From NCBI GenBank assembly GCA_016215625.1, contig JACRIW010000058.1, forward strand, positions 96,252-160,251: a stretch of DNA of 64,000 nt. Direction: 5' to 3'. The number at the start of each line of letters is the position of its first letter. Within the stretch, counting starts at the first letter, position 1. The position numbers and the translations under genes were made by a program. Below are positions 1-64,000 of this stretch, one piece after another. The notes beneath the pieces were generated by a model. It did not search any database and was not told where the DNA came from. It saw only the letters and a list, made by a program, of their open reading frames with translations. The DNA comes from Candidatus Eiseniibacteriota bacterium (GTDB taxonomy: Bacteria > Eisenbacteria > RBG-16-71-46).

Positions 1-1050
1 GTCGCCGGCCGCCATGCGCGTCGGCCCGCCGGGACACGCGAGAAACGTCGCCGCCGCGAACGTGCCGCCGACCTGGCCTTCATACAGAGCCAGCGCGTTG
101 CCGGTGTAGGCGCTCACGACGAGATCTCGAACGCCGTCGCCATTGAAGTCTTGTGCGAGCACGGACAAGGGGCCGCCTGCGCACGCGTAGTCGGTCTTCG
201 CTCCGAAACCGCCACCGCCATTGCCCAGCCGCACCGACACCGTGCTGTCGGCGTTGTTCGCCGTCGCCACGTCGAGATCGCCGTCACCGTCGAAATCCGC
301 GAGCGCGACGCTGCTCGGGTGCAGGCCCATCGGGAAGTCGGTCTTCGCTCCGAGACCGCCCGCGCCGTTGCCGGGCAGGAAAGACACGTTGCTGCCGGCG
401 AAGTTCGTGACCATCACGTCGACGCTGCCGTCACCGTTCACGTCGCCGAGGTCGATCCCGTAGGCGCCCGAACCGGCGGCGAAACTCGAGGGACCGCCGA
501 ACCCACCAAGGCCGTTCCCGAGCATCACCTTGACCACGTTGTTCGACCAGTCGGCCACGACGAGGTCGAGTACAGCGTCAGCGTTCATGAACGCGAGACG
601 GCCCGAGATCGGACGGCCACCGGTGGCATAGTTCGTGTGCGTCGGGAATGCCCCGGTCCCGTTGCCGAGATACACGGACACGCTCGCCGAACTCCAGTTC
701 GACACGACCAGATCGGGATTTCCGTCCCGGTCGAGATCGCCTACGGCGATCGACACGGGATTCACGCCGGCGGGGTAGGTCACGCGCGGGGCGAATCCGC
801 CGGCCCCGGTGTTGAGGAACACCGAAATCGTGTTCGAGGCGGGGCCGTAGTCGGCGACGACGAGATCGGGCGCACTGTCACGATTGAGGTCGGCGATCGC
901 GACGTTGTTGGGTGAAGAGCCCGCTCGGTACATCGACGGCGTCGAAAAGGTGATCGGACCAGCTTCGGCGATACGGGCGATCGAGACGAGCGCGGCAAGC
1001 ATCAGCCCACGGCGCAGCATCGGCGTGCCCCAGGCGAACCACGGACTCAC
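1..1050 (-). CDS. Secreted FG-GAP/VCBS-repeat protein (C-terminus outside window)
   Basis: This gene is absent from the ORF track because its stop lies beyond the window edge; I read it by reverse-complementing. The protein begins with a hydrophobic signal peptide (MLRRGLMLAALVSIARI) and then carries about six FG-GAP repeats of roughly 45 residues, each with a calcium-loop-like core such as ADFDGDGDLDVATAN or QDFNGDGVRDLVVSAY. Such repeats build integrin-alpha-type beta-propellers that are exported or cell-surface. I place the start at a GTG (1050) because GAGGAGGGG stands just upstream; an in-frame ATG at 1020 has no ribosome site. At least 350 residues are present. The missing end may hold a sorting domain like those of other secreted proteins here. 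The ligand is unknown. Confidence 0.85.
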   Translation of the reverse strand, partial: MSPWFAWGTPMLRRGLMLAALVSIARIAEAGPITFSTPSMYRAGSSPNNVAIADLNRDSAPDLVVADYGPASNTISVFLNTGAGGFAPRVTYPAGVNPVSIAVGDLDRDGNPDLVVSNWSSASVSVYLGNGTGAFPTHTNYATGGRPISGRLAFMNADAVLDLVVADWSNNVVKVMLGNGLGGFGGPSSFAAGSGAYGIDLGDVNGDGSVDVMVTNFAGSNVSFLPGNGAGGLGAKTDFPMGLHPSSVALADFDGDGDLDVATANNADSTVSVRLGNGGGGFGAKTDYACAGGPLSVLAQDFNGDGVRDLVVSAYTGNALALYEGQVGGTFAAATFLACPGGPTRMAAGD

Positions 1051-1509
1051 GGCCCCTCCTCGGGCGCTTGCGGCGCCCTCGAGATGGAAGTCCAGGCAAC
1101 GGGGGATCGGCGTCGGCGCTCGAGGCGAGCTTCGTGGGGAGTCGGTTTCAGCTCGTCGCGGATGGATGCGACCGATTGCCGGAAAGCGTCAACCGTCACT
1201 TGGAGGGTGTCAATGCCATTCTTCGCGCCTGCACTTTCACGTGCGTCGCACCGAGATAAACTTTGTGAAGCGTGAGCACCTGACACGCCCTGCCTCACCA
1301 GCTCCCGCACGCTCGCGGAGTCATCCGCGCGGCGGATGCGTTCACCGCCGTGTCCCCTGATCGTGAGCAGTGGGTATTCTGCGCCATCTCGTTCGCGCGA
1401 CCGAGTGGGGCGCCGACATCGCGCGCCGTGATCTCCACGTCGGGCGCGCCATGGAACACGTCCGCGCACATCCGGGCTACCCTGTTCGGCGAGCGCGCAC
1501 GAACGCCTT
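1051..1509. other. Gene-free stretch between divergent genes
   Basis: I see no convincing coding frame on either strand; the ORFs listed here change character along their length and match no family I recognise. Around 1150-1290 the sequence is noticeably less GC-rich than the neighbouring genes, as expected for a leader or promoter region of the minus-strand FG-GAP gene. A TTGACA-like hexamer is readable on the minus strand, but I find no well-spaced -10 partner. The right end grades into the hydrolase relic. Confidence 0.5.
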
Positions 1510-1810
1510 CATGCTGTACGCGACTCGGCGAGGGGTATCGCGTGGGCATCCCGGCCACGATCCACGCATCTCGCCGTTGTGTGCGAACCTGCGCGGGCTG
1601 CCGCCGTCCGCGCGGCAGGCCGGTGGGCCGAAGATCTTTCACGACGGGTCCGTCGAGTTCGCGGACGCGGCGAAATCGCAGGGGGTGGGCATGTCGTTTC
1701 CCGTGTGGCCCGAGATGAACCACGACTTTCAGGCGTTCCGCCCCGAAGTGCCGGAAGCGGGCGAAGCACTCGCGAACTCCCGATCCGTGATGGAGCAGTG
1801 GTGCCGGTGA
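1510..1810 (+). pseudogene. Relic of an alpha/beta hydrolase (fold-3, acetyl-esterase type), C-terminal part only
   Basis: The frame of the 146-residue ORF 1370..1810 contains, from about 1555, the stretch DPRISPLCANLRGLPPSAR and later SFPVWPEMNHDFQAFRPEVPEAGEAL. This order matches the last 80-90 residues of hormone-sensitive-lipase-like hydrolases: the D-x-x-x-SPL...LxGLPP block, the region of the catalytic Asp, then the vWPgM-H-F-Q-F block with the catalytic His. The HGGG oxyanion motif and the GDSAG nucleophile elbow that should precede it are absent from all three frames upstream, so only a fragment remains. The usual conserved residues around the catalytic Asp (GxxExLxDD) are degraded to GGPKIFHDG. 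The ORF stop lies ten bases inside the next gene. It could instead be a small coupled ORF, but decay is the simpler reading. Confidence 0.55.
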
Positions 1811-3606
1811 ACGCGCGAGGCTTCGCGTGGCTGCTCGTGACGGCTCTCGTCACGGGCGCTGCAGCCGTGAGCACCGCGGATGCCGGCGCGGTGCGCGTGC
1901 AGCTCGTGCAGTCGGCCGGCCGCTGGCAGCTGCTGCGCGGCGGCGCGCCGTACGCCATCAAGGGCGCGGGCGGCGACGGCAGCCTCGCGCTGCTCGCCTC
2001 GAGCGGCGGCAACAGCATCCGCACCTGGGACGTCGAGGGCATCGGGCCGCGGCTCGACGAGGCGCAGCGGCTCGGGCTCACCGTGACCGTGGGCTTCTGG
2101 TTCGGCCACGAGCGTCACGGGTTCGACTACCGCGACAGCGCGCAGGTCGCCGCGCAGCTCGAGCGCGTGCGGCAGGGGATCCTGAAATACAAGGAACATC
2201 CCGCGGTGCTCGCGTGGGCGATCGGCAACGAGATGGAAGGCTACGAGGACGGCGGCAATCCGCGCATCTGGGCCGCGGTCGAACAGGCCGCCGCGCTCGC
2301 GCATGCGCTCGACCCGGACCATCCGACCATGACCGTGACCGCGGACATCGGCGCGAAGCGCGTCGAGAGCGTGCACCGGCTCTGCCCGAGCATCGACATC
2401 ATGGGCATCAACAGCTACGGCGGCGCGCCTTCGATTCCGGAGCGGTATCGGGCCGCGGGCGGCACGAAGCCTTACGTGGTTACCGAGTACGGTCCGCCCG
2501 GCACGTGGGAGATCGGGCGCAACGCCTGGGGCGCGGTCGAGGAACTGTCGAGCACCGCGAAGGCGGAGCGTTACGCCTCGACGCATGCGCGGCTCACCGC
2601 GGACTCGGCGCTCTGTCTCGGCTCGTATGCGTTCACGTGGGGCGCCAAGCAGGAGGCGACCGCCACGTGGTACGGCATGCTGCTCCCCGACGGCACGAAG
2701 CTCGCCGCCGTGGACGCGATGACGGAACTCTGGTCGGGGCGGCCGAGCGCGAACCGCTGCCCGGCGATCGACTCGCTCGTGCTCGAAGGACCGGCCGCCG
2801 TCGAGCCGGGCGGACTCGTGCGTGCGCGCCTCGCGCTGCGCGACCCGGAGGGGGATTCGCTCCGCGTGGAATGGTCGCTGCGCGCCGACGCATTGTCGTA
2901 CGAGACCGGCGGCGACGTGCGCCCGGCGCCGCGCACGTACGCGGGCGCGATCGTGCACGCCGACGCGCGAGGCGCCGAAGTCCGCCTGCCGAAGCGCGTG
3001 GGCCGGTACCGGCTTTCGGTCGTCGTGCACGACGGGCAGGGCGGCGGCGCGATCGCGAACGTGCCGCTGCGCGTGAAGGGCGGCGCGAACGACGAACCGC
3101 TGGCCGATCCGGTGGACCTGCCGTTCGTCGTGATCGGCGACGGCGCCGTGCCGTCGTACGCGCCGTCCGGGTGGATGGGCGATCACACGTCGCTCACGAT
3201 GGACGCACGCTCGACCGAGTCGCCGCACTCGGGCGCGACGTGCGTGAAGTTCTCGTACGCGCGGCTCGAGGGCTGGTGCGGCGTCGCGTGGCAGGATCCG
3301 CCGAACGACTGGGGCGACCGGGCGGGTGGCTGGGAGCTGGCCGGAGCGCGCGTGTTGTCGTTCTGGGCGCGCGGCGCGCGCGGCGGCGAACGCGTGAAGT
3401 TCGGCTTCGGGATGATCGGCCCCGACAAGAAGCACTTCGACACGGGGAAGGCCGAGCGCGAGGTCACGCTGTCGCGCGAGTGGCGGCGCTACGAGATCCG
3501 TGCCGGCGGCGAGTCGCTGCGCCGGATCAAGACCGGCTTCTGGTGGACGCTCGGCGGCCAGGGCGCACCGGTCACGTTCTGGCTGGACGACGTGAGCTGG
3601 CAGTAG
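1801..3606 (+). CDS. Secreted GH2-like glycoside hydrolase with C-terminal jelly-roll domain
   Basis: A protein of about 601 residues. The GTG start at 1801 follows GGAG by five bases and gives a signal peptide (FAWLLVTALVTGAAAVSTADA). Residues about 30-310 form a TIM-barrel glycosidase of the GH2/GH5 clan-A type: WAIGNEME holds the probable acid/base Glu144, and VVTEYGPPG holds the probable nucleophile Glu229. The usual GH2 N-terminal sandwich domains are missing, so it resembles free-standing catalytic modules. A central Ig/cadherin-like region (DPEGDSLRVEWSL...) follows. The last 150 residues look like a carbohydrate-binding jelly roll (SFWARGARGGERVKFGFG..., WLDDVSWQ). It probably acts on an exported polysaccharide; the linkage cannot be read from sequence. 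There is no sorting tail of the type seen in its neighbours. Confidence 0.78.
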   Translation: MPVNARGFAWLLVTALVTGAAAVSTADAGAVRVQLVQSAGRWQLLRGGAPYAIKGAGGDGSLALLASSGGNSIRTWDVEGIGPRLDEAQRLGLTVTVGFWFGHERHGFDYRDSAQVAAQLERVRQGILKYKEHPAVLAWAIGNEMEGYEDGGNPRIWAAVEQAAALAHALDPDHPTMTVTADIGAKRVESVHRLCPSIDIMGINSYGGAPSIPERYRAAGGTKPYVVTEYGPPGTWEIGRNAWGAVEELSSTAKAERYASTHARLTADSALCLGSYAFTWGAKQEATATWYGMLLPDGTKLAAVDAMTELWSGRPSANRCPAIDSLVLEGPAAVEPGGLVRARLALRDPEGDSLRVEWSLRADALSYETGGDVRPAPRTYAGAIVHADARGAEVRLPKRVGRYRLSVVVHDGQGGGAIANVPLRVKGGANDEPLADPVDLPFVVIGDGAVPSYAPSGWMGDHTSLTMDARSTESPHSGATCVKFSYARLEGWCGVAWQDPPNDWGDRAGGWELAGARVLSFWARGARGGERVKFGFGMIGPDKKHFDTGKAEREVTLSREWRRYEIRAGGESLRRIKTGFWWTLGGQGAPVTFWLDDVSWQ

Positions 3607-3700
3607 GGCGCGGCTCGCCGCCGCGAACGGAGCTTCCGGCGCGTGCGGTTCCGGGGGCGGGCGGCGTTCTTCGGGTGGACCCCATCCGCCCGGAGGAGCC

Positions 3701-4147
3701 ATGTCGCCCGACTTTCGCCGCGCCACGCTGTTCGCCAGCCTCGCCGTGATGCTCGCTTCGACCGCCGCCCTGGCGGCCGAAGTGCCGCTCGACGCCGCCG
3801 ATCACGACGCCGGGGACCCGCCCGGCGTCACGCGATTCGAGCCCACCCGGCGGGACGCCCCGGCGACGGACGCCGCCCGGCTGCGCGTGCTGAGGCGCGA
3901 GCACACGCTCGCGCTCACGGCGCTGCGCGAGCAGCTCGCCGCAGCGCCGGCCGCCGAGCAGTCCGCGCTCCAGCGGCGGATCGAAGGGGAGAAGCTGGTC
4001 TTCGAGTCACGCCTCCTCGCCCTGCAGATCGAGCGCGCGAAGCGCCTGCGCCGCACGGACGACGTGCAGCGGCTCTCGGACCGGCGTGAGCGCCTGCGTC
4101 CGCGCCTCGCCCGACTCGGCATGAACCCCGAAGGAGGCGCCCGATGA
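3701..4147 (+). CDS. Small exported coiled-coil protein
   Basis: 148 residues. CGGAGGAGCC just before the ATG is a strong ribosome site. A signal peptide (FASLAVMLASTAALA) is followed by an acidic linker and a long charged helix rich in Arg, Glu, Leu and Ala (about residues 55-140), predicted as a coiled coil. I recognise no family. Its stop overlaps the start of the next gene in ATGA, so it is probably translated together with the large secreted metallopeptidase and may act as a periplasmic partner or chaperone; this is inference from context only. Confidence 0.7.
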   Translation: MSPDFRRATLFASLAVMLASTAALAAEVPLDAADHDAGDPPGVTRFEPTRRDAPATDAARLRVLRREHTLALTALREQLAAAPAAEQSALQRRIEGEKLVFESRLLALQIERAKRLRRTDDVQRLSDRRERLRPRLARLGMNPEGGAR

Positions 4148-7100
4148 AACGCCGGCTCGCGCTTCCCGCGGCGCTCGCATGCCTGCTCCTGTTGGTGGCG
4201 GCCGCGGCACACGCCTCGATGGGCCCCGGCATCCGCGTCCGTCCCACCGGGCTCACCGGTCCGCTCGTTCCCGGCGTTCCGATGGCCGTGGACGTCACGA
4301 TCGACGCCGATCACGCGACGACGCTGCGTGGCTTCCAGCTCACGGCGCCGCGCGCGCCCTCGGGCGCCGGCGGCGGTGGCCTCGTCGTGAGCGGCACGCC
4401 CGACTCGCTGCCGTTGCCCGCGAACACGCCTCTCACGCTGCACCTCACGCTCACCGCTCCGACCGAGGATGCGCGCATCACGTTCCGCTACGAGGCGGAC
4501 GGGCACACGTGGACCGAGTACTTCGATCTCTCCCGGCGCCACTTCGACCGCATGCACCGTACGAACCAGTCCGTGCTCGTACCCGACTTCCCGGCCATCG
4601 CGCTGGGGCCGGAGTCGGACGACGATCCGGGCGCGGGGCCGGAGCCCGCGCCCTCGCCGTTCGAGCGCCCGATCCGCGACCAGCGGCAGGCGACGGCGAC
4701 GAACCACATCGTGCGAGTGCACGGACGCGTCGCGTACGAGCGGAGAAAGTCGAAGAGCGACAGCGGCGTCATCACGCTGGGCGCGGACCACGTGCGTGTG
4801 CGGGTGTACGACCAGGAAACCGGATTCGACGACCTGCTCTACGAAGGCCGCACGGACGCGAACGGCTACTTCGACTGGAACGTGTCGTGTTCGGAGGCCG
4901 AGCCCGACCTCTACGTGGAAGTCGCGACGATCAACGGCGCGGTCAACGTGCAGGACGGCACCTGGAACAGCGTCTGGTCCTTCGAGTCGAGCGTGCGCGT
5001 GGACTTCACCGGCAGCGACGTGAACTTCCACACGCTCAAGCCGGCCGACGACTATACGAATCTCGCGGTGCACCTCTGCAACGCGGCGACGCGTGCCTGG
5101 CGCTGGTGGCACAACCACTCCTCGGTCCCGATCGCCCGGCAGGCGATCGAATGGCCGAGCGGGGACTGGGCGCACTACGACCCGTTCGGCGGCGACCTGC
5201 ACATCCCGAGCGAGATCGCGGGCGTCGAGAACCTCAAGCACGCGCGCTCCGAGGGGACCGTGTCCCACGAGTACGGGCACGCCGTCATGAACGAAGCCCT
5301 CGGCTACACGCCTCCGTTCGACTACGACAACGGGATCTGCAACAACGACAACGGCGATCCCGGCCACTGCCGCTGGTGCCCCGAGGACGGCGGCACGGCG
5401 GTGAGCGAAGGCTTCGCGAACTATCTCGCGGACATGGCGACGCGCGACTACGCGTCGCTCTACGGCACGGCGGCCTACGATCCGCGCGACACGGAGTCGA
5501 TCGACCGGTGCACCGACGACGGCTCGCCGTACTTCGCGAACGCGTTCGTCACCGAGGGCAACTTCGGCTCGCTGCTCCGCGACCTCACGGATTCCGAGGA
5601 CGAGGCCGACGACAACGGGGCCGCGTACTCGGCCGATGCGCTGCATCTGGGCGCGGGGCCGGTGCTCCAGGCGCTCGCGACGGCGCAGCCCAACACGCCG
5701 GCGCAGTTCATCACGGCGTTCCGGTCGCAGAACCCGGGGCTGAACGCGAACAACCTGTGGGGCACGTTCGCGAACTGCCGCTACGAACTCGCGGACGACG
5801 TCGCGCCGGGCAATCCCGTGAACGTGCACTCGACGGACCATGCGCTCAACGTCGCCTCGCCGGACGCGACGATCGCGCTCGCGTGGTCCGCGCCGACGGA
5901 CGACTTCTCGGGTGTCGCCTACTACTACGTGTCCTACGGGAACACCTCGAGCGGCCCGTGGACGCAGCTCACGTACACGGACTACAACACGGGATCGACC
6001 ACCGCACGCTTCGAGCAGCTGACGGCGATCCTGCCGCCCCGTTCGCCCGGCAACACGTACGTGAAGGTCCAGGCGATCGACCGCGCGGGCAACATCAGCG
6101 CCGGCGCGATCTCCGGGCCTTACGTGATCCGCGTCGCACTGCCGGCCGACCTCTCGAGCGCGACGCCCGCGGGGTGGACCTCGTACGTCGTCCCGCGCAA
6201 CACGACGGGCGCCACGTCGGCGAGCTGCGCGCTGACGACTTCGCTGACCGGCAACGGCTCGACGTACCTCAACTTCGAGACCTCGAACATCGGCGAGTCC
6301 CAGGCGACCGCACTCACGCAGAGCCGTCTGCTCGTGGACGGCGTGCTCGTGGATTCGATGAGCGTCGGGTTGCTCGTCGGGCCGACCGGATGGACCAACC
6401 TCCTGAATCGTGGTCCGTACACGATCCGCGGCGGCCTGCACACGCTCGAGGTGCTGTCGGACGCGAAGGAAGCGCTCGAGGAGCCGGTCGAGACCAACAA
6501 CGACAAGTCGTCCCAGTACAACTGGACCGCGTCGAACATCACGTTCAGCAGCAAGGTCCGCCGCCGCGCGCCGCCGCAGGCCTACGCCGGGTGGAGTGGG
6601 CTGTCCCTCTTCGCCCTCAAGTACGTGAACTGTGACGGGCTCGCGTACACGGTGTCGTCGGTGTCGCCGCCGATCGCCTACACGTTCGCGGGTGTCTGGG
6701 GCGCCGCGGTCGACCCGGCCGAGAACGTGAACCTCTCGCTGCACGCACACTCGACGTCCACGAGCGACGGCGGGTTCCGCGCCCGGCTCGCCTACTCCTC
6801 GCGGCCGACGGGGGAGCTGGACGCCGTGTTCACGAACCAGCGGCTCGTCTCCGCCAGCGCGTACGACGTGGGCGTGGTCAACGCGAACGGCGCCACGCAC
6901 GATTACCTCGCGGGCATCGCGGCGGCGCCCGCGGCCTCGCTCGTCACGGGCGACTCGGTGACCATCACGCTCGCGGACAGCATCATGATGGCGCTGCGCA
7001 CGCTGAGCCTCGCGAACACGACCGCCCAGGTCGTGCGCGTCCGCGTCACCGCGGGAACGGGCCCGATCTACGCGCTGTGGGTCTCGAACACGATGACGTC

Positions 7101-8676
7101 CGGCACGCTCTCGACCTACGACGCGAAGGTCGCCACGGACACCACGGGCTACGCGGAACTGCCCGTCGTGCCGGCGGCCTCGGGATTCCATCACCTCGTC
7201 TTCTACCGCAATCCCAGGGACGGCTGGGCCGGCGTCACGTTCACGCTGAAGATCGCGCCGCTCAAACCCGACGTCGCGCCCGCGCGGCCCGCGGGCTGGG
7301 CGGGCACGATCGTGCCGCGCGCCGCGAACGACGCGTCGGCGTCCTTCGTGCCGGCGCCGACGACGCTTCCCGGCGATGCCGGCTCGACCTGGCTCAACAC
7401 GGCGATGCAGGACCTGAGCGCGGGCTCCACGGGCATCGTCAACGTGAACCGGCTGCTCGACGCGGGGCTGATCGACAACCAGCTCTACTCGTTCAGCGGC
7501 GTCGGCACCGCGACGTCGGTGAACTTCGGGCCGTTCACGTTCCCGGCGGGTCGTCACATGCTGGGCGTGAACGCCGACCCGACGTCGCTCATCGCCGAGC
7601 TCGACGAATCGAACAACCGCTGGGGCCGCCAGTGGGTGTGGACGCCGCCGGCGTCCGCGCTCGCGACGCCGCTGTGGCGCAAGGGCACGAACGGCGGGCC
7701 GACGTCGGGCTGGGAGTGGGCCGACACCACGACCACGCCGTCGTATTCGGCGGACGGCATCCGTACACCCGTCTTCACGAGCGGCAACACGGCCGGCTGG
7801 GCCGCGGTCGCGGTGACGCCGCGCGCGGGGTCGGACGTCGACGTGCAGCTGCACGACGTCGCGACGAACGCCTCGACGGGCTTCGACGATCCGCGCGCGT
7901 TCTCCGCGTGGGCCGGGGATGCGACCGATCTCGTGCTCGTGAACTTCGGTGCGACGGGCTACCGCGCCTTCGACGTCGGCGTGCTGCGCGCCGCGGAGGA
8001 CACGGCGAGCTATTCGGCGGAGCTCGCCGCGGCGACGCTGCGGCCGAGCGGCGTGTCGGGGCCGTTCACGCTCGGCGCCGAGCATCTCGTGCACCTGCAC
8101 GCGTTCGACTTCGCCGCGGGGCATCACGTGATCGACGTCGTGAACCAGACCGGCAGCGTGGACTGGGGCGCCGCGGTCTACGGCGGACCACGTCCGTACC
8201 AGAACCGCAGCGACGGCGAGGACGTCGCCGAGTCCTGGGTGGCGCCCGCCGGTGCGCACGAGCACCTCGAGTTCGACGTCGTGACGCCCGGCCGCTACGC
8301 GCTCGCGGTGTTCAAGACCGGCGCGTCGGAGCGGTCGAAGTCCGGCACGTACGCGCTCGCGGTGGACCAGGCGTGGCTCGGCACGGGCGAGGCGCCGCTC
8401 GTGGCGAAGCGGATGGCGGCGAGTCCGTCGCCGTTCGCGGCGCGCACCCGGCTCGCATGGACGCTCACCGAAGCGGCGGACGCCGAGCTCGCGGTGTACG
8501 ACGTGCGCGGTGCGCGTGTGCGGACGCTCTCGCGCGGACGCTGGCAGGCCGGCGAGCACGTGGTCGAGTGGGCGGGAGACGGCGACGCGGGCCGGCCGCT
8601 CGCGCCCGGCCTGTACTTCGTGCGCTTCGAGTCGCGCGGGCGCACCGACGTCACGCGTGTCGTGATCGCACGGTAG
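4144..8676 (+). CDS. Large secreted metallopeptidase-like protein with CARDB domains and FlgD-like sorting domain
   Basis: 1510 residues with a signal peptide (LACLLLLVAAAAHA). Residues about 180-300 form a Cna-B/transthyretin-like region. Residues 373-380 read VSHEYGHA, an HExxH zinc site (His375, Glu376, His379) followed by a gluzincin-like context with EGFANYLAD about 50 residues on, whose Glu is a candidate third ligand. An FnIII-like domain follows (SPDATIALAWSAPTDD...), then at least two CARDB-type modules (ETNNDKSS and DESNNRWG are typical ends). The last 85 residues are a FlgD-like Ig fold (VYDVRGARVRTL...GLYFVRF) ending RVVIAR, the pattern of a type IX secretion sorting domain. The peptidase family is not certain. 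It is coupled to the preceding small gene and followed by a hairpin terminator. Confidence 0.8.
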   Translation: MKRRLALPAALACLLLLVAAAAHASMGPGIRVRPTGLTGPLVPGVPMAVDVTIDADHATTLRGFQLTAPRAPSGAGGGGLVVSGTPDSLPLPANTPLTLHLTLTAPTEDARITFRYEADGHTWTEYFDLSRRHFDRMHRTNQSVLVPDFPAIALGPESDDDPGAGPEPAPSPFERPIRDQRQATATNHIVRVHGRVAYERRKSKSDSGVITLGADHVRVRVYDQETGFDDLLYEGRTDANGYFDWNVSCSEAEPDLYVEVATINGAVNVQDGTWNSVWSFESSVRVDFTGSDVNFHTLKPADDYTNLAVHLCNAATRAWRWWHNHSSVPIARQAIEWPSGDWAHYDPFGGDLHIPSEIAGVENLKHARSEGTVSHEYGHAVMNEALGYTPPFDYDNGICNNDNGDPGHCRWCPEDGGTAVSEGFANYLADMATRDYASLYGTAAYDPRDTESIDRCTDDGSPYFANAFVTEGNFGSLLRDLTDSEDEADDNGAAYSADALHLGAGPVLQALATAQPNTPAQFITAFRSQNPGLNANNLWGTFANCRYELADDVAPGNPVNVHSTDHALNVASPDATIALAWSAPTDDFSGVAYYYVSYGNTSSGPWTQLTYTDYNTGSTTARFEQLTAILPPRSPGNTYVKVQAIDRAGNISAGAISGPYVIRVALPADLSSATPAGWTSYVVPRNTTGATSASCALTTSLTGNGSTYLNFETSNIGESQATALTQSRLLVDGVLVDSMSVGLLVGPTGWTNLLNRGPYTIRGGLHTLEVLSDAKEALEEPVETNNDKSSQYNWTASNITFSSKVRRRAPPQAYAGWSGLSLFALKYVNCDGLAYTVSSVSPPIAYTFAGVWGAAVDPAENVNLSLHAHSTSTSDGGFRARLAYSSRPTGELDAVFTNQRLVSASAYDVGVVNANGATHDYLAGIAAAPAASLVTGDSVTITLADSIMMALRTLSLANTTAQVVRVRVTAGTGPIYALWVSNTMTSGTLSTYDAKVATDTTGYAELPVVPAASGFHHLVFYRNPRDGWAGVTFTLKIAPLKPDVAPARPAGWAGTIVPRAANDASASFVPAPTTLPGDAGSTWLNTAMQDLSAGSTGIVNVNRLLDAGLIDNQLYSFSGVGTATSVNFGPFTFPAGRHMLGVNADPTSLIAELDESNNRWGRQWVWTPPASALATPLWRKGTNGGPTSGWEWADTTTTPSYSADGIRTPVFTSGNTAGWAAVAVTPRAGSDVDVQLHDVATNASTGFDDPRAFSAWAGDATDLVLVNFGATGYRAFDVGVLRAAEDTASYSAELAAATLRPSGVSGPFTLGAEHLVHLHAFDFAAGHHVIDVVNQTGSVDWGAAVYGGPRPYQNRSDGEDVAESWVAPAGAHEHLEFDVVTPGRYALAVFKTGASERSKSGTYALAVDQAWLGTGEAPLVAKRMAASPSPFAARTRLAWTLTEAADAELAVYDVRGARVRTLSRGRWQAGEHVVEWAGDGDAGRPLAPGLYFVRFESRGRTDVTRVVIAR

Positions 8677-8695
8677 GCGTCTCGCCGCGAAAGGA

Positions 8696-8729
8696 ATCGG
8701 CCGCTCCCCGAACCGGGGGAGCGGCCGAT
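8696..8729. terminator. Bidirectional hairpin terminator between convergent genes
   Basis: CGGCCGCTCCCC pairs perfectly with GGGGAGCGGCCG around a six-base loop, and two flanking A-T pairs extend the stem. It lies 20 bases after the stop of the large secreted protein and just after the stop of the minus-strand hydrolase, so it can serve both. There is no long T-run on either side. Confidence 0.75.
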
Positions 8730-8733
8730 CGCT

Positions 8734-9891
8734 TCACGAACGCTTGCGGACCAGCTCCCACACGTTCGGCAGGTCGCCCTTGCGGCGGCGGTTGCGGCGT
8801 TTGTCCTCGTGCGCGAGCCCTTCGATCGAATGCCGGATGTCGAGGTTGGGCAGGCCCGAGTTGAAATAGGAGTGCTGCACGAAGTCCGTGCCCTCGCCCG
8901 CGAACGCGCTGCAGTCCACCTGGTGCACCTTGTTGTGCAGCGTCGCCGGATGCGCCGCGCCGTTGGTGCCGAGGCGTTCGGGGTTGCCCTTCGTGTAGTC
9001 GGAGACGTACATCGCCTTGTCGCCGCGGTTGTGATAAACGGTCACGCCGCGCGCGAGCTCGTGCACGCGGCCGAGCGGCGCGCCGATCTCGAGCACGTTG
9101 TCGTCCACGTCCGGCGCGCACAGGAAGATGTGCTCGAAGAGCCGCGGCAGCGCGTTGCCCGGCGTGTACTCGTCCATGCGCTTGAGCGCGTTCTGCAGGA
9201 CGTAGTTGCCCATCGAGTGGCAGAGCAGGTGGATGTCCTGCCCGCAGACGGGCTCGCCGGTCGCGCGGTCGTTGAGCCGCGCGAGAAAGTCGCGCAGCTT
9301 GAGGAACGCGCGCCCGACCGCATGCCCGGAGCCCGCGGCCTCGCTGCGATCGGACTTGTACGACACGAGCGGCAGCGCCATGCCGTCAGACGGCCACGTG
9401 AACAGCACCACGTTCACCTTCTGCCGCGGATCCGTGCCGTCGGTACGGTTGAGCGAAGCCTGCAGCGCGAGCGCGGACGAGACGGCGCCTTTCCACGACA
9501 CGTTGAAACCGTGGATGTAGATCAGCGTGTCGGTGCCGCCCATCATGAGGTCCTGGAGGTCCGCGAAGAACGCGGCCGAACCCAGCACGATGTTCTTCTG
9601 CGATTCCTGCGAGACGCGTGGATCGATCTTCTCTTCGTACGCTTCGATCGCCGCGCCCTCGACGAGCGGCTCGAGGTAGTCGCCGAGCCTGCTGCCGTTG
9701 ACCGCCGCACCGGCGCTCTCGGCCGACATCGCGGCTTTCAGCTTCGCGTCGCTCGCGGTCAGGGTGAGCCGGCCGAAGCGGAGGTTCTCCATGCCGTCGG
9801 CGCTGAAGTTCCGGCCGTAGCCCGTCGGGTGCCAGCGGTCGTCGCCGAGATGATTGCGGTTGGTGGCGTAGAAGAGCTGGAGCTTCGCCAT
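8734..9891 (-). CDS. Alpha/beta hydrolase of the DUF900 type
   Basis: 385 residues from the ATG at 9891, which follows GGAGGAACC; the longer track ORF starts upstream of this site without support. The protein opens with a FYATNRN motif typical of DUF900 hydrolases. It has the oxyanion strand LIYIHGFNVSW, the FTWPSDG segment, the nucleophile elbow CHSMGNY (Ser nucleophile), the acid region LCAPDVDD, and a late His in the TLHNKVHQVD region as the probable catalytic base. No signal peptide or membrane segment is visible, so it is probably cytoplasmic. Substrate unknown; the family includes esterase/lipase-like enzymes. It is transcribed towards a shared terminator. Confidence 0.8.
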   Translation of the reverse strand: MAKLQLFYATNRNHLGDDRWHPTGYGRNFSADGMENLRFGRLTLTASDAKLKAAMSAESAGAAVNGSRLGDYLEPLVEGAAIEAYEEKIDPRVSQESQKNIVLGSAAFFADLQDLMMGGTDTLIYIHGFNVSWKGAVSSALALQASLNRTDGTDPRQKVNVVLFTWPSDGMALPLVSYKSDRSEAAGSGHAVGRAFLKLRDFLARLNDRATGEPVCGQDIHLLCHSMGNYVLQNALKRMDEYTPGNALPRLFEHIFLCAPDVDDNVLEIGAPLGRVHELARGVTVYHNRGDKAMYVSDYTKGNPERLGTNGAAHPATLHNKVHQVDCSAFAGEGTDFVQHSYFNSGLPNLDIRHSIEGLAHEDKRRNRRRKGDLPNVWELVRKRS

Positions 9892-9932
9892 GGTTCCTCC
9901 GTGAGCGGCCGGCGAGGGGGACGGGGGAAAGT

Positions 9933-9978
9933 CGAAGAGCTGCGGCGCCCAATCTACTTCAGGCGCCGCAGCTCTTCG
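9933..9978 (-). terminator. Perfect 17-bp hairpin terminator after the PepSY-type gene
   Basis: CGAAGAGCTGCGGCGCC and its exact reverse complement are separated by 12 bases. On the minus strand the hairpin begins about 22 bases after the stop of the 10001..10534 gene and is followed by ACTTTCCCCC, a weak T-tract. Its position between two co-directional minus genes suggests that it ends the upstream transcript before the hydrolase gene. Confidence 0.75.
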
Positions 9979-10000
9979 GAGTGCAAATGTCGTTCGCGGT

Positions 10001-10534
10001 TCAGCCAACCGGTGTGAGGAACAGCGCGATCAGCGCGACGATCACGCCCGCCGCCGCCAGCACGAGGCCGCGCTTCTGCAGCGGGCTGCCGCCCTTGAAC
10101 ATGAAGAACGACGAGCACGCCATGAACAGCAGCATGCTCCCGTACGCGAGCGTCACCCAGTGGATGGGCATGCCGCTGCGCGAGGTGTGCAGTTCGGTCA
10201 TGCGGTCGAAGGGGAAGAGCCATTCCTTCTGGATGCGATCCGCCTGGCCGGTCGCGCCGTCGTACGAGCCGCCGCGGAAGTACAGCACGGTGCCTTCGGT
10301 CCGCTCGACCCGCACCTCGCGCATCTTGAGCGCGGGCGCGAGTGCCTCGGGCGTGAGCCCCGGCTCGAGCTGTACGGGCGTGTGGATCTCGCGCTGCAGG
10401 AAGTTCGTGTCGCGGAAGATCTGCGCGATCCCGCTGAGCGCGAACAGCAGCGTGAGTCCGGCGGTGACGAAACCGATGTCGCGGTGCAGCGCGCGCATCT
10501 GCTGTCCGAAGGTCTTCTTCTCGGTCGAAGCCAT
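10001..10534 (-). CDS. PepSY-associated transmembrane protein
   Basis: 177 residues from the ATG at 10534 (MASTEKKTFGQQ). The preceding in-frame residues are Arg/Pro-rich and look untranslated, and only a weak GGGGAA precedes the start. Layout: a cytoplasmic start, a first membrane helix (FVTAGLTLLFALSGIAQIF), an exported central region of about 90 residues, a second helix (WVTLAYGSMLLFMACSSFFMF), and a third C-terminal helix (GLVLAAAGVIVALIALFL). This is the layout of short PepSY_TM-like inner-membrane proteins, whose exact function is unknown and which are often near iron uptake or respiratory genes. No such neighbour is present here. Confidence 0.65.
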   Translation of the reverse strand: MASTEKKTFGQQMRALHRDIGFVTAGLTLLFALSGIAQIFRDTNFLQREIHTPVQLEPGLTPEALAPALKMREVRVERTEGTVLYFRGGSYDGATGQADRIQKEWLFPFDRMTELHTSRSGMPIHWVTLAYGSMLLFMACSSFFMFKGGSPLQKRGLVLAAAGVIVALIALFLTPVG

Positions 10535-10767
10535 GTGTGTTCCCCGGTCGTGTCGGATCCCGGGCGAGCGCCGGGACGGGGGAATGTGGCGCGGGAGAAT
10601 CGGGCAACGCGCGGGGGATGTCGAGCAGGTTCGAAGCAGCGCCGAGCGGGCCGGCTCGGCATTCCTTGCCTCGGCGGTCGGTCGCGGGCGTGGAGCGTGT
10701 CCGTCCGGAGGAGTAGGGTGGCGCACGTCCGCTGGCCTTCGGCCGCCGTCATCGAGTGGGGGGCATC

Positions 10768-12015
10768 GTGTCGCTCTCGCGTCTTTGCCGTCTCGTCGTG
10801 TTCGCGCTGCTGCTGTCTTCGCCAGCGTCCGCGCTGCCGCCCGCGCTTCCGCGCGCGGACGACCCGGCCGTGCAGGTCTTCCTCACGAACGATCTCGAAC
10901 GCGCGCTTCCGATGCTGCAGAAGAGCGCGCGCCAGTCGCCAAGGGACGCGGACGCGCTCGCCTGGCTCGCGAGCTGCCAGCGCCGGCTCGGCAAATACGA
11001 CGAGGCCGAGCGGTCGGCGCGGCGCGCGCTCGCGCTCGATCCGCGGCACGCATTCGCGGAAGACGTGCTCGGGGACACGTACAACCCGGTCTATTCGGGC
11101 TGGGAGCGCACGAACGCCGAAAGCACGTGGACGCACCTTCTGCGATCCGTCGAGTGCGACTCGACTTCGTGCGACGCGTGGCCCGGGCTCTGGATCCAGG
11201 CCATGGAGCGGGGTGACCTCGCACTCGAGAAGCGCTCCCTGCGCGCCATGGTGAGCACCGGCTTCCTCACGCCGGGACTTCTCGCATACGCGCGATGGGT
11301 GATCCGGTCGCTCCCCGAGCGCGCCGTGATCGTGTGCAACGGCGACATGGACACCTATCCCCTCGTCGCGCTGCAGGAGACCGAAGCACTCCGGCCCGAC
11401 GTCGCGGTGCTCAACGTGGGCATGCTCGACCTCGCATGGTACCGCCGCTTCGTGCGGGCTCGTCATGCGCTGGTCCTGGCCGGCGACGACTCGGAACTTC
11501 CGCCTCTGCCCGGAGCGCTCGCCCTGAAGGGTGTTCCGGTCGTGGCGCACCAGCTGGTGATGGGCGCGTGGCTCGAGGCCGTCCGCGAAGCCCGGTTCGG
11601 CCGACCGCTCACCGTGGCGCTCGGGCTCCAGGAGGATGCCTATGCGCCCGGCACGCCGCGCCGCGAGGTGTTCCGCGGGCCGTTCGGGGAGCACGTGGCC
11701 GGACGTGTCGAGGCGGACATCGACACCGCGCGCGTGCGAGCGAGCTTCGACTGGCTCGATCGGGCCGCGGCGGGGACGTCCTACGTCGGCGCCCGCGACC
11801 ACAGCCCCATCCGGCGTGCGTACACCGAGTACATGCGGGACAACATCGCCGACCTCGCGAAGCGGTACGCGGACGAAGTGCGGCGGGGAGGCGACGAAAC
11901 GCGCACGCGCGAAGCGAGGGAGTGGGCGCTGCAGATCGCGCGTGAGACGCACGCGAGCGCGGACCTGATTCGAGCGCTTTCGCCGCGCGGTGGCGACGGA
12001 TCCGGCAAGGAATAG
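10768..12015 (+). CDS. Exported TPR protein with DUF2723-like C-terminal region
   Basis: About 415 residues. I prefer GTG 10768 (after a G-rich stretch) over GTG 10756, which has no ribosome site. A signal peptide (VVFALLLSSPASA) is followed by TPR units (residues about 20-100: DADALAWLASCQRRLGKYDEAERSARRAL). The segment VIVCNGDMDTYPLVALQETE and the next residues ALRPDVAVLNVGML closely follow the GDNDTYPLW...EVEGxRxDVxVVNLSLL signature found in the soluble part of DUF2723 membrane proteins (predicted O-mannosyltransferase family). The transmembrane core of that family is absent. The rest is helical. It stands alone between a divergent membrane protein and a SET-domain gene. Function unknown. 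Confidence 0.7.
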   Translation: MSLSRLCRLVVFALLLSSPASALPPALPRADDPAVQVFLTNDLERALPMLQKSARQSPRDADALAWLASCQRRLGKYDEAERSARRALALDPRHAFAEDVLGDTYNPVYSGWERTNAESTWTHLLRSVECDSTSCDAWPGLWIQAMERGDLALEKRSLRAMVSTGFLTPGLLAYARWVIRSLPERAVIVCNGDMDTYPLVALQETEALRPDVAVLNVGMLDLAWYRRFVRARHALVLAGDDSELPPLPGALALKGVPVVAHQLVMGAWLEAVREARFGRPLTVALGLQEDAYAPGTPRREVFRGPFGEHVAGRVEADIDTARVRASFDWLDRAAAGTSYVGARDHSPIRRAYTEYMRDNIADLAKRYADEVRRGGDETRTREAREWALQIARETHASADLIRALSPRGGDGSGKE

Positions 12016-12210
12016 CGGCGAGCCGCACGCCGCTCCGGTTCCACGATCAGGAAGTGTGCGCACTCGAACGCATCGAGTACTTGGAAATCGCGGGCACATC
12101 GTGGAAAGTGCGGCATCGTCCCGCACCGCATGCTTCACCGCTCGCGTCCGGTATCGCGTTCCGACGCGGGCGGCCCGCAGGGAGCTTTCGACACCACGGA
12201 GGGTGGACTC

Positions 12211-12750
12211 TTGGCCGCAGGTTCGCGTGTCACCGAGACGGCCCCGGGGCAGCTTCGCGCCTCGGGCAAACTGCTGCGTTGCGATTCCGAGTTCGTGGGC
12301 GTGCACGTGGGCGAGAACGGCCGCCATCTCGTCGCCATCCGCCCCATTCCGCGCGGCACGCGCGTGTTCACGCTCGTCGGCCGCGAGCATCCCGCGCCGA
12401 CCCGGTACTCCGTGCAGGTCGGCCCCGAGCTGCACCTCGACCAGGACTGCGCGCGCGACGAGTTCGAACTCGTGCGCAAGTACTTCTGGCGCTACCTCGA
12501 TCATCACTGCGAGCCCACGGTGTTCATCCGCGACCGCGAGGTGATCGCGACGCGCGACATCCTCGAGGGCGAGGGCGTGACGTTCGACTACAACACGACC
12601 GAGTACGACATGGCTTCGCCGTTCGACTGCGAGTGCGGCAGCGAGCGCTGCGTCGGCACGGTCCGGGGTGCGCGGCACCTGAGCGCCGAGCAGCGCGCGC
12701 GGGTGGAGCACCTCCTGGCGGACTACCTGCTCGGCCAGGTCCAGCGGTAG
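12211..12750 (+). CDS. SET-domain protein (probable protein-lysine methyltransferase)
   Basis: About 179 residues. The TTG at 12211 follows CGGAGGGTGG with good spacing; the track's ATG at 12130 lacks a ribosome site and adds a low-complexity leader. The SET hallmarks are in order: an N-terminal strand pair (GRHLVAIRPIPRGTRVFTLVG), the segment FWRYLDHHCEPTVFI in the position of the NHS-C substrate/SAM pocket, and the strand VTFDYNTTEYDM containing the conserved Tyr. A Cys cluster (CECGSERCVGTVRG) resembles the post-SET zinc site. SET proteins transfer a methyl group from SAM to lysine. The bacterial target is unknown; ribosomal or histone-like proteins are typical guesses. No signal peptide, so cytosolic. 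Confidence 0.8.
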   Translation: MAAGSRVTETAPGQLRASGKLLRCDSEFVGVHVGENGRHLVAIRPIPRGTRVFTLVGREHPAPTRYSVQVGPELHLDQDCARDEFELVRKYFWRYLDHHCEPTVFIRDREVIATRDILEGEGVTFDYNTTEYDMASPFDCECGSERCVGTVRGARHLSAEQRARVEHLLADYLLGQVQR

Positions 12751-13079
12751 GGACGAGAGCCGCCGCGGGGCGCGCGTCCCCGTGCGCCGTGGTCCGGGAG
12801 TCGAGACGGCCTGCCGGCCTGCCGGCCCGCCGGCATGACAGTCCGTGCACATTCGACTGCGCCTCCCGGACCAGTTGACGCATCCCCGTGGGCCGGGCCA
12901 GCATGCGGGAGGTTGGGGCTTCCCTCACCGCACTCCTTTACTGCGCCCCACCGGCGGCGGCAACGCCACCTCGGTTACACGTCATCCCACCGCGTGAAGG
13001 CACGCCGCTCAAGCGGGCGCGCCGGACGCATCGGAACTCCGGGCCTCGGCCGACATGAGGCACTTTCGGGGGGACCTAT
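12751..13079. other. Intergenic region upstream of pntAB
   Basis: This 329-base stretch has no supportable gene; the 85-residue plus ORF at 12835 is low-complexity and has no ribosome site. At 12808-12835 a short G/C tandem (repeats of GGCCTGCC) contains the inverted pair TGCCGGC/GCCGGCA, a possible hairpin ending the SET gene. The right end supplies the ribosome site GGGGGGACC of pntA. A promoter for pntAB must lie here or further upstream, but I cannot point to convincing -35/-10 boxes. Confidence 0.5.
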
Positions 13080-14681
13080 ATGGCATTGGTGATCGGAATA
13101 CCCACGGAACTGGCGCCGCTCGAGAAGCGCGTCGCCACCGTGCCCGAAGTGGTCGAGAAGCTGATCAAGCTGGGCTTCTCGGTGATGGTGCAGAGCGGAG
13201 CGGGTGACGCGGCGAACTGCGACGACGCCAGCTACCGTGCCGCCGGCGCGACGATCGCGGACTCGGCGGCCGCGCTGTGGTCGGGTTCGGACATCGTCTT
13301 CAAGGTGCGACCGCCCTCGCTCGACGAGGTCGCCCTCATGCGCGAAGGCGGCACGCTCATTTCCTTCATCTGGCCCGCGCAGAACCCCGACCTCATGCAG
13401 GCGCTCGCGGCCAAGAAGACCACGGTGCTCGCGATCGACTCGCTGCCGCGCCAGCTCAGCCGCGCGCAGAAGATGGACGCGCTCACGTCCATGGCCGGCG
13501 TGAGTGGCTATCGCGCCGTCGTCGAAGCCGCGAACGCGTTCGGCCGCTTCTTCAACGGCCAGATCACGGCCGCCGGCAAGATCCCGCCGGCGAAGGTGTT
13601 CGTCGCCGGCGCCGGCGTCGCCGGTCTCGCCGCGATCGGCACCGCCGCGAACCTCGGCGCGATCGTGCGCGCGAACGACACGCGTGCCGAAGTGGCCGAC
13701 CAGGTCGTCTCGCTCGGCGGCGAGTTCGTGAAGGTGGACTACGACGAGGAAGGCTCCGGTGGCGGCGGCTACGCGAAGGTGATGTCCGAAGGCTTCCAGA
13801 AGGCCCAGCGCGAGATGTACGCGAAGCAGGCCCGCGAAGTGGACATCATCATCACGACCGCGCTCATCCCGGGTAAGCCCGCGCCGCGGCTCATCACGGC
13901 CGAGATGGTGCAGAGCATGAAGCCGGGCAGCGTCATCGTGGACATGGCCGCCGAGCAGGGCGGCAACTGCGAACTGACCGAGCCGGGCAAGGCGGTCGTG
14001 AAGCACGGCGTGACGATCGTCGGCTACACCGACCTCGCCAGCCGTCTCGCCAAGCAGTCGTCGTCGCTCTACGCCACGAACCTGTTCCGCCTCACCGAGG
14101 AGCTGTGCAAGGCGAAGGACGGCACGGTCGACGTGAACATGGAGGACGAGGCGATCCGCGGCCTCACGGTGATCAAGGAAGGCGCGATCACGTGGCCGCC
14201 GCCGGCTCCGAAGCCGGTCGCCGCTCCTCCCGCACCTCCGGCCGCCGCGGCGAAGCCCGCCGAGAAGAAGGGCGGACACGGTCACGGCGCGGTGCAGGCG
14301 CCGGCGTCCTGGAAGGAGACGGGCATCCAGTTCGGCGTCGTCGCGGTGCTCTTCTACCTGATCGGCGCCGGAGCGCCCTCGGCGTTCTTGTCGCATTTCA
14401 CGGTGTTCGTGCTCGCGTGCTTCGTGGGCTACATGGTCGTGTGGAACGTCACGGCGGCGCTGCATACGCCGCTCATGAGCGTGACCAACGCGATCTCCAG
14501 CATCATCGTGCTCGGTGCGCTCGTGCAGGTCGCGCCGCCGCTGCTCGGTGAAGGCGCTTCCGTGGTTCGTCCCGTGGGCTGGATCCTCGGCCTCGCGGTG
14601 GCGAGCATCGTCCTCGTGACCATCAACATGTTCGGCGGCTTCGCGGTGACGCGTCGCATGCTCGACATGTTCCGGAAGTAG
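13080..14681 (+). CDS. pntA: NAD(P) transhydrogenase subunit alpha
   Basis: 533 residues, close to the single-chain E. coli PntA (510). PntAB couples inward proton flow to hydride transfer from NADH to NADP, supplying NADPH. Residues 1-370 are the NAD-binding domain I, alanine-dehydrogenase-like: IGIPTE at the start, KVRPPS, and the Rossmann glycine loop [15 protein letters not shown]. The mobile-loop region is present ([17 protein letters not shown]). A Pro/Ala-rich linker containing GGHGHG (residues about 380-410) leads to four membrane helices of domain II at the C-terminus. In some bacteria this subunit is split in two; here it is fused. pntB follows after nine bases, so the two are surely one operon, ended by a hairpin at 16142. 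Confidence 0.96.
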
Positions 14682-14690
14682 GGGGCCGCC

Positions 14691-16121
14691 ATGAACACGA
14701 CTTCACTGCTCTCGCAGCCCCTCGCCACGGTCGCCTACATCGGCGCGACCATCCTGTTCATCATGAGCCTCGGCGGACTCTCGCATCCCGAAACGAGCCG
14801 CCGCGGCAACCAGTACGGCATCATCGGCATGGCGATCGCCGTGCTCGCCACGATCTTCGGACCGAAGGTCACGCCTGCGGGCTGGGGCTGGATCGTCGGC
14901 GCCATGGCGGTGGGCGGAAGCATCGGCATCTACGCGGCGCGGACCGTGAAGATGACGCAGATGCCCGAACTCGTCGCGCTCATGCACAGCCTCGTCGGTC
15001 TCGCCGCCGTGTTCGTCGGCTACGCGAACTACATCGACCCGGCCGCGTCGGCGAACCTGCCGGCGGACGAGCACATGGTGCACCTGATCGAGACGTACGT
15101 CGGCATCCTGATCGGCGCCGTCACGTTCTCGGGCTCGATCGTCGCGTTCGGCAAGCTCGCGGGCAAGATCAGCGGCAAGCCGGTCATCCTCCCGGGGCGG
15201 CACTTCCTCAACCTGATCGCGCTCGGCGTGGTGATCTGGTTCGGCGTGCAGTTCGCGGGCGCGCACGAAGTGTCGCAGGGCATGGTCCCGCTCTACGTGA
15301 TGACCGCGATCGCGCTGCTCTTCGGCGTGCACATGGTCATGGCGATCGGCGGCGCGGACATGCCGGTCGTCGTCTCGATGCTCAACAGCTACTCCGGCTG
15401 GGCGGCCGCCGCGACGGGCTTCATGCTGTCGAACGACCTGCTCATCGTGACCGGCGCGCTGGTGGGTTCGAGCGGCGCGATCCTCTCGTACATCATGTGC
15501 AAGGCGATGAACCGCCAGTTCTTCTCGGTGATCGCCGGCGGCTTCGGCACCGAGGGCGGTGCGGCGCCGGCCGCGGGCGCGGTGCCCGCGGGCGAGGTCA
15601 CGCCGATCACGTCGGCCGAGACGGCCGAACTGCTGCGTGACGCGAAGAACGTCATCCTCGTGCCGGGCTACGGCATGGCCGTGGCGCAGGCGCAGCACAC
15701 GGTGTTCGAGATCACGAAGCTCCTGCGCGAGAAGGGCGTCAACGTCCGGTTCGGCATCCATCCGGTCGCCGGCCGCATGCCGGGGCACATGAACGTGCTG
15801 CTCGCCGAGGCGAAGGTGCCGTACGACATCGTGCTCGAAATGGAGGAGCTCAACGACGACTTCCCCGACACCGATGTCGCGATGGTGATCGGCGCGAACG
15901 ACATCGTGAACCCGGCCGCCGAGGACGATCCGACGAGCCCGATCGCCGGCATGCCGGTGCTCCAGGTGTGGAAGGCGAAGACGTCGATCGTGATGAAGCG
16001 CTCGATGGCGTCGGGCTACGCGGGTGTGGACAACCCGCTCTTCTACAAGGAAAACAACCGGATGCTGTTCGGCGACGCCAAGAAGATGCTCGACGAAGTG
16101 CTGGTGGCGCTGAAGGGCTGA
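14691..16121 (+). CDS. pntB: NAD(P) transhydrogenase subunit beta
   Basis: 476 residues, near the usual 460-480. The N-terminal half has about nine membrane helices ([22 protein letters not shown] is the typical opening) and carries the proton path of domain II. The C-terminal domain III, from about residue 300, binds [20 protein letters not shown] is the nucleotide loop, followed by [20 protein letters not shown] and the segment [14 protein letters not shown] with its Asp. [15 protein letters not shown] closes the domain. Every family hallmark is intact. It pairs with PntA in the inner membrane as an alpha2-beta2 complex. Confidence 0.97.
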
Positions 16122-16141
16122 CGCCGCGATCAGGACGCACG

Positions 16142-16175
16142 AACGCCCCGGGAGCGAAACACTCCCGGGGCGTTT
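16142..16175. terminator. Rho-independent terminator after pntB (bidirectional)
   Basis: AACGCCCCGGGAG pairs perfectly with CTCCCGGGGCGTT around a seven-base loop, with TTTCGATT at the 3' side. It lies about 20 bases after the pntB stop and about 20 bases beyond the stop of the convergent minus-strand gene. Confidence 0.88.
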
Positions 16176-16197
16176 CGATTGCCCTGCGAGACCCGAC

Positions 16198-17154
16198 CTA
16201 CTCGATCCGGATCACCACGCCGGGGTTCGCGGCCGGGTCGTCGGGCGTGCGGAAGTAGTACGTGCCCGGCCGGACGCGGCGGCCATTCGAGTCGAGACCA
16301 TCCCATTCGACGGTCCGTGCGCCCGCGGCACCGGCCGGCGATTCGAGCTGCCGGACGCGACGGCCGCCGATGTCGTAGAGCACCACGCGAACGCTCCCCG
16401 AAGGCGTGGTCGTGAAGTGCAGCGTCGTCGCGCGCCGGAACGGATTCGGTGCCGCGCCCGAGCGCGCGCCGCCGCGCGAGCCCGGGGTCACGGACGTCGT
16501 CGCACAGCCGTCGGCGTGCGCGTTGTGGCGCACCCATTCCCAGCGCGTCGTCCCCCAGGCGAGCGACGAGCCGTCGCCCCAGAGCACGCGCGGCGTCGGG
16601 GAGTGGTCCGAGGCGGACGTGTAGGCCGATCCGGACAGGAGCGGCACACCAGCCTGGTACACCGTCACGCTCGTGCCGTTCACGATCCGGACGCGATAGG
16701 TGTGCATGCCGGAGGTCGAAGCGGCGGCGGTGAGCGCGGCGCCGCACGGGTTCGTCACGAGCATCACCTCCCCGGGCGCGACGAAGCAGAGCGAGCCGAA
16801 GTGGGGCGCGGTCGTGACGTTGAGCGCCGCCACCTGCCGGTAGTGCCCGCACGGGCCGACGCACTCGGTGCCCTGGTCCACGGCGAGGCGCGCCTCGAGC
16901 ACGAGCGTGTCGGGGATCGCGATGGACGTGTCGCTCTGGAGGTAGAGCACGTTCTGGGAGCAACTCGTCGTCGCGATCCGGAAGACGTCCCCGATGAACG
17001 TGGCGGCGCCGCCGTTCGTGATCTTCGTCCAGGCCGGGCAGACGGAGTCCGGCGGGCTGCCGCTCGCGGCATTCCATTCGACGACGGCGCCGTGGGCCGG
17101 GGGCACGAGGACGAGGAGCATGAGGGCGATGCCGAGGAACATGGGGTGTCTCAC
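16198..17154 (-). CDS. Secreted protein with FlgD-like C-terminal sorting domain
   Basis: 318 residues. The GTG at 17154 follows GGAGGGA by seven bases and gives a clean signal peptide (MFLGIALMLLVLVPPAHG). The central region (residues about 25-215) is a beta-rich, Cys-containing module of unknown family, concanavalin-like by appearance (TLVLEARLAVDQG...HTYRVRIVNGTSVTVYQAG). The final 85 residues match the FlgD-Ig/type IX sorting fold: PNPFRRATTLHF, LYDIGGRRVRQL, WDGLDSNGRRVRPGTYYFR. The tail ends GVVIRIE. It is probably exported through the Por-like route and anchored at the surface. A 15-base palindrome lies 46 bases upstream. Confidence 0.72.
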   Translation of the reverse strand: MRHPMFLGIALMLLVLVPPAHGAVVEWNAASGSPPDSVCPAWTKITNGGAATFIGDVFRIATTSCSQNVLYLQSDTSIAIPDTLVLEARLAVDQGTECVGPCGHYRQVAALNVTTAPHFGSLCFVAPGEVMLVTNPCGAALTAAASTSGMHTYRVRIVNGTSVTVYQAGVPLLSGSAYTSASDHSPTPRVLWGDGSSLAWGTTRWEWVRHNAHADGCATTSVTPGSRGGARSGAAPNPFRRATTLHFTTTPSGSVRVVLYDIGGRRVRQLESPAGAAGARTVEWDGLDSNGRRVRPGTYYFRTPDDPAANPGVVIRIE

Positions 17155-17199
17155 GAGAAGTCCCTCCGAGGTGCGGGCCGAGTCGTGCGCGAAGTGATT

Positions 17200-17214
17200 C
17201 CAGTGGTGCACTGG
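17200..17214. promoter_or_regulatory. Operator-like palindrome upstream of the secreted protein gene
   Basis: CCAGTG-GTG-CACTGG is a perfect inverted repeat with a three-base centre, in an otherwise unstructured leader 46 bases before the GTG start. A TATGAA hexamer on the minus strand stands just upstream of it, a possible -10. The arrangement would suit a repressor site overlapping the transcription start, but no regulator gene is adjacent. Confidence 0.3.
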
Positions 17215-17278
17215 TTCATACTTCAAACGTATCGCGGAGGCGAAAGCGAACGGGAGCCCGAAGGGGGGGCGCGGTGCG

Positions 17279-19507
17279 TCAACCCGCTCGGGACTCCAGC
17301 GCCGTGCGCGCCGCGGCGAGCCGTTCGGGACTGCCGATCTCGTACCAGCGTTCCCCAGGCACGAGCCACGGCCGGATCGCATGTCCCGCGGCCGCGAGCC
17401 GCAGCCACAGCGGCGGGAGCGCGAACGCGCCGCGCTCGGTCACTTGATCGAGCAGTTCGGGCGAGCACGCGTGCACGCCCGAGAACGCGTACGCGCGCAC
17501 GGCGCCGCGCGGCGGGCGCGCTTCGGTGCGCTCGCCCCTCGCGCGGTCCTCGCGGCCGAAGAGGCCGTCGTCGTCGAAGAGCAGGTAGCGCTTGGTCTCG
17601 CGCTCCTGCACGGCGAGCGTCGCGAGCGCGCCGCTCGCGCGGTGCTCGTCGAGCAGTGCGCCCAGGTCGGCGTCCAGGATCACGTCCACGTTGTGGGCGA
17701 GGATCGGGCCCTCGCGACGGAAGTGCTCGCGCGCGTGCCAGAGGCCGCCGCCGGTCTCGAGCGGGCGTTCGACCTCGCGGCTCACGATCACTTCCGCCCC
17801 GAGGTCGTGCGTCGCGAGGAACTGCTCGATCGCCCCGGCGTGATGGTGCACGTTGACCACGAGCCGCCCGGCGCCCGCGGCGACGAGCGCGCGCGCGGTG
17901 TGCTCGAGCATCGTGAGCCCGCCGACCTCGATGAGCGCTTTGGGCGTCGTCGCGCCGAGTTCGCCCAGCCGCGTGCCGAGCCCGGCCGCGAAGATCATGC
18001 CGTCGGTCACCCGGTCGTCGGCACGTCTGCGCGCCGCTGGCGCGCTCTTGAGAGGGGACAGGTCGCCCGCCAGCTTCCAGCGTGCTTCCGCGGTGTGGCG
18101 CAGGTCCACGGTCACGTCGGGATGGCGCTCGTGCAGCCAGCGCGTGAGGCGCTCGGCGAAGTAGACCGAGCGGTGCTGGCCGCCCGTGCAGCCGAACGAG
18201 ACGCTGAAGTCGGTGAAGTTGCGCTCGCGGAAGTTGGTGACGTGCGCGTCCACGAGCCCGGCCACGTGACGCCAGAACTTCTCGGTCTCCGGCAGCGCCT
18301 CGAGGAAGCGCGCGATGGCCGGGTCGGTGCCGATCCGGCCCGAGAGTTCGGGACGGCGCCCGGGATTCGAGAGCGAGCGGCAGTCGAACGCGAAGCCGCC
18401 GCCGTTGCCCGACTCGTCGGCGGGCACGCCGTCGCGATAGCTGAACGAGGCGACGTGCACGCGCAGGCCCTTCGGCGGTTCGATCGGGCGCGGGCGCTCG
18501 GCCCACTCGGCGACGATGTGCCGGAACGCGCGCTCGATCTCGGGCAGCTCGATCGGCAGGCCCTTCGCGAGCAGCCCGGCGATGTTGCGCGCCTGGTGCG
18601 GCACGCTCTCGAGGAAGCGCGGCTTGCGCTCGAAGAAGCCCCGGTAACCGTACGCGCCCATCGCCTGCATGATGCGCACGAGCACGTAGCCGGGATAGAA
18701 GTTCAGGAACTCCTCGCGCCGGCCGCCGGTCTCGGCCTCGAACGCGTCGAGGTAGTGGCGGAGCAGGTGGTCGCGCACGGAATCCGGCAGGTCCGCCTTG
18801 CCGTCGTAGAGCAGCGAGGCGATGTCGTACTGCGCCGCGCCGCGCCGTCCGCCCTGGTAGTCCACGAGCCACGGCTCGCCGTCACGCAGCAGGATGTTCC
18901 GCGACTGGAAGTCGCGATACAGGAAGAACGACGTGTCGGCCGCGAGCAGGTGCGTGACGAGCTTGCGGAAGTCGTCCTCGAGCGGCTGCTCGCGGAACGG
19001 CACGTGCGCGAGCTTGAGGAAGTGGTACTTGAAGTAGTTCAGGTCCCACATCATCGACTGCTCGTCGAACGCCGGACGCGGATACGCGAGCGAGAAGTCC
19101 ACGGCCTTCGCGCCGCGCGACTGGATGCGCGGCAGCAGCGCGACGACGCGCTCGTAGGCGGTGAGCGCGCTGGCAGGGAACTCGCCCGGCGCCGCGTCCT
19201 TGCGCGCCCTGGACAGCGCGGCGAAGAGCGTCGTGTCGCCGAGGTCCTCCTCGATCCAGAGGCCGAGGTTCAGGTCCTCGGCGAAGATCTCGGGAACCGG
19301 CAGGCTCGCGGCGCGCAGTGCGCGCGAGTAGGCGAGGAACGTGCGGTTCTCGTCGGCGTCGGGGCCGAAACCGCCGACGACCGTGCCGCCGTCGGCCGCG
19401 CGCATGCGCCAGTAGACGCGCTGCGAACCGTCCGCGGCGATGCGTTCGATGGCGTGCGGCGGACGGCCGTACGTGTGCGTGTACAGAGCGATGATCGCGT
19501 TGCGCAT
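17279..19507 (-). CDS. AmgK-like kinase / RapZ C-terminal / MurU-like nucleotidyltransferase fusion
   Basis: 742 residues in three parts. Residues about 1-335 are an aminoglycoside-phosphotransferase-fold sugar kinase with YRDFQSRNIL (catalytic Asp199) and VDYQGG (metal Asp216), the pattern of AmgK, which phosphorylates MurNAc/GlcNAc at C1. Residues about 348-475 match the C-terminal domain of RapZ, including FGCTGGQHRSV; in E. coli RapZ this domain senses glucosamine-6-phosphate. The N-terminal P-loop domain of RapZ is absent. Residues about 500-742 are a sugar-1-phosphate nucleotidyltransferase (MIFAAGLGTRLGELGATTPK, then HNVDVILDADL), MurU-like, making UDP-amino sugar. The ORF is continuous, with no frameshift sign. 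The predicted role is cell-wall amino-sugar recycling with a built-in sensor; this is inference from the domains. Confidence 0.88.
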   Translation of the reverse strand: MRNAIIALYTHTYGRPPHAIERIAADGSQRVYWRMRAADGGTVVGGFGPDADENRTFLAYSRALRAASLPVPEIFAEDLNLGLWIEEDLGDTTLFAALSRARKDAAPGEFPASALTAYERVVALLPRIQSRGAKAVDFSLAYPRPAFDEQSMMWDLNYFKYHFLKLAHVPFREQPLEDDFRKLVTHLLAADTSFFLYRDFQSRNILLRDGEPWLVDYQGGRRGAAQYDIASLLYDGKADLPDSVRDHLLRHYLDAFEAETGGRREEFLNFYPGYVLVRIMQAMGAYGYRGFFERKPRFLESVPHQARNIAGLLAKGLPIELPEIERAFRHIVAEWAERPRPIEPPKGLRVHVASFSYRDGVPADESGNGGGFAFDCRSLSNPGRRPELSGRIGTDPAIARFLEALPETEKFWRHVAGLVDAHVTNFRERNFTDFSVSFGCTGGQHRSVYFAERLTRWLHERHPDVTVDLRHTAEARWKLAGDLSPLKSAPAARRRADDRVTDGMIFAAGLGTRLGELGATTPKALIEVGGLTMLEHTARALVAAGAGRLVVNVHHHAGAIEQFLATHDLGAEVIVSREVERPLETGGGLWHAREHFRREGPILAHNVDVILDADLGALLDEHRASGALATLAVQERETKRYLLFDDDGLFGREDRARGERTEARPPRGAVRAYAFSGVHACSPELLDQVTERGAFALPPLWLRLAAAGHAIRPWLVPGERWYEIGSPERLAAARTALESRAG

Positions 19508-19704
19508 GGGGCGGCAGGATACGCGAGGGGGCGCGTGGCGGTCATCCCGGAGTCGGTTGGTCTCGACGCCCTCGCTCGCGCCGGACCGAATCGACTATGC
19601 TGCCGCTCGTCCCGCCGCCGGTTCCGGTGGCGAAGCGGGAGCCACGGCTGCCCCCCGAGCCTCGATCGATGCTCACCTCCACGGATGGAAGGAGGGATCG
19701 GCGC

Positions 19705-21246
19705 ATGTGCTCATGGTCCCGATCGCGCGTGCCGGTACCGGCGCCGCCAGGGGAGGGGCGTGCGAACGCGCTCCGTCGCCGTCTCTCCACGCTGCTGCTC
19801 GCGGCCCTCGCACTCGTCATGGCGGCGGGCCTCGCTCACGGGGACAGCAGCGATCCCGTGTACCCGGTGACCGTCGAGACCACGCCGAACCTCTGGAGCT
19901 TCCACGACCCGGACCGCAACGTGTCGACCAAGGAGTTCACCTGGCTGCACAACGTGGTCACGCACTACGACACGCTCTCGCTGCCCGACACCACGATCGT
20001 GACGCCGCGCCTGCGCCAGCTCTTCCACCTGATCTACCAGCGCACGGGCGGCGTGCACAGCGGTGAGAACACGTTCGGCCACGCGTGGTCGGGCGACATG
20101 GCCCACTGGGTCGTGGACACGCTCGCGTTCGCGGTGGACACGACGTGGTGGAACCGCCGGCACGTCTGGGCGCCCAGCCTGGTCGAGGCGAACGGGCGCA
20201 CGTACATGTTCTACACCGGCGTGGACGAGCAGAACGACCAGCGCATCGGCTACGCGACCACGTCCGTGCTCGACACGAGCAACACCGTGTGGGACTCCAC
20301 CCGCCCGATGGTGTGGGAAGCCTCGCGCACGAAGTGGGCGGTGCCCGATCCGCCCGTGTACCTGGGGCAGACGCAGTTCCGCGACGCGTTCGTGATGCAC
20401 GACCCCGAGCACGCCGGGCGGCTGCTCATGTACTACGGCGCGCACGATTCGATCGACGCGCGGCTCAATCGCGGCGCCATGGCCGTGGGTGTCGCGCGGA
20501 GCGACTCCGCGAACTTCGACCAGTGGCACGACCTCGGCTATTTCCCGAAGACCCTGCGGCGCGTGACCGGCATTCCGCAGCTCGAAGGACCGCACGTGTT
20601 CTCGGCGAACGGCACGAAGAATCACTGGCGGCTCATGTTCACGAACGCGGGTTCGCCACCGGGGGAGAACGGCGGCACGACGATCCGGTTCCTGTCGCTC
20701 ACGCCGGGCGCGAGTCCCGCCGACACGAGCGCCGCCAACTGGAGCGGTCCGACGGTCCTGCGCGATTACCTGAACGGCGTGCCGACGTCGTACGGGTGGA
20801 GCGGCAGCGAGCACCTGCGCGTCGCGAACGCGGAGTACCTCGGCGGGTTCACGGCGTGGTCGATCAACGAGATGGCGATCTCGTGGACGCGCGTCGTGTG
20901 GAACGGCACGAACTTCACGCTGTCCGTGCCGAACGTGACGTCCGTGGACGAGTACCGATCACCCGCGCGCGCGCTGACGCTCGCGCTGCTCGACCATTCG
21001 CCCGGCACGGCCGCAGTGCGATTCGCGATCGACTCGCCGCTGGCGCTCGAGGCGAAGCTCGAAGTGTTCGACGCGCAGGGCCGGCGCATGGCGACCCCGT
21101 TCGCGGGCGCGCTGCCGGTCGGGCGCACGGACGTGACCTGGGACCTGCGTGCGGGCGGAGGCGCCGCGGTGCCGAGCGGCGTGTACTTCGCGCGGCTGCG
21201 GTTTGCCGGCGGCGGGCGGACGGCGCGGGTGGTGGTCGCTAGGTGA
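19705..21246 (+). CDS. Secreted five-bladed-propeller glycosidase-like protein with sorting domain
   Basis: 513 residues. The ATG at 19705 follows AAGGAGGG with eight-base spacing. A long positively charged leader precedes the hydrophobic core LLLAALALVMAAGLAHG. Residues about 60-410 look like a GH43/GH32/GH68-type five-bladed propeller: HVWAPSLVEANGRTYMFYTG, then RDAFVMHDPE (candidate Asp) and LEGPHVF (candidate Glu), the typical order of acidic residues in these glycosidases. The last 85 residues are FlgD-like (VFDAQGRRMATP, SGVYFARLRF) and end RVVVAR, a sorting tail. It probably degrades an extracellular glycan. The family number cannot be fixed by eye. Confidence 0.7.
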   Translation: MCSWSRSRVPVPAPPGEGRANALRRRLSTLLLAALALVMAAGLAHGDSSDPVYPVTVETTPNLWSFHDPDRNVSTKEFTWLHNVVTHYDTLSLPDTTIVTPRLRQLFHLIYQRTGGVHSGENTFGHAWSGDMAHWVVDTLAFAVDTTWWNRRHVWAPSLVEANGRTYMFYTGVDEQNDQRIGYATTSVLDTSNTVWDSTRPMVWEASRTKWAVPDPPVYLGQTQFRDAFVMHDPEHAGRLLMYYGAHDSIDARLNRGAMAVGVARSDSANFDQWHDLGYFPKTLRRVTGIPQLEGPHVFSANGTKNHWRLMFTNAGSPPGENGGTTIRFLSLTPGASPADTSAANWSGPTVLRDYLNGVPTSYGWSGSEHLRVANAEYLGGFTAWSINEMAISWTRVVWNGTNFTLSVPNVTSVDEYRSPARALTLALLDHSPGTAAVRFAIDSPLALEAKLEVFDAQGRRMATPFAGALPVGRTDVTWDLRAGGGAAVPSGVYFARLRFAGGGRTARVVVAR

Positions 21247-21301
21247 GCGGGGCGGGCCGATCACGCTTGCACGCGAGTGCGGCGGGCTGTATCTGGAACG
21301 G

Positions 21302-22219
21302 ATGAACCCGACGATGCGCGAGAAGCGATCATCGATCCGTCCGCCCATTCCTCCCATCCCGGCGATTCTCGGCGCCATCGTCAGCGTGCAGGGCGGCGCT
21401 GCGCTCGCGAAGGGATTGTTTCCCGTGCTCGGCGCGATGGGCACGTGCGGACTGCGCGTGGGCTTCTCCGCGGTGATCCTCGTGGCGGCGTTTCGCCCGT
21501 GGCGGCGTCGCACCACGGCCGAGCAATGGCGCGCGCTGGTGCTGTACGGCCTCGTGCTCGGCATGATGAACCTCGTCTTCTACCTCTCGCTCTCACGCAT
21601 TCCGCTCGGGCTCGCGGTGACGCTGGAGTTCGTCGGTCCCCTGGGGCTTGCGGTGGCCGGGTCGCGGCGCGCGGTGGACTTGGCGTGGGTGTTGTTGGCC
21701 GCCGCGGGTATCGCGCTGATCACGCCATGGGCGGGCGGTGGAGTCGATCCGCTGGGCGTGCTGCTCGCTCTTGGCGCAGGGGCGTGCTGGGCGGCGTACA
21801 TCGTGCTCGGTGGCCGAGTGTCGCGGATGGTGCCCGGCGGCGACGCCGTGGCGATCGGGATGGTCTTCGCGTCGTTCGTGGCGTTGCCTGCCGCGGTGGC
21901 GACGGGCGGGTTCCTGCGGTTGACTCCTGCTCTGGCCGCGGCCGGCATCGGCGTGGCGCTGTTGTCGAGCGCGATTCCCTACACGCTGGAGATGGTCGCG
22001 CTGAAGGCACTGCCCGCGCGCACGTTCGGCATCCTGATGAGCCTGGAGCCCGCGGTCGCCGCGATCGCCGGCTGGCTCTTCCTTCACGAGCGCCTGTCGC
22101 CGAGTCAGTGCCTCGCGGTGGCGCTGGTGATCGCCGCGAGCACGGGCGCGACGCTGACCACGAGCCGGCCCACGCCGGGCGGCGACGGAGAGGCGAGCGA
22201 GGGCTGGCAGGGAGGGTGA
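21302..22219 (+). CDS. EamA-family (RhtA-like) inner-membrane exporter
   Basis: 305 residues from the ATG at 21302, preceded by a weak GGAA. Ten membrane helices form two five-helix EamA repeats; the second repeat opens with LLALGAGACWAAYIVLGGRVS. GLAVTLEFVGPLGLA and AIPYTLEMVALKALPARTFGILMSLEPAVAAIAG are close to the RhtA threonine/homoserine exporter of E. coli. The likely role is efflux of amino acids or related metabolites. The gene lies 55 bases after the secreted glycosidase and ends at a strong hairpin, so the two could share a transcript. Confidence 0.85.
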   Translation: MNPTMREKRSSIRPPIPPIPAILGAIVSVQGGAALAKGLFPVLGAMGTCGLRVGFSAVILVAAFRPWRRRTTAEQWRALVLYGLVLGMMNLVFYLSLSRIPLGLAVTLEFVGPLGLAVAGSRRAVDLAWVLLAAAGIALITPWAGGGVDPLGVLLALGAGACWAAYIVLGGRVSRMVPGGDAVAIGMVFASFVALPAAVATGGFLRLTPALAAAGIGVALLSSAIPYTLEMVALKALPARTFGILMSLEPAVAAIAGWLFLHERLSPSQCLAVALVIAASTGATLTTSRPTPGGDGEASEGWQGG

Positions 22220-22240
22220 GTGTCGCCAGTTGCCGGTAAT

Positions 22241-22281
22241 AAGAAGCCCCGTCGCGGCGACCTCGCGCGACGGGGCTTCTT
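22241..22281. terminator. Strong bidirectional terminator between the exporter and tRNA-Glu
   Basis: AAGAAGCCCCGTCGCG pairs perfectly over 16 bases with CGCGACGGGGCTTCTT, with a nine-base loop. The A-rich 5' arm becomes a T-tract for the minus strand and vice versa, so it can end both the exporter transcript and the convergent tRNA transcript. Confidence 0.9.
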
Positions 22282-22292
22282 GCTGAAGGGAG

Positions 22293-22367
22293 TGGCGTCC
22301 CCAACGGGATTTGAACCCGTGTTACCGCCGTGAAAGGGCGGTGTCCTGACCCCTAGACGATAGGGAC
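22293..22367 (-). tRNA. tRNA-Glu (anticodon TTC)
   Basis: The 75-base cloverleaf reads clearly on the minus strand. The acceptor stem GTCCCTA pairs with TGGGGAC (one G-T pair), followed by discriminator G and an encoded CCA. The anticodon arm CCGCC-CTTTCAC-GGCGG presents TTC, and the T-loop is GTTCAAATC. It is very similar to E. coli tRNA-Glu, including the TCGTCTAG and CAGGACACC segments. Confidence 0.97.
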
Positions 22368-22394
22368 GCACCAGGCACTCTTGGAAGGGCGCGC

Positions 22395-22424
22395 AACATA
22401 ACCGGAGCAGGGCCCGGATTTCAA
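22395..22424 (-). promoter_or_regulatory. Sigma70-type promoter of tRNA-Glu
   Basis: On the minus strand TTGAAA and TATGTT are separated by 18 bases; the -10 box ends 28 bases before the mature tRNA 5' end. The -35 box lies in the loop of a GGCCCG/CGGGCC stem that may also terminate the upstream ExeA-like gene. Confidence 0.6.
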
Positions 22425-22456
22425 GCGGGCCGGGCGTGCGCACTGCAAAAGCTTCG

Positions 22457-24448
22457 TCAGCGCGCTCCGCCGCCCACGACCATCACGCGGGCCTCGCGCA
22501 CGAGGTCCTTCTGCATGAGTTCGTTCGCCTTGCGCTCGGCGGCGGCGTTGCTCGTGAAGCGGCCCACGACGAGCCGGTACATGGTCGTCGTGCCGTCGCG
22601 GAAGGGATAGATGTTCGCCTCGAGCCCGGTCGAGCCCGCGAGCCGCGTGCGCTCGGCTTCCGCGCGATCGCGATCGAGGAACGCCGCCACGCCGATGCCG
22701 AACACCGACGTCGGCGCGGCCGCGGGAGCGGGCGTGGCCGCGACGGGTGCGGCCGCCGGCGCCGGAGTCACGGGAAACGGCTTCGTCTTGGTCGCGATCG
22801 TCGAGTCGTGCGGCACCACCACGGCGTTCGTGTCCGCCACGGCGGCGACACTGTCGGCGACGGCCACGGAGTCCGCGGTCACCGCCGCCTGCGCGGATTC
22901 GTTCGTGCGCGCCTGCAGCGAATCGGCCGGGGCGCTCACGCCCGCGAGCGGTCGCAGGAACGGCACATCGATCACCTGGAAACGCTGCAGCAGCACGACC
23001 GCCACGACGATCGCGGCCACGGCCGCCACGCCGAGCAGCCACGGCATCACGGTGCCCTGCCGTTCCTCGGCGGCGATGTCGTCCTCGATCTTCTCGCGCA
23101 GCCGCGCGGGCAGGCCGGAGAGATCGGAACGCGTGGGATCGGCGGTCGAGCCCATCGCGGCGAGTTCGCCCGCGGTGGGGAAGCGCGGGGCGCTCGCGTC
23201 CGGCGCCTCGGCGGGCGACTCAGGTGCAGCATCGGCGGCATCGCTGCGGCGCTTGGCCTCGAGCAGTTCCTGCGCGGCGCGCGTCCACGCGTCGAGTTCC
23301 TGCTTCTCCACCACGTCGAGGTCGCTTTCGTCCTCGACGTGCGGCAGCGGCTGCAGGTCGGGCCGCGCGGGATCCTGTGCGACCGGTTCCTCGGGCAGAA
23401 GGGGCAGCACGGGCGGCGTGAACGCGGCGACAGGCTCGCTCGCCAGCTCGGGCGGTGTCCACGTGGGCACCGGCGTGCGCTCCTCGATCACGGCGGGCGC
23501 GACGGGCTCGCTCTCCGCGGGCGGCGGAGGCGGCGCGGGCGTCACCGGCGCAACGGGTGCGACCGGCGCAGCGGCGGCCGGCGGCGGCGGGAGCACGACG
23601 GGCGCGGGATCGATCGCTTCGGCCGGCGCGCCGAGCACGCTGCGGAACTCGGTCTCGCTCGCGACGCTCGACACGTGCTCGGGGCGCACGGACTTCGCGC
23701 CGTCGGCGTACGCGGTGAGCAGCGCCTGCGCGGCGACGGTGTTGATCTCGCGCGGGATGCCGTGCGTCACGCGGTACACCGCGCGGCACGCGTCGGGCGG
23801 GAAGGTCGAGATGGCGTTGCCGCCCGCGACGGCGAGGCGGTGATGGATGTAGCCCGTGGTCTCTTCGGGCGAAAGCGGGTTCAGCCGGTAGTGCACGGTG
23901 ATGCGCTGGCGCAGCTGCCGCAGTTCGGGGCGCGCGAGCTTGGCCTCGAGCTCGGGCTGGCCCACGAGGAAGATCTGCAGGAGCTTCTCGCCCTGGATCT
24001 CGGTGTTCGAGAGCAGGCGGATCTCCTCGAGCAGCTCGACGGGCAGGTTCTGCGACTCGTCGAGCAGCAGCACGGCGTGCTCGCCGCGATTGCGCACGGC
24101 GGACAGGTGGCGCTCGAGCGCCGCGAGCATCTGCGGCTTGCTCAGCCCTGGCGCGGGCGTGAGCCCGAAGCGCAGGCAGATCTCCTCGAGCAGCTCCTGC
24201 CGGCTCAGCGCCGAGTTCGTGATGAGCGCGACGGTGACCTGCGAGCCCCACTCGGCGAGCGCGTCGTAGAGCGCGGTGGTCTTGCCGGTGCCCACTTCGC
24301 CGGTGATGAGCACGAAGGGCTCGCGGTTCTCGATCCCGTAGCGCAGATGGGCGCGCGCTTCCTGGTGCTCGCGGCTCGGGTAGAGGAACCGCAGCTGGTG
24401 TCCCGCGGGGAACGGGTTTTCACGCAGGCCGAAATGTCTCTCGTACAT
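22457..24448 (-). CDS. ExeA-type AAA ATPase fused to a C-terminal SPOR domain
   Basis: 663 residues. It opens with YERHFGLRENPF, the signature start of ExeA/GspA-like ATPases. The Walker A motif is GEVGTGKT (residues 50-57), Walker B is VLLLDE (Asp130, Glu131), and the AAA core runs to about residue 270. A long Pro/Ala/Glu-rich linker (about 270-470) includes an acidic stretch and leads to one membrane helix (WLLGVAAVAAIVVAVVLL, about 480-500). After another linker, the last 75 residues are a SPOR domain (FGIGVAAFLDRDRAEAERTRL...), which binds denuded septal peptidoglycan. In secretion systems ExeA helps insert the secretin through peptidoglycan via a peptidoglycan-binding domain; here SPOR would take that place. 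No secretin gene is in the window. Confidence 0.85.
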   Translation of the reverse strand: MYERHFGLRENPFPAGHQLRFLYPSREHQEARAHLRYGIENREPFVLITGEVGTGKTTALYDALAEWGSQVTVALITNSALSRQELLEEICLRFGLTPAPGLSKPQMLAALERHLSAVRNRGEHAVLLLDESQNLPVELLEEIRLLSNTEIQGEKLLQIFLVGQPELEAKLARPELRQLRQRITVHYRLNPLSPEETTGYIHHRLAVAGGNAISTFPPDACRAVYRVTHGIPREINTVAAQALLTAYADGAKSVRPEHVSSVASETEFRSVLGAPAEAIDPAPVVLPPPPAAAAPVAPVAPVTPAPPPPPAESEPVAPAVIEERTPVPTWTPPELASEPVAAFTPPVLPLLPEEPVAQDPARPDLQPLPHVEDESDLDVVEKQELDAWTRAAQELLEAKRRSDAADAAPESPAEAPDASAPRFPTAGELAAMGSTADPTRSDLSGLPARLREKIEDDIAAEERQGTVMPWLLGVAAVAAIVVAVVLLQRFQVIDVPFLRPLAGVSAPADSLQARTNESAQAAVTADSVAVADSVAAVADTNAVVVPHDSTIATKTKPFPVTPAPAAAPVAATPAPAAAPTSVFGIGVAAFLDRDRAEAERTRLAGSTGLEANIYPFRDGTTTMYRLVVGRFTSNAAAERKANELMQKDLVREARVMVVGGGAR

Positions 24449-24552
24449 CCTTGTGTCCGATGCTCGGGGAAGGGGAAACGTGAGCGCGTGCCGCGCACGT
24501 TATCGGCCGGGTGGGGACGGCGCTTTGCTGTGCAGAACGGGGGGGCGACCAC

Positions 24553-24583
24553 GGCCGCCGGGGCGCGTTGCGCCCGGCGGCCG
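24553..24583 (-). terminator. GC-rich hairpin after pyrE
   Basis: CGGCCGCCGGGGCGC pairs with GCGCCCGGCGGCCG with one bulged G. It begins about 16 bases after the pyrE stop on the minus strand. No T-run follows, so termination efficiency is uncertain. Confidence 0.5.
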
Positions 24584-24598
24584 CGACCGGAAACGGCT

Positions 24599-25153
24599 CT
24601 ACTTGCCCGCGGGCAGCAGGTCGGTGATGCCGAAGAGCGGCGTGAAGTTGTAGCCGCGCTGGCTGAAGATCTGCGGAGCGCCCTGGCCGCGGTCCACCAC
24701 GGCCAGCACCCGCACGACTTCGGCCTTGTACGACTCCGCGGCCTCGGCGGCGATCAGCGCGCTCTCGCCGCTCGTGATCACGTCATCGAGGATTGCGACG
24801 CGCTTGTGGCCGGCGAGGTTGCCCTCGACCTGCCCGCGCATGCCGTGGTCCTTCGTGCTCTTGCGGACGAGGAAGCCCTCCATGGGCTTGCCCATCTCGT
24901 GGCTCCACCACATGACACCGGCCACCAGGGGGTCGGCGCCCAGCGTGAGGCCGCCGACGGCGGTCACGTTGTCGTTCTCGAGCTGCTGCCAGAAGAGCTT
25001 GGCGATGAGCTTGAGCCCCTCGGGATGCAGGCTGGTCTTGCGGACGTCGATGTAATAGTTGGACGTGGCGCCGGAGCTCAGCACGAACTCGCCGAAACGC
25101 ATCGAGCGGTCGAGGAGCATCTGGCGCAGCCGATCGCGATCGTTCTGGGACAT
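24599..25153 (-). CDS. pyrE: Orotate phosphoribosyltransferase
   Basis: 184 residues from the ATG at 25153; the longer track ORF adds an unlikely leader. It joins orotate to PRPP to give orotidine monophosphate in pyrimidine synthesis. FGEFVLSSGATSNYYIDVRK is the standard N-terminal motif, GGLTLGADPLVAGVMW follows, KSTKDHGMRGQVEG is the catalytic loop, and VAILDDVITSGESAL is the PRPP-binding motif. Length is typical. Other pyr genes are not nearby. It is divergent from the subtilisin-like gene with 227 bases between starts. Confidence 0.95.
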   Translation of the reverse strand: MSQNDRDRLRQMLLDRSMRFGEFVLSSGATSNYYIDVRKTSLHPEGLKLIAKLFWQQLENDNVTAVGGLTLGADPLVAGVMWWSHEMGKPMEGFLVRKSTKDHGMRGQVEGNLAGHKRVAILDDVITSGESALIAAEAAESYKAEVVRVLAVVDRGQGAPQIFSQRGYNFTPLFGITDLLPAGK

Positions 25154-25380
25154 GGTATCCGCGTGGTTGAAGGGAAGGGGCTCGCCGCGTTCACGTGGGA
25201 GGGTGGCGAAACCGGCGGCAGTGTCGCCGTGCCCCTGCGGGCAGTCAAGGAAACCGGCGAGCCTGCGTTTCTCTTGCATTCCGCCGTAGCGAGGCCCGCG
25301 CGCGGCACGCTACACTGGCCGCCGCGCGACCGGGCTCGGCGTCATGGGGACGCCGCACGGTCGCGCTCCCTTTTCCCCTC

Positions 25381-28300
25381 ATGCGCGTAACGCTCGCCAC
25401 GATCGTCCTGCTGCTCGCCGCGGCCACCGCCGCCGGCGCCGCCGCGCTCGACCTGCCGGTCTCCCGGCCGGACAGCCCGATCGCGCCTCCTTTCTATCGC
25501 GGCGACGTGATCGAGCTGCAGCTGGCGCCCGCCGCCGCGAGCGCCGCACGCGCCACGCGCACCGCGCTCACGCGCGCATCGGCGAGTCCGCGGGGCGGTG
25601 TGACCGCGCAGCTCGGCGTGGGAGCGGTGGACGCGGTCGCTTTCGCGCTCGGCGCGCGCGGCTTCGAGCCCGAATTCGTGGGCGAGACGCCGGGTTCGGG
25701 CGGCACCGACCTGAGCGCGTTTCACGTCGTGCACCTCGGCGCGGGCGTGTCGCTGGAGGACGCGCTCGATCGCTTCCGCGCGCTGCCCGAAGTGCTGAGC
25801 GCGGACCCGATCGCCGTGCTCCCGGTTTCGGCCGCGCCACCGGACGACTCGCTCTTCGCGCGCCAGAAGTGGATGTACGAGTGGACGACGCCGCGCCACG
25901 ACGACCGCGCGCTCGACGCGTGGGACGTGCAGCGCGGCGACACGTCGATCGTCGTGGGCATCCTCGACACGGGACTGCTCGCGTGGCACCCGGACCTGGG
26001 CGGAACGGCCGCGGGCGGGCACGGCAACCTGTTCGTGAACTGGGCCGAGGCGGGCGGCGTCGCGGGTGTGGACGACGACGCGAACGGCTTCGTGGACGAC
26101 GTGAGCGGCTGGGACTTCGTGGACTCGCTCGGCTTCTCGGTGCCGACGGGCGAGGACGGCTCGGGCAAGGACAACGACCCGAGCGACGTGGCCGGCCACG
26201 GCACGGCGGTCTCGGGCATCATCGGTGCGCTGGTGCACAACGCGAGCGGCATCGCCGGCATGGTGCCCAACGTGCGGCTGCTGCCGGTGCGGTGCGCGTA
26301 CGCGACCGGCGTGCGTCCGGCGGCGGGCGTCGACATGCTCGCCGCGGCGCGCGCGATCGCTTATGCGACGCGCATGGGCGCGAGCGTGCTCAACTGCTCG
26401 TGGGAGTCGCTCGACCAGAACGGCCTCGGGGCCGCGGTCACGAACGCCGTGCGCGCAGGCGTCGTGTTCGTGAACGCGTCGGGCAACCGCATCTCGTCGG
26501 GCACCTATCTCGGCCAGCGCGAGGACGTGATCTCGGTCGCGGGCGTCGACAGCACGGACGTCATGTGGGCGAACAGCACGCGCGGCACGTGGCTCGACCT
26601 GTGCGCGCAGGCGGTCGGCATCACGAGCACGTTCGTGCAGGGCACGGGCCCGGACTCGCTCGGCTATCGCCAGCCGGACTACCGCGGCGGCCTCGTGGGC
26701 ACGTCGTTCGCCGCGCCGCAGGTGACGGGCGCCGTCGCGCTCATGCAGGCGCAGCGCCGTGCGCAGGGGCGCGATCCGTACACGGCGATCGGCGCCGCGC
26801 TGCGCGTGCGCGAGACGGCGGACGACCACCACGCGATCAACCCGCTCTACCTGAACATCGGTACCGGACGGCTCAACGTGCTGCGCGCGCTCACCGATCC
26901 GCCGACGTCGTTCGCGACGCGCACGAAGGCGCGCAGCGTGGGCGCTCCGGTCGCGCTGCGGCTCAACGACGGCACCTCGCGCGTCGTGTTCGCGACGAGC
27001 GATCGCCAGCTGGTCGCACTCGAAGGTGCGTTCGGCGACACGCTCTGGCGCGCCGCGCTGCCGAACGCGCCCGCCGGTCATCCGGCGGCGGCGCCGATCG
27101 GCAACGGCCGCATCGGCATCTTCGTGGGCTGCGCGGGCGGCATGATCGCCGGCTTCGACGCGAACGGCGCTGCGCTGCCGGGCTGGCCGCGCACGGGGCT
27201 CGGAGGCACGCTGGTCGCGAGCGTGGGCGACCTCGACGGCGACGCCGTGCCCGAAATCGTCGCGGTGTCGTCCGACGGCGTGGTCTGGGCGATGCGCACG
27301 AACGGCGCGGTGCTCGCGGGATTCCCGTACGTGAGCGGCGTGCTCGGCGGCTCGGTCGCGCTCGCGGATCTCGACGCGCAGCCGGGACGCGAGATCGTGT
27401 TCCTCGACGGCAACTCGGTGCTGCACGCGTTCACGTCCGGCGGCGCCGAACTGCAAGGCTGGCCGGTCGCGGCGCCCACGGCGTCGCGCGCGCCGATCGT
27501 GGTGGCGCTCGGCACGCGGCGCGAGACCGCGGTGATCGTCGCGGGCAGCGGCCGCATGGACGCGATCACGGCCGCGGGCAACGTCCGCTGGTCGAACACC
27601 TACACCGGCAATCCCTCGCAGGACCCGATCGCGGGCGACCTCGACGGCGACGGCGTCGACGAAGTGCTCGTCGCGATCAGCAATCCGCTGCAGCTGCGCG
27701 CCGTGGACTCGAGCGGCGTCGCGCTCGCGCGCACGGGCTGGCCGCTCACGCTGACGGCGGCGCCCGGCGGCGCGCTCGTCATGGGGCCGATGATGAACGG
27801 CGGGCGCGCGTGCGTGGGCTGGTTCACGAGCGCGGGCTTCGTCGCGTACGACGACAGCGCCCGCGCCGTGCCGGGCTTCCCGCGGCCGGGACTCGCGGGC
27901 GTGGCGCCGAACGTGTCCGAGCTCGACGGCGACGGCGCGACCGAGATCGCGATGGGCGTCGCGACCGGCGACTCGGCGTTCTACGCGTTCGACGCGGGCG
28001 CGGCCTCGTGGAACGCCGCCAATGTCTTCTGGCCGACCGTGCGTGGCGACAACGCGCGCACGGCCGATCGCAGCAGTCCCGGCACGATCGCGCCGCTCGA
28101 CGTGACGCGCCCGGCGCCGGTCGCCGACGTGCTCGCGCAGGCGACGGGGACGAGGAGCGCGCGCGTGACCTGGACGATGACGGGGGACGACAGCCTCACG
28201 GGCCGCGCCGCGTCCGTGGACCTGCGCTACACGACCACGCCGCTCGACGAAACGAGCTTCCTGCTCGCCGCGCAGTGGCCGGTGGGCACGCCCGACAGCA

Positions 28301-29058
28301 GCGGCGCGCTCATGCAGGCGGACGTCACCGGGCTGCAGGAAGGACGCACGTACTTCTTCGCGCTGCGCGTGCGTGACGACGCGGGGCTCGCGAGCGCGCT
28401 GTCCAACGTGGACACCGTGAGAACGCCGGGCCTGCGGCCCGGCCCGGTGACCGACCTGCGCGTCGGCGCACTGCGCGACACCGTCGTCACGCTGCGCTGG
28501 ACCGCCACGGGCGACGACGGCGCGTCCGGCCGGCCGGACCACTACACGATCGTCGCGAACCTGGTGCCGGTCACGGACGGGAACTTCGACGCCGCGCCCA
28601 TGCTCTGGCAGCGCGCCGCCACCGCGGACGCGGGCGCGCCCGAATCGCTCGTCGTGAACGGCCTCGCGCGCGGCAAGCGCTGGTACTTCGCGCTGCGGGC
28701 GACCGACGCGGCGCTTTCGACCTCGGACCTTTCGAACGCCGTGAGCGTGGTGACGCCGATGGGTGGCGCGCTGGGTGCGCGCACGGGGCTCGCGCTCGCG
28801 CCCTCGTCGCGCCCGTCACGGCTGCCGGTGGTCTTCACGTGGCAGCTCGGCGACGCCGCGTCGGGTCCGGCCGTGCTTTCGCTCTACGACCTCGGCGGGC
28901 GGCAGGTGCTGCGCGTGCGGCTCGCCGGCGAGCTGGGCGGGACCTGGGAATGGAACGGCCGGGACGCAGAGAGTCGCCTGGTCCCGGCCGGTCTGTACTT
29001 CGCACGCCTCGAGAGTGGCTCCCGCCACACCGAGACGCGCGTCGTACTGCTGCGTTGA
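25381..29058 (+). CDS. Secreted subtilisin-like (S8) protease with propeller, FnIII and sorting domains
   Basis: 1225 residues from the ATG at 25381, giving a signal peptide (LATIVLLLAAATAAGAAA). An inhibitor-like propeptide is followed by the S8 core with an intact triad: Asp196 (VVGILDTGLL), His273 (VAGHGTAVSG) and Ser442 (LVGTSFAAPQ); the oxyanion Asn is in NASGN. Residues about 520-890 hold FG-GAP/PQQ-like propeller repeats (VGDLDGDAVPEIVAV, GDLDGDGVDEVLVAI, SELDGDGATEIAMGV). Two FnIII domains follow (about 900-1120). The C-terminal FlgD-like Ig module (LYDLGGRQVLRV, GLYFARLES) ends RVVLLR, so export through the Por-like route is likely. A TACACT box at 25311 is a candidate -10. Confidence 0.9.
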   Translation: MRVTLATIVLLLAAATAAGAAALDLPVSRPDSPIAPPFYRGDVIELQLAPAAASAARATRTALTRASASPRGGVTAQLGVGAVDAVAFALGARGFEPEFVGETPGSGGTDLSAFHVVHLGAGVSLEDALDRFRALPEVLSADPIAVLPVSAAPPDDSLFARQKWMYEWTTPRHDDRALDAWDVQRGDTSIVVGILDTGLLAWHPDLGGTAAGGHGNLFVNWAEAGGVAGVDDDANGFVDDVSGWDFVDSLGFSVPTGEDGSGKDNDPSDVAGHGTAVSGIIGALVHNASGIAGMVPNVRLLPVRCAYATGVRPAAGVDMLAAARAIAYATRMGASVLNCSWESLDQNGLGAAVTNAVRAGVVFVNASGNRISSGTYLGQREDVISVAGVDSTDVMWANSTRGTWLDLCAQAVGITSTFVQGTGPDSLGYRQPDYRGGLVGTSFAAPQVTGAVALMQAQRRAQGRDPYTAIGAALRVRETADDHHAINPLYLNIGTGRLNVLRALTDPPTSFATRTKARSVGAPVALRLNDGTSRVVFATSDRQLVALEGAFGDTLWRAALPNAPAGHPAAAPIGNGRIGIFVGCAGGMIAGFDANGAALPGWPRTGLGGTLVASVGDLDGDAVPEIVAVSSDGVVWAMRTNGAVLAGFPYVSGVLGGSVALADLDAQPGREIVFLDGNSVLHAFTSGGAELQGWPVAAPTASRAPIVVALGTRRETAVIVAGSGRMDAITAAGNVRWSNTYTGNPSQDPIAGDLDGDGVDEVLVAISNPLQLRAVDSSGVALARTGWPLTLTAAPGGALVMGPMMNGGRACVGWFTSAGFVAYDDSARAVPGFPRPGLAGVAPNVSELDGDGATEIAMGVATGDSAFYAFDAGAASWNAANVFWPTVRGDNARTADRSSPGTIAPLDVTRPAPVADVLAQATGTRSARVTWTMTGDDSLTGRAASVDLRYTTTPLDETSFLLAAQWPVGTPDSSGALMQADVTGLQEGRTYFFALRVRDDAGLASALSNVDTVRTPGLRPGPVTDLRVGALRDTVVTLRWTATGDDGASGRPDHYTIVANLVPVTDGNFDAAPMLWQRAATADAGAPESLVVNGLARGKRWYFALRATDAALSTSDLSNAVSVVTPMGGALGARTGLALAPSSRPSRLPVVFTWQLGDAASGPAVLSLYDLGGRQVLRVRLAGELGGTWEWNGRDAESRLVPAGLYFARLESGSRHTETRVVLLR

Positions 29059-29063
29059 GTCGA

Positions 29064-29534
29064 TCAGTCGACGATGTTGCCCTTGCCGCCGTCGCCGGTG
29101 TCGAGCGTGCCGCCACCCTGCCAGCCGTGACGCTCGACGATGACGCTGGACGAGTAGGCGGAGGTGTTGCCGGCGGCGTCGACCGCACGGACGCGGTAGA
29201 CCTCGGAACCGTCGGTGCCGACGATCGGGAGCGCCATGACGTCGATGGTCGCGTCGAACGAGGCGATCAGCGAGGGCGTGCCGCCCGAAGGAACGACGTA
29301 GACTTCGTACGCGAGCACGTCCGCCGAGGAGCTGAGCGTCCAGCTGAGGTAGTCTCGGCCGCCGGCGATGTCGTACCAGCCGTGCACGCCGGTCGGAGCG
29401 GCCGGGGGCGTGGTGTCGAGCGTCGGGGGCGGAGTCACGGTCGAAACGCTCGAGGTGGTCTTGCCGCAGCTCGAGAGGGCGAAGACGGTGGCGCCGAGGA
29501 TCAGCGCAAAAACAATCATCTTGTTCGACTTCAC
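29064..29534 (-). CDS. FnIII-domain lipoprotein
   Basis: 156 residues from the GTG at 29534, which follows AGGAGG. The signal peptide MIVFALILGATVFALSSC ends in a lipobox (LSSC), so the mature protein is a lipoprotein acylated at that Cys. A Thr/Pro-rich tether leads to one fibronectin type III domain (residues about 50-135: APTGVHGWYD...YLSWTLSSSADVLAYEVYVV). The C-terminus is Gly-rich (GWQGGGTLDTGDGGKGNIVD). Function unknown; probably a surface or periplasmic adaptor. It is convergent with the S8 protease (six bases between stops) and divergent from the M23 gene. Confidence 0.8.
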   Translation of the reverse strand: MKSNKMIVFALILGATVFALSSCGKTTSSVSTVTPPPTLDTTPPAAPTGVHGWYDIAGGRDYLSWTLSSSADVLAYEVYVVPSGGTPSLIASFDATIDVMALPIVGTDGSEVYRVRAVDAAGNTSAYSSSVIVERHGWQGGGTLDTGDGGKGNIVD

Positions 29535-29737
29535 GGATGGCCTCCTGTGTGATGCGATTGCCGAGGGGGGTGCGGGCCTCCAAGCCAGGAGCCCGGTTCG
29601 GTCTACCGGTGGAGTCAGCAACCCCGGTGCCATTCGTCCGGGAGGCGCCGGCGGCGACTCGGAGGCACGCATTGGCAATCACTAAGCGGGCAAGCTGCAC
29701 AATCCACGGGAGCGCATTCCCGTTTCGCGCATGCGCG

Positions 29738-31816
29738 ATGCAATGGCTTCTCGCGTTCGCCGTTGCTTCCTGCGGTGTGGCCGTCGCCCGGGCCGAGGGG
29801 CTTTCCGGTCCCTTGGCGGCGCCGCTGGACCGCCCGGTCGAGGTCGCGCCGCTCGCCTCGATGCGCCTCACGGGTGGGTTCGGCGAGCTGCGTTCGAATC
29901 ACTTCCACGCGGGGCTCGACCTTTCGACCGGCGGGCGCGTGGGCGCCCCGGTGCGCGCGCCGCTCGCGTGCACGGTCGAGCGCGTGCGCGCGAGCGGCGT
30001 CGGCTACGGCCGCTCCTTGTACGTGCGCGCGGCCGACGGACGGCTGTTCGTGTTCGGGCATCTCGACGCGTTCGCACCCGCGCTCGCGGCGTACGTGGAC
30101 TCCGTGCAGCGCGCGGTGGCGCAGTACGAGCAGGACCTGTGGCCGCCCGCCGGGCGATTCCGCTTCGCTTCCGGCGAGACGCTCGCGTGGAGCGGCGAGT
30201 CCGGCGCGGGCGCTCCGCACCTGCACGTCGAAGTGCGCCACGGCGACTTCGCGCTCTCGCCGCTGCGCGCGGGACTGTCGATGCCGCGCGACGACGGCGC
30301 GCCGGTGATCGAGTCGGTCGTGCTCGAGACGATCTCGCTCGGCGCGCGCGTCGAACGCCGGGCGTCGCCGTTCACCTGGCGCCCGGGCATGAGCGACACG
30401 ATCGTCGTGCGCGGCGCGGCGCGCGCGATCGTGCGCGCGCGCTCTGGGCTGGCGGGCGCGGGGGATGTGCCGGCGTGGAGCACGGCGATCGAGTGGAGCG
30501 GTTGGACGATCGAGGCGCGGCTCGACAGCATCTCGTGGGCCGGAGAGATGGCGCAGCTCGACTGGCTCGTGGATCGCGGCCGCGTGAACGGCGCCGCGGC
30601 GAACGGCGGCATGATCCTGTGGGCCGCGCCCGGAGCGCGCCCGCGTTTCCTGCGCACGAACGTGCCCGAGGGCGTCACGGGCGGCACGCTCGTGGTCTCG
30701 CCCGGCGAGGCGGCCCGGCCGCTGCTCGTGCGCGCGCGCGACGTGAACGGCCGCGAGAGCACGCGCACGCTGTGGCTGCGCGCGCCGCGCACGGCCGATG
30801 AGCTCGCCGACGCGGTGGACGAGCGCAAGCCGCGGCCGAAGTCTTCCGACGAGGACGAGCCCGAGGACCGCGGCTATCCGTGGTGGGATGTCGCCTCGCT
30901 GCCCGGCGGCGATCTGCTGCGGGTGCGCCTCAAGTGGGTCGGTGGCGACGAGTTTGCCGGGCTGCGCGACGCACGCATCGCCCACGTCGGCTGGCCAGAC
31001 TCGACGGGTGAGCGCGCGACGTGGGACGGACAGGCCTGGAGCGCGATCGTGCCGGCGGGAACGCTGCCCAATGACGACAGCTTCTGGATGCTCGGCACCC
31101 GGCCCGACAGCTCGACCTGCTCGTCGGGGTTCTCGTGCATGACTTGGCGCGCGGGAGAGGACCGGCTGATCCTTCCGAACGACGACTCGAAGTTCTCGAT
31201 CCCGCCCGGCGGCGTGTTCGAGCCTTCGTCGATCGTCACCTCGTACATGCCGAATCGCGCGACCGACCGCCGCTGGACGCTGAACTACCTTCGCGTGGAG
31301 CCGCGCCGTTTGCCACTGGCGAAACCCATCGGGATCGCGCTGCGCCTGCGAGCGCATCATCCGCGCGAAGGTGTGGGCCTGTATCGCCGCGATTCCGACG
31401 GCGACTGGGAGTTCCAGCGCGCGAGCTTCGACACCGCCGGTCGCTGGTACCAGGCCGAAACGAGCACGCTCGGCGAGTTCGCGCTCCTGCGCGACGTCGC
31501 GCCGCCCGTGGTGCGCACGGCGAAGCCGCCGCGGCGCGCGAGCGCCGGCGCCTACTCGCGCTGGCAGCTCGTCGCGCAGGTGAGCGACGCGCTGTCGGGT
31601 ATCGACGCGCGCCTGACGCGCTTCGTGGTGGACGGCCAGCCCGTGCCGAGCGAGTGGGATCCGGAGGAGCGCCAGCTGCGCTGGCGTCCGCTCCTGCCGC
31701 CGGCGAAGGGGCGCCACTCCTATGAAGTGGTGGCCACCGACCGCGCCGGACTCGTGACGCGGACGCGCGGGACCTTTGTGCTAGATTCCGCGCGTGAAGT
31801 GAATCCATCCCGCTGA
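29738..31816 (+). CDS. Exported M23 (LytM-type) metallopeptidase
   Basis: 692 residues from the ATG at 29738, which begins the signal peptide (WLLAFAVASCGVAVARA); the track start lies far upstream in non-coding sequence. Residues about 40-175 form the LytM fold with all zinc and catalytic residues: HFHAGLDLS (His57, Asp61) and HLHVEV (His161, His163). A long insertion separates the second strand and the HxH motif. The rest, about 500 residues, is beta-rich with an Ig-like C-terminal domain (YSRWQLVAQVSDALSGIDARL, HSYEVVATDRAGL). It probably cleaves peptidoglycan cross-bridges or scaffolds them. No sorting tail. The end of the gene contains a possible promoter for dnaE. Confidence 0.88.
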   Translation: MQWLLAFAVASCGVAVARAEGLSGPLAAPLDRPVEVAPLASMRLTGGFGELRSNHFHAGLDLSTGGRVGAPVRAPLACTVERVRASGVGYGRSLYVRAADGRLFVFGHLDAFAPALAAYVDSVQRAVAQYEQDLWPPAGRFRFASGETLAWSGESGAGAPHLHVEVRHGDFALSPLRAGLSMPRDDGAPVIESVVLETISLGARVERRASPFTWRPGMSDTIVVRGAARAIVRARSGLAGAGDVPAWSTAIEWSGWTIEARLDSISWAGEMAQLDWLVDRGRVNGAAANGGMILWAAPGARPRFLRTNVPEGVTGGTLVVSPGEAARPLLVRARDVNGRESTRTLWLRAPRTADELADAVDERKPRPKSSDEDEPEDRGYPWWDVASLPGGDLLRVRLKWVGGDEFAGLRDARIAHVGWPDSTGERATWDGQAWSAIVPAGTLPNDDSFWMLGTRPDSSTCSSGFSCMTWRAGEDRLILPNDDSKFSIPPGGVFEPSSIVTSYMPNRATDRRWTLNYLRVEPRRLPLAKPIGIALRLRAHHPREGVGLYRRDSDGDWEFQRASFDTAGRWYQAETSTLGEFALLRDVAPPVVRTAKPPRRASAGAYSRWQLVAQVSDALSGIDARLTRFVVDGQPVPSEWDPEERQLRWRPLLPPAKGRHSYEVVATDRAGLVTRTRGTFVLDSAREVNPSR
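31779..31787 (+). promoter_or_regulatory. Possible extended -10 promoter for dnaE
   Basis: TGCTAGATT, an extended -10 element, lies in the last codons of the M23 gene, 132 bases before the dnaE start. It is almost identical to the TGCTAGAGT box of the Trm112 promoter at 36340. No clear -35 is visible at 16-18 bases. Confidence 0.3.
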
Positions 31817-31918
31817 GCGCGCGCGCCTCGTCTGGCGCCGCCGCGCTCCGGCCCCCGAACCCCCGAGCGGGCGTCCGGGCGTCCACCATCCGGAACCGGC
31901 ATCGCGCAGGACGCGCCC

Positions 31919-34900
31919 ATGAAGCATTCCGACTTCGTACATCTCCACAACCACAGCGACTACTCGCTGCTCGACGGCGCCTCGACCATCCCCGCGATGG
32001 TCAAGAAGGCCGCCAAGCTGAACATGCCGGCGCTCGCGCTGACCGACCACGGCTCGATGTTCGGCGCGGTCGAGTTCTACAACGACGCCAAGAAGGCGGG
32101 CGTGAAACCGATCGTGGGCATGGAGGCCTACGTCACGCGCAACGGGCGCGCGACCAGGAAGCCCGGTGACGTGGCGCACCACCTCGTGCTGCTCGCGCGC
32201 GACGAGGCGGGCTTCCGCAACCTCATGCGGCTTTCCTCGCTCGCGTACCTCGAGGGCTTCTACTACAAGCCGCGCGTGGATCACGAGCTGCTGTCGAAGT
32301 ACTCGGCCGGCCTCCTCGCGCTGTCCGCCTGCCCCAAGGGCGAGATCGCGTACGACCTGCTCGAGGACCGCGACGACGACGCGCTCAAGACCGCGATGAT
32401 GTATCGCGACATTTTCGGCGCCGAGAACTTCTTCCTCGAGATCCAGAACCACGGGCTCGACATCGAGACGAAGATCCGCTCCAAGGTGGCCGCGCTCGCC
32501 GCGAAGACCGGACTGCCGCTCGTCGCGACGAACGACTGCCACTACCTCGAGAAGGACCACACCGAAGCGCAGGACGTGCTCATCTGCATCCAGACGGGCA
32601 AGAACGTGGACGACGCGCAGCGCATGCGCGCGGTCGCCGAGCTGCACTTCCGTTCGCCCGACGAGATGCAGCACGCGTTCTCGGACCAGCCGCAGGCGCT
32701 GCTCAACACGCTGGCCGTCGCCGAGCGCTGCAATCTCAAGATGGACTTCGGCAAGCCGCTGCTGCCCGAGTTCCCGCTCCCCGAGGGCTGGGCCAACACC
32801 GACGAGTACTTCCGCGACCTGGCGTGGAAGGAACTGCACGCGCGCATGGGCTCGGAACTGGGCGACGCCTGCAGGCAGCGTTTCGCCTACGAACTCGACG
32901 TCATCTGCAAGATGGGATTCGCGTCGTACTTCCTGATCGTGCGTGACTTCATCGCGTTCGCGCGCGAGAACGGCATCGGCGTCGGCCCGGGCCGTGGCTC
33001 GGCCGCCGGCTCGCTCGTGGCGTTCGCGCTGCGCATCACGGACGTGGACCCGCTCAAGCACCAGCTGATCTTCGAGCGCTTCCTGAATCCCGAGCGCGTG
33101 TCCATGCCCGATATCGACATCGACTTCGACGATCTCCGGCGCGGCGAAGTGATCGAGTACGTGAAGCGCAAGTACGGCGAGACGAACGTCACGCAGATCA
33201 TCACGTTCGGCACGATGGGCGCGAAGGGCGTGGTGCGCGACACCGGCCGCGCGCTCGGTTTCCCGGTCGCCGAGGTGGACCGCGTGGCGAAGCTCGTGCC
33301 CGACGGCCTCGGCATGACGCTCGACAAGGCGCTCGAACAGACTCCCGACCTGCGTGCGCTGCCCGAGAAGGGCGGCAACTACGCGAAGTGGCTCAAGTCC
33401 GCTCAGGTGCTCGAGGGCCTCGCGCGCCACGCGTCGACGCATGCGGCCGGCGTGCTCATCACGCCGGGGCCGCTGCTCGACTACGTGCCGCTCTACCGCC
33501 AGAAGGACGGCTCGACCACCACGCAGTGGGACATGAAGTCGGTCGAGAAGTCCGGCCTGCTCAAGATGGACTTCCTCGGGCTGCGCACGCTGTCCGTGCT
33601 CGACGAGTGCGTGCGCCTCGTGAAGCAGCACCATGGCGTCGACGTGGACTGGCATGCGCTCGAGCTGACCGACCCGGCCGCGTACAAGGTGTTCCAGGAC
33701 GGCGACACGGTCGCGATCTTCCAGTTCGAATCCGCGGGCATGCGCGACTACATGAAGAAGCTCAAGCCCACGGTCTTCGAAGACCTGGTCGCCATGAACG
33801 CGCTCTACCGCCCCGGTCCGATGGAGAACATTCCGTACTTCATCGACTGCAAGCACGGGCGGCAGGTGGCGAAGTACGACCATCCCAAGCTGAAGCCCAT
33901 CCTCGAGGGCACGTACGGCGTGTTCGTGTACCAGGAGCAGGTCATGGCCTCGGCGCACGATCTGGCGGGCTTCTCGATGGCACAGGCCGACGAGCTGCGC
34001 CGCGCGATGGGCAAGAAGATCGTCGAGGAGATGGCGAAGAAGCGCGTGCAGTTCATCGAAGGCTGCGCGAAGGCTTCTCACATCCCCGAGAAGATCGCGG
34101 ACAAGATCTTCACGACGATGGAGAAGTTCGCCGGGTACGGCTTCAACAAGTCGCACTCGGCCGCGTACGCGCTCGTCGCGTACCAGTGCGCGTACCTCAA
34201 GGGGCACTGGCCGGCCGCGTTCATGGCCGCGACGATGACTTCCGAAATGAGCGACAGCGTCCGCGTGCTGACGCTCATCGAGGAAGTCCGCCGGCTCGGC
34301 ATCGAGCTGCTGCCGCCCGACGTGAACAAGTCGAACTACAAGTTCACGCTCGAGGACGGCAAGATCCGCATCGGCCTCGGAGCGGTGCGCAACGTGGGGC
34401 AGGGCGCGATCGAGGCGCTCGTCGCGGCACGCGACGAAGGCGGCGCGTTCCGCGACGTGTTCGACCTCACCTCGCGCGTCGCCGCGGGCTCGTTCAATCG
34501 CAAGGTGCTCGAGTCGCTCGTCATGGCGGGCGCGTGCGACGGGCTGAACGCGTCGCGCGAATCGCTGTTCGCGGGCGCGGCGCTCGCGCTCGACCACGCG
34601 TCCACCGTGCACCGCGAGAAGGCGAGCGGCCCGTCGAGCCTGTTCGGCGGCGGCGACGACGCCGGCGCTTCGCTCGCCGTCTCGGCGCCGGCGCTGCCGG
34701 TCGTGCCCGCGTGGGACCAGCGCGACAAGGGCGCGAAGGAGAAGGAAGTGCTCGGCTTCTACCTCTCCGGGCACCCGCTCGAACACCTGCGGGAGGAGAT
34801 CGAGCGCATCGCGACCTGCAGCATCACGCAGGCGCTCGAGCGCGGCGACGGCTCCGAGGTGCGCATCGTCGGCATCGTGAGCCACATCAAGCCGATCACG

Positions 34901-35362
34901 ACCAAGGCCGGCAAGCTCATGGCCATCGTCGCGATCGAGGATCTCGCCGGCCGCGCCGAGTGCACGTTCTTTCCCGAAGCCTGGGAGACGGCGCGCCCGC
35001 TCGTGACGGCCGACGCCATCATCGTCGTCTCGGGCCGCATCGAGGTGCGCGAGGAACGCGGCGCCCAGCTGCTCGTTTCGGAGGTGCGCCCGTGGGAGCA
35101 GGGGCGCGAGCAGTTCCGTCCGGCGCTGCACGTCGAACTGCGCGCCGAGGACATCACCGAGGAGCGCCTCGCGGGCATCGACGAAGCGCTTTCTGCGTTC
35201 CCAGGCGATTCTGAGGTATACCTGCACATCGTGAGGCCGGATCACTCGCGCGTGGCGATGCGTTCGCGCCGCTTGCGCGTCGGCTCGCAGGATGGCTTGA
35301 TCCCGCGCATCAAGGAGCGGGCGCCCATGTGCCGCGTGCGCTGGGGAAAGGGGGCTTCGTGA
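31919..35362 (+). CDS. dnaE: DNA polymerase III alpha subunit
   Basis: 1147 residues, close to E. coli DnaE (1160). It is the replicative polymerase catalytic subunit. The N-terminal PHP domain opens with [16 protein letters not shown] and keeps its metal-binding His residues. The polymerase palm contains [16 protein letters not shown] and PDIDIDFDD with the catalytic aspartates, and the fingers contain HAAGVLITP and NALYRPGPM. The helix-hairpin-helix region ([25 protein letters not shown]) and the C-terminal OB domain ([19 protein letters not shown]) follow. This is the DnaE1 type, without an intein. Its stop overlaps the accA GTG start in GTGA, the same gene order as E. coli dnaE-accA. Confidence 0.97.
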
Positions 35363-36321
35363 CGGTCTGGCTGGATTTCGAGAAGCCGGTGCTGGAGTTG
35401 GAGCAGAAGATCCAGGAACTGCGCGCGAGCGCCGAGGAGCGCGGCATGGCCGCGGGCGGCGAGCTCGACGAGCTCGAGCGCAAGGCCGAGGAGATGCGCC
35501 GCGAGATCTACGCGAACCTCACGCGCTACCAGCGCGTGCAGATCGCGCGTCATCCGCGCCGGCCGTATTCGCTCGACTACATCCAGCGCTGCTTCACCGA
35601 TTTCCGCGAGCTGCACGGCGACCGTCACTTCGCCGATGATCCCGCGATCGTGGGCGGGCTCGCGTACTTCGAGGGCCGGCCGGTCATGGTCATCGGCCAG
35701 CAGAAAGGCCGCGACACGCGCGAGAACCTCATGCGCCGGTTCGGCATGGCGAACCCCGAAGGCTATCGCAAGGCGCTCCGCCTGATGCAGATGGCCGACC
35801 GCTTCCGCGTCCCCGTCGTGACGCTCGTGGACACCTCCGGCGCCTACCCCGGGCTCGGCGCGGAAGAGCGCGGCCAGGCCGAGGCGATCGCGGTGAACCT
35901 GCGCGAGATGGCGACCTTCGGTGTGCCCATCGTGACCGTCGTGATCGGCGAAGGCGGCTCGGGCGGCGCGCTCGCGATCGCGGTGGCCGACCGCGTGCTC
36001 ATGTTCGAGAACTCGGTCTACTCGGTCATTTCACCCGAAGGCTGCGCCGCGATCCTGTGGCGCGACGGCAAGCAGGGCGCCAAGGCCGCCGAGGCCTTGC
36101 GGCTGGCCGCACAGGACCAGCTGGCGCTGGGCATCGTGGACGAGGTGCTGCCGGAGCCCGTCGGCGGCGCGCACCGCGACTGGGACGCCTGCGCGGCGAC
36201 GCTGTCCACGGCACTTCGCGAGAACCTCGCGCGCTTCGACGGGGTAGCACCCGACGAACTCGTCCGCACCCGGGCCGAGCGCTTCCGCCGGATCGGCGTG
36301 TATCACGAGAGCACGGCTTGA
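35359..36321 (+). CDS. accA: Acetyl-CoA carboxylase carboxyltransferase subunit alpha
   Basis: 320 residues (E. coli 319) from the GTG at 35359; the track ORF begins inside dnaE. With AccD it transfers CO2 from carboxybiotin to acetyl-CoA, making malonyl-CoA for fatty acid synthesis. [15 protein letters not shown] and the coiled N-terminus, the crotonase-fold core ([53 protein letters not shown]) and [14 protein letters not shown] are all standard. It is translationally coupled to dnaE. accD is not in the window. Confidence 0.97.
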
Positions 36322-36347
36322 CCCTCGAAATTGCGCGTTGCTAGAGT
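36319..36347 (+). promoter_or_regulatory. Sigma70-type promoter of the Trm112/PorU gene run
   Basis: TTGACC and TAGAGT are separated by exactly 17 bases, with TGC before the -10 making it an extended -10 promoter. It begins in the stop codon region of accA and lies 59 bases upstream of the Trm112 ATG. This is one of the two best promoters I see in the window. Confidence 0.7.
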
Positions 36348-36405
36348 CCTCGCGCCTGTCGTGACCCCGGTTGAAAGCTTTCCTCCGTATCCGTCGAGGA
36401 GTGGC

Positions 36406-36573
36406 ATGGCTCTGAGTACCGATCTGCTCAGCATTCTCGTGTGCCCGGCCTGCAAGGGCGACCTGGCCTACGACGCTTCCGCCCACACGCTGACCTGCAA
36501 CGCCTGCCGCCTGCGCTACAAGGTGGTGGACGACATTCCCGTGATGCTGGTGGACGAGGCGGAGAAGTTCTGA
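36406..36573 (+). CDS. Trm112-like small zinc-ribbon protein
   Basis: 55 residues from the ATG at 36406, after GAGGAG; the longer track ORF is not supported. The sequence [17 protein letters not shown]...[20 protein letters not shown] follows the Trm112/YcaR family, with two CxxC pairs that bind zinc. In eukaryotes Trm112 activates several methyltransferases; bacterial forms are assumed to be small partners of enzymes or unknown. It is the first gene behind the promoter at 36319 and lies 20 bases before the C25 peptidase gene. Confidence 0.88.
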
Positions 36574-36593
36574 AACCCGGACGGGGTCCCGAC

Positions 36594-39500
36594 ATGGTTC
36601 GAAGCTCCGCGCGGTTCGCGTCCTCCGCGCTCGCGGTGGCGTTCCTCTCGCTCTTCGCTGCGCCGCTCGTCGCCGCGCCGGTGACCGACTCGGCGCCCGC
36701 ACCAGTGCCGGCCCGCACGGCGGCGGCCGACGTCCGGCTCGCGCCCGCGACGCCCGGATCGGTCCGCTTCACGGTGCCCGTGCCCGAGCCGGCCTTCGTG
36801 ACGCTCGATCCGCGCGAGAAGCTCGTGCGCATGGACCTGCCCGGCTACGCCCTGCGCGGCGAGGGCGGCGGTCCGGCGCTGCCGGTGCGCATCCTCACGG
36901 TCGCGGTGCCGCCGCTCGGCGACGTGCGCGTGAACGCCGTGGCGAGCGACCTCGCGACGCAGGAAGACCTGACGCTGTCGCCGCAGCCGGTGGGGGAGAA
37001 CGCGGCGATCCCGGCGCGGAACCTCGCGCGCTACGGCGTCGCGGGCAGCGCGACCCCGGTCGCGGCGCGGCTGCTCGACGTCACCTGGGTGCGCAACCAG
37101 CGCATCGCCTACATCGAGATCTCGCCGGCCGCGTACGAGCCGGCCGCGCGCCGGCTCACGCTCGCGCGCCGCGTCGACGTGGACGTGCAGGTGCAGCCGA
37201 TGGGTGCACTCGGCGCGCCGGTCGAGCCGGACGATCCGTTCGAGCCGGTCTACCGCCAGTCGCTCGTGAACTACGAGCAGGGCAAGGCGTGGCGCCGCAC
37301 CGACACGCGCACGCTGGCCGCCGCCGCGCGCCGCATGGGGCTGACGCCGCAGGCCGCGCAGATCGTGACCGTGCCCACGACGAGCCGCTTCGCCGGTCAC
37401 ACGTGGATCAAGTTCGCGGTGCAGGAGGCCGGCTTCTACACCGTGGACTTCTCGAGCCTGCGCGGCCTCGCGCTCTTCGCCGACGGCTCCGAGGTGAACT
37501 TCGACCGGTTGCGTCTCGTGACGCTGCCCGGCTACCCGATCATTCCGCAGGACAGCTTCTGCGACACGTGCGACTACCGGCAGGTCGCGATCGGCACGTT
37601 CGACACGAGCAACCCGGCGCCGCCGACGAACGCCGCGGCCGACGGCAAGTTCTCGTGGAACACCGACTACTTCTACTTCTTCGCGCAGGGCCCGAACGGC
37701 TGGGCGGACGACTTCGACGCGTCGCTGCCGGACACGCTCTACCTGAACCACCCCTACGACAAGAACAACTACTACTACCTCACGTTCGTGCCCGTGGGAG
37801 ACGACACGTCGCTCGGCGCGCCGCTGCGCATCGCGACGGCGGACGGCACGCTGCAGCCGGGCGCGAACCCGGTGCCCGTGACGACGACGCTCGAGCGCGC
37901 GCACTTCGAGCGCGACCTGACCTACGCGCCCGACGCCACGCCGCGCACGAGCACGCTGTTCTGGGAGAAGTGGTTCTGGACGATCATGTCGCCCGGCAAC
38001 TCGCTCCCCGTGACGGTGGACCTGCCGTACGCCGACACGACGCAGGCGGCGCGGTTCCGGCTGCGCCAGTGGGGGCTCACGGACAACTCCGAGTTCGGCA
38101 ACTGCCCCGACGACGAGCCCGACCACTACCTCGACGTCACGGTGAACGGTTCGGCGCTCGCGTTCCCGCGCGCGCGCTGGTTCAGCTTCCTCGCCCGCCG
38201 CGGCGGGCAGGTGACGCTCGACACGACCACCACGTTCCTGCGCCGCTACGGCAACGCCGTCAACGTCCTCGTGCCGTCGGTCTCGACGCCGAACTGCCCG
38301 GGCCGCGTGGACAAGAGCGCGCTCGCGTGGTTCGAGATCCACTACCAGCGTTTCCTCAAGCCCGAGAACGACCAGCTCGAGTTCCACTCGCCGGCTGCCG
38401 CGGGCACGTTCCACTACGAAGTCGGCCCGTTCGTGCGCTCGCTGCTGCCCCGGCTCTTCGACGTGACCGATCCGCTGCAGCCCGTCGAGATCACGGTGCC
38501 GGCGGGGCAGTGGACGCAGGCGGGCGACGGCTGGCATCTCGCGTTCGACGCCGCGCAGTCCGGTGAGCGCCGCTTCCGCGTGCTCGCCGACTCGCTCGTG
38601 ACGCTCGCGCGGCTCGCCCGCACGAACATCGCGGACGCGCCGTTCACGAGCCTCCAGGACCTGCGCGCCACGGACAACGCCGCCGACTACCTCGTCATCT
38701 ACTACGACGCGTTCAAGGCGGCCGCCGAGTCGCTCGCGGTCGCGCGCACGCAGCGCCTGCCGCTCACGGGCACCGGGCCGTTCCTCACGAAGGCGATCCC
38801 CGTTTCGGCGCTCTACGACCAGTTCTCCGGCGGCCGCACCGACCCGGCCGCGATCCGCAACTTCCTGCGCGCCGCCTACTACAACTGGAGCACGCGCCCC
38901 ACGTTCGTGACGCTGCTCGGCGACGCCTCGTACGACTTCAAGAACCTCTCGGGCCGCGCACCGGCGGGGCAGCCCGGCACGCTCGTGCCGACCTATGAGA
39001 ACGGCTTCGACGACAACTACCGGCTCAAGCGCCAGTTCGCGACCGACGACTGGATGCTCAACGTCGACGCCGCGAGCTCGACGCTGTTCATTCCCGAGTT
39101 CTTCGGCGGCCGCCTGCCCGCGAACGACGCGGCGACCGCGCTCGACGTGGTGCGCCGCAAGGTGCTGCTCTACGAGACGAACGTGCCGTACGGCGAGTAC
39201 CGCAACGACGTCATGCTGATCGCGGACAACGACCTGCAGGGCGAGAACTGCGATCCGCTCGGCTGGACGCACGTGAGCCAGACCGACGAGCTGAACCGCA
39301 ACCACATTCCGGCGCACGTGGATCGCAAGTACGTCTACCTGCACACGTACGCGAGCGGCCCCGGCGGTTCGCGTCCCGGCGCGCGCTCCGAGATCCGTTC
39401 GACGCTCGACTCGGGCGTCGGCCTGTTCAACTTCGTCGGCCACGGCAGCCCATTCAAGATCACGGACGAGAGCGTGTTCATCGACTCCGACGCCGGCACG

Positions 39501-40997
39501 CTCGCGAACGGCACGCGCATGCCGGTGTTCGTCGCGGCGTCGTGCGACGTCGGCAAGTTCAACGACCCGACGTTGCAGTCGCTCGGCGAGCAGCTCGTCA
39601 TGACCGGCACGGGCGGCTGCGTCGCCGTGATCTCGGCGACCGAGCAGGCGTTCAGCTCGGACAACAGCCAGCTCAACAAGTACCTCTACGACCAGATCTT
39701 CGATCGCGCCGATCTCGTCGTGAACGGCATCACGCTTTCGGGCGCGGGCCAGTATCACGTGCCGCTCTCGGCCGCGCTGCTGTCCGCCAAGATCAGCGCG
39801 CCCGGCACCGGCCCGACGAACAACGCGAAGTACCAGCTCATGGGCGACGCGGCGACCGTGCTGAACGCGCCGCGCCTGTGGGCGGACGTCACGCTCACCG
39901 ACGCGGGTGGCGTGCCGCTCACGAACCTGCAGCGCGGCCAGACCGTCACCTTCCGCGGCGCGGTGGCCGAACGTCCGCTCGGCCCGGCGATCCCGTTCGA
40001 AGGTGTCGCGAGCCTGCTCATCGAGGACTCCGCGCCGGAGTCGAACACCGGGACCGAGCCGCCCTGCACGTACTACTCGGTGGATTTCCGCTACAAGCCG
40101 GGCGTCGTCTATCACGGCGACGTGAGCATCTCGAACGGGCAGTTCGAAGGGCGCTTCGTGGTTCCGGTGGACGCGACGCTCGGCGCGACCGGCCGCGCGC
40201 GCGTGTACCTCCAGGGCACCTCGGGCGCCAGCGGTGTCGCGCTCGACGGCGCCGGCGCGGTCGTGACGGGCTACGTCGCCGGCACGCCGAACCCGAACGA
40301 CACGTCGCCGCCGCGCATCACGCTGTCGTTCCTCGGCGGCTCGTCCGCCGTGCGCCCGGACGCGACGCTGCGCGCCGACCTGTTCGACGAGAGCGGCATC
40401 ATGACCACCGGGCACGCGCTGCAGAACTCGATCGTCGTGACGATCGACGACAACACCACCTCGCGCGTGGACATCACCTCGAGCTTCCGGTACGCCGCCG
40501 ACTCCTACCAGCAGGGGACGGCCACGTTCACCCTGCCGGGGCTGTCCACCGGGCGGCACAAGATCAAGGTCAGCGCCGCGGACAACCTCGCGACGGGCAT
40601 CACCGCCTCGCAGCACCGGGCGAGCGCCGAGATCGAGTTCGACGTGGTCGACACCCCGCGCCTGAGCATCGCCCGGGCGTACCTGTTCCCGAACCCGATC
40701 GCCTCCGGCGGCTCGGGAAGTGGCGGTACGTTCGTCGTGGACGCGCCCGGGGACTCGGTCAACACGCTGATCAAGATCTACACGGTGAGCGGCCGGCTGG
40801 TCCGCACGCTCACCCATCGGGGTGCGCTGGGGCAGGTGCAGCTCAGCTGGGACGGCCTCGACGCCGAGGGCGAGCCGCTCGCCAACGGCACCTATCTCTT
40901 CAAGGTGTACGCCAACGGCCGGGAGGCCGATGGAAGCAGCAGCGCCACACAGAAGGCATCGGCCCAGGGCCGGTTCGTGGTCGTGAATCGCCGTTGA
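36594..40997 (+). CDS. C25 (gingipain/PorU-type) cysteine peptidase with sorting domain
   Basis: 1467 residues from the ATG at 36594, with a signal peptide (SALAVAFLSLFAAPLVA). An N-terminal propeptide-like region (to about 270) and a beta-rich region precede the C25 catalytic domain at about 690-1080. FVGHGSPF carries the catalytic His950 and FVAASCDVGKFNDP the catalytic Cys984, the pair that defines gingipains and the sortase PorU. An Ig-like domain follows. The C-terminus is a FlgD-like fold (FPNPIASGG, IYTVSGRLVRTL, WDGLDAEGEPLANGTYLFKVY) ending RFVVVNRR. In Bacteroidetes PorU removes the sorting domain of cargo and links it to A-LPS at the cell surface. The PorV-like gene next door supports a PorU-type role, although bona fide cargo proteases have the same fold. 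Confidence 0.88.
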   Translation: MVRSSARFASSALAVAFLSLFAAPLVAAPVTDSAPAPVPARTAAADVRLAPATPGSVRFTVPVPEPAFVTLDPREKLVRMDLPGYALRGEGGGPALPVRILTVAVPPLGDVRVNAVASDLATQEDLTLSPQPVGENAAIPARNLARYGVAGSATPVAARLLDVTWVRNQRIAYIEISPAAYEPAARRLTLARRVDVDVQVQPMGALGAPVEPDDPFEPVYRQSLVNYEQGKAWRRTDTRTLAAAARRMGLTPQAAQIVTVPTTSRFAGHTWIKFAVQEAGFYTVDFSSLRGLALFADGSEVNFDRLRLVTLPGYPIIPQDSFCDTCDYRQVAIGTFDTSNPAPPTNAAADGKFSWNTDYFYFFAQGPNGWADDFDASLPDTLYLNHPYDKNNYYYLTFVPVGDDTSLGAPLRIATADGTLQPGANPVPVTTTLERAHFERDLTYAPDATPRTSTLFWEKWFWTIMSPGNSLPVTVDLPYADTTQAARFRLRQWGLTDNSEFGNCPDDEPDHYLDVTVNGSALAFPRARWFSFLARRGGQVTLDTTTTFLRRYGNAVNVLVPSVSTPNCPGRVDKSALAWFEIHYQRFLKPENDQLEFHSPAAAGTFHYEVGPFVRSLLPRLFDVTDPLQPVEITVPAGQWTQAGDGWHLAFDAAQSGERRFRVLADSLVTLARLARTNIADAPFTSLQDLRATDNAADYLVIYYDAFKAAAESLAVARTQRLPLTGTGPFLTKAIPVSALYDQFSGGRTDPAAIRNFLRAAYYNWSTRPTFVTLLGDASYDFKNLSGRAPAGQPGTLVPTYENGFDDNYRLKRQFATDDWMLNVDAASSTLFIPEFFGGRLPANDAATALDVVRRKVLLYETNVPYGEYRNDVMLIADNDLQGENCDPLGWTHVSQTDELNRNHIPAHVDRKYVYLHTYASGPGGSRPGARSEIRSTLDSGVGLFNFVGHGSPFKITDESVFIDSDAGTLANGTRMPVFVAASCDVGKFNDPTLQSLGEQLVMTGTGGCVAVISATEQAFSSDNSQLNKYLYDQIFDRADLVVNGITLSGAGQYHVPLSAALLSAKISAPGTGPTNNAKYQLMGDAATVLNAPRLWADVTLTDAGGVPLTNLQRGQTVTFRGAVAERPLGPAIPFEGVASLLIEDSAPESNTGTEPPCTYYSVDFRYKPGVVYHGDVSISNGQFEGRFVVPVDATLGATGRARVYLQGTSGASGVALDGAGAVVTGYVAGTPNPNDTSPPRITLSFLGGSSAVRPDATLRADLFDESGIMTTGHALQNSIVVTIDDNTTSRVDITSSFRYAADSYQQGTATFTLPGLSTGRHKIKVSAADNLATGITASQHRASAEIEFDVVDTPRLSIARAYLFPNPIASGGSGSGGTFVVDAPGDSVNTLIKIYTVSGRLVRTLTHRGALGQVQLSWDGLDAEGEPLANGTYLFKVYANGREADGSSSATQKASAQGRFVVVNRR

Positions 40998-41128
40998 TGG
41001 CAAGGCGCGTCCGGTCCCCGGATGCCGCCGTCCGTTACAGAAAGGTGGAACTGCCGGGGCGGGGCCGGTGTAGTATGCCGCGTCCGAAATCCCGCCCGGC
41101 GGGGCAGTGCCCACCAGAGGAGTGTTCG

Positions 41129-42079
41129 ATGCGTCGGTTCAACTCGTTGCTGCTCACCGTGCTGTTCGTTCTCGGCGTGGCCGGTACGGCCTTCGCGCAG
41201 GGCACCGGACGCTCGCTCGACATCCAGCCCGGCGGGCGCCAGAACGGCATGGGCGCCGCGGGTGTGGCCCTCGACGAGGACGCCACCGGCGTGACCTGGT
41301 GGAATCCGGCCGGACTGGGCTTCGTGAACAAGTCCGCGGTCGAGGTCACCTACGCCCAGCTCGTGCCGGGTCTCGCGAGCGACGTGAGCTACAACTACGC
41401 GACGTACGTGCACCCGATGTCGGGTGGCGGCGCGTGGGGCCTCGGGCTCGTGTTCCTGTCCTACGGCCAGAGCGATCGCACGAACGAGTCGGGCACGGTG
41501 CTCGGCCAGTTCGGCTCGAACGAAGTGTCGCCGGCGCTGTACTACGGCCTGAAGCTGCTGCCCGAGATGTCGGTCGGCGCCTCGCTCAAGTTCATCCGCA
41601 TCCAGCTCGCCCCGGACGACCTGTCGGGTGTCGGCTCGACGTTCGGCCTCGACGTCGGCGCGCTCTACCGCATCCCCGCCGCGAAGCTCCGCCTCGGCAT
41701 GAACCTGCAGAACTTCGGGCCGAGCGTGACGTTCCTGAACGAGGACCAGAAGAGCCCGCTGTCGCGCAACCTCAAGGTGGGCGCGGCCTGGCAGGCGATG
41801 ACGGGCAAGGACTTCAACCTGCTCACCGTCGCCGACTTCAACCAGTCGCTCGTGACGAACAAGTTCCGCACGTACAACGTCGGGCTCGAACTGCAGTACA
41901 CGGACCAGATCGCCGGCCGCGTCGGCTACTACTCGGATCCGCTCGGCGAGATCAAGGACCTGACCTACGGCCTCGGCCTCGGCTGGAAGGCCGTGAGCCT
42001 CGACTATGCGAGCATTCCGCAGGCGCGTGATTCGGGGCTGCCGAACGTCAACAAGATCACCCTGGGCTACCACTTCTAA
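41129..42079 (+). CDS. PorV/PorQ-family outer-membrane barrel protein
   Basis: 316 residues. AGAGGAG precedes the ATG at 41129; the track ORF begins far inside the previous gene in a shadow frame. A signal peptide (LLTVLFVLGVAGTAFAQ) is followed by the hallmark GGRQNGMGAAGVALDEDATG with TWWNPAGLGF after it, shared by PorV, PorQ and UPF0164 proteins of the FadL-like barrel class. Alternating beta strands run to the C-terminal LGYHF, an aromatic-terminated last strand. In type IX secretion PorV shuttles cargo from the translocon to PorU. It lies 131 bases after the C25 gene. A TAGTAT box at 41071 may give it an extra promoter. Confidence 0.87.
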   Translation: MRRFNSLLLTVLFVLGVAGTAFAQGTGRSLDIQPGGRQNGMGAAGVALDEDATGVTWWNPAGLGFVNKSAVEVTYAQLVPGLASDVSYNYATYVHPMSGGGAWGLGLVFLSYGQSDRTNESGTVLGQFGSNEVSPALYYGLKLLPEMSVGASLKFIRIQLAPDDLSGVGSTFGLDVGALYRIPAAKLRLGMNLQNFGPSVTFLNEDQKSPLSRNLKVGAAWQAMTGKDFNLLTVADFNQSLVTNKFRTYNVGLELQYTDQIAGRVGYYSDPLGEIKDLTYGLGLGWKAVSLDYASIPQARDSGLPNVNKITLGYHF

Positions 42080-42087
42080 GAAACCGC

Positions 42088-45000
42088 GTGCACTCCCACC
42101 CGAAGTTTCGCCGCGTTTTCCTGGTGTTCGCTGCGGCCGCGCTGGCCCTCTCGGCCGGCGCGGCCGTGGCGCATGATGCGGACCACGGCGCGCTGCAGGT
42201 GCGGCGCGTGCTGCCGTCCGAGGCGGCCGCGCGCGCGAAGGTGCCCGCGCGTGCGATGACGCCGGCCGAGCGCCGGCTCGCGAAGCTCCGTGAGGACCGC
42301 CAGCGGCTCGTGCTGCCGATGAAGCAGCAGGCGATGGCCGCCGGCCGCGACATCGACCGCTCGCTGTCCGCCTCGCGCCGCAAGGGCTGGCGCGCCCCGC
42401 TCGGGGGCACGAGCCCTCGAGGGGCGTACCGCGCCGACGTGGTCGCGCCGCCGGACACCGTGCGGATGGCGTTCCTGCGGATCGACTTCCTCGCCGACCG
42501 GGGAGGCAACGCCTCGACCGGCGACGGCCGCTTCGACCTGAGCGGGCCGGACACGCTGCTTCCGCCGATCGACCGCGCGCCGCACAACAAGCGTTTCTAC
42601 GACATGCACGCGCGCGCGCTCGAGCGCTACTACGAGACGCAGTCCTACGGCCGCGTCGTGCTGCAGATCGACGTGTGGCCGGCCGAGTCCGACAGCGCCT
42701 ACCACCTGAGCGACATGGCCGACCTCGGGCCGTGGGCGTTCGGGCAGGGCGTGTACCGCGCCGCCGTCGACATGTTCCGGCAGATGTTCTTCGCGGCCGA
42801 CTCGCAGTCCACCGCGAAGGGGCAGCGCATCCCGTGGGAGACGTACGACCGCTTCATGGTCATCCACGCCGGCAGCGACCTGCAGAGCGACCTGCGCCAG
42901 GACTCGAACGAGGACATCCCGTCCTTCACGGTGTTCCTCGACGACACCGACCGCGTCGTGTTCCCGGACTCGGCGGAGTGGAACCTCGACCGCCCCATCG
43001 ACCGTGCGGCGTTCATTCCCGAGACGATCAACCAGGACGGCTACTACGGCGCGATCAACGGCGTGATCGCGCACGAGAACGGGCACAACATCTTCGGCTT
43101 TCTCGACGTCTACAACATCGACTCGGGCTATCCCATGTGCGGCTACTGGTCGCTCATGGACAGCGGCAACCTCGTCGGCTCGCGCGTGCTGCTCGCGGAC
43201 GACACCGAGATCTACGCGGTCGGCCTGCTGCCGCCGAGCATCGATCCGTTCCAGCGCAACTTCATCGGCGACGGCATGCGCATCGACGTGCCCACGTGGG
43301 GCGACACGCTCGAACTGCGGCGCAACCAGACGCACAACCAGTTCTACAAGCTGCCGCTCTCGAGCGACGAATACGTGCTGCTCGAGAACCGCTTCCTGTC
43401 GCCGGCCGACACGCTGCTCAAGCTCGACTCCGACAGCGTGAGCCGCGTGATTCTCGGGCCCGAGCTGCCGGACCGCTACGAGTACGACGCCCTGCTTCCG
43501 GGCGGCGGCATCCTCGCGTGGCACGTGGACGAAAGCGTCGTGCCGTTCGAGTGGTCGCTGCGCACGAATCCCGACTACGGCCTGAACACGAACTACTCGC
43601 GGCAGGGACTCCAGGTCCTCGAGGCCGACGGGCTCGACGACCTCGGGGACCCCGGTTCGCCGTACCTGCTCGGCAGTCCGCTCGATCCTTTCCAGCGCAG
43701 CGTGAATCCGTCGCTCTCGGATTCGACCTCGCCGAGCCTCGTCGCGAACACCGGCACGCGGCCACACGTCCGCGTGGACTTCCTCGACGACGCGGCCGAA
43801 GTCATGCGCTTCAGCGCGAACCGCACCTGGAACCTCGCCGCGTTCCCGCGGGTCGCGAGCTTCCCGCCGGGCGGCCCCGAACTGCTCGCCATCGACGCCG
43901 ACGGCGACCGCAACCTCGAGGTGTGTTGGGCCGGGGGAGACACGACGGGCGCGGACAGCGCCGCGGTCTTCGCCATTCGCACGAACGGCAACGGCCTGCT
44001 CGGCCCGAGCCCGGTGCTCGCACGTCTGGACCGCCGGCCGCTGCCGATGATGGCGGCCGCGCTGATCGGCGATCCCGATCTCGGCGCCGGTCCGTCCGTG
44101 TTCGCGGTCACCACGCGCCCCGTGAGCGCTTCCGACACGCTGGGTGGACGCGTGTGGCTCCTGAACGCATCCGGCGCCGCGTTGCCCGGATGGCCCGTGC
44201 GGCTTCCCGCGCACGCGACCACGCCGCCGGTGCTCGTCGGCACGTACCCGAATCTCGTCGCGTACGTCGGCGCCGCCGACGGCAAGGTCTACGGACTCTC
44301 GTACACGGGCCAGGTGCTGGGCATGACGAGCTTCGCCCTCGAAGGCGGAGTGAGCGGCAGGCTCGCCGTGGCCGGTCCGCTGTCGCCCGTGGCGATGCCC
44401 GGGCCCGGCACGGGCTCGATCGGCAGCGGCTACGCCTACCGCATCGCGGTCGGCGGCTCCGCGGGCGACCTCGCGGTCGCGCCCGCGATCGACGGCGCGC
44501 TCGGGCCGACGCTCGCCGGATGGCCGCAGCGCATCGGCGGCGCCGGTTTCGCGCCCGACTTCCTCTGGCTCAAGTTCGGTGGCAACGGCGCGAACGCCGA
44601 GGGCAACTGCGCCGACGGCGCGCCCTCGCTCGTCGCGCACCATGCCGACAAGCTCTGGGCGTTCTGCTCGACCGGCGCCCCGCTCGCGGGCTGGGGCGGC
44701 TCGTTCGGGGACACGATCGTGGCCGGTCTCGGCGCGGGCGATCCGGACGGTGACGGCTTCCCCGAAGTGCTCGTGCAGACCATCCACTCCCGCGTCGCGT
44801 TCGTGAACCGCAACGGCTCGCCTTCGCCGGGCTGGCCGCGTGCGAGCACGAGCGAGGCGCTCCCGACCGCGAGCAGCGCACTCGCGCTCGACGTCGACCA
44901 GGACGGCCGCTCCGAGGTCGTCGTGCTCAACGGCAGCGGCATGCTCGTCGCGCTCGGCACGACGGGGAAGAGTTACGTCGGCTGGCCGCTCGCGACCGGC

Positions 45001-45498
45001 GCGGGGGCGAAGGGCAGCGCGCTCGCCGCCGATCTCGACCGCGACGGCCGTCTCGACCTCGTGGCGCCCGACCGCGACACGCTGCTCTACGCCTACCGTC
45101 TCCCGGTGCCGCTCAGCGACGTGGTCGCCTGCTCGTGGACCATGCCCGGCGGCGATCCCGGCCGCAGTTCGAGCCTGCCCGACGTACGCACGCCGCTCGC
45201 GCGCGCGAGCAGCGCCGGTCCGCTGGTCGCCGGAAGCTTCAAGGCGTTCCCGAATCCCGCGCGGCTCAAGCCCGTGACGTTCGCATTCACGCTGAGCGAG
45301 GCTTCGGAGGTCGAGTTCCGCATCCTCGACGCGTCGGGACACGAGGTCGCGTCGTTCACGCGGCACGGCGAGCGCGCGGAGAACAACGTCGTCTGGGAAC
45401 CGGGCGCCGTACCTGCGGGCCTGTACGTGGCGCGCGTGAAGTTCTCCGGTCCGAACGGCTCGCAGGTCGCGACCGTACCCGTGGGGCTCCTCCGATGA
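42088..45498 (+). CDS. Secreted M6-type metalloprotease with propeller and sorting domains
   Basis: 1136 residues from a GTG eight bases after the PorV stop. The signal peptide is FLVFAAAALALSAGAAVA. Residues about 120-520 are an immune-inhibitor-A (M6) catalytic domain: IAHENGHNIFGFLDVYN gives His329, Glu330 and His333, and YWSLMDSGN is the met-turn-like segment seen in M6 enzymes. Residues about 590-990 are FG-GAP/WD-like propeller repeats (AIDADGDRNLEV, GAGDPDGDGFPEVLV, DVDQDGRSEVVVL). The FlgD-like C-terminus (FKAFPNPARLKPVTF, ILDASGHEV, PAGLYVARVKF) ends VPVGLLR. It is probably a cargo of the Por-like pathway encoded just upstream. Its stop overlaps the next start in ATGA. Confidence 0.9.
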   Translation: MHSHPKFRRVFLVFAAAALALSAGAAVAHDADHGALQVRRVLPSEAAARAKVPARAMTPAERRLAKLREDRQRLVLPMKQQAMAAGRDIDRSLSASRRKGWRAPLGGTSPRGAYRADVVAPPDTVRMAFLRIDFLADRGGNASTGDGRFDLSGPDTLLPPIDRAPHNKRFYDMHARALERYYETQSYGRVVLQIDVWPAESDSAYHLSDMADLGPWAFGQGVYRAAVDMFRQMFFAADSQSTAKGQRIPWETYDRFMVIHAGSDLQSDLRQDSNEDIPSFTVFLDDTDRVVFPDSAEWNLDRPIDRAAFIPETINQDGYYGAINGVIAHENGHNIFGFLDVYNIDSGYPMCGYWSLMDSGNLVGSRVLLADDTEIYAVGLLPPSIDPFQRNFIGDGMRIDVPTWGDTLELRRNQTHNQFYKLPLSSDEYVLLENRFLSPADTLLKLDSDSVSRVILGPELPDRYEYDALLPGGGILAWHVDESVVPFEWSLRTNPDYGLNTNYSRQGLQVLEADGLDDLGDPGSPYLLGSPLDPFQRSVNPSLSDSTSPSLVANTGTRPHVRVDFLDDAAEVMRFSANRTWNLAAFPRVASFPPGGPELLAIDADGDRNLEVCWAGGDTTGADSAAVFAIRTNGNGLLGPSPVLARLDRRPLPMMAAALIGDPDLGAGPSVFAVTTRPVSASDTLGGRVWLLNASGAALPGWPVRLPAHATTPPVLVGTYPNLVAYVGAADGKVYGLSYTGQVLGMTSFALEGGVSGRLAVAGPLSPVAMPGPGTGSIGSGYAYRIAVGGSAGDLAVAPAIDGALGPTLAGWPQRIGGAGFAPDFLWLKFGGNGANAEGNCADGAPSLVAHHADKLWAFCSTGAPLAGWGGSFGDTIVAGLGAGDPDGDGFPEVLVQTIHSRVAFVNRNGSPSPGWPRASTSEALPTASSALALDVDQDGRSEVVVLNGSGMLVALGTTGKSYVGWPLATGAGAKGSALAADLDRDGRLDLVAPDRDTLLYAYRLPVPLSDVVACSWTMPGGDPGRSSSLPDVRTPLARASSAGPLVAGSFKAFPNPARLKPVTFAFTLSEASEVEFRILDASGHEVASFTRHGERAENNVVWEPGAVPAGLYVARVKFSGPNGSQVATVPVGLLR

Positions 45499-46283
45499 AG
45501 CGACTCTCGTTCGTCCTGCTGCTGGCGGCGATGCTGGCGGGCGCCACGACCGCCGGCGCCGAAGTGCGCGCCTGGTCCGAACTGGCGCTGCCCGTCGTGG
45601 ACGCCGCGCCGGCCCGGGGAAGCGAACTGCTCGCGCAGCGCGTCATCGACCGCGAGTGGGGGCTCTCCGAGGACTCGGTCTACACCGAGGTGACGGTGCC
45701 CGGCTGGAAGAGCGAGGGCGTCGCCATGGCGCTTTCGGCCGGCCTACCCGGCGCCGGACAGCTGTACGTGGGCGAGGGCAGCGGCTGGGCGTTCCTGCTC
45801 GCGGAGGCGCTCGGCTGGGCCGGGCGCGCGTTCACGAAGAGCGAGGCCCGGCAGGCCGCGCACGACGCCACGGCGTTCATCGGCAATCCCTACGACACCA
45901 CGGCCGGCTGGTCGTTCGAGCGCTGGGAGCGCGCCACGGGCGGCAACTCCTCGACGCTCGAACAGTACTGGGCGTACGACCGCGAGGCGTTCTACCAGGC
46001 GCTGCGCAACGATCCGGTGTACCTCGCCGGGTTCGATGGGCAGCAGCCCGAGGAGACGTTCCGCTCCTACCGGGACCTGCGCAACACGCGCGACACCAAC
46101 CTGCGCCGCGCGCATCTCGCCGAGGGACTTCTCTGGGTCAATCACGTCGCCGCCGCCATCGACGCGGTGCGCGCGGCGAGGCTGCACAACCTGCCGCTGC
46201 GGCAGGAGTACCAGCTGCAGCTCGGGCAGCGCATGCGTGAGGGTCAGCGCGAGTTCCACGCCGCGCTGGTGCGGAGGTTCTGA
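45495..46283 (+). CDS. Exported DUF5683-like protein (first of two)
   Basis: 262 residues from the ATG at 45495, overlapping the M6 stop. The signal peptide is LSFVLLLAAMLAGATTAGA. The central motif SAGLPGAGQLYVGEGSGWAF and the following hydrophobic helix (LLAEALGWAG) resemble DUF5683-type proteins, in which a P-G-x-GQ-x-Y segment precedes membrane hairpins. The rest is helical and charged, with a second helix (GLLWVNHVAAAIDAVRAARL). Function unknown; members often sit next to outer-membrane genes. The next gene appears to be a diverged paralogue. Confidence 0.65.
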   Translation: MKRLSFVLLLAAMLAGATTAGAEVRAWSELALPVVDAAPARGSELLAQRVIDREWGLSEDSVYTEVTVPGWKSEGVAMALSAGLPGAGQLYVGEGSGWAFLLAEALGWAGRAFTKSEARQAAHDATAFIGNPYDTTAGWSFERWERATGGNSSTLEQYWAYDREAFYQALRNDPVYLAGFDGQQPEETFRSYRDLRNTRDTNLRRAHLAEGLLWVNHVAAAIDAVRAARLHNLPLRQEYQLQLGQRMREGQREFHAALVRRF

Positions 46284-46285
46284 TC

Positions 46286-47212
46286 GTGCGTCGCGCGCTC
46301 GCACTCGTGCTGCTGCTCGCCGTACCCGCGGCTTCGTTCGCGCAGGACTTCACCGCGTTCGGTCCGCGCCCGGTTTCGCCGTTCTCCGTGCCGCTCGATC
46401 CCGCGGCGCCGCCCGCGCCGGAATGGCTCGCGACCACGGTCGCGCCCGAGATGCTCTCGCCGCTGACGCTCGAGGTGCGCAGCCTGAGCTCCGACAAGCC
46501 GGCGAAGCCGAAGAAGGAGAAGAAGGGCAGGAAGAAGAAGGACGAGAAGCCGAAGCCGGCGCAGCCCGCCGGCATGGCGCTCGGTCCGGAGCGTGCGCGC
46601 ATCCTGCTGCGCTCGCTCACCGTGCCCGGCTGGGGACAGGCGACCATGGGACGGCGCACGTCGGCGAAGTGGTTCGTCGCCGCGGAGGCCGGTGTGTGGA
46701 CGGCGTTCGGCGCGTTCCGGGCGCAGGAGGTGATGCGCCGCGAGAGCGCCATGCGCACGGCCCGCCTGGCGGCGGGCATCGACCTGCGCGGCCGTGACGA
46801 GGAGTTCCAGCGCATCGTCGGTTCGTTCGTGAGCAGCGAGGAGTACAACCTGCTCGTGGTCGCGCGCGACGCGGCCAACATCTACCTGCTCGATCCCTAC
46901 CACCCGGACATGGAGGGCTACCGCGCGTACGTCGCGGCGCACTCGCTGTCGGGAGCGGATGCGTGGAACTGGGGGTCGCTCGAGTCGTTCCGGAAGTATT
47001 CCGCACAGCGCAAGGACGCGAATCGCGCCGGGCTGCGAGCGAACACCGCGATCGCGGTGGGCATCGCCAACCGCATCGCGAGCGCCATCCATGCGGCGCG
47101 CGCCGCGGGCCGCGCGCCCGCGGTCGAACCGCCGCGCAGCTGGAACTTCGAAGTGACGCCCGACCCTCGCGACGGCGACGCCGTGCGCGCGGGCCTGCGC
47201 GTGACCTTCTGA
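46286..47212 (+). CDS. Exported DUF5683-like protein (second of two)
   Basis: 308 residues from the GTG at 46286, eight bases after GGAGG. A signal peptide (LALVLLLAVPAASFAQ) is followed by a Lys-rich low-complexity stretch (KPKKEKKGRKKKDEKPK, residues about 72-90). The core SLTVPGWGQATMGRRTSAKWF and the helix after it (VAAEAGVWTAFGAF) repeat the pattern of the preceding protein (LPGAGQLYVGEG...FLLAEALGWAG), and the C-terminal helix NTAIAVGIANRIASAIHAARAA matches its partner in position. The Lys stretch could contact lipopolysaccharide, peptidoglycan or nucleic acid; this is speculation. Confidence 0.65.
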   Translation: MRRALALVLLLAVPAASFAQDFTAFGPRPVSPFSVPLDPAAPPAPEWLATTVAPEMLSPLTLEVRSLSSDKPAKPKKEKKGRKKKDEKPKPAQPAGMALGPERARILLRSLTVPGWGQATMGRRTSAKWFVAAEAGVWTAFGAFRAQEVMRRESAMRTARLAAGIDLRGRDEEFQRIVGSFVSSEEYNLLVVARDAANIYLLDPYHPDMEGYRAYVAAHSLSGADAWNWGSLESFRKYSAQRKDANRAGLRANTAIAVGIANRIASAIHAARAAGRAPAVEPPRSWNFEVTPDPRDGDAVRAGLRVTF

Positions 47213-47229
47213 CGCGGGAGGCGAGCCGC

Positions 47230-48213
47230 ATGCGGCCGGCCGTGCTGATGCTGGCGGCGATGCTGTCGTGCGTGGTGCCGGCGCAGGCGGGTGCGGCGTA
47301 CTCGTGCGCCGACACCCTCGTGCTCGCGGGAGCCGACGGGGTCCTCGTGGAACCCGCGGGTGTCGCCGTGGACGCGTTCGGCCGCGCGTGGGTCACCGAC
47401 GCCGCACGCCACCGCCTGCTGCGCTTCGACGCGAACGGCACCCGGCTCGACGAAGCGGGCGCGCTCGGCAGCGAAGTCGGGCAGTTCCGCCGTCCCGGCG
47501 CGCTGGCCGCGTGGGGCGCGAGCGCGATGGCGGTGCTCGACCGCGAGAATCGCCGCGTGGTCGGCTACGACACGCACGCGCGCGGTGCACAAGTGCTCGT
47601 CGATCTCGCTTCGCCCGCGCTCGACGCCGCGCTGGGACGCGTGGACGGCGTCGGGCTCGGCTCGGACGCCGGTGGCGCGCTCTACGTCGCGGACGCCGAC
47701 CGCGACCGCATCCTCGTCTTCGACTTCGCGGGCGCATTCCAGCGCGCGATCGGCGGCTACGGCAGCGGCGCGGGCGCGTTCCGCCATCTCGTCGCGGTGG
47801 CGTCGGCCCCCCGTGGCGCCCTCGTCACGCTCGAGTGGCTCGCGGGCGGCAAGGTCCGCGGCAGAGGCGGCGCACGCGACAGCGTGCGCGCGGCGCAGGT
47901 GCGCGTGCAGTGGCTCGACGCTTCGGGCGCCTCGCTCGGGCATTGGGAGCTTCCGGGCGGCGACGCCGACCGCTGGTCGCTCGCGGTGGACCCGGTGCTC
48001 GCGCGCGTGGTGCTCGCGGAGGGGACCAGCGGAAAGTTGTGGCGGTTCGAACTGCGCGCGGGTTCGCTCGCCCAGCCGCTCGCGCGTGTCACGCGTCCCT
48101 CGGCGCTCGCGTTCTCGGCCGACGGCTCGCTCGTCGTCGCGGAGCCGGGCCGGCTGCTGCGATTCCCGCCGAAGTGGGACGGCGCGTGCGACCCCGGCCC
48201 GGCCGAGCGCTGA
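47230..48213 (+). CDS. Exported NHL-repeat beta-propeller protein
   Basis: 327 residues from the ATG at 47230 with GGGAGG upstream; the track ORF starts inside the previous gene. A signal peptide (VLMLAAMLSCVVPAQAGA) precedes about six NHL-type blades: PAGVAVDAFGRAWVTDAARHRLLRFDANG, then YVADADRDRILVFDFAG, and WSLAVDPVLARVVLAEG. NHL propellers usually bind proteins or ligands and have no fixed enzyme role. The gene overlaps the large barrel gene by 28 bases, so the two are probably made together, and it may be a periplasmic partner of that barrel. Confidence 0.78.
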   Translation: MRPAVLMLAAMLSCVVPAQAGAAYSCADTLVLAGADGVLVEPAGVAVDAFGRAWVTDAARHRLLRFDANGTRLDEAGALGSEVGQFRRPGALAAWGASAMAVLDRENRRVVGYDTHARGAQVLVDLASPALDAALGRVDGVGLGSDAGGALYVADADRDRILVFDFAGAFQRAIGGYGSGAGAFRHLVAVASAPRGALVTLEWLAGGKVRGRGGARDSVRAAQVRVQWLDASGASLGHWELPGGDADRWSLAVDPVLARVVLAEGTSGKLWRFELRAGSLAQPLARVTRPSALAFSADGSLVVAEPGRLLRFPPKWDGACDPGPAER

Positions 48214-51200
48214 TCGCGCGCAGCGCCGCACGCGGCGCCGCGATCGGCGCCACGGCGCTCGCGCTGGTGCTCTCGCTCGCTTCGTCCGCGCGCGCCTCCG
48301 TCGTGCGCGACCCCGCGTGCGGGGACGCCGTATTCGTCGCGGGCGAAGGGGCGCGGCGATTCCGGCTTCCGCACACGGCCATCCGCGCGGGCAGCGATTC
48401 CGTCTGGACCACGCGCGGCGCGCTCGTGCGCGGGCGCGACTACCTGCTCGATCCGCTGCGCGGGGACCTGCGCGTGCTCGCCGCGCTCGCGCCGGGCGAG
48501 TCGCTCTGGGTGCGAGCGTGCTGGCTGCTCGACCCGCCGCCGCAGTCGTTCGCGCGCCAACTGTACGCGCCCGCGCCACGGCAGGCGCCCGAAGGAGCGC
48601 CGCCACCCGACACCGGCGCCGCGGCGGCGATCGCGCGCCCCGCGACCGGTCGCGATCTCGGACAGGCGCCCGGGGGCGCGGCGCTCGCGGTGAGCGGCAA
48701 CAAGACGGTGGCGGTGGAGTTCGGCTCGTCGCAGGACGCGGCGCTGCGCCAGTCGCTCGACCTCGCGGTGAGCGGCACGCTCGCGCCGGGCGTCGAGCTG
48801 ACCGGCGTGCTCACCGACCGCAACCTGCCGCTCTCGGCGCAGGGCAGCACGCAGGACCTGCAGTCGCTCGACCGGGTGCTCATCGAGCTGAAGGCGCCGC
48901 ACCTCGCCGCGAGCCTCGGCGACGTGCCGCTGACGCTCACCGCGGGCGAGTTCGGGCGGCTCGACCGGCGCGTGCAGGGCGTGCGCGGCGAGTGGTCGCA
49001 GGGCGGCGTGCGCGGCTCCGTCGCGGCGGCGAGCGCGCAGGGCGAGTTCCACCGCATGCAGTTCGCCGGGGCCGACGGCCTGCAGGGGCCGTACACGCTC
49101 ACCGATCGCGAGGGTGGCACCGGCATCACCATCGTCGCGGGGAGCGAGGCCGTGACGCTCGACGGCGCGAAGCTCACGCGCGGCGAAGGCGCGGACTACG
49201 TGCTCGACTACGAGCGCGCGCGGCTCACGTTCTCGAACCGCCGCCCGATCACGAGCGCCTCGCGCATCACGGTCGAATACCAGTACGCGCTCACGCGCTA
49301 CAAACGCAACATCGCCGCCGCCTCGGCGGGCGTGGAGCGCGGAGCGGTGTCGCTGTTCGTCTCGGCGATCACGGAATCGGACGACCGCGGGCGGGCGCTC
49401 GACGTCACGCTCGACGAGGCCGACCGGCGCGCGCTCGCCGCGGCCGGCGACGCCGCCGCGCTCGCGGTCGGGCCGGGCGTCACGTACGGCACGGGTGACT
49501 ACGACAGCGTGCGTGTGGCGGGCGACACGCTCGCGTACGCGTATGCGGGCCCGGACTCGGGCGCGTTCTCGGTGCGCTTCGTGCGCGTCGCCCCGGGCGC
49601 GGGGGACTACGCCGACTCGAGCATCGTCGCGGGGCGCACGACCTACCGTCGGGTCGGCGCGGGCCGCGGCTCGTTCGTGATCGGCCGGGCGCGGCCGCGG
49701 CCCGAGCAGCGCCAGCTGGTCGCGCTCGGCGTCAGCGCCGGCCGCGGCGCACTGCGCCTCGAAGGGGAGGGCGCGCTCTCGCGGCGCGACCTCAACACGG
49801 CTTCGGTGCGCGACGACGCCGACAACGTCGGCGGCGCCGGCCGCCTGCGGCTCTCGCTCGAGGGGGCGGCGCCGCTGCTTCCCGGACGCGCCGGTGTGCA
49901 GTTCGCCGCGCGGTCGGTGGAGAAGCGCTTCGCCTCGTTCGCGACGCTCGAGCGGCCCTTCGCCGAGGAGGACTGGGGCCTGCCGGTGGGCGCGGACCTC
50001 GAGCACCAGAAGCGCGGCGAGGCGAGCGCCTGGTGGCGGCCCGCCGAACGCGCCGAACTGCGCGGCGAGTTCGCGGCGCTGTCCACGGCGGACGGGTTCG
50101 AGGGCACGCGGCGCCGGGCGGAGTGGACGAGCGACCGCTGGATCATGCTGCGCGGCTCGTGGCTCGACGCCGAGGGCACGCTCGCCGCGCGCCGCCATCC
50201 GGACGGCGGGCGCCGCCGCGCGCAGTTCGAGGCGAAGCGGCCCGGGCGCGTCCTCACGCCGTCGCTCCGGCTCGAGCACGACCTGCGGCGCACGCCCTCG
50301 GACTTCGCACTCACGCGCGACACCGGTGACGAGTGGGCGGCGGACCTCGCGAGCGGCTCGGCCGCGCGCTGGCGCTGGAGCACGGGGTTCGGCGAGAGGC
50401 GCGACCGCCACGAAGCGGGCGCGATCACCGTGACGCGTGCCCGCGTGCTGCGCGCCGGTGGCGAGACTCCCGCCGGGCGTGCGCTCGGCGCGAGCGCGCA
50501 GCTGCAGCGCCGCATCGTGCGCGACGAGGGCTCGGGCGCACGCGCGACCTCCGACCTCGCGAGCGCGCGGCTGCGCGCGGACCAGCCGAAGTGGGGGCTG
50601 TCGGGCGAGGCGAACGTCGAAGTGACGGGCGAAGCCGAGAACCGCCGCGTGCGCGCGCTGTCGTTCGTCGGGGCGGGGCGCGGCGCGTACGACGCGCTGG
50701 GCAACTTCGTCGGCACGGGCGACTACGACCTCGTGCTCACCGTGAGCCCCGAGCTCGAGCGCTTCGCGCGCGTCGCGACGAGCCTGCGCAGCGGTTGGCG
50801 CTTCGGCGAGTCCGACGCATGGCGCGGCTCGCGCGTCGAGTTCGCGCTCGAGACCGAGGCGCGCCGCCGCGGTGAACTGCGCGCCACCGACGTGCTGTTG
50901 TCGACCGGGCTGGCGCTCGTCGATCCCGCACTCGCCCGCGGCGCGATCGCGCAGCGGCTCGAGGCCGAACTCGCGCCCGGCTCGCGCCTGGCCGCGATGC
51001 GCCTGCGCGCGGAGCGGCGCGTGAACGCGGACCGCAGCTACGAGAACTTCGCGCAGACCACCGATCAGCGCACGGGCTCGCTGCGCTGGCGCACGCGTTC
51101 GGGCGCCGCGGTCGTGATCGAGAGCGAGGGCCGCGTGCAGTGGCAGCGCGCGACGCAGGCGTTCGCGAACGGCGCGGCGTTCTCGCGCGCCGTCGTGGAT

Positions 51201-51578
51201 CAGGTCGCGCAGTCGCAGCTCGTCTGGCAGCCGAACTCGCGCGTGCGCGCGTCGGGCACGGCGGAGGCGACGTGGTCGCGCCCGCTCGGCCAGCCGCGCT
51301 TCACGCGCACCGTGCGACTCGGGCCCGACGTGGGGCTCGCGGTGGGCGCGCGCGGTCGGATCGAGGCGCAGGTGCGGCGCGCGTTCGTCACCGGGCCGGC
51401 GGCCGTCAGCCTGCTGCCGAGCGCGGACCCCGCCGGCGCGCCGCGCTGGGAGGCGTCCGGCCGGTTCGACCTGCGCCTGCACGAGAGCACGACGTTCGGG
51501 CTCTCGGCGGGGGTGAAGGAGCGTCCCGGGCACCGCACGCTGACGACCGGCCGTGCGGAAGTGAGGGCATTTTTTTGA
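48186..51578 (+). CDS. Large predicted outer-membrane barrel with SprA-like motifs
   Basis: About 1130 residues if the GTG at 48186 is used; this is the first in-frame start giving a signal peptide (AAIGATALALVLSLASSARA). The N-terminal 400 residues carry segments such as LVRGRDYLLDPLRGDLRVL, LTDRNLPLSAQGSTQDLQSL and RGEGADYVLDYERARLTF. The last resembles the G-x-DY-x-x-DY-x-x-(G/R)-x-x-x-F pattern recurring in SprA/Sov, the type IX secretion translocon. From about residue 420 onward the sequence alternates hydrophobic and charged residues in barrel fashion (RLSLEGAAPLL, VEFALETEARRR, FDLRLHESTTFGLSAGV) and ends AEVRAFF, an aromatic last strand. SprA proteins have over 2000 residues, so this is about half the size. 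The family assignment is tentative. Confidence 0.6.
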   Translation: MRPRPGRALIARSAARGAAIGATALALVLSLASSARASVVRDPACGDAVFVAGEGARRFRLPHTAIRAGSDSVWTTRGALVRGRDYLLDPLRGDLRVLAALAPGESLWVRACWLLDPPPQSFARQLYAPAPRQAPEGAPPPDTGAAAAIARPATGRDLGQAPGGAALAVSGNKTVAVEFGSSQDAALRQSLDLAVSGTLAPGVELTGVLTDRNLPLSAQGSTQDLQSLDRVLIELKAPHLAASLGDVPLTLTAGEFGRLDRRVQGVRGEWSQGGVRGSVAAASAQGEFHRMQFAGADGLQGPYTLTDREGGTGITIVAGSEAVTLDGAKLTRGEGADYVLDYERARLTFSNRRPITSASRITVEYQYALTRYKRNIAAASAGVERGAVSLFVSAITESDDRGRALDVTLDEADRRALAAAGDAAALAVGPGVTYGTGDYDSVRVAGDTLAYAYAGPDSGAFSVRFVRVAPGAGDYADSSIVAGRTTYRRVGAGRGSFVIGRARPRPEQRQLVALGVSAGRGALRLEGEGALSRRDLNTASVRDDADNVGGAGRLRLSLEGAAPLLPGRAGVQFAARSVEKRFASFATLERPFAEEDWGLPVGADLEHQKRGEASAWWRPAERAELRGEFAALSTADGFEGTRRRAEWTSDRWIMLRGSWLDAEGTLAARRHPDGGRRRAQFEAKRPGRVLTPSLRLEHDLRRTPSDFALTRDTGDEWAADLASGSAARWRWSTGFGERRDRHEAGAITVTRARVLRAGGETPAGRALGASAQLQRRIVRDEGSGARATSDLASARLRADQPKWGLSGEANVEVTGEAENRRVRALSFVGAGRGAYDALGNFVGTGDYDLVLTVSPELERFARVATSLRSGWRFGESDAWRGSRVEFALETEARRRGELRATDVLLSTGLALVDPALARGAIAQRLEAELAPGSRLAAMRLRAERRVNADRSYENFAQTTDQRTGSLRWRTRSGAAVVIESEGRVQWQRATQAFANGAAFSRAVVDQVAQSQLVWQPNSRVRASGTAEATWSRPLGQPRFTRTVRLGPDVGLAVGARGRIEAQVRRAFVTGPAAVSLLPSADPAGAPRWEASGRFDLRLHESTTFGLSAGVKERPGHRTLTTGRAEVRAFF

Positions 51579-51733
51579 GCCAGAAGATTCGCTCCCTCCG
51601 GTCGCGGGGTGCCGCGGAACTCGAGTCTTGGCGCGGTGTGGGGTCGCCCTGTGCCACTCGTGCCCCTGCCGCACTCCGGTCGCTGGGCCAGCGCACCCAC
51701 TCGCGCATCGCGCGAGGTGGGGGGCTCAAGCTG

Positions 51734-53428
51734 TTGCGCGCGTGCATCGTGGCGATGGGCTGTTGCTGGGCGCTGGCAGCCGGGGCCGCGGAACTGTCCG
51801 TGCGGGGCTGGCCGGGACCGGTGCGCCGGGCCGAGGGCCTGCTCGCGCCGGCGCTCGCGTCGCCCGGTGACTCGACGCGCCTGGCGGGAGCGCTCGGGGC
51901 TCTGGTCGCGGCGCTGCAGGCGGACGGCTGGCTGGATGCGCGCGCCGAAGGCGCCTGGTCCGGCGCTCCCGCGCGGCTCGAGGTGAGCGTCGAACCCGGT
52001 GCGCCGCGACGCTGGGGAACGCTGTCGCTCGACGTGCCCGCCGCGGACTCGGCCGCGCTCGCCGCGGCGCTCGAGTGGCGAGCCGGGGAGCCCGTGCGCA
52101 CGGCCGCTCTCACGCGCGCGATCGAACGCGCGGTCACGCAGGCCGAGCGCGAGGGCTACGCCTGGGCGCAGCTCGGCGTGAGCGGCTGGAGCGAGGATTC
52201 CGGCCGCGTGGACGTGCGGCTCTCGGGTTCGCGCGGCCCGCTCGTGAAGGTGAGCGACGTGCGGCTCGAGGGGCTGCGCGTCACGCGCCCCGAGGTGGCC
52301 GAGCGCGTCATGGGGCGGCTGCGCGGCACGGACTACGATCCCTCGCGCATCGCGCTCGCGACGCAACGCCTCGCGCAGCTCGGCGTGTTCCGGCGCGTGG
52401 ACTACGCGGGCCTCGCCGGTGGCGGTGCGTACGCGCAGGGCGTGCTGCGCTGGCGCGTGGAGGAGCCGCGCTACAACACGTTCGAGGGCGCGGTCGGCGT
52501 GCAGGGCGACGCGGGAGTCGCGGGGCTCGCCCGGCTCGAACTGGGCAACCTGCTCGGCACGGCGCGCGCGGTGGGGTTGGCGTGGCAGTCGCGCGGCAAG
52601 GGACTCGCGGATTTCTCGGCGCGCTACACCGAGCCCATGCTGTTCGGGCGCGCGCTGCGGTTGAGCGGCGAGATGAGGCAACAGGTGCAGGACACCTCGT
52701 GGACGCGCTTCCGCTATGGTGCGCGGCTGAGCGCCGCGATCGGCGAGCGCGAACGCATCGAGGCGGGATTCGGCGAGGAGCGCGTGGCGCAGTCACGGGG
52801 AACGGTGCAGTCGGCGGACCAGCAGGAGACGAGCTTCGCGCTCGAGCGCGACGGGCGCGACGACGCGCTCGCGCCGCGGCGCGGCACGCGCGTGCGCGTC
52901 AGCGCGACGCAGTCGTTCAAGCGCGAGCGGCTGCGCGGTGTGGCGGCGGGCGGCGCGGCGACGCGCACGGCGCGGCTGAGCGGCGCCGACCTCGCGGTCG
53001 AATGGCACCGCGCGCTCTCGCGGCGCTCCGGGCTCGGGCTCGACGCGACCGTCGCGGGGCGCTTCACGACGCAGGCGGAGCTCGCCGACTGGGAGCGTTT
53101 CACGCTCGGCGGCGCGGCCACGCTGCGCGGCCACGACGAGGAGGCGTTCCGGCCCGACCGCTACGCGCTCACGCGCTTCGAATACCGCTGGTTCCTCGGC
53201 GCCGCCGGCGAACGCGTCGCACTGTTCTGGGACCACGCCCTCATGGAGACGCGCGGGACGGCTTCCGCCCCCGCGGCGAACGGCACCCGCCGTGAAAACG
53301 CCGACGGCCTCGGCTTCGGCCTGCGCCTGCCGGCCGCCGGCGGGCACGTCGAGCTGGACTACGGCCTCGCGCCCGGCAACGGCGTGCTCGAGGGCAAGAT
53401 GCACCTGCGCCTGGTGACGGCCTTCTGA
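51734..53428 (+). CDS. Omp85-family protein (TamA/BamA-like) with three POTRA-like domains
   Basis: About 564 residues. I choose TTG 51734, which follows GAGGTGGGGGG and begins a signal peptide (LLRACIVAMGCCWALAAGA); a TTG at 51575 overlapping the previous stop is the alternative. Residues about 25-220 show three POTRA-like units, the last reading VSDVRLEGLRVTRPEVAERVMG with the typical LxxLGxFxxV ending (LAQLGVFRRVDY). From about 230 the surface-antigen barrel follows, with FTLGGAATLRGHDEEAF holding the (L/V)RG loop motif of Omp85 and a final strand ending LRLVTAF. Three POTRAs and this length fit TamA better than BamA (five POTRAs). It probably inserts outer-membrane proteins, perhaps the barrel encoded just upstream. 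Confidence 0.82.
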   Translation: MRACIVAMGCCWALAAGAAELSVRGWPGPVRRAEGLLAPALASPGDSTRLAGALGALVAALQADGWLDARAEGAWSGAPARLEVSVEPGAPRRWGTLSLDVPAADSAALAAALEWRAGEPVRTAALTRAIERAVTQAEREGYAWAQLGVSGWSEDSGRVDVRLSGSRGPLVKVSDVRLEGLRVTRPEVAERVMGRLRGTDYDPSRIALATQRLAQLGVFRRVDYAGLAGGGAYAQGVLRWRVEEPRYNTFEGAVGVQGDAGVAGLARLELGNLLGTARAVGLAWQSRGKGLADFSARYTEPMLFGRALRLSGEMRQQVQDTSWTRFRYGARLSAAIGERERIEAGFGEERVAQSRGTVQSADQQETSFALERDGRDDALAPRRGTRVRVSATQSFKRERLRGVAAGGAATRTARLSGADLAVEWHRALSRRSGLGLDATVAGRFTTQAELADWERFTLGGAATLRGHDEEAFRPDRYALTRFEYRWFLGAAGERVALFWDHALMETRGTASAPAANGTRRENADGLGFGLRLPAAGGHVELDYGLAPGNGVLEGKMHLRLVTAF

Positions 53429-55560
53429 TGGCGCTCGAGACGCAGGTCCGCGCCGCGCTCGAGCCCGGCGGCGCGCTCGCGCGCTACTGGCCGCTCTACG
53501 AGGAGCGCCACGCACAGGTCGAACTCGCGCGCGACGTCGCGCGCACGTTCGAGCGCGGCGGCGTGCTCATGGCCGAAGCGCCCACGGGCGTCGGCAAGTC
53601 GGTCGCCTACCTGCTGCCCGCGGTGCTTCACGCCGTCGAGACCGACGAGCGCGTGGTCGTGGCGACGTGCACGAAATCGCTCCAGGACCAGCTCTTCGAA
53701 CGCGACCTGCCGGCGGTGCTCGAAGCGCTCGGCGTCTCGGTGCCGATCGCGCGGTTGAAGGGCAAGGCGAACTACCTCTGCCCGCGGCTGCTCGAAATGG
53801 CGGAGGCGACCGGCGACGAGGAGACCGAAGCGATCGACGCGCTCAAGCAGTGGGCGGCCGGGGAGACGTTCGGCGATCTCGACCGCTTCGACGCGCCGGA
53901 TGCCGAGGCGTGGCGGCGCGTGCGCCCCCGCGTCGCGGCCGATCCGCAGAACTGCTCGGGCGCGGTGTGCCGGCGCGGGCGCGAGTGCTTCTGGGCGCGC
54001 GCCCGCCGCATGGCGGGCGAGGCGCGCATCACGATCGTCAATCACGCGCTGCTCGCGCGCGCGGCTGAGGTCGAAGGGTTGCTGCCGCCGTACGACGTGC
54101 TCGTGGTGGACGAAGCGCACCGGCTCGAGGGCGTGCTGCTCGGCCAGCTCGAGCGCAGCGTGTCGCGCCATCGCATCGAGGACCTGCTGCGGCAGACCGG
54201 CAGCCTGCGCGGCGGACGGCGCGGCTCGGGGCTCGTCGCGCGCATCCGCTCGACCGCGCTGCCGCTGCTCGTGAGCGAGAGCACGCGCGAGCGCATCGTC
54301 GGCGACATCGACATGCTCTCGAAGCGCGCCGACGAAGCGCGCGAAGACGTCGAGACGCTGTTCCGGCAGGTCGCCGAAGGCACCGGCGGCGCCGGAGGCG
54401 CCGGAATCCCAAAGGGCGGCTCGCCGTACGGCACTCGCAAGCGCTTCCGCTCGCAGCACGAACTGCTCGGGCGCGAGCTGCAGGGACTGCAGGTCGTGCT
54501 CGAACACTGCGACGTGTTCGCGAACGTGCTTCGGCGCTCGGCGGGCGCGGTGACGCTGGCCGAGGCCGGCGCCCCGGGCGAGGAACTGGCGGCCGAGCTC
54601 GAGCTCGTGTCCTCGCGCTGGACGCAGGTGCGCGACGACCTGCTCACGCTGACCGAGGCGCTGGACCCGGACTGGGTGTACTGGAAGTCGCAGTCGCCGC
54701 ATTCGAAGGTGGCCGAACTGCGAGGCTCGCCCGTGATGATCGGCGGCTTCGCGCGGCAGCAGCTGCTCGCGCGCGCGCGCGCCGCCGTGCTCACGTCCGC
54801 GACGCTGTCGACCGCGGGCGACTTCTCGTGGGCGGCCGACCGGCTCGGGCTCGCGCGCGGCGGGGCGCCGGAGTGCGAGGTGGCGAGCTATCCGTCGCCC
54901 TTCCCGCTGCACGAGCAGATGCGAGCGTACGTCTACGACGGCGGCGCCGACGAGGCCGTCGCGGTCTCCGAGGTGGTCGCGCAGCTGGCGCGGGCGGCCG
55001 AGCGCAACGCGCTCGTGCTGTTCACCTCGCACGAGCGGCTCAAGCGCGCGCGGGCGCGGCTCGCCTCGCTGCTGCCGCCGGGCCGGACGCTCCTCGCGCA
55101 GGAAGTCGACGGCCCCGCGGGACTGCTCGTCGAACGCTTCCGCAAGGCGAAGGGCGCGGTCTTGCTCGGGGTGCAAAGCCTGTGGGAAGGTGTCGACTTT
55201 CCGGGAGAGACGCTCGAGATGCTCGTGGTCGCGAAGCTCCCGTTCTCCGTGCCGGACGATCCGATCGTCGAAGCGCGCGGGGAGCGTCTGCGCGAACGCG
55301 GGCAGGATCCCTTCCGTGCCGACGCCGTTCCCGAAGCGGTGGTGCGCTTCCGGCAGGGTGTGGGCCGGTTGATCCGGCGTTCGGACGATCGCGGCGTGCT
55401 GGTGGTCTGCGACCCCAGGCTCGCGAACGCGTCGTACCGAAAGCCGTTCCGGGCGTCGCTTCCGGTGGAGCCCGAACTGTGGCGCGACGCGCGCGCCCTC
55501 GCAGCCGAGGCCGCGCGATTCCTGATCGAACGAGACGAAGTGGCGCGGGAGGACGTGTGA
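53428..55560 (+). CDS. dinG: DinG/XPD-type Fe-S DNA helicase
   Basis: 710 residues, overlapping the previous stop by one base (TGATG). An SF2 helicase of the DinG/YoaA group, which unwinds DNA 5'-3' and resolves R-loops or G-quadruplexes in repair. Walker A is EAPTGVGKS (residues 50-58) and the DEAH box is VVDEAHRLE (228-231). Four cysteines for a 4Fe-4S cluster are in the right order: Cys118 (NYLCPR), Cys176, Cys181 and Cys187 ([13 protein letters not shown]). C-terminal motifs: [27 protein letters not shown] and [12 protein letters not shown] (motif VI). No exonuclease domain, unlike Gram-positive DinG. Its place between envelope genes and hutH is odd for a repair helicase and suggests shared transcription only. 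YoaA is the alternative name. Confidence 0.92.
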
Positions 55561-57074
55561 TCCGGCTGGGCGAGACGAGGCTTTCCCTCGACGACGTGGT
55601 GAAGGTGGCGCGCGGCGAAGCGCGCCTCGAGATCGCACCCGAAGCGCTCGTGCGCATGCGCGCGAGCCGCGCCGTGGTGGATCGCGCGGTGAGCGAGGGG
55701 CGCGTGGTGTACGGCGTGACGACGGGCTTCGGCGAGCTCAAGGACCGCCGCATTCCGCCCGAGGACACGCGCGCGCTGCAGCTGAACCTGCTGCGCTCGC
55801 ACAGTGCGGGTGTCGGGCCCGCGGCGACGCGCGAGGTCGTGCGCGCGATGCTGCTGCTGCGCGCGAACTCGCTCGCGCAGGGCCGCTCGGGCGTCCGGGC
55901 CGAGATCGTCGAGTTCCTGATCGCGATGCTCGACCGCCAGGTGACGCCCGTCGTGCCGCTGCAGGGATCGGTCGGCGCCTCGGGCGACCTCGCGCCACTC
56001 GCGCACCTCGCGTGCGTGATGGTGGGCGAGGGCGAAGCGTGGCTCGGCGACCAGCGCATGCCGGCGGGGCTCGCGCTCCGCGGCGCGGGGCTGCAGCCGC
56101 TCACCCTCGAGGCGAAGGAGGGGCTCGCGCTCATCAACGGCACGCAGTTCTCGACGGCGCTCGCCGCGCTCGCATGCGCCGACGCGCAGAGCGTGTGGGA
56201 GGCGGCGCTCGCCGCCGCGGCGCTCAGCACCGAAGTGCTGCTCGGCAGCTTCACGCCCGCGCGCGAGGACGTGCAGTCGCTGCGCCCTTACGCGGGCGCG
56301 CTCGAGGCCGCGCGCCGGCTGCGCGCGTACTCGGAGGGCAGTGCGATCGTGGCGAGCCACGCGAACTGCGGCCGCGTGCAGGACGCCTACAGCCTGCGCT
56401 GCGTGCCCAACGTGATGGGCGCGTCGTGGGACGCGATCGTGCACGTCGAGTCGCAGCTCGAGATCGAGCTGAACAGCGTGAACGACAACCCGCTCATCTT
56501 CGCGGAGGGGGACGAGGCGATATCGGCCGGACTCTTCCACGCGCAGCCCGTCGCGCTCGCCGCGGACTACCTCAAGATCGCGGTCGCCGAGATCGCGTCG
56601 ATCTCCGAGCGCCGCATCGACCGGCTCATCGATCCGCGCGTGTCCGAACTGCCCGCGTGCCTCGCGGAGAATCCGGGGCTCGAGTCGGGCTACATGATCG
56701 CGCAGTACACCGCGGCCTCGCTCGTGTCCGAGAACAAGTCGCTCGCGCACCCGGCGAGCGTGGATTCCATTCCGACCGGCGCGGGCATCGAGGATCACGT
56801 GAGCATGGCGCCCATCGCGGGCCGTCACGCGCGCCGGATCGTCGAGAACGCCGCGAACGTCGTCGCGCTCGAGCTGCTGTGCGGCTGCCGCGCGCTCGAG
56901 TTCCGCCGGCCGCTGCGCGCGGGCGCGGGCAGCGAGATGCTCTACGGGCAGGTGCGGCGCATCGCCGCGGCGCCCGAGGGCGACCGCCCGATCTCGGGAC
57001 CGTGCGAAGCGGTCGCGCGCTGGGTGCTCTCGGGCGCGCCCGTGAAGCTCGCCGAGGAGGTGCTCGAGTCATGA
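55557..57074 (+). CDS. hutH: Histidine ammonia-lyase
   Basis: 505 residues (Pseudomonas enzyme about 510). The GTG at 55557 follows GGGAGG and overlaps the dinG stop. It removes ammonia from histidine to form urocanate, the first step of histidine use. The MIO cofactor is made from Ala141-Ser142-Gly143 in [14 protein letters not shown]. Other family marks: [39 protein letters not shown], and [17 protein letters not shown]. Complete and apparently active. It is coupled to hutU by an ATGA overlap. Confidence 0.96.
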
Positions 57075-58753
57075 CCACCGCGACCACCGCGGCCGGAGCC
57101 CGCGTCGTGCGCGCGCCGCGCGGCACGGAGCTGAGCTGCAAGGGCTGGGTGCAGGAAGCCGCGCTGCGCATGCTGATGAACAACCTCGATCCGGACGTGG
57201 CCGAACGCCCGGCGGATCTCGTCGTGTACGGCGGCACCGGCAAGGCCGCGCGCAACTGGGAGGCGTTCGACCGGATCGTGGCCGCGCTGCGCGCGCTCGA
57301 GACCGACGAGACGCTGCTCGTGCAGTCGGGCAAGCCGGTCGGCGTCTTCCGGACGCACGCCGACGCGCCGCGCGTGCTGATCGCGAACTCGAACCTCGTG
57401 CCGAAGTGGGGCACGTGGGAACACTTCCGCGACCTCGAGGCGAAGGGCCTGATGATGTACGGGCAGATGACCGCGGGCTCGTGGATCTACATCGGCTCGC
57501 AGGGCATCGTGCAGGGCACGTTCGAGACGTTCGCCGAGTGCGCGTCGCAGCACTTCGGCGGCACGCTCGCGGGCCGGCTCGTGCTGACCGCCGGACTCGG
57601 CGGCATGGGCGGCGCGCAGCCGCTCGCCGCCACCATGAACGGCGCCGTGTGCCTCGGGATCGAAGTCGATCCGTGGCGCGCGCAGCGCCGCATCGAGACC
57701 GGCTACTGCGACAAGCTCACACACTCGCTCGACGAGGCGCTCGCGTGGTGCCGCGAGGCGATGGCCGCGAAGCGGCCGCTCTCCGTCGCGCTCGTCGGCA
57801 ACGCCGCCGAGGTGATCCCGCAGCTCGTCGAGCGCGGCGTCGTCCCCGACGTCGCGACCGACCAGACCTCCGCGCACGATCCGCTGACGGGCTACGTGCC
57901 CGCGGGGCTGTCGCTCGAACAGGCGGCGGCGCTGCGCGCGTCGGACCAGGACGAGATGGTGCGCCTCGCGCGCGCGAGCATGGCCGTGCACGTGCGTGCG
58001 CTGCTCGCGATGAAGGCGAAGGGCACCGTGCTGTTCGACTACGGCAACAACCTGCGCGGCGAAGCGGTGAAGGGCGGCGTGCCGGAGTCCGAGGCGTTCT
58101 CGTACCCGGGCTTCGTGCCCGCGTACATCCGTCCGCTCTTCTGCGTGGGCAAGGGGCCGTTCCGCTGGGCGGCGCTGTCGGGCGATCCCGACGACATCCG
58201 CGTCACCGACGAAGCGGCGCTCGCCGAGTTTCCCGACGACGCGCGGCTCGCGCGCTGGATCCCGCTCGCGCGGAAGCACATCCACTTCCAGGGGCTGCCC
58301 GCGCGCATCTGCTGGCTCGGCTACGGCGAGCGTCACCGGCTCGGGCTGCGCTTCAACCAGCTCGTGCGCGAAGGCAAGCTGAAGGCCCCGATCGTCATCG
58401 GGCGCGACCATCTCGACACGGGCTCGGTCGCCTCGCCGTACCGCGAGACCGAAGCCATGCGCGACGGCTCCGACGCCGTCGCCGACTGGCCGCTGCTCAA
58501 CGCCATGCTCAACGTGGCGAGCGGCGCGTCGTGGGTGAGCCTGCACCACGGCGGCGGCGTGGGGATCGGCAACTCGATCCACTCCGGCCAGGTGATCGTG
58601 TGCGACGGCAGCGCCGAGGCCGACGCGCGCATCCGCCGCGTGCTCACGAACGATCCCGGAACCGGCGTGATGCGTCACGCCGACGCGGGCTACCCCGAAG
58701 CGATCGCGCACGCGAGGAAGACGAACATGAACCTGCCGGGCGTGACCACATGA
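57071..58753 (+). CDS. hutU: Urocanate hydratase
   Basis: 560 residues (typical 555-560) from the ATG at 57071. It hydrates urocanate to imidazolonepropionate using tightly bound NAD as an electrophile. The family hallmarks are present: the opening [36 protein letters not shown], the glycine-rich NAD region [18 protein letters not shown], the [14 protein letters not shown] segment, and the C-terminal [15 protein letters not shown]. The stop overlaps the hutI start. Confidence 0.97.
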
Positions 58754-60045
58754 CCTACTGGGCGGCGAACGATCCTTCGAGCAAGCCCGTCGCGGGGCGC
58801 AGCGCGTACCTGATCCTGCACAACACCTCCGAAGTCGTGACGCCGGACGCCGAGGGGCGCGCCGTGCTGCGCTACCCGAAGGGCGCCGTCGTGTTCCGCG
58901 ACGGCCGCGTGCTCGAGGTGGGGCCGGTCGGCGAACTGACGCGCCGGCACCCGGACGCGCGGCCGCTGAACGCGAACGGCAAGCTCGTGACGCCGGGACT
59001 CGTGGACTGCCACACGCACATGATCTTCGGGGGCAACCGCGCGACCGAGTTCCAGATGAAGCTCGCGGGCAAGCCGTACGCCGAGATCGCGAAGGCCGGA
59101 GGAGGCATCCGCTCGACGGTCGCCGCGACGAGCGCGGTGAAGGACGAAGTGCTCGAGAAGGTGCTCGCGAACCGTCTCGAACGCTGGCGTGCGAACGGCT
59201 GCACGACGGTCGAGGTGAAGAGCGGCTACGGGCTCAAGCCGTCGCGCGAACTGCGGCTGCTCGAACTCATGGGCGGCGCCGCGATCCGCGTGCCCGTGCG
59301 CGTGCACCGCACCGCGCTGCTGCTGCACGCGCTGCCCGAGGAGTTCGAGGGCAGGCGCGAGGAGTACGTCGAGGAAGTGCGCACGTCGGTGCTGACCGAG
59401 ATCCACCGCCGCGGCATGGCGGGCGCGATCGACGTGTTCTGCGATCCCGTCGCGTTCACGGTCGAGGAGTGCCGCGCCGTGCTCACGCGCGCGGTCGAGC
59501 TCGGCTTCCCGGTCAAGCTGCACGCCGAGCAGATGGCGCGCTTCGGTGGCGCGAAGCTCGCCGCCGAACTGGGCGCGCGCAGCGCCGACCACCTCGAGAG
59601 CGCGAGCGACGAGGACTGGAAGATGCTCGCGGACGCCGGCACGGTCGGCGTGCTGCTGCCCGCCGCGGCGCTGACGCTGCGGCAGAAGCTGCCCGAGGCG
59701 GCGATGATCCGCGCGAGCGGCGCGCGCTTCGCGATCGCGACCGACTTCAATCCGGGCACCGCGCCCGCGCAGAGCCTCATGGAGTGCGCCGCACTCGCCG
59801 CGCGGCTGTGCGGCTTCACCGCCGAGGACGTGCTGCTCGCGGTCACCTGGAACGCCGCGAAGGCGCTCGGCGCGGAGGCCGAGGTCGGGCACCTGACGCC
59901 CGGCGCGTGGGGCGACGCGGTGATGTGGGAGTGCGAGTCGCTCGAGGAGTTGCCCTACTGGATGCCGGCCGTGCGCCCGGACACCGTGTTCATGCGCGGC
60001 GCCGACCTCGCGCTGCCGTCGGTCGAGCGGAGAGTGTGGCCCTGA
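58750..60045 (+). CDS. hutI: Imidazolonepropionase
   Basis: 431 residues from the ATG at 58750. An amidohydrolase that opens imidazolonepropionate to N-formimino-glutamate. [19 protein letters not shown] carries metal ligands His88 and His90, and [40 protein letters not shown] and [10 protein letters not shown] hold the remaining metal and catalytic residues in the usual order. The N-terminus is slightly longer than usual. It is the last gene of the run before a hairpin terminator. Confidence 0.95.
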
Positions 60046-60077
60046 GCGGGAACGCCGCAGGGCGAACGATGCGCGAA

Positions 60078-60103
60078 CGAGGATGCCCCGGCGGGCATCC
60101 TCG
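60078..60103 (+). terminator. Hairpin terminator after hutI
   Basis: CGAGGATGCCC pairs perfectly with GGGCATCCTCG over a four-base loop, followed by CTTCGTTTCC. It lies 33 bases after the hutI stop and separates the hut genes from ftcD, which therefore probably has its own promoter (a TAGCAT box lies at 60159). Confidence 0.72.
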
Positions 60104-60227
60104 CTTCGTTTCCGGCGGCGCGCGCCGCGCCCGCGTGGAGCGCTTCGCGCCGCTCGGGTAGCATGCGGCGCGTTCCGTCCGCCGCACTCTTCGCACGCCA
60201 CCGTCACTCTCGTCCGGAGTGTTCCGC

Positions 60228-61760
60228 ATGTCCCGCATCGTCGAATGCGTTCCGAACTTTTCCGAAGGCCGCCGCCGTGAAGTCGTGGACCAGATCCTGA
60301 GCGCGATCGCCGCCGTGCCGGGCGTGACGCTGCTCGACTCGGAGATGGATCCCGACCACAACCGCTCTGTCGTGACGTTCGCGGGCGAGCCCGAGCCGGT
60401 CATGGAAGCGGCCTTCCGCGCGGTGCAGTGCGCGTCGACGCTCATCGACCTGAACCACCACTCCGGCCAGCACCCGCGCATGGGCGCGACCGACGTCGTG
60501 CCGTTCGTGCCGGTCGAGAACGTGACGCTCGACGACTGCGCCGAGATGGCGCGCGTCGTGGCGAAGCGCATCGGGGAAGAGCTGAGCATCCCGACGTTCC
60601 TCTACGAGGCCGCGGCGAGCACGAGCGCGCGCACGAGCCTCGCCGACGTGCGGCGCGGCGAGTTCGAGGGGCTGCGCGAGGCGATCGGCACCGACCCCGC
60701 GCGCAAGCCGGACTTCGGGCCCCAGAAGATCCACGCGACCGCCGGCGCGACGGCCGTGGGCGCGCGGCGCTTCCTCGTGGCGTTCAACGCCAACCTCAAC
60801 ACGGCGGACGTGCGCATCGCGAAAGCGGTCGCGGCCTCGATCCGCGAGCAGAGCGGCGGGCTCAAGAACGTCCGCGCGCTCGGCTTCTCGATCGAGGGCG
60901 GTCGCCGCGCCCAGATCAGCATGAACCTCGTGAACGTCGAGGCGACGCCGATCCACCGCGTGCTGGCGCTCGTGCGCGCCGAGGCCGCGCGCCACGGCGC
61001 CGCGATCTCCGGCTGCGAGGTGGTGGGACTCGTGCCCGAGGCGGCCATGCTCGACGCCGCCGAGCACGCGATGCAGCTCGAAGGCTTCAAGCGCGACCAG
61101 GTGCTCGAACTGCGCCTCAAGCAGCCGCCGCTCACCGAGGCGGTGCCGATCTCGACCTTCTTCGACCAGGTCGCCGGTCCGACCGCCACGCCGGGCGGAG
61201 GCACGGTCGCGGCGTTCGTGGGCTCGCTCGCCGCGTGCCTCGCGACCATGGTGGCCAACCTGACGATCGGCAAGAAGAAGTACGCCGTGGCCGAAGGCGC
61301 CATGACCGACCTCAAGCGCGAGGCCGCCGAACTGCGCCGCGACCTGCTGGCCCTCGGCCGGCGGGACAGCGAGGCGTTCGACCAGGTGCTCAAGGCCCGC
61401 AAGCTGCCGCAGGCCACTCCGGGCGAGCAGGCGGAGCGGGAGGCGGCCATGCGGGCCGCCGACCTGACGGCCTCACGCGTGCCGGTCGAGACCGCCCGGG
61501 CCTGCGCGAAGGTCGCCGCCCTCGCCGCGGTCGCTGCACGGAAGGGCAACACGAACGCCGTGACCGACGCGGGGGTCGCGGGGCTGCTCGCCGAGGCCGC
61601 CGGGCAGGGCGCCATCCTCAACGTGGAAATCAACCTGAAGTCCCTTGCCGACGGCGCCGATAAGCAAGCCGTGGCAGCGGACCTCGAGTCGGTGCGCACC
61701 GCCCTGCAGGCGGCGGCGGCGCAGTGCCGGGAGGCCGTGAGTGCAGCCATGAACGCTTGA
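60228..61760 (+). CDS. ftcD: Bifunctional glutamate formimidoyltransferase / formimidoyl-THF cyclodeaminase
   Basis: 510 residues from the ATG at 60228, with CGGAG eight bases upstream. Residues 1-300 are the formimidoyltransferase: IVECVPNFSEGRR at the start, DHNRSVVTFAG, and HHSGQHPRMGATD with His82 at the position of the catalytic His of the mammalian enzyme. Residues about 300-510 are the cyclodeaminase (TATPGGGTVAAFVGSLAACL, then KKKYA). Together they move the formimino group from formiminoglutamate to tetrahydrofolate and release ammonia, giving methenyl-THF. This finishes the histidine pathway of hutHUI without HutE/HutG-type hydrolases, which are not seen here. The fused form is the animal-type arrangement and occurs in various bacteria. 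Confidence 0.94.
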   Translation: MSRIVECVPNFSEGRRREVVDQILSAIAAVPGVTLLDSEMDPDHNRSVVTFAGEPEPVMEAAFRAVQCASTLIDLNHHSGQHPRMGATDVVPFVPVENVTLDDCAEMARVVAKRIGEELSIPTFLYEAAASTSARTSLADVRRGEFEGLREAIGTDPARKPDFGPQKIHATAGATAVGARRFLVAFNANLNTADVRIAKAVAASIREQSGGLKNVRALGFSIEGGRRAQISMNLVNVEATPIHRVLALVRAEAARHGAAISGCEVVGLVPEAAMLDAAEHAMQLEGFKRDQVLELRLKQPPLTEAVPISTFFDQVAGPTATPGGGTVAAFVGSLAACLATMVANLTIGKKKYAVAEGAMTDLKREAAELRRDLLALGRRDSEAFDQVLKARKLPQATPGEQAEREAAMRAADLTASRVPVETARACAKVAALAAVAARKGNTNAVTDAGVAGLLAEAAGQGAILNVEINLKSLADGADKQAVAADLESVRTALQAAAAQCREAVSAAMNA

Positions 61761-61813
61761 TCAGGGACAGACCTTTGCCGGCCTGAGGGGCACGCCGGGG
61801 AGAGCCAGCCAAC

Positions 61814-64000
61814 TTGGAAAAGGCGATCGACATCAAGCGTCGGGCACAGCGCTGCATCCAGAACGGCGATCTGGAAGGCGCGCTCACCGAATACGAGAAG
61901 CTCGTCGGCGGTGAAGAGTCCGACCCCTACAACTTCGTGCTCCTCGCGGACCTCCTGTACAAGAAGGGGGACCAGACCGGCGCCGCAGAGCGCTACCTGT
62001 CCGCGGTGGCGGCGTACGAGAAGTCGTCGCTGTTCAAGAACGCGATCGCCGTCTGCAAGAAGATGCTGCGCCTGTCGCTGTCGCCCGCGAAGGTGCTGAA
62101 CTCGCTCGCGCAGCTCCACCTGCTCGACGGGCTCGCCGGCGAGGCCGCGCTGTACTACGTGCAGTACGCCGAGCACATGGTGCGTTCGAGCGCGCCCGCC
62201 GAGGCGGCCGAAGCGCTCCGCAAGGCGTTCGACGCATGCCAGGACAACCTCAAGGTGCTCGAGCAGCTCTCCGAGGCATGGCTGCTCGCGGGCGAGAATC
62301 CCCGCGCCGCCGCGGTCATGCTCGAAGCCGCCGCGCACTACCGTTCCCGCAACCAGGAGAGCGACGCCGTGCGCTGCACCCTGCGCGCGAGCCAGCTCGA
62401 CCCGACCGTGACGTCCCCGAGCATCGCCGTGCCCGAGGGCGACGCAGCCGTCGCGGCCGAGGCGAGCGTCGCGCCCGCCGCGGCCGTGCCATTCCTCGAG
62501 CCCGGCCAGACGCCGCGCCTGCCGTCCGTGCTCGAGATCGAGCCGCGCGCCGCCGCCCCCGAGGTCCCGCCCGCGAGCGGCACGCTCGAGGTCGAGCACA
62601 CGGCACGCGGGACTTCGAGTGCCGACGTCACGGCGCACGGTGCGCCCGAGGGCTTCGACTCCGGCCGTCACGGCTTCGAGTTCGGCGCCACGGCGAGCCG
62701 TACCGAGACGCCCGAGCCCGAGAGCGCTTCGTCCCCGGACGACTTCGCCGTCACCGAATCCGAAGTCTCCGCGACGTTCGGCGCCATTTCGCTGAGCGGC
62801 GCGGAGCTTTCCACTCCCGAACCGCTGCGCCTGAAGGAAGACGACGCTCCCGTGGTGGATCTCGATGCGGTCGAGACCGAGGCGGTCGACGCCATCGGTG
62901 ACGCCGGTGACGCGCCGTCGGTGTACGAGATCGGCGCCGAGGAAGCCGAGCCCGCCGGTGTGTACGAGATCGATGCGGACGAGTCGATCGAGGCCGCGGT
63001 CGAGTCCGTGTACGAGATCGCCGCCGAAGACGCCGAGCCGGCGATTGCGGCGGAAGCCGGCGCACCGGTCCAGCCCGTGTACGAGATCACCATCGACGAG
63101 ACCCCGATCGCTGCCGCCGCTCCGGTCGAGCGCGAGGTGGAGGAGCCCGTCTACGAGATCTCCGAGGATGCCGAGCCCGTGATGCTCGAGACCCCCGAGA
63201 AGCCCGGGCTCGCGTTCACGACCTCCGAGAGCGCGCCGTCGGTGCACACGCCGACGCCGCTCGAGCACGTCGAAGCGCTGCTCACGCTCGCGCAGGACCA
63301 GTTCCGGTCCGGCGATCGCGACCTCGCGACCGGCACGCTGGCGGAAGCCGCGCGCGCCTACGAGTCGCTCGGCCGCCTCGACAGCGCCGCGACGATCTAC
63401 CGCAGCCTCGGACGCGGCGCGCAGGCGACGCCGGTGCTCATGGAAGCGTGGCTCGCGAACTGCGAACGCCGCGGCGACGCGCAGGAAGCCGCGCAGGTGT
63501 CGTGCGAACTCGGCGACCGTGCGCTCAACGACGGCGACGAGGCGACCGCGCTCGGCTGGTTCGAACGTGCGCTGCGCTTCGACGCCTCGAACGAAATGGC
63601 CCGCCGCCGCGTGCAGCGGCTGTCGGGCGCCCCGGGCGGCACGCCCGAGGGCGGCGTCGTGGTCGCCTCGGCGACCCCGGCGAGCGAGCAGGCACCCTCG
63701 GCGACCGCGAACAGCGCGGCCGGAACGCCTCCCATGGAGTCGGGACGTGTCGAGGTGGCGGTCGGCCGTGCGGAGGCCGTGTCCTTCGACCTGGCGGGCC
63801 TGCTGTCGGAGTTCCAGAAGGGCGTGGCCGCGCAACTGGCCGGGGACTCGCAGAGCCATTACGATTTGGGCATGACCTATCGCGAGATGGGCCTGCTCGA
63901 TCAGGCCATCGAATCCTTCCGCGTCGCGCAGGATGATCCACGCCTCGCGCCGCGCGCTCTCGAAATGGCCGGGCGCTGCCTGGCCGACCAGGGACGGCAC
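61814..64000 (+). CDS. Long TPR protein with acidic VYEI-repeat linker (truncated at window end)
   Basis: At least 729 residues; the stop is outside the window, so it is missing from the track. The start is a TTG at 61814 (LEKAIDIKRRAQRCIQNGDL), 11 bases after GGGGAG. Residues about 1-195 are helical TPR-type repeats (LEGALTEYEKLVGGE, YNFVLLADLLYKKGDQTGAAERYL). Residues about 200-470 are an acidic Ala/Pro/Glu-rich linker with five VYEI motifs. TPR repeats resume from about 480 (LEHVEALLTLAQDQFRSGD...), and the end SHYDLGMTYREMGLLDQAIESF matches a common TPR unit of delta-proteobacterial and FCB-group proteins. No signal peptide, so probably cytosolic scaffolding. The antisense 1132-residue ORF over the same region is a shadow. 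Confidence 0.75.
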   Translation, partial: MEKAIDIKRRAQRCIQNGDLEGALTEYEKLVGGEESDPYNFVLLADLLYKKGDQTGAAERYLSAVAAYEKSSLFKNAIAVCKKMLRLSLSPAKVLNSLAQLHLLDGLAGEAALYYVQYAEHMVRSSAPAEAAEALRKAFDACQDNLKVLEQLSEAWLLAGENPRAAAVMLEAAAHYRSRNQESDAVRCTLRASQLDPTVTSPSIAVPEGDAAVAAEASVAPAAAVPFLEPGQTPRLPSVLEIEPRAAAPEVPPASGTLEVEHTARGTSSADVTAHGAPEGFDSGRHGFEFGATASRTETPEPESASSPDDFAVTESEVSATFGAISLSGAELSTPEPLRLKEDDAPVVDLDAVETEAVDAIGDAGDAPSVYEIGAEEAEPAGVYEIDADESIEAAVESVYEIAAEDAEPAIAAEAGAPVQPVYEITIDETPIAAAAPVEREVEEPVYEISEDAEPVMLETPEKPGLAFTTSESAPSVHTPTPLEHVEALLTLAQDQFRSGDRDLATGTLAEAARAYESLGRLDSAATIYRSLGRGAQATPVLMEAWLANCERRGDAQEAAQVSCELGDRALNDGDEATALGWFERALRFDASNEMARRRVQRLSGAPGGTPEGGVVVASATPASEQAPSATANSAAGTPPMESGRVEVAVGRAEAVSFDLAGLLSEFQKGVAAQLAGDSQSHYDLGMTYREMGLLDQAIESFRVAQDDPRLAPRALEMAGRCLADQGRH
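62921..63160 (+). repeat. Five VYEI short linear motifs in the TPR protein linker
   Basis: GTG/GTC-TAC-GAG-ATC codons recur at 62921, 62960, 63008, 63077 and 63149, coding PSVYEIG, AGVYEID, ESVYEIA, QPVYEIT and EPVYEIS. Spacing is 13, 16, 23 and 24 residues, so they are not an exact tandem. The surrounding linker is strongly acidic. Confidence 0.85.

Follow-up and report, generated by a model that had tools for sequence, protein, structure and literature searches.

The window analysed here, a stretch of 64,000 nucleotides, lies within contig C32 of a Candidatus Eisenbacteria genome with 70% GC (4.2 Mb in 123 contigs, 93% complete). GC along the window ranges from 68 to 77%. Two neighbouring plus-strand genes were investigated, a C25 cysteine peptidase of the PorU type (36594-40997) and an outer-membrane carrier barrel of the PorV type (41129-42079). 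Relatives of the C25 protein were collected via a family-level alignment; the broad PorU alignment contained no stretch conserved enough for scanning. In named genomes 15 of the 17 related loci belong to Candidatus Eisenbacteria (up to 77% identity), and the remaining two, the most distant, to Cloacimonadota (24-26% identity). The distribution within the phylum was examined with 47 Candidatus Eisenbacteria genomes, 26 of them near-complete. When signal peptides were checked for the 'Q-rule' of Bacteroidetes, Q was found in 6 of 57, which is uninformative. Elsewhere in the window (25195-29058) a probable secreted protease is encoded, a subtilase (S8) that also contains beta-propeller and fn3 regions.

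The peptidase ORF begins with ATG and encodes 1467 amino acids with a signal-peptide-like segment at the N-terminus. Propeptide_C25, Peptidase_C25 (PF01364, E 3.5e-68) and a C-terminal FlgD_ig were identified as Pfam domains. The motifs GHGS (residues 949-952) and AASC (residues 981-984) include the catalytic dyad of His950 (codon 39441-39443) and Cys984 (codon 39543-39545), which is invariant in all 30 aligned sequences of the phylum. A C-terminal sorting-type domain (CTD) is located at 40683-40922 (TIGR04183, 26.6 bits with a cut-off of 23; FlgD_ig, 5e-12).

With the curated PorU equivalog NF033707 this protein reached 457.7 bits, above the cut-off of 420; the genome's two further C25 proteins, on contigs C63 and C94, scored 73 and 130 bits. 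A profile of 16 phylum sequences searched against the PDB had the solved PorU 6za2 as best match with 467.8 bits, aligned across chain residues 285-1154 (about 870 residues). Catalytic dyad and propeptide are shared with the gingipains, which are C25 cargo proteases. In contrast to PorU, gingipain chains were matched in the same search over short stretches only, with at most 64.9 bits. The maximum-likelihood tree calculated for the C25 catalytic domain, with no gingipains included, has long branches and unresolved deep nodes and weighs little either way. The model and profile scores support a PorU-type sortase, for which CTD cleavage and transpeptidase activity are predicted.

The second ORF begins 131 bp 3' of the first and encodes 316 amino acids. 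It was matched by the Pfam PorV model (7e-15) and by the NCBIfam PorV/PorQ family model NF033709 with 187 bits (cut-off 90). The strict PorV equivalog gave 129 bits, below its cut-off of 250, and the protein is assigned to the PorV/PorQ family only. A sequence search of the PDB found PorV at 4e-17. The AlphaFold model (pLDDT 82.5, pTM 0.78) was compared with the PDB by Foldseek, and the best matches were 8gl6_F and 6h3i_F, PorV of the Flavobacterium johnsoniae translocon (TM 0.78 and 0.76, E 7e-17 and 2e-13). FadL proteins ranked below PorV with E 2e-9 and weaker. Hence, family model and predicted fold support a PorV-type barrel. The genome contains 13 PorV-family matches, seven of them above the family cut-off. 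Since the window copy scores below the equivalog cut-off and at least seven family members are present, it need not be the sole or main carrier; several PorV-type carriers may exist in this genome. The highest-scoring member (199 bits) is encoded on contig C104 (L117:16764-17774), where TolQ of the tol-pal locus is about 7 kb away.

A former sequence-only reading of this DNA had described a C25 dyad in a signal-peptide protein, directly followed by a PorV/PorQ-family barrel, in a host outside the Bacteroidetes. These three statements were confirmed, the last by the phylum of the source genome and of most relatives as well as by the GC content, and the outer limits of the gene pair (36594 and 42079) agree with those given there. 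The assignment of the peptidase to PorU and not to the cargo gingipains agrees with the equivalog and PDB scores.

The conserved gene cluster around porU and porV

Throughout the phylum PorU and PorV are followed by a series of genes, first one for an M6-like protein, then one or two for small conserved proteins, and finally those for an NHL protein and a large protein rich in beta structure. In the window all these genes are located on the plus strand. The M6-like metalloprotease (42088-45498) contains FG-GAP repeats as well as a sorting-type domain at the C-terminus, and is probably cargo. Its HEXXH motif, HENGH at 43072-43086, is intact in all copies with a readable region. With 132 of 600 bits, the nearest NCBIfam model is one for a T9SS-dependent M6 protein that is inactivated, whereas HEXXH is kept here. 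A small conserved secreted or membrane protein is encoded at 45495-46283, identified by phylum-wide synteny and with a weak likeness to DUF5683 (PF18935 only at E 0.05). BLAST clustering groups it with the second conserved protein (46286-47212). The NHL-repeat beta-propeller protein (47230-48213; PF01436, 6e-10) is likewise syntenic.

The last gene, 48216-51578, encodes a large beta-rich protein predicted for the outer membrane. Its start codon is uncertain; no ATG was found and the ORF was taken from the preceding stop onward. TIGR04189 matched at 3e-4, corresponding to SprA positions 601-651, and the profile-profile comparison with SprA of the phylum gave a probability of 96.8%. The shared module comprises about 50 residues and occurs in two copies; the control with the reversed sequence was negative. 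Phylum-wide, the protein with this module is found beside PorUV. Fold matches of its structure model were set aside, as the model was poor (pLDDT 46.8).

In Parabacteroides distasonis porV is located directly after porU, the same order as in the window.

SprA translocon and sorting-domain proteins

SprA/Sov is encoded on contig C69 of the same genome with 478 bits (both stretches) at a cut-off of 200, and 490 bits for the ORF. The solved SprA was matched at 4e-26. Within the phylum SprA was detected in 46 of 47 genomes at E<=1e-3 and in 38 above the cut-off; for PorU the numbers are 47 and 32. Genomes that fell short of either cut-off are mostly fragmented assemblies. The genes on either side of SprA encode an M28 peptidase, NusA and IF-2, and a permease-like protein. 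In most of the phylum the M28-family peptidase (L082:14985-15902) is located immediately 3' of SprA, and it starts with FGPRV, presumably like M28-type glutaminyl cyclases.

The sorting-domain model TIGR04183 gave 145 matches in the genome at E<=0.01, approximately 115-120 of them above the cut-off. As this model is close to the general fold FlgD_ig, a part of the 145 may not be cargo. In general, the genome likely encodes more than 100 T9SS cargo proteins with CTD, for which secretion is predicted from sequence. Five matches lie in the window, at 8425-8667, 16249-16452 (minus strand), 21025-21237, 40683-40922 (inside PorU) and 45247-45447, all borderline with 21.8-26.6 bits at a cut-off of 23. 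Thus, the nearby sorting-domain proteins formerly suggested as cargo were found again as candidates.

Search for the motor components

The 47 genomes of the phylum were also searched for the components of the motor. GldM/PorM was above the cut-off in none of them; the best match, 14.8 bits, is noise that was also obtained with controls without T9SS. GldL/PorL was likewise above the cut-off in none, with 18.4 bits at best and similar noise in nine control genomes. GldN/PorN was not matched in any of the 47 genomes even at E<=1, and this model matched no control genome either. For GldK/PorK no genome exceeded the cut-off, and the source genome gave no match; partial matches in the phylum covered the C-terminal half only, in the style of general sulfatase-modifying enzymes. 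All control genomes for these models are without T9SS, and the reach of the models beyond Bacteroidota is uncalibrated. The sequence-only reading had asked for HMM searches of the whole genome and had tied its claim to the presence of PorL/PorM or SprA. SprA/Sov was found, whereas PorK, PorL, PorM and PorN were not found above the cut-off. Thus, a complete canonical T9SS is not established. Since no protein of the PorKLMN type was recognised, export might be powered by a motor that diverged past the models, or else by a PMF machine of general use (ExbBD-TonB or Tol).

The chances are nearly even that the T9SS is a canonical one, of no unusual mechanism, with PorLM and PorKN present and too diverged for the TIGRFAM models. 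Compared to Parabacteroides, which reached 1170 bits for PorU, 509 for PorV and 3177 for SprA with the same models, the Eisenbacteria proteins reached approximately 39% (458), 25% (129) and 15% (490), respectively. Such divergence is in favour of an overlooked motor, as are the faster divergence of small membrane and periplasmic proteins and the failure of the GldN model in the control genomes. As a possible positive control for the motor models, about 75% of the Parabacteroides distasonis replicon bearing SprA, PorU and PorV was inspected, and no gldKLMN gene is listed there. However, at 15-39% of the Bacteroidota score, tens of bits would be expected for GldM, GldL and GldN in some of the 47 genomes, an expectation made with Bacteroidota motor scores outside the comparison. 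The values obtained were 14.8 bits, 18.4 bits and no match.

It is also quite conceivable, at somewhat less than even chances, that the translocon is powered by another complex (ExbBD-TonB or Tol) or works without a dedicated motor. The only stator-type complexes found in the genome are ExbBD-TonB, TolQ(RA) and MotAB. ExbB is accompanied by two ExbD and a TonB-like gene (ExbB-ExbD-ExbD-TonB), TolQ is part of a tol-pal locus with TolA-like, TolB and Pal neighbours, and MotA is located with MotB in a flagellar region. The first two would be available as power source, and phylum-wide PorU, SprA and cargo persist with no recognisable PorKLMN. Furthermore, in F. johnsoniae the motor is dispensable for loading of substrate onto SprA-PorV and is required for extraction and release (PMC10994853). 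On the other hand, none of the ExbB, TolQ and MotA loci of the genome is near PorU or SprA, no stator-like gene was found in the neighbourhood of SprA, and ExbBD-TonB and Tol have ordinary roles in diderm bacteria.

That the C25 protein is an ordinary gingipain-like cargo protease and the barrel a general UPF0164/FadL-type porin would agree with the cargo-type C-terminal domain, the strict PorV score and the deep nodes of the tree, but this is very improbable, as known PorU also carries a CTD, the PorU equivalog score and the PDB ranking (468 versus at most 65 bits) far exceed what the other two C25 proteins and the gingipains reach, the porU-porV synteny is conserved and the PorV fold ranks over FadL.

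A probable type IX-type secretion system in Candidatus Eisenbacteria

With high confidence, we regard the porU-porV pair as belonging to a genuine type IX-type secretion system in Candidatus Eisenbacteria, in which it forms the attachment or shuttle part. The pair had been proposed as T9SS attachment complex before, and equivalog score, barrel fold, a gene order as in Bacteroidota and SprA in the genome support this. PorU, PorV, SprA and many CTD proteins are recognised in the genome by sequence or fold. The best reading is a real T9SS outer-membrane module with a power source that is highly diverged or borrowed.

By analogy with Bacteroidota, from which localisation, CTD cleavage and the order of transport are inferred, Sec would take CTD-bearing cargo to the periplasm. 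The CTD would dock on a PorV-type barrel within the SprA translocon, which is encoded elsewhere in the genome, and PorV would then move the cargo out sideways. PorU at the surface would remove the CTD and link or release the cargo. Loading of the CTD onto PorV would proceed as in F. johnsoniae, and processing by PorU would take place at the surface.

Descriptions of the T9SS usually centre on Bacteroidota and present it as driven by a motor. With the systems of Porphyromonas gingivalis and F. johnsoniae the Eisenbacteria set shares a PorU sortase, an adjacent PorV-family carrier, SprA/Sov and a large set of CTD cargo. In contrast to these, GldK/L/M/N (PorK/L/M/N) was recognised in none of the 47 genomes, PorU clusters with an M6-like protein, an NHL propeller and a barrel with SprA module, and SprA adjoins an M28 peptidase, NusA and IF-2. 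PorU-type and sorting-domain genes outside Bacteroidota are also reported from other FCB phyla, and the two Cloacimonadota PorU relatives belong here. Neither of these (L111, L112) has a PorV-like gene 3'; in L112 the ORF at 7043-8308, just upstream of the PorU relative, contains GMGN, a PorV-like motif. GldM was not matched in either of the two Cloacimonadota genomes.

An earlier survey reported T9SS to be restricted to Bacteroidetes (PMC4793230). T9SS-like genes are reported for the FCB phyla Gemmatimonadetes, Cloacimonadota, Fibrobacterota and Chlorobiota; Eisenbacteria are absent from this list (PMC11285876). No paper linking Eisenbacteria with T9SS was found in the open-licence literature. 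The PorU-PorV pair itself belongs to an established type; what is possibly new is the set found throughout the phylum with no recognisable PorKLMN.

We propose tentatively, and with more doubt than belief, that in this whole phylum a T9SS translocon, a sortase and a large set of cargo operate with neither the PorLM rotary motor nor the PorKN ring, driven by another PMF machine or none. The outer-membrane module would then be separable from the motor and perhaps older. If this is true, the phylum-wide presence of PorU, PorV and SprA together with more than 100 CTD proteins and no motor would mean that export pore and rotary motor are separate inventions. The 47 genomes would provide a comparative set for the question what energises the release of cargo from its carrier.
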